The notes under the pieces: generated by a model
What the model was told of the DNA's origin: nothing
Database searches by the model: none
The model's input: the letters and a program-made list of their open reading frames with translations, nothing else
Shown: piece after piece, positions 1 to 64,000 of the stretch
Numbering within the stretch: position 1 is the first letter of the stretch
Layout of the letters: each line of letters starts with the position of its first letter
Made by a program: the position numbers and the translations under genes
From: Hyalella azteca
Lineage: Eukaryota; Arthropoda; Malacostraca; Amphipoda; Hyalellidae
NCBI RefSeq assembly: GCF_000764305.2
Contig: NW_025936006.1
Span: 686,729 to 750,728, forward strand
Direction: 5' to 3'
Length of the DNA stretch: 64,000 bases

Positions 1-217
1 TAGGCCTTATCACTTAATTTGCATTGTTGCTTCGAAGTACCTTCAAAAGCATTAAATCTAGGGCTCCATACCCTTGCATTACTATACTCATTTCTTTGCA
101 TCATTCTACATATGCATCTTAATTATTTGTACTCTTATGTAAGCTGAATTTAATAATTGGTAATCCAATACTAGCCGAGTCCTGTATTTCATTGTTTACA
201 ATCACACACCCGTCCAG

Positions 218-388
218 AGCTGCAAATGCTCCCGTGTACATGCCGGACAATGATGAGGATGATGAAGATGGTAACGAATCTGAGGACTCGAATGCTGAGA
301 ACTTCTATGGCAATGACTACCCTGATGAAGAGAGCTCTGATGATGCTGAGTCTGATGATGAAGTGATGAACTCCCGCAGCCGGTGCTG
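218..388 (+). CDS. SLC7A6OS: Iwr1/SLC7A6OS exon with the acidic NDYPDEE core
   Basis: The acceptor is cccgtccag at 209-217 and the donor is gtatgc at 389. The exon is in phase 2 at both ends. It holds the diagnostic acidic motif of the family. Confidence 0.65.
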
Positions 389-1712
389 GTATGCATGTCC
401 TCATATCGTACTTGCTTTTTGATCAAGCACTCTCGCACCCGTTATTTGAAAATAATTAAAGTACCCTCTGGAATAAGTGTTCTTTGTGTTTACTTCAATT
501 TATGACCTACCTGAATGAAGCTACACTAACCACCCAGCAATTCTTGATACTATGAAAACCATGGTGGTTTTAAACAAAAAATTATTTCGTCATTATGTCA
601 CTATACTATAAAGAATTGAATTCAATATGCAAAATTTAGCATTAATTAAAATTGATGTAGCTCCTATTTTGAAATGAAAATGTTCACGTGTTGCTCATAA
701 TTTTTCTCAAAATGAGTGCCTAAAGTGGAGGATACTAGTGAGGACAGTTTATGACATTCTCTAATTTTTTTACCACACTTAACTTCACTTCTTGTTATTT
801 GTTTGTCTGTCTGCGACAAATCTTACATTTAACAGACTTGCACATGTCCAATCGATCTGAAATTTTGCACACTGGCATAAAGTCGGGGACAATGCATGAA
901 TCAATTGACAGCAAAAAAGGAAACATTTAGAAATTTTTTTAATATGTGAAAATAAAATAAGAAATTCATTGTACATTTGTAATATCAGACACACCGGCCT
1001 CTTTTAGAAGTGTGGTCTTAGAAAGTACTTTTTAAATGAATAATATTCGGCTTATATTGAATTATACACTCCCATTTCTTTATTATTTACCAGGTTAATT
1101 TCTGCTACTGTGTTTCAGGGATGCCGATCTGTCTTCAATGATGGAGGAAAGCTTAAGTGAGTCTCTCAGTTAAGTAAATCATAACCTTCTTCAATATTCA
1201 ATGAAGCATCTTTGAAGACCATATATGGAATTTCATGTTGCCGCTCTTGGGTGGGCCCCTGCGTCATTAAATTATTCTAGTTTCAGAAAATTATTTCCAA
1301 CACACTCAAATATCCTTAACTTCCTGAGTCGCTTATAAACCAATACTTCTCAAGACATCCATATCTTTCCATAACGCTCATGTATCATTACCGTGCCATA
1401 ACGCTCATGTACCATTACCGCGCCATAACGCTCGTATATCATTACCGTGCCATAACGCTCATCTAGAAGATTATCTTACTATGATGCTTATATAGATTAT
1501 CTTCCCATGAGGCTCATGTATCATTACAATCCCAAGACCTCGCCAGCGGCAGCGGCAAGAGGAAGAAGCAGACCTACATGGACGTGTCTGTGCCTGACGA
1601 CATCAGAGGCATGCTGGACTGGAGGAAACTCGACCGCGCCGCCAGGGGCGACGACGACGACGACAGCAACGAGAGCAGCATTTATGACGAGGACGTTTAT
1701 GGCTTCAAATGA
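218..1712 (+). CDS. SLC7A6OS: Iwr1/SLC7A6OS-like protein, 3' part (three exons)
   Basis: Partial gene entering from the left edge. Exons are 218-388, 1119-1156 and 1537-1712, with the stop at 1710-1712. The first visible exon encodes a very acidic stretch containing EDSNAENFYGNDYPDEESS, which resembles the conserved D-S-N/S-E-N-x-x-x-N-D/E-Y-P-[DE]-E core of Iwr1/SLC7A6OS proteins. Family knowledge: Iwr1 helps import RNA polymerase II into the nucleus. Splice signals are GTATGC and GTGAGT donors and ttcag and aag acceptors, and the phases agree (2 then 1). The last exon adds a lysine-rich patch and an acidic tail ending DEDVYGFK. That tail is not recognisably conserved, so the 3' exon chain is less certain than the first exon. 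N-terminal exons lie outside the window. Confidence 0.62.
1119..1156 (+). CDS. SLC7A6OS: Iwr1/SLC7A6OS-like small exon
   Basis: A 38-nt exon bounded by tgtttcag and a perfect gtgagt donor. It encodes W-D-A-D-L-S-S-M-M-E-E-S-L and joins in frame to both neighbours. Confidence 0.55.
1372..1462 (+). repeat. 27-bp intronic minisatellite
   Basis: About 3.5 copies of a unit like ccataacgctcatgtatcat followed by taccgtg. The core gctcatgtatcattac reappears immediately before the acceptor of the exon at 1537. Confidence 0.8.
1537..1712 (+). CDS. SLC7A6OS: Iwr1/SLC7A6OS-like terminal exon
   Basis: GC-rich coding stretch in AT-rich surroundings. It encodes a basic GSGKRKK patch, then an aspartate-rich tail and a TGA stop. 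The acceptor cccaag is weak, so the exact start is inferred from phase. The hairpin minisatellite begins right after the stop. Confidence 0.55.
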
Positions 1713-1715
1713 GCT

Positions 1716-1990
1716 CCGTGCAGCTAATTTCTACCAACGTAGAGATTAGTTCAGCTCTGTGCAGCTAATCTCTACCAACGTAGAGATTAGTTCAGCTGTG
1801 CAGCTAATTTCTACCAACGTAGAGATTAGTTCAGCTCTTTGCAACTAATCTCTACCAACTTAGAGATTAGTTGAGCTCTGCGCAACTAAAACCAACGTAG
1901 AGATTAGTTGAGCTCTGCGCAGCTAATCTCTACCAACGTCGAGATTAGTTAAGCTCTGCGCAACTAATCTCTACTAACGTCGAATATGTT
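1716..1990 (+). repeat. About 41-bp minisatellite of hairpin units after the Iwr1-like stop codon
   Basis: About seven copies. Each unit carries the inverted repeat ctaatctctac / gtagagattag with a 4-nt caac loop. The last copies have lost half of the hairpin. It probably lies in the 3' UTR or just downstream. Confidence 0.85.
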
Positions 1991-1994
1991 CATT

Positions 1995-4140
1995 CTCTTA
2001 CCACGCTAATCAACATTTGCTACCAACACTTGATGGCAGCTCTTCTATTGAAGTGATAGAAGAATTTGAGCGCAAGAAGGAACAGCGAAACTATGGCCTA
2101 CCAGTCATAAAGCTTATTATTTTGTAATTATAACGAATGTTCTATTTTACAACGAATAGTTAAGTGCGGACATGAAAAAATTTGTAATATGTTGACGAGA
2201 CAGTAGTAAGTTTATATGATTACCTGGACGTGCATTATTTGACTATGTTTCAATGGGCATGCCAATTTAAGTTTTTAGGAACAGCAAAAAAGATGAGTTT
2301 ATTCTATGATAGGTTATGCAGGGATAAGTGTAAAAGTCCTAACAATCTGTACCTTTTCATTCGTTTGATTTAGATATTTTACGGTAAACAACAAGTTACT
2401 GTAATCCTCCACTAGACCTAATAAATTTAGCAAGAAATGTGGACAATCGTGGGAGATAACCGGCCTGCAGGAAGTCTCAGACTCTCACACCACTAAGATG
2501 TTTTAATCGAGAATCGATTTATTCTAAATGTTCAATGTGAAAGAGAATATAAAACATTGATCTTTCTTCCTATAAGCTATTATTATCTTCATACCTTTCT
2601 CTGTTTCCTATTTTGTTCGGCAGTGCAAGAAGCTTTCGAATAATAAGGAATTTTGTTTTGTAATTTAAGAAATTTACTTCACCAAATCGTTACTTTTCGT
2701 GAATATTCATTAAATTATAGTGCCATCCTTTCGTCAACCAATTACCCGTCATTTTAATGAATGAGCGCTAAACCTTCAAGAGCAGAAGCTTAAGGCTAAC
2801 ATACATCCTAATGATGGACAGCGATTCATTACCAAGCATCGTCTAGGAAGACGAATAAGGATCTATTTGTAATGAACGGCATGCCTGGAGCATTTCGTTC
2901 GGTAACTGAGGAATTAACCCTAGGGCGGAATTAATCATACATTCTGGCACATGCGTTAGATTTTATAAGAGAACAAGTCTACTAAACCCAATGCTGCAAC
3001 AGCATTCACATCGTTCAACTATTCAGAGCTCATAGTTCTATCTATAATAAAACTGATATAACAACGAATTACTTAAACTAATATCTGTGATTCATCAACA
3101 AATAGAAAACATGGAAACACACGTGTGGTAAAGTTATTCGCACGCAACAACGAACAACTTTGAGAATAAGAGTCACATGCTCTTACATTTGTGATTCTTC
3201 ACTCTTGCTGGTCTTCTAAATGCTTTGATTGGTGAAATTAAAATTAATAGGGGTCCTCGATATTACCGAAAATGAGATTCATTACGCCTAATTGGTGCAT
3301 ATATTTAACCATTTTTAAATCAAATTTTATGAATACTGAACTCTTATCTGTAAGTGGAAAAATTAAATTAACATGCAAGATGACAATCACCTCAAGGAAG
3401 ACGAAAAAGTAGATGATTCAACAAGGACAAGCTAACAGACTTAGTTTTATCTCACGCATGTGAACAAGAATAGCGTCACCTGAGCAATCAAATAGAAACT
3501 TTTGAAATTAGCGACCTCTAAAACTCAATCACACTGTAAAAATTCAATTCATTCTTTTTAGTGGTCATTGCATCAGCAAAACCTCTCAGCTTTTCCGAGC
3601 CGTAGGCTTTGAAAGGGTAAATACAACAAATCAAACCTTACATTAGGCACTAATGTGACGTTCGAATCCTAGTTTGTAGCGCATATAATATTATGTCAAA
3701 CATAGTTCGAAAATTTAACCAAGACTGAAGTGACGGTCAACATTCTAGGAAGCTCCATATTCATGCATATAAAAGTTGCATTGAATTTTGTGTGAACATT
3801 TTATCGTCTAGTTCGTGATGAACGTAGGTCGCTTCAATAGATAAAGACAAGTTTATCGAAGGAATCATTCGAGCTGATATCGCTCATTAGAACTGAGCAC
3901 GTCGATTAAAATACTGCTTCTGTTTCAATTTCGACTCTATCAAAATTATACTCTGAACAAATAACGACCTGAACAGAAGGCGGGAACTCGACTGCAATGA
4001 GCCAAGAAATGATTCATAACTAAAGTTTATCCATCGTACATAACAAATGTAAGCTCAAGTAAACACTGTTCTCTCCAGTTAGTCACTGAATTGGCATCGT
4101 CCCCAAGCATAATTGGCGCGCTGTAAGCTGAGACTAAAAG
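1995..4140. other. No gene recognised
   Basis: AT-rich sequence between the convergent Iwr1-like and phosphatase genes. No long ORF, RNA gene or clear repeat was seen. It should contain the 3' UTRs of both genes. Confidence 0.5.
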
Positions 4141-4146
4141 AGTGTC

Positions 4147-4281
4147 TTAGCACGTCTCGATGCGCGGGTGGCGGCGCTGCATCTCAGACACGGCCGACGT
4201 GTTGGTGTTGTAGCGGTGATCACCCAAGCTGTCGTCTGTACATTCGGACCTCGCGTCGAACAGTTGGGTCACGAACACGCC
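4147..4281 (-). CDS. Lipid phosphate phosphatase last exon
   Basis: 135 nt including the TAA stop. The acceptor is gatgtttacag. Encodes [18 protein letters not shown] and ends RIETC. The start GVFVTQLFD continues the last TM of the previous exon in the family manner. A 37-bp minisatellite lies just upstream of the acceptor. Confidence 0.85.
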   Translation of the reverse strand, partial: GVFVTQLFDARSECTDDSLGDHRYNTNTSAVSEMQRRHPRIETC

Positions 4282-7200
4282 CTGTAAACATCACGTAAAC
4301 ATATTAGGGATACATGATTGTAGTTAACATATCAAGGAGACACTGTAAACATGATGGTAGTTAACATATTCAGGAGACACTGTAGACATGATGGTAGTTA
4401 ATATATCAAGGAGACACTGTAGACATGATGGTAGTTAACATATCAAGGAGACACTGTAGACATGATGGTAGTTAATATACCAAGGAGACACTGTAGACAT
4501 GATGGTAGTTAACATATCAAGGAGACACTGTAAACATGATGGTAGTTAACATATCAAGGAGACACTGTAGACATGATGGTAGTTAACATATTCAAGAGAC
4601 ACTGTAGACATGATGGTAGTTAACATATCAAGGAGACACTGTAGACATGATGGTAGTTAACATATTCAAGAGACACTGTAAACATGATGGTAGTTAACGT
4701 ATCAAGGGAGACACTGTAGACATGATGGTAGTTAACGTATCAAGGAGACACTGTAAACAAGATGGTAGTTAACAGATTCATGCAGGTAAGGCTACAAGCG
4801 CTGCATGCGGATAGTTAGCAAGCAGTGATAGGAGCGAACTATATATTATACATATACTGTGTACATTAACATGCTACTTATAACATGCTTGGTAAGTTAG
4901 TTACGCGTGCTTCTTAAAAACCCCAACCATTAGCAAAATGGTTAAGCTGGAATTCTTGACAGGCCGTCACGGTCAAGAAGACTCGACGCACGTGCACTCA
5001 TCTGCAATGTAAACAAGCATCCAGGCGGCAGACGTAACTCGCAAGTCAAAAGGTCTTCATAAAAATGAACGCAAAATTAATAATTCCGAAGAATACCGAA
5101 TTCTGGGCCTCCACGAAGAGCACAATGAGAGGACCCCGGCGAGCACGAGCACGCAAAGTGGCTCAATAAAGCAAGAAAAGAACGAGCTAACAATACAAAA
5201 TAAATACAACAGTAACTACAATACAATATAAGACTAAAAATAAATGCCGCATGTAATGTACATTCTTGATTAGATCGTTAGCACTATTGAAATACGATAA
5301 TGACGCAAAATACCTCGGATTCGGATGCAATCGCAGAACGAAACTAGGACCGACCTACCATCGTTAGATGAAAACTGGTCCTCTGGTTTGAATACCGGTA
5401 TCCCTGCTTGAAGAATGGACTTGGTCAGTTGGAGATACAATCACAGTTCTTGCTCGTTCGGCAGTGCTCGTTTCCTTGAACACTACTCTGACGGGCGCTG
5501 TATTATTAATAGGTCGCCCGAGAGGCGCAGACGCGGAGTCTGCGTTCTTTGAACGCGTGCCTGAATCGGTAGTACCGTCGCCATGTATTTGGCATCCAGC
5601 AGCAGTACCGACAAAACTTTCTACAGGACTGACACAAACGGGCACGTTGTCGTAAAAACTGGCGTTGTTAGAGCGCACGACGTTCCAGTCAGAGGCCGAT
5701 ACATGCGAAGACAAAGAAGCATCAGAGATGTTGGTCGGTTCCCGGCTGTCATGCCGATCATTAAGAATGTTGACCACAGGGGCTGAACGTACGTAGGGAG
5801 CTGCAGGCTCATACTGGCAAGGTGGTTGAGTATTCGCATACTTCTCCCTGTGTAATATTTTATGCAGGTGTTGCTGTCGGTGTGCCGTGAGGCGCTCGTC
5901 TATCGTTAAATGTTCAGAGGTCTGAGGAGCAGATGCACTCGCAACTCCCGAAGCCTCAAGATTTGACTCATGTTGGAAGTTATTCTGAGGCCTGTAGCTA
6001 CGAGAGGCCCCGGGCGAGAGCTCCTCTAGAGGCACCCAGTGCAGGGAACGACCGCTGGTGAGGTCTCCTCTACTGCGTAACTGCGAGCCTAGCCACCACC
6101 ACTGACGGTGGACAGAATAAAACCATTTCAATCGCACACGCAATGAAGTTATGAATTCTGACTCGGGCTACAATAGTATTAAGGTGAGTTTGATGACCAT
6201 ACTACGATCTATAACGCTTTAAAGATTTGGATAATTTTACCTGCATAATTACCGTATACGAGTGAAATTATGATATGCTTCATTAATCACGTAGCAGTGT
6301 GATGCAATAAACTAGATGCCATGCACGCCTCATCCTCCGTAGGTGAAGGAATAGTGAATTTTCTAAAATAAAACTGTAACTATAAAAAACAGATACAATA
6401 CTAGATGAAGGGTTTCGAAATAATTAAGCAGTAAGTTTTTTCTTTTGCTAAAATCTATACAATTAATGACACCTAACAATCCATGCACAGCGGTAAACGC
6501 GTCAACTCTTCATAAGAATTAGGAAAGCAATGAGCAAACAGCTGCCCAGTAGGATGATCGAAAATTTGGACTGATGATACGTCGATTATAAATAGTTTCA
6601 TAAACATTCATAAGCGCCTTGCATAACAGAGAGCAAAGCTCACCGCGAGGAGAACGCTATACGACAATGAATTTTTCGAGACAGTTTTAAACTCACTCTT
6701 GTGATGTTTTCATGGAGAAAGCATACAACTTCATTGGATAACTTCGTTTCCACCATCATAGTTTGCCAGCCACTTTATTCGAGGAACTATATTATAGAGC
6801 GGCTGCCTTAAAATGAAACAAAAAGTCCTATCAATCCAATGAAATAGAGCAACAGGAACGTGACCAGGAGCTCAAAGCTTGCAACACTTCTGGTGCTTTG
6901 GGTTCTCTAACTCGCGAGCCAAACAAAGATAAAACCAATTAATGATACAAGTCAAATACAAGTGAAATGAATCATTAATTGAGAATGATATCTAAGTAAA
7001 GTCGACAAAATGTATCTTCATGAAGCCATCAACATGGACGGACATCAACACCTGTTGATCTAGCAATGAAACCCACAGCGCGACACACCCATGGAGGCAG
7101 ACCCGATGACCTTATCAACAAATCAGGGCAGGAATTCTACCGTATGCGCGTCAACACTTATCCAGTCAGAACGTGTGACGTGGAAAGAGGAAGCAGTTTC

Positions 7201-10200
7201 GTGAAAAGTCTAGCATTAAATATATCATTATGTGATGTTAGGAAGAAAGTGGAAGTTTCCTCCAGATTTCACCAACTCTTTTACAACTGCATTCGAAGTT
7301 GGATCGAGAAATCGAAGAACCGTTATGCTTTTATGACACGTCACGCAAACAATAAGTTAAGAAGAATCGATACAAAAGGGTGCAGCACAAGCGCGTCATT
7401 AGAAATTTCAGAATAGGCGGCGTTTAAGAAGTACAACTGAGACCTACTGACAGTAATTTTGAAGTACATAAATATCTGAACCATTTAAAACATAGCGAAA
7501 ACTTTCAGACAGATAAGCCTTGGTTTAGTGCTTTCTTTGTAAATTTCAGCTAAAACACATAGCAATATATCCTGCGTTATAAGTAAATAAGAGGTGAAAG
7601 CAGCAATTCAATTTCATCTAATGAAATAAAAATTGTGAGTCAGACAAGTAGATGTTGAAAGTTATAAAAGCACGTAGGAGATACAAGAGGATAGTACTAG
7701 TAAGATATGAACATTGAACATGTACAGTTTTGTACACATGTGAAATGTTTAACAGTAAGCCTTGCGTTGAAAATATCACAAAAAGACCTTCTTATAACAC
7801 CGAGAGGTACAGAAAAAATGCGAACAAATGAAATTCTGACCACTAGGACGGCGACGACGGTGCCGAGGAGGGCGCCGAACAGCACGTCGGACCAGTGGTG
7901 CTTGTAGTCGGACACGCGCGACAGCGACGTGTAGAACGCCATCAGCAGACACGCGAACTGCACGAACGGCCGTACGAGACGCACGCGCAGCCTCATGCGT
8001 GCTTGCAGGTACAACTGAAACAACGAAGCGTGTGAATATTTTCCTCTAACCGAGGCAAGAAAAATGGATGTCAAGAAAATATATATTAAGTAATTACTTC
8101 TACAATGTATACAATTACAGTTAGTCTGGTAATAGTTGGCGGCTATAGTGACATACCACGAGGTAGATCATGGCGGCTATAGTGACATACCACGAGGTAG
8201 ATCATGGCGACTATAGTGACATACCACGAGGTAGATCATGGCGACTATAGTGACATACCACGAGGTAGATCATGGCGACTATAGTGACATACCACGAGGT
8301 AGATCATGGTGGCTATAGTGACATACCACGAGATAGATCATGGTGAAGGCTGAGAAGGAAGCGTGGCCTGAAGGGAAGGACAGTCTAGCCTCCTTCAGCC
8401 GGTCTTCGTCCTTGGGGCTGCAGTCCGGCAAGACGTAATTGTAACCGCCGCTCACTGGGTCCACACACGTGATCTGAACACGGCAATCATTTTAATGAAG
8501 CAAGACTAAACAACGCATGAGGTTAGAAATGCATACTCAATTGTGCCAAGAAACATCGGGTGCTTGGCTTCGTTGAATTGGTAATGATAATATCGAACGA
8601 TGAGTCATATAATGTGCGAATTCCCGATGTGGGACGAATCGATAATTTGATACGCGTTTCCCATGCAAAGATTTGTGTAAATTATCTTCGTTCTAGAAGT
8701 AAACAAACGAAAACCACGACGGGACGATTGTACGGCGGAAATTGTTACCTGAGCTGTTTGAACGCTTGTCCTCTGAATGTTGAAATGACAATGTTGAAAT
8801 GACGACTTGTCTTTCTCGAAGATATAAATATTTTGCTGTGTCACGAGCACGCGATGCGTGATTCAGTTCACACGCACGACGCGGTCGATGGCGTCATGTA
8901 TATATATCAATCAACAAGCGGTATTCTAGTCTTTCAAAGCCAGAAAAGCCACAACGAACACTTTATGTACGTTGACTACAAAGCCTTAACTTATATAAAT
9001 AGCAGTTTAGTCCAGCGATGCCTAGGACTATTAATCCCTGCAATCTTAGAATCCTGTCATACCGAATCAAATTAATGAGTACTAAATAAAGCAAGACCCG
9101 TTCAAAATCAATTTAACAAGCAACTCTCATGTGACTCTGGTTTCAAAATACAAAAAATTTTTTTTTTTGCATCTTCTAAGTTAAATTCATATATATCAAT
9201 ATAATAATCAAATTGCAATATTTCCTAAAATTCTTTCCTTCCAGTTTCCCGACGCTCACTATTCTCCCAATAAGCATAAAGTTTCATAGTTCATGGTAAT
9301 ATCCAGAAACGAAATGAAAGGTAAAATAAAATACTTAAAAAAAAAACTTTTTAAAAAAACCACGTTTTTCTTGTGGACTAAAAAGTAGAAAATAAATTAT
9401 GGTTCGCCCTAAAAAAACGTGTGTCGGGCAGATTTATGGTTAAAGCGAAAAGCACACAACACTTAAATTTTGGAAATTTGACGGTGAATGTACAGCCCGA
9501 CCCACGTTTTTTTAGGGCGAACCATAATTTATTTTCTACTTTTTAGTCCACAAGAAAAACGTGGTTTTTTACTGCATGCCGAATTTCAGATCTCTAGAAC
9601 AATCAGAAGTGGGCTAATTTTTGTTGTCAATGTTAACAACAAACAAACAAACAAACAAACAAACAAACAAACAAACAAACAAACAAACAAACGCGAAGCT
9701 AAGCTAAGAAAAACGTGTTAATTAGTTAACGTTTCAAATACCTCAGTTTCCCTCTTTAAAAAAGCAAAACGTGCAGGTTTGCATGACGATCTTACAATTG
9801 TGCACTTGATTACAAAGGAGATGTGATGTTTATTAACATAAGGTGAGGTCTTCTACAAACTGTATCATGATGCCTGTCTTAATGTACTATAACAGAAAGT
9901 GTTCTGGACGTGAAGACGTACCGTACTCCAATCAGGATTGCAGATAGAGAGGAAGTGCGGTCTGAGTCTGCCGATGGAGTATTTAGCGACGTCGGTGAGT
10001 AGCTGAGATACGGCACAGCCAAACAAGAAGCAGCCCACGTTGTTGTACAGACTCCAGAAGTAGCTGTGCAGCGGCCGCCCGCATACATGCACGCGCTTGC
10101 CGACTTCTGAGGAGCGGCATCGCTGCCACTCCAGACCCAGTATCTGGTCCGTCATAAATAATTCCATTGAGAACTTGAAACATTATTTCCTGTGGCACTA

Positions 10201-13200
10201 GAAATCAATTGAAAAGCATTACAACTCTGCAGAAAAAATGCACTGTCTACACAAGTGAATCAAATTATACATTTAGTATATTTTTGGTCACAAATAGATG
10301 GTAACAAATAGATCAACAAATAAAATAATTGAAAACTTGGTGAACGAGAAACATTGACTAGGTCAAATCCATTTTTTCAGTTTATAATTTCATGAACGTG
10401 AAACCAAATCGTTGAGCGAAAAACATCAAAAGTTACAGTAATAAAATGTACAACTTCACATACATTTAATCACAATTAAATCATGTTTCCTAGCAGAAAT
10501 TACTTCACTACGTAGCATCCTAACGAAAATCCGCATTATTATATGAGCTGACATCACATTTAATGGCAGGCTAAATGCGTCACTTCTTATGCTGTGTTGG
10601 TTACAGAATCGCAAGGCTGCTTGCTAAAAAATTCAAATAATAAACAAAGTTAATTTCAGAATCATTTCTCAGGGTAACAAAAATACAACATTGTAACGTA
10701 GTAAGGCAACCTTTATCCCAAAACGCTAGTGGTTATTGAAGGGAATTAGAGGTAAGCAAGTTTAACTCTCATTCGGAAATAGGATAGGAAAATTTTACTT
10801 CATTGCAGTGAGACATTTGGTCCTCGGGTTTTCTAGAGACGGTTTATAGACATAAGAAATGGAATAGTCGAGAGCTGTTATTGAAGATATAATCATGGTA
10901 CCAAGCGTGAGTGATAAATTAATGGATTAATTTACAAAATAAGTGAATTTATCCTCAGAAGCAAGCGAGGGATCATTCCATGACGTCAAGTTCCGAACTT
11001 TACAGAACACCATGCAGTTAAGAACGACACAAGCTGGAACAAGATATATTGGACATCTCAAGATGATTAGACACGTCGCTCTGGTGACGTTATTTACATA
11101 GAATAACCCCCACGGAGCTGAGAACACCTACAGCTACTCCATGCACGAGGGACTTGTACATACGCTGTCTTGTGAATCGTGTCCGGGTTTGCTAGTCTAC
11201 ATTCAGTGCGAGCAAGGCTGTAGGTGGAAATGATGGCGCGCGTATGGTAGAAAGAACAACAAACTAGTGTTGGTCAGAGCAACAAACTAGCGTTGGTCAG
11301 AACAACAAACTAGCGTTGGTCAGGGCAACCAACTAGCGTTGGTCAGAGCAAAAAACTAGCGTGAGTGGCCGCGAACGTGCTCAGCCAGAGGCATTGACCA
11401 ATAACTTTCCCTCAATAAGTGAGCAAACGGGTAAAACCCAAGGGATTTTATCACGTGTACTCCAACACGTGATAAACGTGAGTGACGCAGTCGCGTAGAG
11501 GAGAGCGCACCACGCAGCGATAACCTATCTTCCCCCTTACACGAGGTTCACGCAGTCTGCCGCTAATACCAAGGTTTCGCTAGCTTTAAAGACGAGGCTT
11601 CTCTTTTCGGTTCCCAGCTTCGTAAAATATCGACTAGAGTTAATATAAGGACGGTACAAGTTACAGAACTGAAGTACCAATCTGCTGCAGCATGTATATA
11701 ATGACAAGTTACCAAACTAGAAAAAATACAATCACTAAAAATAGATGAAGACCGGATTTACAAAGAATTAGAAGTGAAAATAGGATTCATTTTCAGATTA
11801 GCTTCACACAGGTATTGTATCTGATCTTATCACAGGTATCTGTAGTACCAATAGAACAAAAGGCTGGAAGCACAAAGAGAGAGACTGCCACTAAATTACG
11901 CAATCCCGTCACACATTCCTGCTCCCGCTTTATTCACTCACACAGCAACCATACGAGTGTGTGGCCCGAACACAGCCAACATTTGTGTGGCCAAGTTTGC
12001 CGGTGGGGAGGAAGAATGCTAACTTATGAACCTATTGTCGCGCCAGCCTCTTGCATTCATAATCAATGCAAGTGCCGTTCCAGACTCTGCTAGGACTTTA
12101 GCATCCGTGGATATTATTAAGTTTTCTATTACACGTCACAATAAATATTATTTTTATTACCTTGCCGTCATAGATGCACTTTGCTACTTAGATGCAAACG
12201 CTTGATAATAGAAAATTCCTAATGGCAACGAAGCTGGACAGTGACGCGAGAGCTGCATACCAGAGGTGACTAACTGAGGCCTCGCATGTTGCCCAAAGAT
12301 ATGCGGTCAAAGAGATGCTTCCAATACATCGCAGATCTTAAAAAAACTCGGCCAGGCATAGAAATTACAAACGTCTTTATAAGAGATTGTTTTGCAAGAC
12401 TGAATCGATCATAGAATTAAAAAAAAAATCTAAAATCACTTATATCAGGCAATTGCTTACAATTTATGAAATCGCCAGCGCAACACTCGCAAGCAAAGTT
12501 TGCATGTGAAAATTACCAGTGGTTTTAACCCGTTGCATGCTATCAATTTCCATCTTTGCACCGGCACCATAGAGGATATTAATGACTGACCGTCAGTGAC
12601 GTCATTCCGGCTAGCGAGTCAGGCAAGCACCCTATAGAAAATAGCCGTCACATCAGCGTCGGCCTCCCTTGACTGCTATCACTCTTGAAACTGGTGCTTG
12701 GCCGAGCAACTGCTTAATTGAGACATACGAGCTGATGCACGGAGCTTTCGAAAACAGACAGCTTTTGAATGGCGAGTGTTACGTTTACGCTGAGTGAGCT
12801 GCTGGGTAAGATACATGCAGCTCGGACAAGCAAGCCTTCATGTGGCCATACAAGGACGCCATTGCGAAGCAGACTAAGTTGTCTACACAGGAACTTGAGA
12901 ACAAGGGAAGCTCGGCGCTGAAATGCCTCTACACGAACGCCGGACCGGCATGGCTTGTGGAGCAACATCAGAAACAGTCAATGGCCTTGAAGAAGATAGC
13001 ACTGTCATTAAAACGCATTGCTGATACGAATTCAGGAATGCAGATCGAAACAACCAAGGGGTGTAACTGAAGGCATAAGGAAAATCTTAACAAGTTAATC
13101 GCATCCAAAAGCATCTTGCTCAGAAATTTGCACACTCATTCCAAGAAAATTTTTATTCAAAACCAAAAAAGTCAGTCAAAATTGAAGTACGTTTAAGTAT

Positions 13201-13715
13201 ATCTCAAATCGCCGATAGAGAGCTCAAGCAACCCAGTTTATACAAACTCGATTGCACAAATAAAATTATATTAAAATTACGTTCATTGTAGAAATTTTTT
13301 GATAGCCTGGAGAGGTACACTCTTTGATCAACGGAAGCCAAACACAGAGAACAAAAAAAAAATTAAATCTAAATAAAACAAATAGACATCTTTAGATGGT
13401 ACAACTTTCAAAGAATCTAACATCTTCACTCGGTCAAAGAGAACAAAGAGAAAACTTGAGAATCAGCAATTAAATATGAGACTGACACCAAGATAACCAG
13501 GATCACAAGTACGGCGAGATACTGGCACCGGGACGCGGAGGCAGAGGGTTGCATTATACTCACGAAGAAGAGAGGCAGCAGCGTGCCCACCAGATAGAGC
13601 GCAAGGGTGGTCACAGTTGAGTCTTTGTAAGGGTAACGTATGGAGTCGTCGCTGCAGTAAAACCCTCGCTCAAACGGCTTCCCCAACAGATAAAAGATAA
13701 GGATGGGCACTGCCA
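4147..13715 (-). CDS. Lipid phosphate phosphatase (wunen/PLPP type), five exons, first exon missing
   Basis: Exons in order of transcription: 13715-13564, 10173-9922, 8473-8327, 8014-7841, 4281-4147 (stop TAA). Family role: an integral membrane PAP2 enzyme that dephosphorylates lipid phosphates such as phosphatidate and lysophosphatidate; the insect wunen proteins guide germ cells. All three PAP2 catalytic motifs are present: [13 protein letters not shown], and [12 protein letters not shown] with the last catalytic histidine. Several hydrophobic spans match the six-TM fold. The opening [20 protein letters not shown] is typical of the start of this family after the first TM. Every internal junction is phase 0 with GT/AG signals. 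The first exon must end with one base of a codon; I did not find it upstream on this strand. The C-terminus is short and ends RIETC. Confidence 0.9.
4310..4775 (-). repeat. 37-bp minisatellite next to the phosphatase last-exon acceptor
   Basis: About 13 copies. On the minus strand each contains atgtttacag or atgtctacag followed by tgtctcc, so each copy looks like a 3' splice site. The true acceptor at 4282 is preceded by the same gatgtttacag. Confidence 0.88.
5364..6101 (-). CDS. Candidate alternative last exon of the phosphatase (245 codons)
   Basis: Open reading frame in the last intron of the phosphatase, in the same orientation, ending in TGA-type termination at 5364. A consensus-like acceptor (ctgtccaccgtcag) precedes TGG TGG TGG at 6101, and the frame from there is phase 0. 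This is exactly what the donor at 7841 requires. The product would replace the short GVFVTQLFD tail with a long hydrophilic tail ([18 protein letters not shown], then Ser/Asn/Asp-rich sequence). It is richer in G+C than its flanks. I recognise no domain. It could also be a chance ORF or a decayed element. Confidence 0.42.
   Translation of the reverse strand, partial: WWWLGSQLRSRGDLTSGRSLHWVPLEELSPGASRSYRPQNNFQHESNLEASGVASASAPQTSEHLTIDERLTAHRQQHLHKILHREKYANTQPPCQYEPAAPYVRSAPVVNILNDRHDSREPTNISDASLSSHVSASDWNVVRSNNASFYDNVPVCVSPVESFVGTAAGCQIHGDGTTDSGTRSKNADSASAPLGRPINNTAPVRVVFKETSTAERARTVIVSPTDQVHSSSRDTGIQTRGPVFI
7066..7416 (+). other. Unrecognised 116-codon ORF in a phosphatase intron
   Basis: Opposite strand to the host gene. 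It shows no domain, signal peptide or repeat that I recognise, and its composition is like its flanks. Probably a chance ORF. Confidence 0.12.
7841..8014 (-). CDS. Lipid phosphate phosphatase exon with PAP2 motif 3
   Basis: 174 nt, phase 0. Encodes LYLQARM, a TM span, then [20 protein letters not shown] and the last TM. The donor is gtcaga, which is weaker than the others and could allow alternative 3' exon use. Confidence 0.92.
8152..8335 (-). repeat. 34-bp tandem repeat duplicating an exon-intron boundary
   Basis: Six copies, counting the genuine one. On the minus strand each reads ATGATCTACCTCGTG followed by gtatgtcactatag: the last 15 coding bases of the exon plus its donor. Confidence 0.92.
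8327..8473 (-). CDS. Lipid phosphate phosphatase exon with PAP2 motif 2 (PSGH)
   Basis: 147 nt, phase 0 at both ends. Encodes ITCVDP, an extracellular loop, then [15 protein letters not shown]. Its donor gtatgt lies inside a 34-bp tandem repeat that copies the exon end and donor five more times downstream. Confidence 0.92.
9354..9570. mobile_element. Foldback element: 76-bp inverted repeats with a 65-bp spacer
   Basis: Arm 9354-9429 is almost the exact reverse complement of arm 9495-9570, with only about one mismatch. Both contain the sequence of ttatggttcgccctaaaaaa or its complement. It would form a strong hairpin in the phosphatase pre-mRNA intron. Probably a MITE-like or foldback insertion. 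Confidence 0.85.
9637..9690 (+). repeat. (CAAA)n microsatellite
   Basis: About 13 uninterrupted copies of a 4-bp unit. Confidence 0.95.
9922..10173 (-). CDS. Lipid phosphate phosphatase exon with PAP2 motif 1
   Basis: 252 nt, phase 0 at both ends, acceptor gtttcaag, donor gtacgt. Encodes a charged loop, then [20 protein letters not shown] and [11 protein letters not shown], the KxxxxxxRP catalytic motif. Confidence 0.92.
11245..11365 (+). repeat. Short tandem repeat, unit about 23 bp
   Basis: About five imperfect copies of a unit containing caaactagcgttggtcag. No neighbouring exon was recognised. Confidence 0.75.
12807..13070 (+). other. Unrecognised short ORF with a WPYKDAI motif
   Basis: About 85 codons after an in-frame stop, reading [15 protein letters not shown] and then a Lys/Gln-rich helix-like end. 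It sits in a phosphatase intron. It looks protein-like (amphipathic, charged) and could be a fragment of a DNA-transposon-encoded protein, but I cannot name a family. Confidence 0.2.
13564..13715 (-). CDS. Lipid phosphate phosphatase exon: first TM end and extracellular loop
   Basis: The acceptor is atctttacag and the donor gtgagt. Encodes [20 protein letters not shown], then [13 protein letters not shown] and a second hydrophobic span ending LLPLFF. Confidence 0.9.
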
Positions 13716-13719
13716 CTGT

Positions 13720-16700
13720 AAAGATAGAAACGCATGCCGATAGAGCTGGACAAGAAGCGGATAACTGAGGGCATCGTCACGAGGCAGGCGTCACAAGCGA
13801 CACACTCAATGGCAGTATTCACGCATTTACATCTAATACATAATTGACATTTTACACGTGCAATCAAGGCATTTCAATTGAATAATATTCTTTTGCAAGC
13901 ACATTTCAAACCAATTAGCAAATACTTTTTTTGCTAACAAATGAAAGTATGTTTTGTATACGAAGGTGGCTACAAGAATCTTTCGGTTTATTTAGGATTA
14001 GTTCAAGCAGCACTTTAAGTCAAGTATGAGCATAAACAAGTGATTGATTCACAGCCAATTGTGTCTGCCGCGTGCACACATGAAGTAAGCGTCAAGTTTG
14101 CCTTAAGATTACGAGGGTTGAATACACCTTAGTTCGGGACACATCAACGAGTGGGAATAACTCTGAAACAGATGTCATGTTAAGGTTAGTTGTTAGTAGT
14201 CAATTGCACACAAAATGAACCACATCACACGTCACAGCCATAGAATTAACCAGTACCATTTCTCACAATTAATGTACCGGTACCAATGCAATGAGACATA
14301 TATAGATATATGCTAACAAGCACCTATACAGAAACGAAGCCATGAAGGCAGGGGAAGCCACCCTATAAACCAATGACTATAACCAACTTGTAACTAAGTA
14401 AGGAACTTTCATAATCATCTTCTCATACAGCTACTTTAGATAGCGAAGTGTGCTCATCACTCGCCTGTGAGTCTGTGACGCCTGGACTCTAACACGTGTA
14501 CACTTAGCGCTGTGCGCTCGTCAAATCAATATAAGTAAACAAGTCTCATAGAGAGTTATCTAGATAATATAATCAATACTGCGAATATTCCAGGAAATAG
14601 GTCAATAATAGTGCAGGTGAACTTGACAAATTGAACGTTTTTGCCTTTCCACGTCGACCAAAAGGAAATCACTAAAGTAACAACATCGGTTACAGATCGT
14701 GCTTCACGTCTAACCTGCTTCTCAAATGTTATAAATTAAGTATCAAAACTCACCTACGTAAATAATTCAAACAGTATTCTTGTGTGATTACCAAAGACAA
14801 ATTGATAGTTTTTGGACGACCAGGAACAGTGAGATCAAGGTGTTCCCAAAACGTAAGACGGGTACAAAATAATGTTCATAGAATGAAACTGCATCATGAA
14901 TGCGGAGCAGCGGTCGTCGGAAGTATTGAGTCACCTGGCTCTAGATAAGGGAAGTACTGACGTAATCAGACGTGTTAACATCATACGCAAGGAGACCGGA
15001 TACACACAAAAAAAAAAAAACAGCGTCAACTGCGAACCAAACTACGCGCACCAAAAACTTGACATTCAAGAAAAAATTAATGAGGTTCATCATGTAATAA
15101 TATTGAATAAAACAGATTACGACAAAACGGACTACCCACAAGGAAGCTACCGACTAGGCATTAGGGCTCCAGATTTGAAGTGACGTCAAATAGTCATGAA
15201 AATCCCACCACAACGCGCTCCCGCACGGAGCAAAGACGTTCAAATGTGGAAGCAACGTTCAAATGTTAGGAAAATACTGACAATTGACAGAAGTAGAAGT
15301 AATTCGAGTTGAAATGAAACAAATAAGCGGTAGCAAATAATTTTTTTTCAACTTCCACATTTGTTCGCCACACCCCAGACATTTTTTGCTAAGAAGTTTT
15401 GTAGTAGAGTTAAATTGCTGCAGGGTAATAAGGCAAGCAATGTAGAGCTACTGGAAAGTACCGTTAGTGTTAGACAAGTTCGGGCTCAAGGTAACAATTC
15501 AAAACTTTCCTATAATCAGTGCCAGCAGGAGATGACCCATAAGTACGTGTCAACACTCAACTTACCGTCGCAATGGGCAATAGCACACCCACACCTAACA
15601 GTGAGGTATCACCCACAGTTTCGTGGTCCACAAAGGGGTACCGAATGCTTGTGTCGTCACAAAAGAAGCCACGCTGCGAAGGTACCCACGTTTTCTTCCC
15701 CACAAGAAGAACAAGACCCACTGTAGGACATCACGCACAGTCAGGGGGACCTAACGTAAATTCTAAAGGCTTCATCACGTGAGCATTGCACACAAATCTA
15801 TTGCACACGGCAAACAGCGCATGTCAGATTACTTGGCAGAAATGCTGGCTTGGCCTTACAACCAAGTGACGGGCACACGACCCTCATGTGAACCTTACTC
15901 TCATATTCAGAACAAATTCACAAGGGGAATTTCAAAAATTCAAATGAGAATCAAAATTACATGATATTGTCATTTGTCATATCGTTTGTTATCCCCCACC
16001 TTCAATTAGAAAAATATGTAACCCCTTCCATATAAGAAAAAATAAATCAACTGATGAAGCTGATTTATTGAAACTCAGCTGAAACTGAAGGCCTTAACAT
16101 CTTAAAACAATCTAAACTCAACACAACGACTGCACAGTTTAGTTCAGCTCACTCATCAATTACCATACAATTTCTATGACAAAGTTTTATTAAGGAGGCT
16201 TCCAATTACAAGCCCCGGGACACCAATTCTAATGAGGAAATACTTAGAACTTTCTTGTCCTAAACCAAGCTCGCCAGAGATCAAATACAAAGAACAATGC
16301 AAGTCACTAATTGCTGAATGTTAATAATAATGATGGCGAGTGAGAAATGTTAGATATTGTAATGTATGTAATGTATGTAGTAGTATATTCAGAGCTGGAT
16401 ATATTATTCAGAGCTGGAGTAGTATATTCAGAGCTCCCCCAATGTAGTTGAGTATATTCAGAGCTGGATTCTTAGTATGATAATTAATATCCATTTGATG
16501 CATAGATAAGAAAATGATTGTTAGCTAATTAGAGATGGAGTCATTTATAAATTTTCAGAAGATCATCCTCCAGTTACAGTGTGGAATGTTCATCATATTA
16601 TCTAAGCCTGCCCATGCAGAAGTGAGAACTCATGCTGATATATATTACAGAAAATTGCACAAAGTTCAACACAGATGAAGCCCACATACAAATTATATGG

Positions 16701-18250
16701 GTATTGAAGGAATTATTTCAACACCTCAGTAAAATATCAAGGACCTTAAATAAGGAAACCACAAGTAAATCACCAAGATGTTTAATAGGAAAAGTATATG
16801 CACTTTTAGCAACAAAAATAAATTAATCTAAATTCTGACATCAAGCCTGCCCAACCACAATAAAATTCAAAGGACTGATCTTAAATACAAATTCTAAATT
16901 GAGTCACTTATGCATACTGACTAACCAGCAACAGATTTGGTAATTCTATCAAAATTAGGAGACAACCTCCAGAGTCCCCATGCCAGATCTGACCAATTAT
17001 TAATTGCAGCATAAAATATGATGACCCAGGAAACCCGCAACTTGGGCTCTAGTCTGTAATTACTATTACAACTGTGAAATGATTTCCTTCCATAATTCTA
17101 TACGCTATAATAATCAGTAAAGAAAGTAATAATTAGTGAAATACCAAAAAAAATCCTTTAACACCAAAGATCAATCAGTACACATGAAAATTAAGATTGT
17201 GGTGCCTCTCAGTAACCCGATGCAGAAACTGTAATGGTATCTAACTGAAATATTGAAACACATTCACAAAATTTAGATTGAATATTTAAAAAAGCTATTA
17301 ATATTATAGAACATGAGAATATAAATAATTTAAAGAAAAAGCTGTTAAGTAGATGTTATATGTAAAGTTGCAAACATACAAAATTTTCACTCACACACAC
17401 AGATGTGGTAATGTATTTGCTCACAATGCTGCTAACAATTCATGTTTTACTTACCAATTAGGAGGAGAAGAAAGTCTAAACAAATGCGAACACCATATTT
17501 TATGTCTATCAATGCCATGATTCCGGTGTTAAAATCAAATTATTATTATTTAGACAATGATTAGCACAAGGCTGGTCTTTATGTACTGCAAAGATTAAGA
17601 ATGTATCAGAACAGAATTATAAGCATTCCTAAAAAACATTATCATTAGTAGTTTAAATAAGAAGGCTGATGAACATGCTACCGTAAATTGCTCAGTAAAA
17701 TGAACATGCTCAGTATTTACTCAGTATTGAGTAAAAATTGCTACCATTGAGGCTCAGAAGATCAATGCTATCAACAGGCATCACATGAAATGAAGCTCTT
17801 CAAACTTCAACTTCAATAATCTAAAGAGTAAATATCAACTTCTATAAGTTTCTCTTAGCTTGATATTATTAAACTAGATTTTAAAATTGTACATCATCAA
17901 TTCAATGATAGAATCAATTCTTCTAAATTGCATAAACTTTAGTATTATTATTATTTCTATGTATGTATATATATAAGTCCAAAAATTATAGGAATATGAA
18001 AAATTTTATTACAAGCAGAGATTTTCAACACTGACTTCACAATAATGATTCAAGAGGCAAGTTTATGAATGATCTACCGGTACTACTATCAATGCCACAG
18101 TAATCTGCCACAGCACTTAGGTTGCCAGCCTGCAAAAGAACAATCTAGTTTGTAAGATAAACCAAGTTAAAACATTCAAGCACAATCAGAAATGCTTCTT
18201 AGTTATTATGAGGCAATCAAAACTACAAAAAATTTATAAATCTGACCAGA
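13720..18250. other. No confident gene; the missing phosphatase first exon may lie here
   Basis: AT-rich. Short ORFs have no recognisable domains. The upstream phosphatase exon, which must end in phase 1, could be here or further right. A few attcagagctgga repeats occur at 16380-16470. Confidence 0.4.
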
Positions 18251-18281
18251 ATATAGTACATGGTTTCTACTGATGAGCAGC

Positions 18282-19123
18282 AAGTTGTTGTTGTTGTTGT
18301 GGTTCCCCAGTCTCATTTTTATAAGAGACCCCCCTTGTGCAAGTACGACACCACCGACGGGGGGTCGCTCCAGAGCTGTAGGGTCGAGGTTATGTGGTGG
18401 TGTTGTCTGAGGTCCTGCCAGAGCGGACATTCCAGGAGAATGTGAGTGATTATGTGGGGGGCATTCTGGCAGGATAGGCAGGTATCTGTGTTTGCTTGGC
18501 CAATTCTGTTTGCGTATGTTTGTAGTGAAGGGTGGTGGCCGCAGCGCAGCCTGGCTAGTGTACTCTCCAGTCTAAAGAGCTGTGTTTCTGTGCTGCTTAT
18601 GTCAGGTGGTGGGTGCCTAAAGACTTTGTTGTTGCCTGCCCGCTCCTGCGTTCTAAGTGTCATAATTGTGCGTAAGTATTTTTTTGTCCTGCTGTTGCCT
18701 TGGGGTTGGGGTACTGTATCTAGTATGTTGGTGTAGTATCTGTGTGGGGTTTGCACTATTTGTCTGTGTGTAAGTGGGTGGTCGCATAGGTAGTGGCATG
18801 GGTGTTCTGTGTTGTTTATGGCTGTTGCTATGAATTGTGTTCCTCTCATGTCGAGGTGTGCTTTTATGGGAAGTATTTTTGTTTCTGCATGAAGGTGTTC
18901 TATGGGGGTGCTTTGTGTGCAGCCTGTGATTATCCTGAGTGATTTGTCTTGTAGTGTTTGGAGTTTCTGTGTGTTTGTGTTGGATAGTGCAGGCGCCCAG
19001 GTGGGGCTGGCATAATCCAGCACTGTTCTGATGAGCTGTTTGTATGTTGGTGCTAGTGTTTCTTTGTTTTTGCGGAATTTGGTACCGCCTAGGACCCGAA
19101 GTGAGTTGAGTCTAATGTTCCTT
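18282..19123 (-). mobile_element. 5'-truncated Jockey/RTE-like LINE, 3' end of ORF2
   Basis: The minus strand is open for over 230 codons. It runs from KNKETLAPTYKQLIRTVLDY through ASPTWAPALSNTNTQKLQTL and ends with a zinc-knuckle-like C-terminal block (TDTCLSCQNAPHIITHILLE, CPLW). This is the post-reverse-transcriptase region of non-LTR retrotransposons. It ends in a (CAA)n tail at 18282-18300, as expected for the 3' end of a LINE. The long intact frame suggests a fairly young copy. Confidence 0.85.
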
Positions 19124-20588
19124 TATTGATACGATATTACAATATTCATTAATTACCGTAGGTATTATTGATGTGATATTACTGTATCCATGAACATGCC
19201 ATTGAGTATTTATATTGATCTTGTACATTGCAAGCTTCATATCGGCAGCTGTATAGAATTTCTTCTGTATTTGTAAGCTTACAGGATGGCTTGTAATTTC
19301 ACACCATTTTAATTAGGTTAAGTGAATCACTATAAAAAAAAAGATCATAAAAAACGTACCTGAAACAGAAAGGAATGTTTTAGTGACAACCATAATGTTT
19401 TGGGGAAATAAATTATGCTTTAGGTCAATTACTTTTCATTCTACAATACCCAGTGCACAATTCTATATATATGACACTATGCATGATTTTGTGATGACCA
19501 ATGATGCACTAATTTTTTGATAAGTGAAATTTTTTGCACCAAGCAAGATAAATGTAATCAAAATTCTTTGTTGTTAATTAATTTTTTGTTAACTGGAGCC
19601 TTTGCTAACTGAGGTTCTAATGTAAATGCATTTTTAAGGGTGTCGTTTATTACCCTGTGGGGTGGAAATGGCTCCTTTTTTTTGGGAGGAATGAGATAGG
19701 CAAATTCCGTCAATCACGTTTTCAAGGCAAACACCTGTGTGCAACTTTTATGCAAGTAAAACTTTTGTTAATATGGCGAATATTTTTTTTTGCTCCAGAC
19801 CATGGTAGAGGTACTCTTCCAAAATATCACTTTTCATACTTTTTTCAGTGATTTTTTAGAGATAATAAATGTATGATTTCTTAACTAGCTTTATACATAA
19901 TATAGATAATAAAACTGTAAAAGTTTACACCACTATTTTTAGTTTTGCAATAGGTATTTTGATTAGTTTAGCTGCTACAACATTTCTACAAAAATGTGGG
20001 ACTGGGACACACATCCCGATTTACCCCACCGATCCCTTATTACCCCATTTGATGGTAGTACTTTTCCCAAGTTCCCAACTAGGATTCACAGGCCTTTGTG
20101 TCCAATTCACAGGTGCCAGGTGGCTTCTGCACAATTTTCCACTTGGGGTGTGGCAGTGGCCACTGGCCAGTGATTAGCTACTTATAATCAAGTTGTAGGT
20201 AGACTAGGTAGTATCAAAGGTATGGAATAATGGCACTGTCACAGTGACAGTGTCACTCTCTGTCAGTGATTGCTGGAGTCAGTGGAGTGTCACTGCCTCA
20301 CTGGCTGACTGGCTACTCACTGGCAGTCTGGCAAGTGGCAAATACTGGCATAAGCAAAGGCATTAGACCTTCATATTAGAATTTTGCCAATATATGGCAA
20401 ATTTTATTTTTAAATTGATGATATATTTATCATATATAGACATAGACAACACAATTGAACACATTTCCTAGAATTTCCAGCATTTTAGGCCTAAATGTCT
20501 CTAAATTATTGACAATCCTGGATACCTACAATCATATGCTACAACTACTGAACTTAGTGAACTAATATCTAAGTAACCTAGGCCATAG

Positions 20589-21357
20589 CTAGTATGGAAT
20601 ATATCTACTTGGCGAGCCGCGACTGAATTTTTCGAGCCGTGGTTTTATGGATTTGCCAGCCGTGATTCCATTTCTACGCATAGTGGCAAACCAGAGCTTT
20701 TTTAGAATCAGTTCATTTTTTATTTCCTCATTTACTCAAGATTTAAACCTATTTCTTAAGTATGATAATGCTGGTATCCATGATACTTTACTGGTCTACT
20801 TATAGGACTCAAAAATGAACTTGAGGGTGAGTCTAAAAATCTCTCTGCTTTGCCACTATGTTTCTACGAGCCGTGATTCTATTTCACCGAGCCGTGAATT
20901 CCATATCTCGGCCATGAAAAGCCATTTACAAGGTGCGAATGCCAATTTATTTACAAAGTTTATGCACGTGTTACCCCAAATCTCTAATTTTACCCTTAAA
21001 CAGTCAAACGGCAACAATAAAATTTGTCTCTACTGTAAGTTCAGCACGTGTTAATATACAGTCTGACCGCTTTGACATGACCGCAACTATGCACGATCTT
21101 CAACAAACGTTTTGTTTATTTGTTTACATTACGATGTTTAGGTTTTTTCTGCAAGATATTTTTGGCGGAAACGGTAGAGCAATGCGGATTGCGGAAGTTG
21201 AAAATTTTATGAAATGACATGTTTGCGAAGTGCAAATCGCGATTTTTTAATCAAACAAAAATTTATGACATTCGAGCCGTGAGATTTCATACCTACTGAA
21301 ATTATATGATATTAGAGCCGCGATATTTCAGACAAAAATAGGACTTTTCCAGACTAG
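20589..21357 (+). mobile_element. Non-autonomous hAT-like element, copy A
   Basis: Flanked by perfect 8-bp direct repeats GGCCATAG (20581-20588 and 21358-21365). Ends are CTAGTATGGAA and the complement of CTAGTCTGGAA, so they form short terminal inverted repeats. The interior has repeated gagccgtga motifs. It carries a nested MITE at 20679-20860. A related copy lies inverted at 57035-58084. Confidence 0.85.
20679..20860. mobile_element. 182-bp MITE nested in hAT-like copy A
   Basis: The inverted ends are catagtggcaaa and tttgccactatg. They are flanked by perfect 8-bp target duplications TTTCTACG (20671-20678 and 20861-20868). Copy B at 57-58 kb lacks the insertion at the homologous point and so gives the empty site. 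Confidence 0.92.
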
Positions 21358-22369
21358 GGCCATAGAAGATTTACACGATTTTTGATTTTGTCCGTAGGAA
21401 AAATTGTGAGTTATAACAAACAATTTGAAATAAATTCACAGTTGAAGCAACAGAAGCATATTTCAGCAAAAAATTTTAATTTTTGACTACCGTAGGTCAA
21501 TGCCTGTGGGCTTTGAGGTGCAGAGATAGGCCTACGCAGGGGGCAACATGATTAATAATGTATTAGCTATTAGGCAAGTCAGTAATAGTAGGTAATCACT
21601 ATACCTACTCTCCAACTATAGATATAAAGCGGGCCTAGAGCCTCTTAAATAGAGGCGTTTAGTAGTAAACTCGCACGACAGAATATTTTACTTTTCTACA
21701 CAAGAAGCATAAATGAATACAATTTCACTTTTAACGAGCATAAAATCAACAGCAACTCAGCTCCAACGTGAGAATACGACGAGAAATTTTGACACAACCT
21801 TACGCCGTTACTGCTCAACCTGTAATGAAATGGCAGGCGGCGGCAGCAGAACTGCAGGAATGAGGAATCCAAAAACGAGAGCTTCGGAGTTCGGACCTTA
21901 CGAGTCGTTCAAGCAGCAGTAATAGGTCATGATCAAATTAAAATTTTGGCGTTATACCTCATTAAAAAAATTTCAAATGAAACACGAGGTTAACCGCAGG
22001 ATTCTACCAAGCCTAGGAGCACAAGTGTAATATGCAGTTGATATTTTGATATAGTGATTTTCTGGTAACAATTTATTATCGACGCATAGCACCTAAACAC
22101 GAATTGTTAAAAGGAATAGCTAAGGTATCTTAGTGCTGTCCTTCCAAATATTTGCGCTTGAAGAGTTGAAGATGTTATCGAGAAACACGTTATCTAGTAT
22201 AATATACGTCTCGGACAAAAACGCGGCCTGTCTCACGGCCGGTCTCGCGGCCGCGCTCCAGATTCAGTGTACATCGAATATCTCCCAAAGTACTGAACGT
22301 AACTCGATGAAACTTGGTACACGTATACATTATGACCTGACGGTGATGTGTAGACGTGTATAACATGCG

Positions 22370-23150
22370 AAACCACGGGAGTACGGAGCGCATTAAATTA
22401 CAAGCGACGGAACTTGAAAAGGACTTGGGTGTGAATGTGGACACAAGTTTGAAGTTTTCTCTGCATGTCGAAATTCAGGTGAACAAGGCCAACAGACTGT
22501 TAGGTCTCATCAGGAGATCATTTGTGTATCTGGACTCTCAGACTATGAAGATGCTTTTTATAGCAATTGTTCGTCCGCACTTAGAATTTGGAAATGTAAC
22601 GTGGTCGCCGTTCTTGGAAAGAGACAAAAAGCTCATTGAGAGTGTGTTACGTAGAGCAACCAAAGTAATACCAGGTTTAAAAAATCTTGAGTATGAAAGA
22701 AGACTTGAGCGGATGAAAATAACGAGTATGACGTACAGAAGAGTGAGAGGTGATATGATCGAGTGTTACAAGTACACGCACAATGTTTATAAATTGGACA
22801 ACAGTATACTCAAACTGGAAAAGAATACAAACATCAGAGGTCACCATTACAAACTGGAGAAGCAGCGTTGCAATACGAGTCTTCTTCAAAGGTTTTTCAC
22901 CCAGCGTGTGGTGGAGAGGTGGAACAGACTGCCAGCACAGGTGGTGGAGGCTCCCAGCGTCGATGCCTTTAAGAACAGACTGGACAGTGTTATGCGGGAC
23001 CTTGTCTACAGTGTAGACGAGCTTCCCACCTTTATTAGAGCTGATCAAAGGATCAGCAGTCAGTATGGACCAAGAAACGAGTACCAGGCACAACAGAATC
23101 GGCAACAGGCTGTGGAAGCCTAACATCTGATGCCGAGATCGCTATGCTAT
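22370..23150 (+). mobile_element. CR1-like LINE, 3' end of ORF2
   Basis: The plus strand encodes the C-terminal part of a CR1-type reverse transcriptase ORF: DLGVNVDTSLKFSLHV, IAIVRPHLEFGNVTWSPFL, RGDMIECYKYTHNVYKLDNS, RCNTSLLQRFFTQRVVERWN, VVEAPSVDAFKNRLDSVM. The frame is open from 22356 to the TAA at 23121. The element ends in a short gctat repeat tail, typical of CR1 3' ends. It is severely 5'-truncated. Confidence 0.9.
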
Positions 23151-23159
23151 GCTATGCTA

Positions 23160-24925
23160 ACACGAATCGTGTTGCACTTCTCGTCATATTTTGCCTACTT
23201 TATAAAATCAACTACGGTAGCTATCGATCCAGACATTTTCTGAGCATCTTTCAATATGTAGGATCCTATAGAAAGTCATCTCACAGATTTTGAGCATCTG
23301 CCTGAGCCTATCATAGAACTTAATGGGCTCACGTTTTATAAGTCTAGCATGTAAATCAATTGACTTAAGAAATGAAGAGTTGATTTTCAGCTGGAATAAC
23401 TACACAGATTTCATGATAAAAATAAACGAAGTAATTCAATTAGTATCATGTAATAAAGATATCGATTCTATAGACAGGTAAGTCGTTCATTAATAAACAA
23501 CAATGAATATATTAAGGACACAGCCCCATAAGATTCGCTTCAAAACTTTTCATGCAGAGGTATGAACAATGAAGTACGATAACCGTGGATTTATTTTCTA
23601 TTTCCTATGCGAGAATCTAAAGACACACAAGGCTGTGCAAGATGCTGCATGCAGATCAAAATCTAGGTACAAATGAAAAAGAAGGTAGCTTTGCCTTATT
23701 GAGTTATACGCAACTTATACTTGACACTGCGCCACATACACGATACTGCACCAGACACAGCTAACATGTCCCAGTTCACCAAGAATAGTCCTGAACCAAA
23801 GCTTCTATGCGTGGAACCCGATATAACTTTCATCTTACACGCTTTGGTGGAATTAAGAGTGAGCGTATGCAGCTTCGAACGATAGAAACTCGGTGTTGAT
23901 ACACTTGTAAGTAGCAAGAGGCTTCGTTACAGCAATAAATTTGTACTACAGTCCTCAATAAGTTCTAACATCGTTTAATACTTAAACTATACACATTTTA
24001 TTTCAAACAATCGGGTGCACAAATATAAGCAAATTTCTATTTAAATCTTAGAGAAGAGTTCGTTCTTAATTATAACTTAAGTTATATTTAGGCAGTGAAG
24101 GAAGACAACTCGCGCAACGTCACCGGAGGCACAGCAAGACACGGAAATGTTAATTTTTCGACTGCATGAGGCGAGCGCTGGGAACCTCGCTTCTTATTAT
24201 TTAAGTAGCCACTACAAATTGGCAACATCAGCAAATGGCAGGAGCTCAATTAACTTAATAGTAGTTGAGTTGAACCAGGCAAAGATCTGCCGAATAAAAG
24301 TTACATTTATTGACAAATAGCTGTTAATATTGCACACTTTAAAATTATTTTGTTAATACTTCAACATTTAAGAATACATAATTTAAGGCCATTTCAAGAC
24401 ACACATCAACAAATTTAGTGATACTAATTCCAGTTTGAAAAGCACTAGGGTTAGAAAACTCTAAACATCAAGAGTCGTAGGCACAAGAAGAGTCCAGCCA
24501 CAATATAATCTATGTGAAGGCAATATTTAGAGTAGCGAAAGATGCCAACAGAATTGCTTCAACTCTGAGACAGACTAGCAGCTTTCATAATTCAGCAGGA
24601 ATTGACACATACTCGTAATATTGACTGAGAAGATCATAAGTTAATTTCCGTTACTAAACATGGAAGGGTCAATTTTTGAGTCGTACGAAGCATCTTCTTC
24701 AACAAGTTAAAAGTTAGCACAATCGTTTACATGAGAAATCGCACTTTGCAGAGAAATTAACTAGGCACTTGAGTTACCAGTCGTTCTGATCGACCGGCTA
24801 TGGTCACATCAGACGACCACGCATGGAAGCATCATTTACTGGTGCTGACCACAGAAACCTAATAAAAGTTCTTGCAGGCAACACAGTCTAAGCATCTCCG
24901 TTGAAGAAGATAGTTGTCCGATATT
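23160..24925. other. No gene recognised; includes the ILK 3' UTR
   Basis: AT-rich. On the minus strand an AATAAA signal lies near 24306, about 620 bp after the ILK stop codon, and could be the polyadenylation signal. Confidence 0.45.
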
Positions 24926-24929
24926 CTAA

Positions 24930-25079
24930 CTACTGCGAGCACATCTTCTCGAGGATTGGCTGGAGCATGTCGAAAGATGGGCGTTTGCCAGGCTCCTCGT
25001 TCATGCTGATGTTGATGAGCTTGCAGATGTGAGGCGACAGGCCAGGCGGCAGCGACACGCGCAATCCTTCAGTTGCGAT
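24930..25079 (-). CDS. ILK: ILK exon 10 (stop TAG at 24932-24930)
   Basis: Residues 402-450: [40 protein letters not shown] and ILEKMCSQ. Confidence 0.97.
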
Positions 25080-28000
25080 CTAAATTTATATATTCGACAT
25101 CAGTAAAATGCGTGGGAGACATGGATAATTGAACATAGATCGATGTCGCAAGACGCTCAGGAGCGGAGTAGTTAAGTCACCATTTTCAATATTCAAATAT
25201 GCTGTAATTGAAAATCCTAGAGCAAGTTTTCGCCGGTAAATTTTCAGCGATTAAAGACATAAACTTGCGACGTGAATTCCATAAAGAATGATAAAAAAAT
25301 ATTGGATTTTACTAATCTGTACTGAAGAACGGAAACTTTGAACTGAAGGCACTAACCTTCATTCCGGCCTCCATTGGTGAGAGGTCAGCGAAGGGCACCT
25401 CCCTGGTGGCCATCTCCCACAGTACTATAGCGAAGCTCCACATGTCAGCCGCCTTGATGTTCAGGTCCTTTTGTTTCTTCACAAGAGCTGCGTAAAGAGC
25501 AAATAGTATCTTTAATACGGGTTCAAGAGTTAACGCAATGCTAAAATGTTATGGCCAATCATGATTTAAGGTTCAACATAATGTCGGCAAATTAAACACT
25601 GCTTTTGAGCTGTTCTGCAACCAAATTTGCATGAAAAAAGTAGACGAGACGCCATCGAGGTAAGAAATTCTTCTCATGATGAGAGAATCAACAACAAACG
25701 GAGCCAGGACCAAAATCAGCACGGTCTTCATACAATAGTCCGATACAATTTATAATCCTTAGTTAAATATGTTCCTAATCGTGATTTTAGAAGCATGCCT
25801 TACGTTGGAAGACGTTGATATCCGCAATCCCAAAATGATACCAAGAAGTTTAACCACATAGCAACGAGCCACACGAAGCTCACTGAGGAACGGGAATAGA
25901 TTTTGAACTATGCTCACGTTATGCCCCGCAGACACTCACCTTCCGGAGCGAACCACTGCGGGGAGTAAATTTTGCCTTTTTCTTGGAAGGTGAACTTGGC
26001 GTCCGCCATGCTGATCTTGGCCGTCAAGTCGTCGTCAATCTTAGGGAAGCCAGAAACTAGAGTCAAGGCGCAGACAAATTTAACAGCACAACCTTCGATC
26101 GTAAACACAAGTTAGCTTGATGGAGGACAAGAGCTCACCGGCGGTAATACGGACCTCTGTTATGGCTTACTGCATTCAAGTGTCGTGCCGTGAAAATGTT
26201 ATTCCTCGAACAAAAAACACCGTCAGTGACGGTGGTCAGTGAGGCAAAGCCCCGACCCAGATAGCCAGCTGCCTCAAATTACTATTAAATACAATACTTA
26301 GAACAATCAGCGTCACTTTGTGGCGTTTGTGTTGAGTAAAACCTCGTGTGTAAAACCCAGACATACTTTAAAGAAAAGACATTTTGGTCACAATTGATTT
26401 TTTACGGTGCGATTCCTTAACGTTCGTTTCCATCATTAAAGATTTCATTACTTCGTCAATTCGCCACCATGTAATCGAGTGTTGGTAGGTACTTGAATAG
26501 CATCGCTTAGCCATCAAGTTCAAGTTTAATGGCATCATTTACTATTCTAAGACCAAGTGTTCGGTCTGCCACTAGTTTGCCTGGGAATTTCCAACAGATA
26601 CGTTTTGGAGCATGAGACTCACCATGACATGTTTCGAGGACAGGTACAGGTTTGGAACTATCTTGTTCAGTGAATGGATGAAGGCCATGCCTTTGGTGAT
26701 GTCAAGGGCCCACTTGAGGGCCTGCGAGGTGTCCAGCACAATATTGCCATCGCTCTGATGCAGCACGTTGAAGAGCGACCCGTACTGCAGGTACTGCGTG
26801 ATCACCACCAAATTGGGAGGCGAGTTGCAGCATCCAACCACCGGCAGCACGTTTGGATGCGAGAAAATCCTGACAAGTGCAAGTCACAGTAAAAATAAAA
26901 GCAAAACCGTTGTTATAGCGTAAGTACAGCATTGCCAGCCAGCTTACGACCTTAAATCACTCCACGTAATAAGTACCTAGAGTTCGTATAAGGACGCCAG
27001 CCCAAGCTCATGCTGATGCAACGCCCTCGACGGCTACCGAGCTCCGCTCACCATCAACACCGTGAAATGAACTGATCTTCCCAAGCCTCGAAGCAGCAGC
27101 TAGCTCCTCTCATCTCGGTACCGCTACCACCACAAACAACTTTTGAGCGCAGCAGCGCGTATAGATGCTTTATTTCATATTTATTAGCGGCATACAGGAA
27201 TTTCCCAGCTTCATCGCCTAAACATGAGGTCTCAAGTGGATGCACCGATGTAAAAAATTGTATAAATAATAATAACGTTTAAAGTTTATGATATATTTCA
27301 AGTATTGAAGCCATGGATGTGTAGTGACCATGTATATATTTCCCCGAGTTACCCCCGCAACTCATTTTCCAGGAACGTCACAAGCCTATATAACTCAGCA
27401 TTGTTATCCGTCTACTCGAACCGATTTTTATTATTGATGTCATTTCAGTTATCGTCATTAATAATTGTCAACTATAATGTTAATACTGTGACTGTCAAGT
27501 ATAAGTTGGCAACAAATTTCCAATATCAGCATGGGCCTAGTGCCTTACAATATCAAGTAATTTCAGTTGTTCAGGTCCATTTGCCCTAGTATCGTAGCTT
27601 ATCCTGGACTCTAATTCTCGATTCAATACACAGAATAACACCTCTCGGATTTAATTTCCCAATACGAAGCACGATTGTAAGAGGCTAGCACAGTCTATTC
27701 ACCGACTCACACGCCTTAGCCGACATTGGGCGTTTGGAACAACCAAACGTCCGGCACGATTTAGAACTTTATGTATTCACACCGCGCTGCTAGCATCCCC
27801 ACGTTTGACACATGCATACTTTTATCAACAGCAGTGCCACAAATTTGTCTGTTTCGCAATTAATATCAGTTCATGTCTTCTTTAATTTGTACCGGAAACT
27901 AGCTCGATTTTAATGTAGAACAAACCTAAGTTTTGGGAACTCGTCGTTGAAGTCGCGGCAGATTCGGTCGGTTACTTCCCTCAGTCTGAGTATCTTGGCT

Positions 28001-31000
28001 ACGATGTCGTTATTCTGCCAACGGCCGCGCCACATCTCGCCAGACGGCGTGTCTGCAATCTGCACAAGAACTGAAGTATTAGCAACGTGTTGTGTCGGCA
28101 CTTGAATATCATACTAAATCAGGGCTGTCGTCAATTTTTGCAATGTTTATGGACTTTATAAGGCTAAAAACGTATTTTTGACCTGACCTATCCAAACTGA
28201 CTTTGATGCTATGAAGCTACTTGTATTCTACCAGCCAGGAGGCGCGTCTAGTCCAAACATATCCCGCTGCATGGAAATGGCTTGTCTGTTGCGGGACGTG
28301 TTCATACTAAAACTTTAGCAATGTCTTTGATTTTTTCCACGTGTCAGGAACACTAAACAAAAATTAAAGTTGCCTCTCGAGTTGCATCTAATTCTTTTCA
28401 GTTTATAAATATGGCCAATGATGTTTATGCTTATTTCACATTCTATCTCAGTGCTTCTAGTATATGCCATGCAGGGTTCGTACAGGTATTTAGAAAAAAA
28501 AAAAATTCCATGACTTTTCCGTGACCATCAATATAATTTTCCAAGACTCGTATACGACAGATTTAGCATGACTGAGATTTTTAGCATGACATCTATCATC
28601 TCCTACAGTTGATAAATAGCAAACGTGTAAATGCATAGCTCTTCAAAGCTGCTTCCCTGCTTCCTCCATATCTGACACATCGAAGTCTTTCGAGCACAAT
28701 TTACATATCGCCATACCTTAATGCTTTGGATGGCGAGCAAGCCAGTCACGATAAGCTTCTGTTCTTAACAAGTCATGGAATTTACACTTTCCAGGTATGT
28801 TGATGTAGAAATTGAATACTGAAGAGGGAACGCTGCCATGCAGATCAAAAAGTTCTCCGATGCAACTGAGCTCGGTGACCAATCAGAACGCATGAAACAA
28901 GAGTCTATGGCACAGTCTCTTGTTTCATACGTGCTAATCAGAATACAGGAAACAAGAGGCTGCACAATTAGTTTAACACACGCAGCACAGAAAAACACTT
29001 CTTTTTTTTTCTTCTTTTATTTGCAAATTCCATGACTTTCCATAACCTGAAATGAAATCCAATAACTTTCCAGGCCTGGAAAATGAAAAATCAAACTTCA
29101 TGACTTTCCAGGTTTTCCATGGCCGATACGAACCCTGTCCATGAGTACACTTGTAACTTCTATCAGGTCAAGACCAAACCCCCGGGAACTGAGACTTGAT
29201 GCTTTATAATGGCGAATCTTTCATCTTAACATTTGCCGTTAAAATCAGGAATTATTATTGTTGCATATCTGTGAACACTCTCGATTAATTTAAATCTTTT
29301 TCAAGTTTCGCTGACAGCACAACTTTCCCTAGCTCCTAGCCATGAGCTCACTTCTGTCACGAACAGCTTCATCAATCATTATTCTGCGTGTAATTACTGA
29401 TAAGAACGTCGTATCAGTCCTGGTACTTTATCTGCTTTATAAACATGCGTTTGAGTACGTTTGAAAACCTTGTTGTCATTGTTGCTGTGTATTGTATACT
29501 CCATACCCATAATAAAAATATTCCTTCAGTTCTAAGATGAATGCATGCAACATCAAACAAATATCATTTACTGCATCTCTTACCACAGCATCTACCTGAC
29601 GCCCCTGGCACAAGTCATAATCACGGTAACAAGTCCGGGTGCTTCATTTATAACTTGTCATCACGTACAGAGAGAGACAGCTCCAGTCTTACCCCCAGCT
29701 GGAGCGAGCCAGCTTCAGCCTCACCCTCAGCTGGAGCGACACAGCTCCAGCTTTACCTTCAGCTGGAGCGACATAGCTCCAGCTTTACCTTCAGCTGGAG
29801 CGACATAGCTCCAGCTTTAGCTGGAGTGACACAGCTCCAGCCTTACCTTCAGTTGGAGTGACACAGCTCCAGCTTTACCGTCAGCTGGAGCGACATAGCT
29901 CCAGCTTTACCTTCAGCTGGAGTGAGTAGTGACACAGCTCCAGCTTTACCTTCAGCTGGAGTGACATAGCTCCAGCTTTACCTTCAGCTGGAGCGACATA
30001 GCGTGAGCGACACAGCTCCAGCCTTACCTTCAGCTGGAGTGACAGGTCTTGGATGTTGATCCCCTTGTGGCGGGAGAGAGTTGCGTCCCCTGGAAGGAAG
30101 GAATGTTATATTCTTATATTTTTCAGAAGCATTAATCTGGCTAAGACAAAGTTCTGTATCAGTTGAACAAGTAACTCGTTGAGTAGGTGATAATGTTAAT
30201 AACTGGCTCACTGTAATGTACAACATAAAACAAAAATATTTCATTAATTACAGTAATCCAACAAAAATGGAGTGTATTTTTGGTAAGTAATATTGCACAT
30301 GAAAAAATAGTATCAAGAATGTGCACAGGTTCATGTTGAACAGCTATATTACTCACTGCTGCGAGTCTTGAGGCCAAGCCAACTCTGATCCTTGAAGGCC
30401 ACCCTCTCAAGCTTCTGTCCATTCTGCACAGCCAAGCCTGCCAAAAAATAATCAAGATATAATAACAGTATGTTACATTCATCTTAACTGCATCATCTCA
30501 TCACACAAATTAGTTTCTCAAAAACAAAAATTTTATTTGATAGTATTTCAAAAAGCCACAAATGTAGGCAATGAGTAAAAAATTTGTTCTTACTGTGCAG
30601 CCGCTTTGCCATAGAGCCCTTGCATTTATCCAGAGGAACATCGCCATACTTGTTAGCAATAGCAACGCTAGCATCCGCATCAATCAGATCCTCAGCTATG
30701 TTCTCATAGCCCCAGAAGCAGGCATAATGCAGGGCAGTATTGCCATGCTCATTCACTTTATTCACTTCAGCACGATGACGCAGAAGCTGCAAGTGATCAA
30801 TTACATTAGTAACACAAAAATAAAGTTTGATTTTAGAATTTAGACAAGTCTATAACCGTCTTTGAATACTAAGTTAAAGTCTAAAAGGTCCTAAAGCAAT
30901 CAACATTGCTGCAAAATGTTCACCTTGTGATCTATAAACATTAAAACAAATTAAAGTGAATCTTAAGTGTAGACAAGCACAAATACTTCTTTATGCTTCA

Positions 31001-31980
31001 AAGCCAATATGATATAAATACTATTGTAGAAAAAGACTTGTCAAAAGACCATGGATAGTTTTTCAAAATCAATCATAGAAACCATGGCAGAAACATTAAA
31101 TACTACAACACACCATCAATTTGCAAGATTAGTCTGAAAAACCAACTGTGATTGGTTGTATTATATATATAGGTAATATTCAAGATTAAATTTTGCAAGT
31201 GAAAAAGAAACTAACAGTGCAAACAATGTCTCTGTGGTCATGAGCAGCAGCCAAATGAAGTGGGGTGTCGTCACCAAGGTTGGTGGGAGACACACGGCAG
31301 CCTCGACTCAGCAGAAGCTCAACAACATTCATCTGACCCTCCTTTGCCGCCCAGTGCAGTAAGGAAAATCCATGGTCATCACTGAAATAAAAAAAGACAC
31401 TGTGCTTTACAAATATGATATAATAGAAGTATTTGTTGTATTACCACTACAGCAGTGTTAATAGCAATATTTAATGATAGTACAACCAAAATATCAAAAC
31501 CAAATACTGGACTATAAAATGGTGGTATTCAAAAAATGATTTGATAATCAAATATTTCCTGTATTCAAGTGATACCAAACAACTTGTGGGCTTTTGAGCA
31601 ACAAAAAGAAAATATTAGTCAGCATTTATGACAATTCTCAGACAAATTATGCAGACTAAAGGCAACTCTACATACCAATACAATTTTATTGAAAGAATAA
31701 ACACATCAGGCTCACATTTGAAAAAGTTAACTGACTGGAAAAGAACAGCCTTCTTGCATTAGAATAGCAAGCATTTCTTTAAGCAAGAACATTAATTTTT
31801 TTTCAAATCCAAATACAAGACACGAGACCAGCTTGATCACAGAAGGGTAACAATATCTATTCCAACCATAAAGTTATGGAGGAGAGGTTACCCTTGATTG
31901 AGGTCATGCTCAGTGTCGTCTAGCCACATCCTGACTTGGAGCATGTTGCCTTCACGGCACCAGTGGAAAATGTCATCCAT
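24930..31980 (-). CDS. ILK: Integrin-linked kinase, complete ten-exon gene
   Basis: Exons: 31980-31892, 31381-31216, 30786-30594, 30437-30357, 30089-30028, 28059-27926, 26869-26623, 26039-25940, 25487-25357, 25079-24930. All junctions are GT/AG and phase-consistent; the total is 450 residues, the usual ILK length. The start ATG sits in a perfect gccaccATGG context. Residues 1-170 are ankyrin repeats ([20 protein letters not shown] start, [18 protein letters not shown]), which in ILK bind PINCH. The C-terminal half is the kinase-like domain that binds parvin and integrin tails at adhesions. K219 is kept (IVAKILR), but there is no HRD motif and DFG is replaced by MADAK, so it should be a pseudokinase scaffold as in other animals. 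APEAL and SADMWSF-like (AADMWSF) segments are present. Confidence 0.97.
25357..25487 (-). CDS. ILK: ILK exon 9
   Basis: Residues 358-401: [20 protein letters not shown] and [13 protein letters not shown]. Confidence 0.97.
25940..26039 (-). CDS. ILK: ILK exon 8, degenerate activation segment
   Basis: Residues 325-358: [19 protein letters not shown], then [11 protein letters not shown]. It has MADAK where active kinases have DFG. Confidence 0.97.
26623..26869 (-). CDS. ILK: ILK exon 7, kinase-like core
   Basis: Residues 242-324: [53 protein letters not shown]. The segment where HRD would stand reads [12 protein letters not shown]. Confidence 0.97.
27926..28059 (-). CDS. ILK: ILK exon 6, start of pseudokinase N-lobe
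   Basis: Residues 198-242: [20 protein letters not shown]. Contains K219, the ATP-contact lysine equivalent. Confidence 0.97.
28472..29137. mobile_element. hAT-like non-autonomous element in ILK intron
   Basis: Begins CAGGGTTCGTACAGG and ends with the complement of CAGGGTTCGTATCGG. The subterminal parts are rich in ccatgactttcc repeats on both sides. CAGGG..CG ends are typical of hAT MITEs. The flanking 8-bp duplications are not perfect, so the copy may be old. Confidence 0.75.
29690..30045 (-). repeat. ILK: About 32-bp minisatellite copying the ILK exon 5 boundary
   Basis: About ten copies. On the minus strand each reads TGTC(A/G)CTCCAGCTGAAG then gtaa(a/g)gctggagct. TGTCACTCCAGCTGAAG is the last 17 coding bases of exon 5, so coding end and donor are both repeated. 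Confidence 0.92.
30028..30089 (-). CDS. ILK: ILK exon 5
   Basis: Residues 177-197: [20 protein letters not shown]. Its end and donor are copied about ten times in the adjacent minisatellite. Confidence 0.93.
30357..30437 (-). CDS. ILK: ILK exon 4, linker
   Basis: Residues 150-176: [20 protein letters not shown]. Phase 1 at both ends. Confidence 0.93.
30594..30786 (-). CDS. ILK: ILK exon 3, ankyrin repeats
   Basis: Residues 86-149: [46 protein letters not shown]. Confidence 0.97.
31216..31381 (-). CDS. ILK: ILK exon 2, ankyrin repeats
   Basis: Residues 30-85: [20 protein letters not shown] and [18 protein letters not shown]. Confidence 0.97.
31892..31980 (-). CDS. ILK: ILK exon 1 (start codon)
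   Basis: ATG at 31980-31978 with gccacc before it. Encodes [20 protein letters not shown] and ends phase 2. Confidence 0.97.
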
Positions 31981-34199
31981 GGTGGCAGGCTGGGATGGTC
32001 CGGTCTAGTAGGAACAAGCTGTAGCAGTAAACATTGCAAAGTAAAATCTACACATGATTCAATCATGAATAGTTTCATTCCAATACACAAGTTCAACAGA
32101 AAAAAGAAAATGGGCACTACTATTAAATAATAAACATAAAATAAAGTTTAAAATGAAAGAATACTAGAAAATGAGCCAAAGCTACCTGTGCCTATCGAAA
32201 TTGCATTCATGCTGAACCCATTGCACTGACCTCTAATGACCACAGCACTTCTTGTGCTGCTTCAGCTAAAAAAAAACATCTATTCCATCAACAAAACAAA
32301 AGTCTAAACCAAAAATTTATGAAGACGGACATCACTTTATATTTGAAAAACCACAAACTGTAGTCCAAAATGGCATTATGTGTTTTTTAGTGCATTTTCT
32401 CATTTATGGAAAAAATGCACTATTGTGCTTGCCATTTCCATCTGTCTGTCTGTCCGTGACTTCACGTTTTTGTTGACAAGAAAATGAGCTCTCTGTCACT
32501 CACTGCAGTGAGTTGTGTTATATTTTTTTAATATTGAGGGTTGGTGTGGTTAGTGATAGTGAGTCCACTCACTCCAAAGCACTGTGCAGTACCTGCTAAA
32601 AGGCAACTTCTATATAAATACCTATATAAATATATGTCATAGGTAGAATAATTTGTAGCAAGGAGTCAGGATATTCTTCTAAAAATGGCATTGGCACTAA
32701 TGGCAGTTCATGAATTCAAGTTTGATTGAGCCTGTTAACTTGCTCAGTTCAACCATCAATGCTGCTAATGTCATCACTGGCACCACAGCACTTAAGCTGC
32801 CAGCCTTCAACAGAAAAATCAATTATGTCAACAAAACTCCATAACTTTCTAGCAAGTTGGAAAAGTTTTGCACTTGGTATGCACAATATGCAGTAGTCCA
32901 AGTATCAATCCGTATAAATTACAATGGTTCTGACATTACTATATGAATTTTAGGAAAGCGTGCCAAGGTAAGCCGCATGCAAAGTATCTAACGAGCAGTA
33001 ACTAGTGACTTGTGTGGCATTGCTGATCTAACATAAGCAAAGTAGGACAAAAAATTTCTAGTTTCATTTTTTACAATCTATGCACAGGCATGAAATATAT
33101 CTGCCATTTGAGCTGCAACTAGAGCTATCTTGTCATTTTTGTAGCACTGCAAGATTCCTGCTAAAAGAATTACCTCTCATCTCATTGTTAACAAAAGAGA
33201 GCACAATCAGGACAAGAGATAAAAAATTATTTAAATACTTCACCTTTGAGCTGCAAGATTTCAGTAATGACTGGGAAAGTAATAGTAGCAGAAATAATTA
33301 GCTCTAAGCTAATATTAGCTCTAATAATTAGCTAACATTTGAGGGATTTGTATGCCTGTTAATCAAAGGTAGGTAAGGCAGCAAAATATTAGCAATAATT
33401 CCGCAGGATGCACAATAAAATGAATGAATTAAATTTTATCTCTAAATTGCAATCCCAGACAGCAGTTTAATCTGGGAAACTAAACCAAATATGTGTGATG
33501 TTTAAAGCAAAGGAATTGCTTTAGCTAAATAACATATATAACTCTCATATAACACAATAACAACTTTACTGGAACAGGTTTCATGCAAGTCTTATTTCTA
33601 TAACATATTTGTATAATGTGACAACAACCCACCAAAAAAATCTCCATGATTTTAAAGAACAAGTAAATGTCAATCAAGTTTTCATTCAAACATTAACAGA
33701 TGTCAATCAAATGCCAGTTGTAATAGGCCAGCAAAATCAAAATATTAATAAACAGCATGTACTAAATGTAGCACAGTAGCACTTTAGCATAATATACCAA
33801 AATATGATAAATGTATCACAATCAGCCAAATTTAACAAATTTTCCTAATTAGGAAAGAAGAAGGTGAATTTCAGGAGAATTAATAAATTCTGTTGTAAGA
33901 TATACATATATATACCTTATTCCTCCTGAATCTATTGTGTGCTTAAGCCCAATTCCATCTTAAGTACTAAAATTAGCATGTCTGTCAGAAAAGTAAAATT
34001 CCCAGTTGTGTACGTAATTAGCTACAATTATTCATAAATAAGCCCATTTCTCAGGAAATGTGCGCAAGCAAGTACAAGGTCAGATTGTTAGATGAAGTAA
34101 AAAATCTGTAATAATTCAAGAAGAGCTTTAATTTTTTTTCCATCACTGAAACATTAAAGTCTCAATTCATTAATAGCATAAGGAAAAATAATAAAATGT

Positions 34200-35560
34200 C
34201 AACAACTTGACTACCTTAAAACAGCTTGGGGAATGGAGACTTGGGGATGTAGAGACAGACTGGGTGAGGAGCAGGAGGGATGTACAACAAGGAAGTATCC
34301 TGTCTCTACTTCTCTTCAACCTCTACACAGAAGAGATGGCTACAAGGGTTAGGAGAATGGATGTTGGTGTGTGTGTGTGTGTGGGCAGAGAAAGTTTAAA
34401 ATGCTTCTATATGCTGATGATGCTGTGATTATGAGTGAAAATAGCAAAGAACTACAAGTATGCTGGACTGTGTGACTGAGTTTGGGAGTAACTACAATGT
34501 GCAATTCAGTGCAGAGAAGAGCCAAGTATATGTTGTGAATGAATCGGTTGAGAATATGAGCAGAGTGTGGATGTTGGGAGGGAATGACTAACGAATGAGA
34601 TTGTTAGGACAAACAAGTATAGGTACTTAGGTATGCGTGTGGACCAGGATGGATGTCGGAGAACAAACGCCCCAAATTTAAGTAAGGCAAATCAATGGTT
34701 GGGTATACATGGAAGTGCAGCAAAAGTGAGAGCGAGTAAGTATGAAGTATTAAGGGAAGTGTGGAGGATTGTGGCAGTGCTTAGTATTATGTATGGATTG
34801 GATGCAATGGCATATAGTGATGGTGAACTAGATAAACTGGAAATGACACTGTTATTGACACAGAATAGAGTGGCAATATTGGCACTAGGAATCCCCAGGT
34901 TGACTGCAGTGAAGGCCCTGAGAGGGGACATGGGATGGAGTACCTTCAAGGAGAGATGAACAAGATCAGTTTTGAGGCATAAAGTGAGACTAGAGCAATT
35001 AGATGATGAATGTTGGGCACAAAAATGTATATGTGGAACATAAAAGTGAGCAAATGGGCATGTAGATATTGTACATTGGTATGAAAGAGTGGTATGCATG
35101 AAGCATGGGTTTGCCATGGACCCGCTGGGCCCAAGAATGAATGGGTGGACACAGTATGGGGGTGATTGCGATAGAGCAGGATGAAAAAAAGTGGAAAAGA
35201 GAATATAAGCAAGTGAAAGACTATGGGCTGAAGGTGTGGAAGCAGGGAATGGAGGGAAAGGACACTAAGACTATTCAGATGAAAGTGATGCCACATTATG
35301 ACTGCATGTATAATGGTAGTAGAGGTGGGGAGTGCTGGGGACCTTCTGTTTTGTGTGAGGACAGGGGCGCTAGGTGTGAATGGACGTACCATACAGGTGG
35401 AATGAGAGGAGCCTGAGGAGGGAAGATAAATGTTTTAGGTGTGATGAGGATGAGAAGGAAACTGTGGAGCACTTGGTGATGGAATGTGGGATGTATGAGA
35501 GTGATTAACAGTCTATGATGGAGCTGATTCTGAATAAGGGATGTAAGAGTAATAAGGTGG
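34200..35560 (+). mobile_element. Degraded non-LTR retrotransposon
   Basis: Fragments in several frames: QQGSILSLLLFNLYTEEMAT (reverse transcriptase motif), LLYADDAV reached by a frameshift, ASKYEVLREVWRIVAVLSIM, VKALRGDMGWSTFKER and a C-terminal CFRCDEDEKETVEHLVMECG zinc-finger-like block. Frameshifts and stops show it is dead. It has a GT-rich insertion near 34370. Confidence 0.8.
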
Positions 35561-38500
35561 GTGGTGGGGTATGAGAGAAAAAGTGAAGAATGGATGGCAA
35601 TGATTTTGGGTTTGTCTGAGGGAGCAACCGCAGCTGTGTTTGATGTTTGAGAGTGTAAAGATATTTGGAAAATGTGTGGAGGTTGAGGAAGAGTAGGAGG
35701 ATGATATGAGTGGGACTGTGAGGTCTTGACTCTGGAGGAGTGAAGGGGTTAAGAGAGGAGAGGGTGGGGCAAAGGTGCTAGGAAGGCAAAGGTGACCCTG
35801 CTGAATTTTTGACTTGACAAGATAGATGCTTGAGGCCTTTCTCAGAGGCTTGTTTGTCTCTCCAATACTATGCTAACTTTTATACTATTAGCAAAATGCA
35901 GGGGCAGCTGGGTTGCAAAAAAAAGTGTCTAGTTTTGGCATGATGGAGCATATAGAGAAGGCAGGTAGATTAAGCCAATGTTTATCAAGGCAACTCTTAA
36001 AAAAGTATCGATGGACCACAGATGATGCTCATAGTATATTGTTTCTGTTTTCCTTAGGATGTTGACATCACTGTCATCAAAGACATCAATGACATGCATA
36101 ACAGAATGTTTTAGTCTTTTAGGAAATAAGGATTGATGAATATGTATTAACTGAACCTTTTGTTAACTTACAAGTGTGACGTGAAATTGTATTTTTTTTT
36201 CTAGTAAAGGATCTTTTCTGCAGCATGTAGACTATGACTGATTTTAAAGGTAATGACCAGAACTCTGCAAGCTGCAGCAAGCACTCAATTTCAATTCCAG
36301 CAAATTTGCCAAGTGCAACCTAAAATATTATATTTAATCATTATAAATCACCTGCTGTACTTGCCTCTTGTTTTCAGATAACTTCTAAAGTTAGATTTTG
36401 TCCGCTAAAAATGACTAACAGTAAACAGCTGAGTGAGCTGACACTTCATAACATCATTCCATTAGCATGAATGGAATGTTCCACCAAGTTGCCTCATACT
36501 CATTTCATTGCGATTTTGGGGGATCAATGTTACTACTAGCCTATTTACTTTCTTTTCTAACAACAATTTGTACAGTAAAGTGTAATTTCCCGCCATTATC
36601 TAATGTAACTCACAATTTCCCAGCTGGAAAGGTCGTAAAACACGATCAGATGTTCCTGCGTTATCGGCCAGCCCCGCCCAGACGACCACACCAGCTACAC
36701 GCGTAGAGGCGAACAGTTGACTGAGCCAGGCTACATTGGCATCTCGCCCACTTGACTTTCGCCTACGACTACATCAAGCGAGCGAGGGAAGTGCACATAC
36801 TCACCATGCATATATATATTATATTGTCGCAACATCAACAAATATCAGCCGCCCCAAATGCTTACTTTTTACGATTTCATCTATCCCAGTTGGATTTTTA
36901 TGGATATAAAGCCTATGCAGTGCAATAACTTGTTTGTAACATGAAGCTCACTAAACTCATTGCATCAGTAACAAATAAAAAAAATCATTTTATTTCGACG
37001 TATTTTTTATACAATATTTGGTTTTATAATTTGAATGTTCTAATTCTAATAGATCGAAAAATGTTCTATAATTTACATTTTAAATCTCGTATTCGAGCTT
37101 CGTATCTTTGGTACCGTACCTACAGAAGTGAAGTAGCAGCTAGCGTTGATGTAAAAATTAATAGGAAGTCTTGGAAGTCGTTTTCAATATATTTATTCGA
37201 TCAATACATTTGTTCGGTTTTGAGGTCACAATAATTTACTCGCAGATTCGAGCATTCAACATGGAAAAATGGTACGTCTGAACAGCACTACTGAAGTACT
37301 TCGAAAAATCACTGGAATAAAACTCTATGGTTAGACAGAAATTCTTAAAATAAATGACTATCTCCAAATGAATAAAATTGTAAGCGGTTAATGAATTTAC
37401 AACAAAAGTTTCTTAGAATTTATTTTTTTACAAAACCTTTAGCTCGTCTAGCACTTAAAGCTAACAGGGAACCAATAACCTAACATTTGCCCACAGTCGA
37501 GAAGAAAGCTAACTGTCCAAATGATGAGTCATGAGACAGAACACGAAAGGCAATACTGCGCTGAAACCATTCAACACGACATGAAGGATTCACCACTATC
37601 TGAAATTTCGGCCTGAAGGATTCAACATCACATGAAACGTCGGACTTCAGAAATACGAAGGTATAAATGATAGTTTGCAGGAATAATCCTATAGCACTGA
37701 ACTACAGATTCGAGTCTAGAGAGACCAGGCACTTTAATGTGAACTTTTAAATGTAGAATGAATGGCGCAGTGACAACTATGTCGACAGCCATACTAAGAT
37801 AAGAAAATAATTAAATGTTTTTCTATGCATCCATGCATGCGAGCAATGAGAAAAATGTTAATGCTCATCAGTTTGCTGGATATATTTTCCTTTAAATGGC
37901 GATTTATTACAAGTTAATTCCGTTAACGTCTAAACGTTTGTACCTAAACAAAGGAAGTAGTGCACAATAAATACCAAATTATTGCAAGTGAAGTCGGAAA
38001 AAATTGTCAGGTCGATGAGCCTGAGACTCACAATGGCCTGATGCCTCTCAAATACTCAACTCTGGCCTGCTTTAATTAAGCTTCAATTTCGTATCAGTTT
38101 TCAATTTCGTAGAGGCGCACAAAAAAAACAATGCAGGTAAACAGAAGTATGTTTAAGCTAGTAACTTTATAGCAACAATATAAACAAAAACTTCAATACT
38201 ATCATACGATTCGAGACTAGAATGTGACCAATATTCATTTCCTAGTGCGCTTGCTTATACACTTTCAGAGCGCACTTAGCGACATGCTTTTTGTACCAAT
38301 AGACCTCAATTGAATATATCATACATGAAGAAATCCTACGTTCACGGTAGCCAGGATAGTGCGATATTTTGTTTTGTGTATGACAGCAAATGATCTTAGA
38401 AATGTGGATGAAGAAAACCTAGAAGTGAAACAATCGTCGTCTGACACGTGCATCATCGGAATATTATTAATTGACAGCTTTATTTGAATCAACTATTGAC

Positions 38501-39239
38501 TTTAATGTATTTTCCTAGTTCTGGAATGATGACTGGTACAACCGAAATAAAAATATTCAAGTTGTACCGCCCGAAATTCTAGAAAGAACAAAACATTTTG
38601 TATATTGAACCATGGGTGGTGAGGCGGAGAAACGGGTGATATGATAACGTGATTGTACGATTGAACGCAAACTTCACACGAATCGTGCACAAAATGAAAT
38701 AACAATATAAATAAATAGAGCACAATACGACTATTATAAAGTGAATTAAGTGTTAAGAAATTAAGGCAGCAGGAAGACGCAACATAAAGTTGCACTTGAT
38801 AGTCGGACGATTATTAAAACATGAACTTAAGTGGAGAAAAACATGCATTCTGACTCGCGTAGAAATGAACATCTAAGCTCTGCCTAACAGAGTAGTGTCA
38901 TAATATGTAAGTCTGACCCTCATCCAACTTGACCACTCAGCTCCATCACCTAGGCATAGAATGAGGGAGCAAATTTCCTCGAATACCCTAGACGGCGGAT
39001 CCCATCACATACCTAACAAATTAAGTTAGTTAAATGGCAGGGGGTTCAGTGGCGCATTAGCCACTTAGAGATCTCGTAACGGAAGTTGAGAGTAGATATA
39101 ACTATCGAGATGGATAATCTCAATTTCTCAAATCCAAAATCACCCATCACCTACAAGTGTTGCAAGGTCCTGGCGTTTGCACGAGAGGCCGGGCGGCTGC
39201 ATCAGCGAGTCATCAAACGCTCGCACAAGAGAATAAAGA

Positions 39240-39375
39240 AATCCTGCCTACTCAATAACCTAACTCAACAACTGCCCTGCCTACCTAACAACCTAGCCCA
39301 ACAACTGCCCTGCCTACACCACAACTTGACCCCACAACTGCCCTGCCTACACCACAACTTGACCCCACAACTGCG
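39240..39375 (+). repeat. About 40-bp minisatellite
   Basis: Three to four copies of a unit containing aactgccctgcctacacc. Confidence 0.8.
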
Positions 39376-40424
39376 CTCCGCAGTCAGACACCACAAGCTC
39401 TGTAGTGCAGCGCTCAGCAATAATGACCCCTACATTGGAACGCAACATTTCTCAGTACAACAGACACGCGTCAGAAGACCACCTCTCCTCCGGAGGTAAC
39501 AAATTAAGCATTGATATAGTACCTTACATCGACATGACAAAAACCCGTATGATATTCATTCGTCTTGAAATAATTCAAGGATGTCTAGCTGACACTGAAC
39601 TCTTACTTTACATCGTATCTATAACTTTGCAATGCAGTGATTGATAACACCAAGCATGAATAATGGTTCCTATCACTCCTTCGCCTTCTCTGCGAAACTT
39701 TAAGATTCCATTCAATACGAAGTGTAAGAAGATTATCTTAATAAAAATATTGGAATAATATTACTCTCAAGGGAACTAATCGTTTCAAATATGCATGAAT
39801 AAAAGCAAGTGTTGAGTTTAAGCCCTGGCACAAACCATAATACTGCACGATCGTCTTGGTTTGAGCTCTACAGCTCGAGAAGGAAAGAGAAATATAGCAT
39901 AGGACTCTCGTGGGACGACGAGAAAGCTCCACCAATATCTAGCGGCACCAAGGCATGGGTGCGAGGCGTAGCGGTAAAATGCCACGCAAACAATTTTATT
40001 ACTAAAAGAAGCGGAAGAAAGCCTGCAACATTCCACTCATAACGTCGAATGCACTCACAATATTATTATGGCAATACGGTTACGATTATTTTTCCACTCT
40101 TGATTCGAGTGCGAGTATAACATGTAATTATTGTCAAGCTTGTCAGGCTAACCGCTCTGCCCCAGTCAAAGTTGCTCATGGTTAACACATTGTAGTCGTC
40201 TTCGTGCTGGAAGAGATCATAATAAATTACATAAATTGCACAAATCTTCTCGCTATCTCATCATCAAGAATAAATAATAATTTAAAATCAATAGGACACC
40301 CACTATCCTTATGATTATTATGGTTTGTTTGCTCTTCGTAAACTGTATACAAAATAATATAGGTTGGCATCGCTGCGGTCGTGGTCTAAGAGATTGTGAG
40401 AGATGCACGCCTGCAAGATGATGA

Positions 40425-40570
40425 GTACCGGTATTACCATGACCATCACAGTGGCCATCACCATGACCATCACAGTGGCCATCACCATGACCATCACAGT
40501 GGCCATCACCATGACCATCACAGTGACTATCACCATGACCATCACAGTGACTATCACCGTGACCGTCACT
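40425..40570 (+). repeat. 24-bp minisatellite (accatcaccatgaccatcacagtg-type unit)
   Basis: Five to six copies built of a simpler 6-bp theme (accatg/accatc/acagtg). Confidence 0.9.
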
Positions 40571-43334
40571 AGTGTTGAATATCCCAAATTCGTAATAGTT
40601 TTCGTTTCTGCGAAAATTGTTAGCAATTCATGAAAGTGCAGAGCACAACACAAACCTGAAAACCGCAGACAATTCAACCTCGCGACTTAGACATGAAGCA
40701 TTAAAGGGGCGACTCGCCCGTGGCTTACATCTTCAATAAAACGAAGATCAACATAAACATCATCCAAGATCAATAAATTAAACCAATATCTAATAACAAA
40801 ATTCGATAGTTACTTCAGCGCAATGGACAAAATAATTCTTGATTGAATACGATACAAATTCAGCCGCCACACTGTCCAACCTAGCGGTCCGACAGCACTG
40901 AATAGGAACTTAACGAACATATAACACGTACCCTATATAAATAAATAGTAACAATAATAAAAGTAATAGACTTTCCGAGTTGACGCATAATATTTCCAGA
41001 AATATATTAATCATAAGAGCGGGCAATGTACACAACATAGGAGAGTTCTGGCCGCTATATACAGTAGGAACTTGTGAGGCTGTGGCTGCAGTGCTGCGAC
41101 CAGACGATAAACACGGCACAGCATCATACATCATTATAATTGATGATGGATTAACGATACTACCGTATCAGTTACTTGATCGTGGTAGATTTAGGCGAGC
41201 AGAAGATGACTTACTTCTAGCAAGACGCTGGTGGCCAATTACGGCGAGTGGAATGCACATTGCACAGTGCGTTAGAATATGGCTTAGTGATGGTGGTGGC
41301 GTAGCTTCAAGCTTTGTAGTAAACAATAGAAAAAAGGAGAGGGATGACCAAGAAGGCGATGTGGCTTTCGCCAAGCAAGCAGCAGAATATAACACTTGTA
41401 CATGACTGGAGTGAAGCCTGCATCGAAGAGTGACGGCAAGTGCTCATCGACTAGGACTTGTGCCAGAAAATGAGCATCTCAAGAATGGAAGAGTGAATGT
41501 GATGAGAGACCCAGAGAAGTTGTCGCAGAGAGCAGAAGACGAATGTGGAATTGTCCGTTAATTGATGGAAAACCCAAAATAAGGTGGACGCTGAAAATGC
41601 CTCTTTCTTGAAAGTCAGATACATGAGAAAATGTTCTCATTTAACGCAGTTAGATTTTGATGCGCTGTTGACTTAACCCTCTACCGCCGGACATAAGTAA
41701 CCGGAGCAATTTTACCACAAGCCTACTTCCTCAAAAAGGAAACATTCTAGCGAGCGCAAAATGACTTGCACTGATGGTTGCCGCCACGTACGACAACTTT
41801 AAAATGTTTTCTGTTGCGTACAAACGTCCTCAGGTTACTACATTCAATAGTTTACGGATAATTTAAGTTGAAAGTTACCGTATGTTCCTAGAGACATGCG
41901 GCGGTAGATGGTTAAGGAAAAGCCTACACCGAAATGCTTCCAAGTGACGACGGAATGAATGCCGTCGTCGACGACACCAATACCATGGATGCAATGGCCA
42001 TTCCGTTCACAATATAATTGAGCGCCCAGTTTGAGAACGAAGCGAGAAATAGCAGCCTATCCGCAGGCGTGGTTATTTCAACACCCAGAAACAAATGCAC
42101 TTTACTAAAACACTGCTGTGGAAAAATGCAACATAAAAAAAATGAAGAAGAGAGAACTTAACATTAACCACTTGAAAATCTCTCCAGATTGAATCTTCAA
42201 GATATTCTTTTTGGTTTATGTTTAGAGTTGATTTTGCGAAGAACAATAGTTCGTGAGTATAAATTAGTCGAGAGATGGGTTGTTTATGGGCAGGCAGCGC
42301 GCGGGACGGACGGCATGCAAGGCAGCGCACTTTACGTACGAACTATCGTCGGCAAACACCGACAATCACACGAACAATGAAATGAACAATACGATGAACA
42401 ATGAGATGAACAGCAACGATGATAAACGAGAGAACCAATAAATGGCTAAGCGCAAGTAATATTCAAGGCAAGCAGACTGCCATGCCTCGAATACATTCAT
42501 TGCAATCAAAGTCTGGTAAGGACGAGTTGTTGCATATAATCTCACAAATGCGGAATTATGCAAACGTAGTCTCCTGCAGTAATGTGCGCTTTCGAGAGCT
42601 GCATATATGAATAGAAGCTCCTACGATGAGCACAGCACCGCCACCTAAATTCACAGTTTCAGTCTTTCAGGTGCTACGAAATTTCTATAATTTCATTAAA
42701 TTATTGAAGCACAATATGACGCAGAATGCTCGTCGACAAAAAGAAGTCGTACGATGAATATGTGAATCGAGTACCAAGTCTGATGTGAAAAATTTCACTA
42801 AGAGTTTCAAACTGTAATTACAGCTGCCACGGCTTAGTTTAATGAGTAAAAATATAAGAATACGATATGCAAGCCCACCTTGAACCAAATAGATAACTTT
42901 AGATAAACAGATAAACAAGGACTAACATAAACAACAATGATGCAAATTGAATAACTTGGCTGTAATCTGACGATAAAACGAGGCTCTAAATGATCAATAT
43001 ATGTTTTTTTTAAGTCAAGTCGTCAACATTCCGACCCTCGCACACGTTCACGCACGACATGAACGATGAAGCTACGCTTCAGAGCTTACGTTCCTTGACG
43101 CATAGCAGCAATGCTGGAGCCTTGGGTCGCTCTTGAGCTCAACTGAGGCGTGTAGCGGTGAGTGCTTCAAGTCCCAGAGTAAATATCAATTCCTTCTCGA
43201 CAAAATAAGAGCAACTTGATTCAATCGTTGAGATAACATAAAAATTCTTACATAACAATAAAAGCTTGATTGAATCGGAGAGATAATTTATAAATTATTT
43301 CATGACAATAAAAGATTACTATGGAAAGCCAGAG

Positions 43335-45016
43335 TCAAGCATGGCTGGGCGCCGCACTGGTTGTGGTGCTGCTGCTGCTGGTGCTGCTGCTGCTCTTATT
43401 GCTGTATGTAGAAGCGCACATGCCTTTACAGATAATAGCTTTAAACGGGTCGTCACAAAGTTCTAAAGGAGTTCTTTTCTGTTCACTGAAAGCTATATTA
43501 TTCAACGCGGGCACTTCACTTTGCCTACCGATACTGTAACACTCGCGCCCTAATGATAATAAAGGGATAGCACTCTCGTCATCTCCACAACCACCACTTC
43601 TATGATAAACATTGCTATTCTCTGGCCGTAATGTTCTGTTGTCCTCAGATAAATAAAACATGTGATCCTCACTAGCAGCAGGATGTGAACAGGACGCTAC
43701 ATGAGACGCTCTCTTGACACTCGGACACGGGCCAAACACCGACATCTTCCGGGACTTGGACTGAGGGGGAGAACAGGACAGCGCTGCGCAATGATTATGG
43801 CTGTTGCTCTTGACGCCAGGACTAGTGCAATGCACCGCAGACACAGGAGTCTCGTTACGTTTAGACGAGGTGCTGCCCCCCGTACCGGTGCCTGTACTGG
43901 CATAACCGCTGCTGTCACCACTCTGGTGCTCGCCTTCTTCAGCCCCAGCATCCACTCCACAATTGATGGCCCCCAAATGCTCACTGTCTTCATTCCTCTC
44001 CTCTACGACAACGCCACTCACGGACAGGTTGAGGGCTTCGATGGTGTTGTGCTGATGCCCTAAAGTGAAGCCGCCTATCGTGGAGTCACTCAAGCTGCTG
44101 GTGATGGGCGGCACGGCCATGTTGCCGCTCATCGAGCGCTTGCGGCCATTCGAGAAAAGCCCCGCGCTGCTAGAGGAGCCGCCGGAGCTGTGGCGCCCTG
44201 CGTGGTTGTTTGAAGACGACGACGACAATGAAGACTGACGCGACGCCTGTAGGACGGACACAGAGGGTTGGGAGATCATGCCGTTGTGACTTCCATGTCT
44301 TTGTGGGTGCAAAGACAGACGCCTTGATAGCGACGTAGAGGTGGGAGTGGGTCGTGCCTGCATGCGGGGGTTCATTGGTTGTAAGGTGGCTGTATTGCCG
44401 CTGTCCATTGGCACGCACGTCTGCGGGGAGTCCAGGCTGGGGCTCACCAACATAGGATATCTGTTGAGCAAGTTGATGACCTGCAAGGCCGTGGGCCGCC
44501 GAGACGGGCAGATCTGCCAGCACTGCAGTAAGAGTTCTTCAAGTAAAGGGTCAAGGTTGGGGGGCACAATGAGGGTGTTCTGGTCCCTGACGTACTCCAG
44601 CACTTGGTCGTTGTTCATGTTTTGGAAGGGAATAGCCCCGAATGTAATGACCTCGTACAACAAGACGCCATAAGACCACATGTCAGACATGGACGAATAA
44701 AATCCTTCTTTAAGAGATTCGGGAGCCATCCATCTCACAGGAACCATGGCTTTGTGCTTTATTCGGTAGTAGTTAGTTTCGAAGACAGGCCGCGTCATGC
44801 CGAAGTCGCCAATCTTAACAGTTTTATTGACATTGACGAGGCAATTCCTACAAGCGAGATCTCTGTGCACGTATTTATTCTCGGCTAAATAGTTCAGGCC
44901 TTTAGCCACGTCCTTGACCATGGACGTGAGGCGGAAGTTGGAGACCTCGTCGTTGTCGTTACGAGATGAATTGTACACGAGGTTACGACGCGCCAGTAAG
45001 TACTTCTGCAGATCAC
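43335..45016 (-). CDS. VKR: VKR exon 10: kinase C-lobe and tail
   Basis: Contains YVHRDLACRNCLVNV, IGDFGMTRPVFETNYYR, MVPVRWMAPESLKEG and MWSYGVLLYEV, so it is a tyrosine kinase by its HRDLACRN loop. A tail of about 360 residues is rich in Ser, Gly and His. It ends in a Ser/Thr run and PSHA. Confidence 0.97.
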
Positions 45017-48000
45017 CTGCACACACAACAATAAGTAACATCTTCCATGGTGTTGCTGGACTCGCTTATATATTTTAGTTCGCGTGTAATGTTATAAGCT
45101 GGTAAGCCATTTAATTCATGCAAACATAAGCCCCCGTGAGACTTATTGTGTAAGTAGCAACGCTTCGAGAACGAATTAAATAATTTCGAGATTGCCGAAA
45201 AAACATGAAGTAATTATTCTCTCATTATCGTTAAATCAAAGATTTAATTTTACATACTCAAAATATGCAAGCATAAGTTAAATTCATAGATTAATACAGA
45301 TCTACTCACCATACAACATGAACTCCATGACGGCATAAATTGGTTCAGTGTCGATGCAGACGCCTATGAACCGAACCAGGTTCTCGTGCTGCAAGGTTCT
45401 CATAAGATTTGCTTCAGACAAGAATTCTTTCTTCTCAGCAATGGTCGAGTTGGGCTTCAGAGTCTTGACAGCAACGGCAATCCAGCCATGGTTTTCGATG
45501 TTACATTCACCGCCGTATATGACGCCGAACTGGCCTTCTCCAACACGCCTATTGAGGACGAGGTTGTCACGTCTAATTTGACATCCTGTGAACATGTTGA
45601 AGATATTGCACTCGCTCCACAGGGCTTGTAGCTCCTTCACTTTGCGATCATAGTTACGCTTGATGATGAAAACGCACGCGACCGGGAAAATTGCTGTGAC
45701 ACTGAAGAGTAAAAGGCACAGCATGACTATGGCATTTGTACAGGACACGCCCAAAATGAACCTGAAGCCTTCAACTACACAAGGTTCTAATTTATCCCTG
45801 GGAAATTCAGCAGGCCATGTAAGCTTCGATTTATAAAGCTCGAGTCTGTTATAAGATTCGTTTTTACCATGGACCAGATACTTGGCAACTTCAGTGTACT
45901 CGCCGCTCTGGAACTGCCGCACGATCACGTCCGTCACGCGAGAGTGACTGTCCTGGAAGCTCACTTCTCCAGACACGCCATTAAACTTCAGAGACTCCAA
46001 CTTCTTAATGATCATGTCAGCACTCTGGTCAGACCGCAAGTCCACTGTCAGAGATCGGTCTTCATTAGCCATCTTATCAAGGGCAAGAGCGAGGCTCCAG
46101 ACGGCATCGTACGTGAAGCCGGCATAGTCCGACTTGGCCGTAGAGGAGTAATTCACTTTTTTCTCGTAAGCTTCCTGCCACTCTTTGACTGTTGCGTTCC
46201 ACTGCATTACTTGGTCTGGGTCTGCGAAGTACCGATAAGAAAGAGACATGTGTCCCTCTAAAGCCTCCAGCATTTGCTCGCGGGTACACTCGGGGAGAGA
46301 CCCATCAGCGTTCTCAACGGGCATTTCGTACCAATCCCTAGAGTACCATTGCGGCAGGAACCAAACATACCCTTCTCGGGCAGTCATTCCATTATGGTAT
46401 GCTAAGCAGACGACAATGCGGGCAACATCTTCATAAAAGTCACATATAATAACAGTTGACCGCTGCTGTCTGAAGACTTCTAGATGGGACTTGAGACTAA
46501 GGGACTTGGGGTCGGCACGATATTTCCGCATAAGGAAATCCATGTGGTGCTGCTCCAACACCTCCCGCAGCGGCGTCACATACTCAGCGTAACGCTGACC
46601 TTCCTCCGTGATCGAGGCTATTCTCTTCCAGCCAAGCTCCAGGAACAGTTTCAAGAAGACGTGCCTGTAGATCTTGTTCTCGGGAATTGTTCGAAAGAAG
46701 AAAGGATACTCTGCTTGGTCAGAAAAAATTGCCCCTTCAGCCCCGTATGATATCATTGGTATTTTGAAATGGTTTTGGACGCCTGCTAAGGGTACGAGTG
46801 TATCGGAACAAGCAGGACCAATTATGCCAACAGTTTTCTTGAGGTTGTTTTTAGAGTAAGATTTGATAATACTGATAAACTGAGCCATGACCATGTCGCG
46901 CTCACACTCGTCATTGAGCGCTATGCCATTCAAGACATACTCGGGTAAGATGGACTTGTTCGAGTTGATGTGTTCAATGGCCAGAAAGAAGGCAGGGACG
47001 GTGCCAGGCGCAGCAAACCTGTTCTTGGCGAGCCAGTATGAGCTGTGCTTCGACTTGCTGGTGTCGACGCTCGTATTGTTGTTGGCAGCCACTGTCGGCT
47101 TCCGAGACTCAGAGCCTTGAGCGGTTACAGGAAAGAAGCCCAGCACGAAAAGATTCGTGGGGCGCGCCGAGAACCTCCAATTTTTCCAGTCATTCTGAGA
47201 ACAAAATAACAGTGATTTTTTACCGGAGATTAATCACTGCTTTCTATGACTGAGTGTTCACAAATCTTTGGAGCTCAATTTACCGACCTAATGCCAAAAT
47301 TTTGTATAATCTTTGGAAATATTCTTAGTGTAATTTTAGTTACTATTTGGAATGTAACGTCTAATTGAGCTGAGGCCACATATTACGCTTATATTTAAAG
47401 TACGTAAATTTTATTTCGAAAATATGATCCGAACAATAACATTTTTAAGACCATTTAAAATTTAATTTAAAAAACTGTCAACTAAGAAAATAACATCATA
47501 AGACTACTCCACTTTAAGTTTTGATCCTAAATAAACAGCTGGCTTCTCTATCATCTTATTCTATACGATACCAGTAATTCAAAATGGCCACAAGAAATAG
47601 GGAAAGCATAACTTATACCCCATAGACTAAGCAACATTCACAACTCACACAAAAAATCGTATAGAACAAGAGAAACGTGTCAGACATTTAGTCCCTTGTG
47701 CCCTATAATAGAGTGTAGAACAGAAAGGAAGACACTCATGACACTCATGACGCCGTGCCCCGTAATAGATTATAGGACAAGAACGAGGAAGACACTCATG
47801 CCCCCGTGCCCCGTAATAGATTGTAGGACAAGAACGAGGAAGACGCTCATGCCTCCGTGCCCCGTAATAGATTATAGGACAAGAAGAACGAGCAAGACAC
47901 TCATGCCCCCGTGCCCCGTAACCTACATTTTTCTGCAGCCACTCGCAGGCGATGCTGGAGTAGTTGGACCGGCGCGTCAGGTGGCGGGAATATTCGGCGA

Positions 48001-51000
48001 GCAGCGACGAGAACTCGTGCGCCCCAGGCGCCAAGCGCTCCACAACCTGCACGGCAAAGGCAGCTTATCTTCAACGCCGCAAAACCAGTATGCCGACCTA
48101 GAACAAACTTATCTGCTAAAAAATTTAGGAATTCAAAAATATTGTTAGTTTTGATTAAGTACAGCGTATCAATCTTTCAGACAAGTGGACAACTACTTTT
48201 ACCGAAGCAACCTGCCTACTTATATTAGCATTAATTGTGACAACCACAGAAATTGAAACTGGCAGTAATACACGAAGAAGAGGTTCTCAAGCGCCTCGTT
48301 GCTTTGAATCTTCCGATTCGATGTCACGTGGACTAGACGGCTTTCATCCTAAATTGCTCAAATAATTTAGCAACAGTCCTGGCCGGCCCTTTGACAGTAT
48401 TATTTCAAAAAAAACTTGCACGAATGAACTTTGCCGACCGATTGGAAAGAAGCTCAAGTAACACCATTGTTCAAAAACGGTAACAAAAGTAGTCTCGGTA
48501 ACTATCGCCCTGTCAGTACTGACAAGTGTTGTTTGTAAGCTAATGGAATCTGTTGTGAGGGATAGGATTATCTATCACTTGACTGTTCACCATCTCTTAT
48601 CAGATTGTCAATATGGTTTTATTGCCGGCAGATCCTGCACCACTAACTTAGTATCTACGTTGAACGATTGGACTCGTCTGCTGGACAAAAGGGAGCCAGT
48701 GGATGCATAGTACCTCGATTTTGCCAAAGCATTTGACAGCGTTCCGCATGAGCGGCTGTTGCGTAAAGTGAAATCTTTCGGAATTGAGGGAAACGTACTC
48801 CAATGGATCAGAGATTTTCTAGTAGGTAGACGACAACGTGTCAATATTAACGGAACCGTGTCAGACTGGGCATCAGCTGTCTCTTATACACATCTAGATG
48901 TGTATAAGAGACAGGAGTGGCGCAGACAGCATCAGGCACCCACCAGTATTGGATGCAAAGAGAGTGGCGCAGACAGCGTCAGGGCCAGCGCAGCGTGCTG
49001 GAGTAAACATGCTGCCCACGCACCAAGACTCGCTGCAGTGCGGCTTGCCTTCATTGTTGTAGAACAATGCAGAAATATTGGCTAGTTCTGTGAATAAAAA
49101 ATACCATGTTTAACATAGGACTATATAAGAGAAGATATGAATTCATGGGCATTGGGAAATCTGGACAGCTTCATAAAATTTATTAATCAGACATTTTGTG
49201 ATAATTTTTTGACAACTGGATGATGAATTCGGTATGAAATTCAACATGAAACATCAACAAGAATCTTTCTACTACATATAAATCTGTTAGAAAATGATTA
49301 ATAAAATATGTCAAGGGATGCCAATACAACCTTCTTTGGAACGGTAAAAGGTTTTGAGGGCGGGATTAATCTTGTTGGTGTAGACACGCCAGTGTTCCAG
49401 CAGCGCAGGATCTTTGTTCTCTATCATTTCAGCCGGCAGGAACCACCCAAACCTTCCTCCTGTCCCTAGATACCTGCAAAATATTATAACTTTGAATATT
49501 ATTCAGAACTGAACAGGTTTTTGAAAGCCATGGCTAGTTTTCCAGTGATATTCTGAATACTGCCTCATCTCAAAACAAAAACTCTACTCCAACGGTCACA
49601 AAATTTTGCAATTAAAGTATTGCATTTACCTGACGGTGTTATATTGGTAAAGTATTGTATTTACCTGACGGTGTTGTATTGGTCAAGTATTGTATTTACC
49701 TGACGGTGTTATATTGGTCAAGTATTGTATTTACCTGACGGTGTTGTATTGGTCAAGTATTGTATTTACCTGACGGTGTTGTATTGGTCAAGTATTGTAT
49801 TTACCTGACGGTGTTGTATTGGTCAAGTATTGTATTTACCTGACGGTGTTGTATTGGTCAAGTATTGTATTCACCTGACGGTGTTATATTGGTAAAGTAT
49901 TGTATTTCCCTGACGGTGTTATATTGGTAAAGTATTGTATTTACCTGACGGTGTTGTATTGGTCAAGTATTGTATTCACCTGACGGTGTTGTATTGTTCA
50001 AGTATTTTATTTACCTGACGGTGTTGTATTGGTCAAGTATTCCCACATGGGCAGGACTGCTCCATGCAAGAAGATCCATCATGAGAGCACGCGAGTTGCC
50101 GGGGCGCAAGGCCTGGTATTTCTCCATGCATGGCCTGCATCACAAGGGAAAATAAACAAACAAAAATCTAACGATTAATTAATTACATCATTGTGTCAAA
50201 AGTTTGAACTCTTGAACATAAATGTTCAACCTTCCAAGTTTTCAATGAAACCAATAGCACACAAATATCATACGTGCATAGACGGGCAATTTGTAATACA
50301 CCCTAAAGTCATGCTGCTGCACACTGATATATTTATTGAGCTCAAAAAACATGGTTAACATTTGAAAAGATCAAACTTATTGGCCACACATTGTGCTGTA
50401 GAGGTGTAAGCAATATTTAATTGATATATTTAGCTTACTAAACAAGTAAAATTTCTCAAGTCAACTAAGCTAGCAAAAGATGTTAATTATTTATTTTCAT
50501 GAAGCTTTTGAGTAGCATTTAATCACCCCATTAAATGAAAAATTATCCACTAAATGATATGATTTCAATAAATCAATACATGCAAGCGGCACTACTACAT
50601 TTGTCAATGGTTCAAATAAGCTAATCGGTGGAGCATGAGCAACTGCGACAGAACAACTAGCAAGGTAAACAGCTACTGGGACACTGCCACTGACTGGCGT
50701 TGTAGGGGCGAGTTGAGTAGCACAGACAGACTCGAGTTGTCTGTCTCATTGCAGGTGAAGACCTCAACATCTCGGTACCCCATCATCTGGCGCAGCAACA
50801 CTGCAACCACCTGCACACAACAGTACATTCTTAGACTCAAATACAACTACATGTTGGCATCCATAAATCTCGAAATATGATGGTTGCGCCATGTCAGTCA
50901 ACCCACTACTTGCTGTTGGCAGTGCATCGAGTTGCTCGCCTTGAAGATGACGCTTGTCTTCAAGCCTCCAACTGTGGCTCCTTGCTACTTCTGACTCCCT

Positions 51001-54000
51001 CCCAAATGGCTCATCAACAACTGTATCCCAGGTTTGGAGGTTGATATTTGCTGTTCCCAGGATGCACCTGCAGACATTTAAAATGCAATGCCAGGCAGCC
51101 AGTTGGGCTCACACCAGTGGCTAGTTCTCCAAAGAGCAAGTACTTGGTAATTCCACTGTCCCGCATGTGATGCACATGATGGAGTCAAAGGACACAACGT
51201 TGGCACAGGAGGAGATGCAGAGGCTCATTGTGCCAGCTTGTTCCAAAACACATGTGTTTGTGACCCCGTCTTCCCATGTGACTTTGAGGATGCAGCAGAG
51301 CAGGGAAGTTGGAAGCACTCTACCCTATGTGGTATAATTAGGAACATGGTTTCCCATTCTACCATACGTAGTTTTCCTTTTTACTGTACCTGGTATAGGT
51401 TTCACTGCCATGCAGAAGAGTACTAAGGATGCATGTCTGGTACACTTTAAGCTTATAGTGTAGATCATCACCTGCTCGTTTGACCACACCCTTTTGTTCA
51501 GTCTGGCCATCACACCTGCCACTTAGGTATCTTCCTGTCAATCTCGCTATCAAGGGACAGGTTGTTGCTGATGGTGGAGCCCTAGTAGGTGAAATTTGAG
51601 CTGTTCACCAATTTGCAACTTTGAGTTGTTCACCGTCAATAGTGATAGATGGGGATGCTATAACGTCCTGACCCGTGACCTTGAGTCTCCTGATGCTGAT
51701 TGTCAGGCTGAACTCCCTGTAGGTGTGGGCAAGCATCCCATCAGCATTTAAAGATCCTCTTTAGTATGGGAAGAATCATCAGCAAAATGCAACTCTCTGA
51801 TGAGGACACTGTGGACCTTTGTTTTTGCTTCTATACAAGCCAAGTTGAAAAGTTTACCATTGCTTCTGGTATGTAGATGGATGCCCTCAGTGGAGTCTCT
51901 AAACGCAAACTTGAGCAACAGTAAGAAAAAGCTGCCAAAGAGAGTAGAGGCCAATACACAGCTCTACTTAACTCTGCTTTTGATACTAAAAAGTGCTGAG
52001 GTATTGACATCGTAGCTGACTACACCCTGCATGTCATTGTGGATTGTGGAAAGAGATAATGCTGAGAAGACAAGGGGGGTAACCTATCTTCACCAGAAAC
52101 AAGAACAGACCTCCCCAGCTGACAAGATTTAATTCTTTTTTAAGGTCAGTAAATGCAATCTACATAAGCCTCTGTTGCTCAGGCTCTCGACATTTCTCAT
52201 GCAGCGGCGCAAGGAGAAAATCATGTCTGCTTTGGACCTCAGGGCTCTGCAACCACATTTGAATTCCGGGTAAACGATATCAGCGAGGGCTTGTTGGCGG
52301 CTGACTGCCGCATGGGCAAAGACCTTGCCCACAATGCTGAGAGTGATATTCCTCTATCCCTCTGTAGTTGTTGTAGTCTCTATGATCTCCTTTATTTTTG
52401 TACAAAATGATAATCTTGGTGTTGCGCATGTCTTATAATGATTAATATAATATTAAAATATACCATAAAACAAAGTAATAAATTATCTTGCATGTGTAAC
52501 AATAGAAACACAAGAATATTAATGAGTGACCTCCGAGAGCAGCTGTTGACTAGGCCACTCTGAGGCAACAATTGTGAGAGGCTGGTGACCCTTGTCCGTG
52601 TAGAGCAAATGTTTTGGTGCTCTCGAGCCTGAAAACAAAATAAGCCCAAATAATAAATTTTAGTAACTACAATAAAAACACAAGCAGTAAACTCAATTTC
52701 AAGTTTATCCAAGATAAAGTTAAAGGCTCTAGCTGGAGTCTCAAGGGAATGCAAGGAGCCCTAAAACTGACACATCAATATACATTACTCAGTAATTAAA
52801 TATCTGTCTCCAAGAATTTGGGCCATTTGAGAGCCTTAGCAATGTAAACAGATTATATTCCACATACACACGATAATTGTCCTAAAAAGAAGCAAGAAAG
52901 AATGATTTCTTTAAACTAGCCTAAAGAATGAGCCATTAAAATTTAATGCAATATAAATAAGAGCAGAAGAATAATCTCAGATGCTATGGAGTATAGACTT
53001 ACCACCAATGCCATCACAAAATTCAGGGGATCTGATGTATGAAGAATGTACAGGTAACAGAAGCTGCAATAATGTTATTACAGCAATCATGAGCCATACT
53101 GAAGAGTGATGAAGGGAAGGAAGTGCATTACTTAGGACACTTTTGTATAAGCCAAGTTTTGAGCCATTATTGCTTGTCTTGATAAAGCAGCAGCAAAAAT
53201 AGCAGCAGCTCCTCAGCAAACAAAGCAACACCATCACCGCTTTACCATCCTGCAACAAAAATAAGCAGCTTTTACTTCAAACAATTTACTGCCTTCATGT
53301 GAAATTGGCCACACTTTGGTTACTTGTCCATCAATTACTAGAATATTTACTCACATGAGGTTTTCATGACTGATTGCAAAATTTTGTCTTTCTTTGGGTG
53401 TAAGTAAGTATGTTATGTTATTCCAAGCCGAATTTTTGTTTTATAATTTATGTTCATAAATTATTTTGATCATTAATGATTATCTATGGAATTTAGGAAA
53501 CATGATTTTTTAATAATATAAATTGATTATATTCACAATAAATTTAACATTTTGGGCACTTTACCTTCTAATTGTTCCTACAAATAATGTAACTTTTAAT
53601 AGTTTGGTTAAAATATGTCCAGGTCTCAAGAATAAATCACTTTCAATTCTTTGCAAAACATAAAAACACTTTGATTTGTGACTTGCCACACTAAGGCAAA
53701 CTTGGGTCTCATTATCATGGAAGCACATTAATCATATAATTTGTAGAATTTCACAAGCCCTTCCTGGAAATCATAAATTATCAATGTTTACAGTAATTTA
53801 AAATTTGTCACTTTGCAGCTGGAAAATTTCAGTACTAGCAAGTAGGAAAATTATAATTTAGTGCCATAGCCATAGTGCAACTATATAATTAATAAAAGAA
53901 ATGGCATTTGAGATTTTGGACCAATCAATGCTGCTTTAGGGGCCAGTCCACAGCAGTGATAGCACACTAGCACCACCTCTCAAGACACTACTGCTTTTGA

Positions 54001-57000
54001 CAGTGCCACAGTTTTTGATGACAGTTTGAATGACAGTGCCGACAAGGAGTGCTAACAAATCGACCGAAATTTACATTTTTTCGAATGAAAGGATTTATTG
54101 AAGTCAGGATTTGAGTCATTAAATGCCAAAAAAATATTAGGAATTTATATTTATGCATGGATTAAAAAGTGATCTGTGATCTGACTCCAAAAGATCTTGT
54201 TATAATAAGTAGTCAGTCATCATTTGTCAAGGATGAAAAACTGATTTACACTAATTATTTCATTATTTCACTCAAATTTTCAAGCTCCCCAAAGGTTGAC
54301 CATTGAGTTTATTTTGTCACTAGCAATGCTAAAATTTTGCCAAAGTGAAAATCAATTTCGCCTGGAAATGAGAGCTACAGACGGTAAACTAGCTACGAAA
54401 CGCGCTAGACTCAAAAATTTTAGAACTCACAAATCTATCAAACATAATTTCAACCACAAAAACTCCAAAACACAACGAAATCAAATCTCACATGGTCCGT
54501 TTACCCTATTACGTTCTGCATGTTCTTTTCATTTTGGCAGGAGGCAGGAGCATTGAAGTCCTACTGTGGAGTGTAGATTGCGGAAGTTGAAAATTTTATT
54601 AACCAACATGTTTGCAAAGTGCAAACCGCAATTTTTTCAATCAAACAAAAATTTATGACATTAGAGGCTGGCAACCTCTAATAGGCATATAGTGGCAAAC
54701 CAGAGCTTTTTTTGGAATCAGTTCATTTTTAATTTCCTCAGTAACTCAAGATTTAAACCAATTTCTTAAGTATGATAATGCTGGTATCCATGATACTTTA
54801 CTCAGTTTACTGGTCTACTTATAAGACTCAAAAATGAACTGGAGGGAGAATCTAAAAAATTTTCTGCTTTGCCACTATGGACTCACTCAGGCTGCCATAG
54901 TGGCAATTCTGGCAAAGCAGAGTTTTTTAGACTCTTCCTCAAGTTCATTTTTGAGTCCTATAAGTAGACCAGTAAAGTATCCTGGATACCAGGCATTATT
55001 ACCAGCATCATCAATCATCATACATAAGAAATTGGTTTAAATTTTGGGTAAATGATGAAATTAAAAATGAACTGATTCTAAAAAATCTCAGGTTTGTCAG
55101 TTGTCACTATGATTAGAGCTGCAAGATTTCATACCTACTGAAGTGAAATTATATATTAGACTTAGAGCCAGTGTGGAATTCTGTATAGGTAATATATTCT
55201 CATGTCAATATAAGAAAATGTATCGAAATACCAACCCTACCACCGCGTTACACCACCTTCCACTGCAATGAAAATTGACAAACTGAGCTCATTTGAAAAT
55301 CGCGCGTGGTTTGAAATCCAATCCCGTGTTGCCAATGACTAATCAAGTTAACTAGTCATTTATCTGTAGGCTATCGGACACAGTTTTGCAATGAATACGT
55401 TCTAGAATAAAAAAAAAACACATCCAGCTTCCTAAAAAATTCTCACAATTGGACATCACCCACAAAGTTTTCGATTTCACACAAAATTATGAGATAAACT
55501 TCAACTCTTTCACTGCATACATTCACATGGAGTTTTCTGTTTACTTCTCACAAGACGGTGTCACACACTTATGTTTTGGTTGTGTCTAGTTTGATTTCAC
55601 ATTAGACTTGATTCACATTCCATTCTGAGATTTAAATGATTGAAAGTTTTTTTTAAATTATAAAAACCTATTTATACGTTCCAGATTTGAATTTTTTGCC
55701 CTATTATGTTGAATTTATCTTGATAAATTGACTTCAAATTCTGAATGATTTCGTCTGCCATCCCGCATTTTCAAACGTTTTGTGTCTTTTAGAAAATTTT
55801 TGTTGTTTAATATGGGAAACTATTTCATTATAGAAAACATAGAGCACGTACGGTATAGTGCATTAATAATACAATTTAATTCAATAAAAATTAATTTTTA
55901 TTTAAAAAATATAATCAGATTTTTAATTCAACATTTTTCTAATAGAATTTAATTCTACAGCATGTACCATCTAGTGTATTAAATAATAAATTTTTATTTA
56001 GTAAAATTTAATTTTATTTAATTTTTTAATTTAATTTAATTCTACAGCTTCAACCGGTAAAAATGAGCATCATAGGAATCAAAGTAAAACGGTCATTCAT
56101 ACATCACAAATTGAATGACATTGGATGGATTTGATAGGTATTTTATTAATCCTGTTTATATATATAAGAACGGAAATGACGCTTCTATTTCAGAATGATA
56201 ATGGAAATGTTTCTACTATTTCAGAAACTTTTCTTGAATACACTTCCAAAAACTAAAGTTCTGTATTCAATGGAGTCTTTGAAATGACAAAATCATTTAA
56301 TTTAAAATTTTTAGCTATAAGAGTAAGATTGTCATTTGTCAATATGAGGAGCATTCATTCATCATTCCTGAGGAGCTGTAAGAAAAAATTCTTTGTTTTT
56401 TATGTAAAAGGATGTTTTTCAATTAAAAGAAATGCAATAATTGATTTTTGGAAATACGATGTTAAAATTAACGATCCGTATTAGAATTCAAAGTCGTTTT
56501 CATTCCTTTGATCAGAAGTTTTCGTTCGTTTGATCAGAAGTTTTTGTTAATTTGATCAGAAGTTTTTGTTTGTTTGATCAGAAACAGAAAAAGTTTTTGT
56601 TTGTTTGATCAGAAACAACATAATTATTCATTCTCTTGCATTAAGTATACAAACGATTAGTTAATTCCTAATTCGTATACAACCGTATACCTACGAATTA
56701 AGTAACGATTGATCATCCCGCTAGATCACCGTTAGCGGAAAAGAAGCAATTCAATTCAGTAGCACGTTAGCCCACGTGTTATGAAGTTCGTCTTGTCTGA
56801 ACTCTGAATTGCGTGTTTAGTGTGCATGATGAAAAACTCTGCCTAATGATTACTTAATCAAGTTAATGAAGTTTAGTTCATTGCAGTCAACTTAAGAGAC
56901 AAATTTTCAACTAGGCTAACTAATACTTTTTTATACCTAAGTCTAATTTTAATTGTTGAGTGATAGGTGCAGGTTTACTGTTAGAGCCACGATATTTCAG

Positions 57001-60000
57001 AAAAAATAGGACTTTTCCAGCCCTGCACTTAGTGCAGGGCTGGAAAAGTCCTATTTTGTCCATGGTCAGGAAGATGTGCCAGGTGCGCGGGAATTTATAT
57101 TGTCATTTTAACAACCTGCGCGGTGCGCCGTACTATGCCGGTAAAAAAATGCGCCGTGCGCCGACAGTGCCGTACTTTTAGAAAGCTAAAATAGTTTAAA
57201 TATGGACGCGCGGCAATGCAAATTATGTAATCACACTGTACCGTACACACAAACGTGTATCCGCACTGTGTTGTGGTTGGATACGAGTTAACTAGATTGC
57301 TACCGCGTCAACTCAGGACTCAGGTTCTAAGAGTCAGCACAGTAATGAATATTGATTCATAGATCACAATTCAATCGGACATGAATTACAGAACTAAAGA
57401 AGGCAACATGGCTTTAGATGTGCCATCGGTGCCTTCCAATGAATGACTGGACTGGTTGCGGCAAGTAGGATTACTAGGGTATGAACCTGTATGTCAACAG
57501 TATGATCCTGCATGCCAATGTTATGACTACATTTACATTACTGACATCCTCCCGGCCGGCAAAATCGACACGATCAATACCTAATAACAATGCGCGTAAA
57601 TGGACTATACAAATTAGGTCAATATGGCATAATTACAGAATGTAATTATGCTATGTGATACATAATATGAATATATATATTTGCAAGATAAGTCAATGGT
57701 CTGTCGTTTATTTTTGCTTCATTTTAGCAATAATGGTTTCCAAATNTTTGTTGAAGATCGCGCATAGTTGCGGGCATGTCAAAGCGGTCAGACTGCAGAC
57801 TGCTATTAAAACATGCTCAACTTACAGTAAAGACAATTTTTAATGTTGCCATTTGACTGTTTTAGGGTATAATTAGAGATTTGGGGTAACACGTGCATGG
57901 AGAATCATGAGAATGTAAATAAATTCCCGCCTCGTAAATGGCTTTTCATGGCTGAGATATGGAATTCACGGCTTGGTGAAATGGATCACGGCTCAAAGAA
58001 ATGGAATCACGACTGGCAAATCCATAAAACCACGGCTCAAAAAAATCCAGTTGCGGCTTGCCAAGTAGATATATTCCATGCCTGACTTAGTGCACTATAG
58101 TAGCTTTTAGTAGGAAATATAATAATAATGTATAATGGCAGTTTCCAATCATTATATAAAAAATTAATGACGTACCTAATAACTACGAGTCTACGAGGCT
58201 ATTTTGATCACGCTAGAGCCTGGACAGTTGGGTTCAGTTGAAATTTGTATAAAAAATGGCAAAGGCCGGCGCCCGGCGGCATAAGGCAAACCGCTAACGG
58301 TATGACGTCAGCTCGTAAGCTAAGGCGTACCTATGGCGTAACACCTATGAAGTCTAATCTAATATGCCAACTGCCAAACCGTTGTGAGTAAAAAACACCA
58401 ATTTATGAAATTTAATTGGTTCGGTTCTGGCATTGATCATTTAAAAACTTAGCATGGACTTGAAATATTGTTGTTTCACTCATCATCACGCCCACGGAAC
58501 GGCAGCAAAGCAAATCATGAAGTATGTTCAGACTTCAGAGTATCAGAGACTACCTATTACGCATGAGCCGATTTTTTTTTTTTTTTATAGTTGGTTTTGG
58601 AGGCTTCCAGTGCTTGTGCACTGCCCAGCCTGGTCTCTGTCACTCTTTTGATGAAAGACTATGTACAACGTACTCCAATGGATCAGAGATTTTCTAGTAG
58701 GTAGACGACAACGTGTCAATATTAACGGAACCGTGTCAGACTGGGCATCAGTGCGCAGTGGCGTGCCACAAGGAAACGTTCTTGGGCCTATTTTGTTCGT
58801 TGCTTTTATAAGTGATCTGCCAGAAGCAGTGTCCAGCGTGTGCTCCATGTATGCCGACGACACAAAAGTTTATAATTCAATGAAGGATGCGTCAAATAAA
58901 GCGCAACTACAAGACGATCTTGACAGTTTAGTTAACTGGGCTGATACGTGGAAGCTGCGGTTTAATGCTGACAAGTTTGAAGTACTTCACCTCGGAAAGA
59001 ACAATGAACAGCAACTTGAAAGAGACAAAAACTTAGTAGAGAGTGTTCTAAGACATGCAACAAGGATAATTTAGGGCTTGAAGGGTAAGTGTTATTTAGG
59101 AAGATTAGATTATTAAGCTCCCAAGCATCTGTATTCGACGACTGCATGGTGACCTCATTGACGTATACAAGTGTACTAATCGTTTGTACAAGATCAAAGA
59201 AAGATTACTTTAATATGAAACAAGAACAACACCAGGGGCCACGGCTATAAACTAAAAAAAGTGCGTTGCAACTCATCCAAGCGACAACATTTCTTCTCGC
59301 TTCGAGTCACCGACATGTGGAACAGCTTCCCTGGTGACATCGTTGGCGCTTCGAGTATGAACGCGTTCAAGAACAGACTAGATAAATCTATGGAGAAACG
59401 TTTGTTCACTTGAAATGCAAAGCACCATACAGACCTGGTAGAAGTCTAGTAGCTATTTCAAACTAACGTCAATTTTGAAGAGATCCAGTCAAAGGACTGG
59501 TTTTCAGATCTGCCACATCAGGCCTATTCTTCAGCGCCGACATCACTATGATATTATAGTTGTGCGTGAAGCACTATATGTTTATTCGAAGTGGCAGTGA
59601 TTGTGCGCGCTGTTAATGTGTCTCACTTTGTATACAGATTCAGCGTAGACCTCCAGGCGGGTGCTGATGTATTTATTGAAGCGATGCAGCTCGTAGTGGC
59701 ACAGGTAGTCGGGAGTGCTCGTCTGCAGTGGATATAGCTATTAATTTGCAAGACTACTTAATAAATATACATTATGCAGCCTACTAATTGGTAAGGCTAC
59801 TTAGCAAATATACAGCCTGCTAATTGGTAAGAATACTCGGCAAGGGCAAATGTACAGCCTACTAACTGGTAAGAATACTTAGCAAATATACAGCCTACTA
59901 ATTAGTAAGACTGCTCAGCAAATATACAGCCTTAACATAAATGTCATCACATTGTTTTTAAAAACACATTTCCAACGTTAATATTAGAGAACGTGATGTT

Positions 60001-60544
60001 TTGCTGTTTATGAATATTTGAGTTGAACCACGTCTTTCTTCAGTGCAGATGACACGTACAGAAATTCGCAGTTGATTATGAATGGAAAAATTCATGCTTA
60101 GATTTAAATAATGAAGCTGAAAGTAGAAAGCTGTAGTCAAACCTAGCATATAAGTAATACAATCAGCAGGAAATTATAATAATAATTCAGGCATTGACAG
60201 AATAGTACGGGAAAACCAAACAGGCCTTCAATAATAAAAAATGAAACTATCCACAAACTTATTAATTGCATGATGGAAAAAATCTCGGCAAGTGAAGCTT
60301 TGGATGAATGCAAGGAAGACCAACTGAAGTCAAACCTCAAGTTTGCAGGAAGGGAACGAGATGCTGGTGAAGTTGAACTCCTGCAGCAGCGCGGACGGGT
60401 GGTAGTGGAAGACGAGGACGGAGCGGTTGCCCGAGATACGCAGGTTGTTCCTCAGAAAGTCAGGGGTGAGGTTGTCACCCAGGTACGCAACTTGCACATA
60501 TAGTCCCTCCTCCTCAATCTGCTTGTGAAGAAAACCCCCTGTGT
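43335..60544 (-). CDS. VKR: Venus kinase receptor (receptor tyrosine kinase), exons complete but scrambled in this assembly
   Basis: Coding order by phase and domain: 53090-53003, 52628-52531, 50810-50695, 50134-50015, 49473-49331, 60544-60336, 59722-59627, 48046-47927, 47194-45310, 45016-43335. Every junction then matches in phase, giving 1518 residues from the ATG at 53090. Layout: signal peptide; residues about 45-335 resemble a type-2 periplasmic (OpuAC-like) binding fold; about 390-790 is a Venus flytrap ANF-receptor fold (KTVGIIGPACSD, PMISYGAEGAIFS, FRTIPEN); TM near 810-840; tyrosine kinase from GEGQFG at 882 with VAVK lysine 907, HRDLACRN at 1009 and DFG at 1029; a long Ser/Thr-rich tail follows. 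VKRs are invertebrate receptors; in mosquito one mediates ovary ecdysteroidogenic hormone signalling. The kinase looks catalytically intact. A LINE lies in one intron. Confidence 0.93.
45310..47194 (-). CDS. VKR: VKR exon 9: Venus flytrap, TM and kinase N-lobe
   Basis: 1885-nt exon. Contains the ANF-receptor ligand-binding fold, the TM stretch AIVMLCLLLFSVTAIFPVAC, and kinase motifs RRVGEGQFGVIYGGE, IAVAVKTLKPNS and EANLMRTLQHENLVRFIGVC. Confidence 0.97.
47700..47920 (-). repeat. About 51-bp minisatellite beside the VKR exon 8 donor
   Basis: Four copies of a unit containing cccgtgccccgtaatagatt. The first unit starts 6 bp inside the intron (gtaggtTACGGGGCACGG). Confidence 0.9.
47927..48046 (-). 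CDS. VKR: VKR exon 8, end of OpuAC-like module
   Basis: Exactly 40 codons, phase 0 at both ends, donor gtaggt. Encodes VVERLAPGAHEFSSLLAEYS and SSIACEWLQKN, followed in the next exon by NDWKNW. This A-x-x-W-L-x-x-N...W pattern is the usual end of OpuAC domains. Confidence 0.9.
48283..48876 (+). mobile_element. CR1-like LINE, 5' part of reverse transcriptase, broken at an assembly junction
   Basis: Decayed plus-strand reading SLGNYRPVS, QYGFIAGRSCTTNLVSTLND, YLDFAKAFDSVPHERLLRKV, VLQWIRDFLVGRRQRVNING. It stops abruptly at the adapter at 48877. The next reverse transcriptase motifs appear at 58752. Confidence 0.88.
48877..48914. other. Nextera/Tn5 mate-pair junction adapter (artefact)
   Basis: CTGTCTCTTATACACATCT (48877-48895) is directly followed by AGATGTGTATAAGAGACAG (48896-48914). 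These are the two Tn5 mosaic ends joined head to head, as left by circularised Nextera mate-pair libraries. Translated, it gives the well-known contaminant peptide VSYTHLDVYKRQ. This is not biological sequence. Confidence 0.98.
48915..49005 (+). repeat. Minisatellite fragment after the adapter
   Basis: About two copies of a unit starting gagtggcgcagacagc. It resembles the unit at 61165-61325, gagtggcacatacagc, which supports a misplaced join. Confidence 0.7.
49331..49473 (-). CDS. VKR: VKR exon 5
   Basis: Encodes YLGTGGRFGWFLPAEMIENK and HWRVYTNKINPALKTFYRSK. Ends phase 1 (GAA G), which fits the exon at 60544 and not the next exon in the assembly (48046, phase 0). Confidence 0.92.
49615..50035 (-). 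repeat. VKR: 35-bp minisatellite copying the VKR exon 4 boundary
   Basis: About 11-12 copies. On the minus strand each contains TTGACCAATACAACACCGTC plus AG, then gtaaatacaatac: exon end plus donor. Minor variants change one or two bases per copy. Confidence 0.95.
50015..50134 (-). CDS. VKR: VKR exon 4
   Basis: Encodes CMEKYQALRPGNSRALMMDL and AWSSPAHVGILDQYNTV. Its last 22 bases and the donor are copied about 11 times in the minisatellite next to it. Confidence 0.92.
50695..50810 (-). CDS. VKR: VKR exon 3
   Basis: Encodes VVAVLLRQMMGYRDVEVFTC, then NETDNSSLSVLLNSPLQR. The donor gtcagt is chosen because only it gives phase 2. Confidence 0.85.
51050..52430 (-). mobile_element. Degraded LINE reverse transcriptase in a VKR intron
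   Basis: Minus-strand fragments in several frames: DMIFSLRRCMRN, LFGSFFLLLLKFAFRDSTEG, LHTRSNGKLFNLACIEAKTK, LIRELHFADDS (catalytic FADD), MARLNKRVWSN and YQTCILSTLLHGSETYT. The order fits a non-LTR endonuclease/reverse transcriptase ORF2 read right to left. Many frameshifts. Confidence 0.85.
52531..52628 (-). CDS. VKR: VKR exon 2, start of OpuAC-like module
   Basis: Encodes HQPLTIVASEWPSQQLLSE, like the first strand and helix of betaine-binding proteins. Phase 1 in, phase 0 out. Confidence 0.9.
53003..53249 (-). CDS. VKR: VKR first coding exon with signal peptide
   Basis: Donor gtaagt, phase 1. The in-frame ATG at 53090 gives MIAVITLLQLLLPVHSS, a good signal peptide. A second in-frame ATG at 53234 would add 48 residues beginning MVLLCLLRSC, also hydrophobic. 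I prefer 53090. An acceptor-like ttgttgcag at 53250 suggests a 5' UTR exon upstream. Confidence 0.75.
53260..54290. other. VKR: VKR upstream region, nothing recognised
   Basis: AT-rich. It should contain the VKR 5' UTR and promoter; no element could be defined. Confidence 0.35.
54560..55170 (+). mobile_element. hAT-like copy C with two MITEs inserted as a palindrome
   Basis: Segments at 54580-54665 (ttgcggaagttgaaaatttt) and 55115-55160 (agatttcatacctactgaa) match copy A at 21190-21300. Between them, 54687-54887 and 54893-55110 are inverted copies of the MITE that sits at 20679-20860, giving a large palindrome with a 5-bp centre. Confidence 0.8.
55200..56490. other. Very AT-rich stretch, no gene
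   Basis: Contains runs of ttaattttatttaa-type sequence at 55860-56045. A 66-codon ORF at 56284 is probably chance. Confidence 0.4.
56505..56615 (+). repeat. About 20-bp tandem repeat
   Basis: Five copies of tttgatcagaagtttttgtt with small changes. Confidence 0.85.
57003..57057. repeat. Perfect palindrome with 26-bp arms
   Basis: Arms 57003-57028 and 57032-57057 with a 3-bp tta centre. It is formed by two hAT-like ends facing outwards from a shared point; the right half is the end of copy B. Confidence 0.92.
57035..58084 (-). mobile_element. Non-autonomous hAT-like element, copy B
   Basis: Flanked by perfect 8-bp direct repeats ACTTAGTG (57027-57034 and 58085-58092). Ends are CAGGGCTGGAA and the complement of CAGGCATGGAA. 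The right 340 bp are the inverted equivalent of copy A (gccgtgaattcc/gagccgtga motifs). It carries an unknown base at 57746. Confidence 0.88.
58667..59450 (+). mobile_element. CR1-like LINE, 3' part, displaced partner of the 48.3-kb fragment
   Basis: Reads VRSGVPQGNVLGPILFVAFI, SMYADDTKVYNSMKDASN and LVNWADTWKLRFNADKFEVL, then decays into RCNSSKRQHFFSLRVTDMWN-like sequence. The first 85 bp (58667-58751) are identical to 48792-48876, so both pieces come from one LINE copy. Confidence 0.88.
59627..59722 (-). CDS. VKR: VKR exon 7, displaced in this assembly
   Basis: Encodes TSTPDYLCHYELHRFNKYIS and TRLEVYAESVYK, phase 0 at both ends, acceptor ccactgcag, donor gtgaga. It joins in frame to VVERLAPGAHEF of the exon at 48046. 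Confidence 0.88.
59745..59940 (-). repeat. About 39-bp minisatellite near the VKR exon 7 acceptor
   Basis: About five copies of a unit containing cagcctactaattggtaaga. It begins roughly 20-40 bp upstream of the acceptor. Confidence 0.85.
60336..60544 (-). CDS. VKR: VKR exon 6, displaced in this assembly
   Basis: Encodes DTGGFLHKQIEEEGLYVQVA, then NRSVLVFHYHPSALLQEFNF. Starts phase 1 and ends phase 0. The FHYHPSALL segment matches the middle-to-late part of the OpuAC-like fold, so it belongs after exon 5. Confidence 0.88.
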
Positions 60545-61164
60545 CTGTAAGCAATGCAAATTCAAATTTAAATTCATACAATTTGTGCGAGCGGTAAACC
60601 GGCAGCATCTGATAGTTTTCATAGGTGGGTAGCTTAGAGTACATAAATGTTTTGAACGGCTAAAATTAGGAATAGAAGGTACAATATGAGCTTTGGTTAA
60701 ATTTATTCCTGAAGTGAAAGTTATTAGCCATCAATAAATACACAAGAACAAATTTTGGCAAATTAATTTGGGAATTTAGTCGAGTAGTCGCCAAGCAGCA
60801 GTGACTTCGGTGGTGTTAACAGTGATGTAGTGATAGTTCTTTTCACAATTCCCCTACGAGGCTCAATGAGTTTGCCACTAAGTGTAAGAAGATACCAAGT
60901 CCTAGGTAATGTTAAAACAAAAGCAAATAACATGTTGGTCGTTTCTAATTAAATGTCAGCATAAGGGTCGAGGCGATCCTCGAGGGATAGCTTCAACTAT
61001 ACACAGGAAGGTAAGACAGGAAAACTATCCAACTGCCAACCAATCATTATCACTTATTTAGCTTAAGCCTCCGATTGATACACAATTAAATAGGAAAAGA
61101 TGTACGGGCAGCAGCTTTCACAAAGAGCCGCTCTGAAAGAAGCCTTCCTGATGTAGCTTCGGAA

Positions 61165-61325
61165 GTAACTGGTGAGAACTGGCTACAGAGTGGCACATAC
61201 AGCGCCAGGCACTCGCCACTACTGGCTACAGAGTGGCACATACAGCGCCAGGCACTCGCCACTACTGGCTACAGAGTGGCACACACAGCGTCAGCCACTC
61301 GCCACTACTGGCTACAGAGTGGCAC
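61165..61325 (+). repeat. 43-bp minisatellite
   Basis: Three to four copies of a unit containing ctggctacagagtggcacat. Similar to the repeat just after the adapter at 48915. Confidence 0.9.
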
Positions 61326-62399
61326 AAGATGAAGGTACTACAAACAAGGCCCACAGAAAACAATTATCGAATGCCAAGTCTCCTCAATTGTCAGGGAAAA
61401 CGATCAATTAGCATCGAGTACCCCAAGAACAGAGCAGCTAATAACACACGTCCGCCCGACAGCAAAGCCCGTAACGGAATCCCAGGTATGTCTGTCACCG
61501 GTCAAAGCTGACGAAATACTCGCATGAGCCGATGAGGTCCTATTACGCAGATACATCTTATTTTCTTTTCAACTTCGGAACACGCGGTCACATCAAAACA
61601 CAGCTCTTTTGTAACAGAAATCTATTTTAACCAAAATAATTGTTCTACTCAAGTTCTACATGTGAAAGTTTTTCAATACCTATACGAATATTTTCAGGAA
61701 AATGACTTCATTTGTAAAACAAATTCATTAGTCCTGTTTGCAAGGAATTCATATACATAACATGATAGGCCATACAGTGATATAAAATTAGATGCGGCAA
61801 CTTTTATAGGATTTTAGATCAGGGCTTCTTGAATCTTGATAAAGAAGGTAGGTTTAGGTCAACACTTTAGTACGTATGACGGGATACTTATTTCGTGGTA
61901 TATATTTTTTAACTGTACGTTCTGTTAATCCTGTGCTAGCTTAGTGACTAGTCAATTGTTGGTAACATTTATTTTATGACTGCAATATGGAATCTCATTT
62001 AACTGTGTTAACTATTATTTTGTTAACTAAAGGGTTTAATTTATTAATGACTAAGCAATGCGTAAACGAATATTTATTTCGTGACCGTAATATGGAATCT
62101 CGTCTAGCTGTCAAAGTCTAGCCACTGTCAAAGTTATGAATAACTCTGTTCTGGGTTGACAGTCATAACCTTAAAAGGATCTGTCTGATCTACTGTTCCG
62201 TTGTAGATAAACCTGAGGGGTTTGTGTTCGTTTATAATTGTCCGAATAACATATTAAATATTCATCGGCCAGGAAAGGATAATGACAAGACGTGTAACTA
62301 AGCGTAAGTATTGAAGATAGGTTCACGGGATACACTAGATAGAAGTTACAGGATCAAAGCATAGTATGTGCAGTAATTTTGGAGATAGAGTATACGACA

Positions 62400-62870
62400 C
62401 TGCGTGTTGGCTGAGTGCCGGAGTCTAGAGTTAACTGCATGACTGCAGCTGAAGGCTGTCTGCCTAAGACAGCTGTGCGCTCGGAAGTTGTGTGTGCTCA
62501 GTGTTGCTGGGTTGGGGTGACACGATTTCGACTCGAAAGAGGCAGAACCAGATTTGGGCTTCCAAGAATAAACTCCACCGCAGTTCTGTGCATAACTCTT
62601 AATAAGTTCCTCTAACGGACTAATAACGGCGTGGGTGGGGTTTTGGAGAGTTCGAGGTTCTGGCTGTGTTGGGCGGTTAACAGCCGTTCAATTCGCACCC
62701 TCAAGGTAGAGGCTAATAACCTCTGCGCTCGAGTAAATTGTCAGCGGCTTATTGGAGGCTCGTACCCTTCAATGGTCGTGCTTTAGAGGCGTAACTGCCA
62801 CCCCGGTTCTGTGTTCTGGGCAGTGCATTAGGGCTCGAACCCCTGATCATTGCGCCGGTTGTCGGCATTG
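62400..62870. other. Possible LTR-retrotransposon remnant
   Basis: G+C-rich relative to the flanks, with an aagaataaactcc polyadenylation-like signal at 62568 and ggttcgtaccc/ggctcgtaccc motifs downstream. No gag or pol sequence was found, so this is only a suggestion. Confidence 0.2.
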
Positions 62871-63260
62871 TGGTGCGGCTCGCACCCGTATCATTGCTGT
62901 CCACTCCTGTAAGGTTGTCAGTTTTGTGGTGTGGCTTGTACCCGTATCCTTGCTGTCCACTCCTGTAAGGTCGTCAGTTTTGTGGTGCGGCTCGTACCCG
63001 TATCCTTGCTATCCACTCCTGTGAGGTTGTCAGTTTTGTGGTGCGGTTCGTACCCGTATCCTTGCTCTCCACGCCTGTAAGATCGTCAGTTTTGTGGTGC
63101 GGCTCGNAGTTTTGTGGTGCGGCTCGTACCCGTATCCTTGCTGTCCGTTCCTGCGAGGTTGTCAGTTTTGTGGTGCGGCTCGTACCCGTATCCTTGCTGT
63201 CCATTCCTGTGAGGTCGTTAGTTTTGTGGTGCGGCTCGTACCCGTATCCTTGCTGTCTGC
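62870..63260 (+). repeat. About 57-bp minisatellite interrupted by one N
   Basis: Six to seven copies of a unit containing gttttgtggtgcggctcgta. At 63107 a single N separates two identical 19-bp stretches, so the array length is an assembly estimate. Confidence 0.92.
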
Positions 63261-63269
63261 TTTTGTGGT

Positions 63270-64000
63270 CCTCAGTAGTTTATTAGGATTCCTCGACGTT
63301 GTATCTCTGAGGCTGAGACCCTGTTTTCTGGAGCTTTTGGACCTAATAAATTGTGTGCTTTGTACAGAGGAATCGTGTAACGCCCGAAGATCACCAATAT
63401 ATTACGAAAAGTTTCTCGTGTTAATTCCTCCTCTCTCCAACGCAAGGGAATTTAGAGCCGGACCAATGAGCGAAACTTTAGCCCTTGTGTTAGAACCAAT
63501 ACGCAAGTCACCGTCAAGTCGGCACGCTACCCGTAACTATTTCGACTTCGCGGCGGTGTTTCCGGTTATATACGGATTATACGGATTATATAGTATGAAT
63601 TTTTATGGCGTTTTCTTTGCTTAAAAGTTTTAAGTGAATTTGCGATTTAAGCAAACGAGTGACATTATTACTTGGGCTTTTCATATATGCTGATACTACC
63701 ATATTACACTAAAATGTCACATAGCTCATTATGCTTCATTTTAAACGTATGGTACTATAAACCGTCACAGTATATACTGAGATTATTTACGACCACTATG
63801 TATCGTTTTCTATTGACTAATAAATCTGATTTTAAAATTTGAATTTTTTAGTCGGTCTGGTCAACATTAAGAAAGTCCTGCTACTAGAGATGAGACTGCA
63901 AAATCTCTTCAAATCTCCCCAACTGAACTCCCGCGAGGGACAATTTACCGTTAGTGAAATTAAGATACTCATTAGAATGTCGTATCTCGGGTTTTGCTTC
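63270..64000. other. No gene recognised
   Basis: An ORF continues out of the minisatellite to 63624, but its sequence has no recognisable domain. It is followed by AT-rich sequence. Confidence 0.4.

Follow-up and report, generated by a model that had tools for sequence, protein, structure and literature searches.

The disordered exons of a Venus kinase receptor (VKR) gene in the genome assembly of Hyalella azteca, a freshwater amphipod, are almost certainly an assembly artefact, and the animal would then carry one normal VKR gene whose exons are collinear in the order e1-e2-e3-e4-e5-e6-eA-eB-e7-e8-e9. The window, by which we mean the whole stretch of 64,000 nt that was analysed, contains this one VKR gene on the minus strand (Table 1). 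In the public annotation the gene is divided into two models, LOC108676309 (P0121, 332 aa) and "ANP receptor 1" (P0002, 1,088 aa). The original prediction held that the assembled order is wrong and that two exons located upstream belong in a gap marked by an adapter; exon phase, homologue order, the adapter, a split retroelement and a minisatellite together support it strongly.

Exon chain, reading frame and public models

Table 1. Features of the VKR locus in H. azteca, with positions in the window and exon phases given from start to end.
Feature	Position	Strand	Description
e1	53003..53234	-	start Met; N-terminal region hydrophobic by eye; phase 0 to 1; open, donor GTAAGT; P0121 shares the start
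e2	52531..52628	-	phase 1 to 0; flanked by AG and GT, open; present in P0121
e3	50677..50810	-	phase 0 to 2; P0121 version ends at a donor after 50695
e4	50015..50134	-	phase 2 to 2; open; present in P0121
e5 (GWFLPAEM)	49331..49473	-	phase 2 to 1; in P0121; matches 62/120 homologues, E<=0.01
e6	48944..49087	-	144 nt, phase 1 to 1; in P0121; matches 65/120 homologues, E<=0.01
eA (FHYHPSALL), misplaced	60336..60544	-	phase 1 to 0; true place between e6 and eB
eB, misplaced	59627..59722	-	phase 0 to 0; true place between eA and e7
e7	47927..48046	-	phase 0 to 0; present in P0121
e8	45310..47194	-	Venus flytrap, hydrophobic stretch, kinase start; phase 0 to 1; PF01094 E 1.1e-47, PF07714 E 1.5e-19
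e9	43335..45016	-	remaining tyrosine kinase, C-terminal tail, stop; PF07714 E 4e-56
Circularisation (mate-pair junction) adapter	48877..48914		38 nt, palindromic; exact; single occurrence in window; left in assembly
Reverse-transcriptase element, degenerate, 5' part	48090..48876	+	antisense to gene; left boundary approximate; RVT_1 match
Reverse-transcriptase element, 3' part	58667..59620	+	antisense to gene; right boundary approximate; RVT_1 100-194 of 205, 53 bits
85-nt overlap	48792..48876	+	85/85 bases identical to 58667-58751; ends exactly at adapter
Minisatellite, 43-nt	61178..61326		upstream of eA; related to e6 end and donor; 68 columns at 76%, E 6e-9
Misplaced contig (inferred)	57747..63106		carries eA, eB and 3' retroelement part; single N on either side

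Read in the corrected order, the exons give 1,620 codons with zero internal stops, whereas splicing of e6 directly to e7 (48046) gives 79. All exons are intact, with internal splice sites of the GT/AG type. The e6/e7 junction is the sole phase break in the present order. The exon that starts with 49473 (e5) is open from phase 2 alone, as eA is from phase 1; eB can also be read from phase 2 besides phase 0, and e7 from phases 0 and 1, of which phase 0 alone is compatible with e8. There are 72 ways of inserting eA and eB into the nine-exon chain. Three of them leave every junction in phase, and one of these three, e6-eA-eB-e7, keeps eA and eB adjacent and in order. The corrected junctions are 49331-49087, 48944-60544, 60336-59722 and 59627-48046. 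Use of the alternative e3 donor found in P0121 removes the final 18 nt of that exon with no change of phase and gives a protein of 1,614 residues.

In the profile search, PF07714 positions 2-83 fall at the end of e8 and positions 89-256 in e9, and a hydrophobic stretch between flytrap and kinase is seen directly in the e8 translation. For a profile built from 35 relatives, with the H. azteca protein excluded, the best PDB matches included 7zvs ("Venus kinase receptor 2") as well as insulin/IGF1 receptors.

The exons of the original prediction are present where it had placed them, and exon 49473-49331 does end in phase 1 and 48046 does start in phase 0, the phase that fits e8. Its exact junctions, 49331-60544 and (for the present order) 49331/48046, were wrong because exon e6 (49087-48944) had been overlooked; this exon is invisible to the phase argument because it runs from phase 1 to phase 1. 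Two frame breaks had been described. The one at e6/e7 is real, but the clash at 59627/52628, while arithmetically true, does not correspond to a real junction, since 52628 is preceded by e1, which has its own ATG and whose end phase of 1 is the one required there. The proposal that phase reveals the true order holds in that e6-eA-eB-e7 is in phase, but phase alone is not sufficient, because P0121 regains the frame through an acceptor that lies 17 nt ahead of e7.

P0121 skips eA and eB and stops after e7, and P0002 begins within e8. These were the only H. azteca proteins for the VKR gene among the matches listed, and none containing eA or eB was found among those matches (120 of 946, together with two single-match protein searches). 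The misplacement of exons in the assembly accounts for the errors of the public gene models; the two are pieces of one receptor, with approximately 102 residues lost between them.

Order in homologues and the sequence preceding the flytrap

Homologue order was scored among 120 listed of 946 homologues found, and an exon pair was counted if both exons matched at E<=0.01. Protein alignment had been suggested as a check of the exon order, and all matched exon pairs follow the corrected order: e5 precedes eA in 56/56 homologues, e6 precedes eA in 61/61, eA precedes eB in 23/23, eB precedes e8 in 23/23, and eA precedes e8 in 111/111. In the 14 homologues with matches to all of e5, e6, eA, eB and e8, the five are collinear in every case (14/14). 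The order eB before e7 was seen in 2/2 homologues with both exons matched, which is thin direct evidence that eB adjoins e7. The alignment with P0003 is gap-free across both e6/eA and eB/e7, and the corrected order outscored both alternatives in 8/8 homologues tried (picked from the 120). The 17 additional residues that P0001 carries between e6 and eA count against the corrected order.

The linear order of an OpuAC-like fold had also been invoked, a part of the prediction that is weakly supported. The H. azteca protein scores 16.4 bits with PF04069 (OpuAC), below the cut-off of 21.2, with profile positions 2-38 lying in e2-e3, but four relatives (P0024, P0067, P0118 and P0120) pass the cut-off at 24.8-28.6 bits, and in these four VKRs profile positions 155-257 cover the sequence that runs from inside eA to e7, in agreement with the order that had been predicted. 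The region that precedes the flytrap in the H. azteca protein had no PDB sequence match up to E=1. The predicted structure of P0050, which lacks the start of this region, has a mean pLDDT of 72.8; the listed fold-search matches all concern the flytrap or the kinase, so that the N-terminal domain was barely probed. The one VKR paper among the literature matches listed mentions neither OpuAC nor glycine betaine. A conserved region ahead of the flytrap is not mentioned in the available parts of the VKR family papers PMC3703292 and PMC2680970; the former describes the amino-acid-binding residues of the flytrap.

Adapter, split retroelement and minisatellite

A mate-pair junction arises where one fragment has been circularised and its two ends meet. 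The predicted adapter does lie within the gap, and its letters are identical to those of the ring or circularisation adapter given in a passage of PMC7357533. Its flanks, 48915 and 58751, are 9,837 nt apart and oriented as a mate pair would be if the present order is taken, but not if the order is corrected, which counts against the corrected order; one of the two flanks is a repeat. This fit could come from another copy of the retroelement, from a chimeric circle, or from separate reads joined through the adapter that they share. The H. azteca genome belongs to the i5k programme. For a thrips of that programme, PMC7570057 describes mate pairs of 8-10 kb, circularisation by blunt-end ligation and gap filling, in a passage that names no adapter.

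The repeat that abuts the adapter is the 5' part of a reverse-transcriptase element, which matches the 205-position RVT_1 profile in two pieces: 14-59 with 17.6 bits, under the cut-off of 29.6, and 73-107 with 29.9 bits. A further point against the corrected order is that the 3' part, at 58667, runs on into other sequence (58666-57747), which means either a second false join or a separate 5'-truncated copy. A single N is present at 57746 and another at 63107, and the window is otherwise free of N.

The end of e6 and the minisatellite sequence at 61231-61294 are 76% identical with a score of 57, as compared with 24 for the best unrelated match among sampled stretches. Among the literature matches, nothing was clearly on the subject of minisatellites at 5' splice sites; one of these matches, PMC3045353, deals with a fish gene, namely its promoter and first intron. 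The split retroelement with its 85-base overlap and the minisatellite are clues that the original prediction had left unused.

By far the most probable sequence of events is that a piece with eA and eB on it (about 57747-63106) was omitted from its site between e6 and e7 and came to be placed upstream of e1. The resulting gap would then have been closed through the untrimmed circularisation adapter, by which the e6 intron was joined to the retroelement in the intron preceding e7, and annotation of the broken sequence would have yielded the two wrong public models. The phases, the open frame, the order in homologues, the adapter, the 85-nt overlap, the divided retroelement and the kinship of the minisatellite are observed directly, whereas the contig limits, the way in which the gap was closed and the precise length of the misplaced piece are inferred.

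Alternative explanations and known systems

One could envision other explanations for the disorder. The first is that the present order is true and P0121 right, with e6 spliced 17 nt upstream of e7, and with eA and eB a relic or an unrelated duplicate. P0121 contains precisely such a join with the frame kept, and the adapter flanks suit a 9.8-kb mate pair; the foreign adapter in the intron would, however, have to be irrelevant, and the split retroelement would be left without explanation. This order also drops 305 nt, although the eA part matches 111/120 homologues (E<=0.01), and it adds AAFAVQ, six residues that bridge e6 and e7 in P0121, are encoded for the most part immediately ahead of e7, and are not seen in either of the two amphipod homologues whose alignment covers this junction. 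Moreover, P0121 ends after e7, so that e8-e9 would be a separate gene devoid of an N-terminal part. We regard this explanation as highly improbable.

Slighter still is the chance that the exons are truly scrambled in the animal by a recent rearrangement, with the mRNA restored by trans-splicing, or that the locus is a broken pseudogene. The assembly does show the present order, and the intact exons with GT/AG internal splice sites look functional, but the breakpoint itself holds the adapter, the two parts of the split retroelement share 85 identical nt that stop exactly at the adapter, and the misplaced piece lies between single-N joins. A pseudogene was rejected because the corrected frame runs through 1,620 codons with neither internal stop nor frameshift and the internal splice sites are GT/AG. 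It is equally hard to credit that the VKR exons of this strain are genuinely out of order, with a full-length message made from separate joined transcripts, and that the adapter reflects only an independent error of gap closing within that intron.

Under the preferred explanation, an assembly artefact, the analysis reveals nothing new on gene structure because the disorder is artefactual and the gene an ordinary VKR; its biological interest is low. Its significance is that a misassembly can be exposed without the use of any reads when phase is combined with a divided repeat and a residual adapter.

With arthropod VKRs the H. azteca protein shares the Venus flytrap (PF01094), the hydrophobic stretch and the tyrosine kinase (PF07714); P0001 of Trinorchestia longiramus is 71% identical, over 90% of the query region. 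We found no difference in the gene itself; what differs is its order in the assembly, together with the public models. The locus resembles known small-contig misplacements (scaffolding errors) in that a short piece bounded by single Ns lies beside, not inside, its proper gap. It likewise resembles draft assemblies with an untrimmed mate-pair junction adapter, so far as the source passages describe them, in having an exact 38-nt palindrome at a false join, but is unlike them in that its flanks suit a mate pair only as the sequence now stands, and no longer once the order is corrected.

Reading frame and order of the exons

One Venus kinase receptor (VKR) gene lies in the window, on the minus strand, and two of its exons, eA and eB, stand in the assembly upstream of the first exon, e1. 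Every internal exon has AG upstream and GT downstream. In the present order the sole junction out of phase is e6|e7; with eA and eB inserted at that point the frame stays open for 1,620 codons, and without them it has 79 internal stops. The two exons can be inserted in 72 ways, three of which are phase-compatible throughout; in one of the three the exons are neighbours and keep their order. As evidence, phase is therefore good without being decisive. The public H. azteca model P0121 exemplifies the escape, restoring the frame at e6-e7 by reading 17 nt upstream of e7.

Exons and tandem arrays of the VKR gene
Feature	Coordinates	Length	Strand	Start-end phase	Remark
e1			minus	0-1	
e2			minus	1-0	
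e3			minus	0-2	
e4			minus	2-2	
e5			minus	2-1	
e6	49087-48944	144 nt	minus	1-1	
eA	60544-60336		minus	1-0	
eB	59722-59627		minus	0-0	
e7			minus	0-0	
e8			minus	0-1	
e9			minus	1-	ends at stop
Tandem array	49615-50041				on/adjoining 5' splice site of e4
Tandem array	48990-48915				on/adjoining 5' splice site of e6
Tandem array	47740-47921				on/adjoining 5' splice site of e7

The original prediction had deduced the exon disorder from two breaks of phase. The break repaired by eA and eB is genuine, at e6|e7, but the second, between 59627 and 52628, is no real junction, e1 with its own start lying between them. Nor is 49331 joined to 60544; e6 had been overlooked, and the proper pairs are 49331-49087 and 48944-60544. 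The frame test is blind to e6 because this exon enters and leaves in phase 1; e6 is present in P0121 and has matches at E<=0.01 in 65 of 120 homologues.

The translation of e8-e9 is 100% identical to a second public model, P0002 ('atrial natriuretic peptide receptor 1 [Hyalella azteca]'), across all its 1,088 residues, and P0121 ('uncharacterized protein LOC108676309 [Hyalella azteca]') contains e1-e6 and e7. P0002 starts within e8 and P0121 ends after e7, without eA and eB (43335-53234). The two models, which probably share a scaffold with the window, are fragments of one gene, and no H. azteca protein with eA or eB was found among the matches listed in the protein searches. In itself this is an ordinary VKR gene, and a profile search shows both the flytrap (PF01094) and the tyrosine kinase (PF07714) clearly.

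Exon order was determined in the best 120 of 946 homologues, all of which were used, and a pair was counted if both exons matched at E<=0.01. Without exception, e5 preceded e6 (37/37), eA (56/56) and e8 (62/62), e6 preceded eA (61/61), eA preceded eB (23/23), e7 (12/12) and e8 (111/111), and eB preceded e7 (2/2) and e8 (23/23). All of e5, e6, eA, eB and e8 were matched in 14 of the 120, collinearly in each. Short exons often fall under the threshold (eB matched in 23/120, e7 in 14/120), and nine of the 120, including P0002, have no eA match at E<=0.01. The alignment with Hirondellea gigas P0003 is gapless at e6|eA and eB|e7 and has one single-residue gap at eA|eB; Trinorchestia P0001 has 17 additional residues between e6 and eA. 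The corrected order outscored both alternatives by 225 to 472 points in each of the eight homologues tried, which were picked from the 120; the version skipping eA and eB is shorter, so that a lower score is expected, but the present-order version has the same residues as the corrected one.

Among the matches listed, Trinorchestia has two VKR-like proteins (P0001 and P0112, 71% and 36% identical to the query), as does Procambarus (P0005 and P0040, 45% and 37%), which suggests, on sequence identity, two VKR paralogues in each.

Repeats and seams around the misplaced piece

Two plus-strand pieces of reverse transcriptase (RVT_1) bear on the placement. With a profile cut-off of 29.6 bits, the one at 48090-48876 matches positions 73-107 at 29.9 bits and, under the cut-off, positions 14-59 at 17.6 bits; the one from 58667 onwards matches positions 100-194 of 205 at 53 bits. 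They overlap by 85 bases, identical at 85/85, and the overlap ends exactly at an adapter sequence. Because both pieces are degenerate, with stops and frame changes, such identity would be fortuitous if they were two old copies, and one copy cut in two would be the simpler reading; the eB-e7 intron would then be about 1.7 kb (960 + 745 nt). The window holds one other DNA match to the retroelement, a weak one (69% over 170 columns). Alternatively, since the piece at 58667 runs into 58666-57747, which resembles 20594-20675 (93%) and 20861-21107 (83%), it may be a separate 5'-truncated copy. One copy or two, the misplaced piece (57747-63106) is placed between e6 and e7.

The stretch 57747-58666 is itself repetitive. 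A 255-aa ORF at 22356-23123 (plus) resembles by eye the C-terminal part of the VKR-intron retroelement, and had no Pfam match at E<=0.01.

The end of e6 and its donor are partly repeated ahead of the adapter, and this repeat matches a 43-nt array upstream of eA (61178-61326) with 76% identity over 68 columns (E 6e-9). Among 171-nt stretches taken at 85-nt steps along both strands, the array had the best score outside the repeat's own locus, 57, and the best unrelated stretch scored 24. The match links the e6 end with the sequence preceding eA independently of coding phase. As 1.8 kb of other sequence precedes the array in the misplaced piece, the e6-eA intron is not reconstructible base by base. 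In the e4 array, exon end and donor recur in 12 copies, GT in 11, and readthrough of the first donor meets a stop codon at once.

The only N letters in the window, single ones at 57746 and 63107, stand on either side of the piece that carries eA and eB, and we infer that both are scaffold joins. No overlap was found between the two sides of 57746. The N at 63107 lies inside a 56-nt tandem array whose sides share an unmerged 19-nt overlap, and this join is not unique evidence of adjacency. We conclude that the exon disorder is almost certainly a misassembly and no feature of the animal.

The adapter

The original prediction correctly located an adapter in the intron gap where eA and eB belong. 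It occupies 48877-48914, within the e6-e7 gap and 29 nt past the end of e6, occurs once in the window and consists of CTGTCTCTTATACACATCT followed by its reverse complement; we take these 38 nt to be the Nextera mate-pair junction adapter. The identical 38 letters are given, in a passage of PMC7357533, as an adapter for circularising fragments. Were the adapter derived from a single circularised fragment, the ends would be 48915 and 58751, which lie 9,837 nt apart in fitting orientation in the present order and do not fit in the corrected order. This counts against misassembly; a false bridge is possible, however, because the adapter is common to many reads and has a repeat on one flank.

The region ahead of the flytrap and a further ORF

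An ORF at 7697-8074 (minus) has a PAP2 match (E 3e-11) and is perhaps, judged by this match, an exon of a lipid phosphate phosphatase gene.

Ahead of the flytrap, arthropod VKRs share a conserved region, some 350 residues long and here encoded by e2-e7 (52628-47927, minus). By profile score it is a distant OpuAC substrate-binding domain: the score is above the cut-off in P0024, P0067, P0118 and P0120 and below it in the H. azteca protein, and 6 of 35 relatives match at E<=0.01. The region is a candidate second binding module, in a receptor described, in passages of PMC3703292 and PMC2680970, with one flytrap only.
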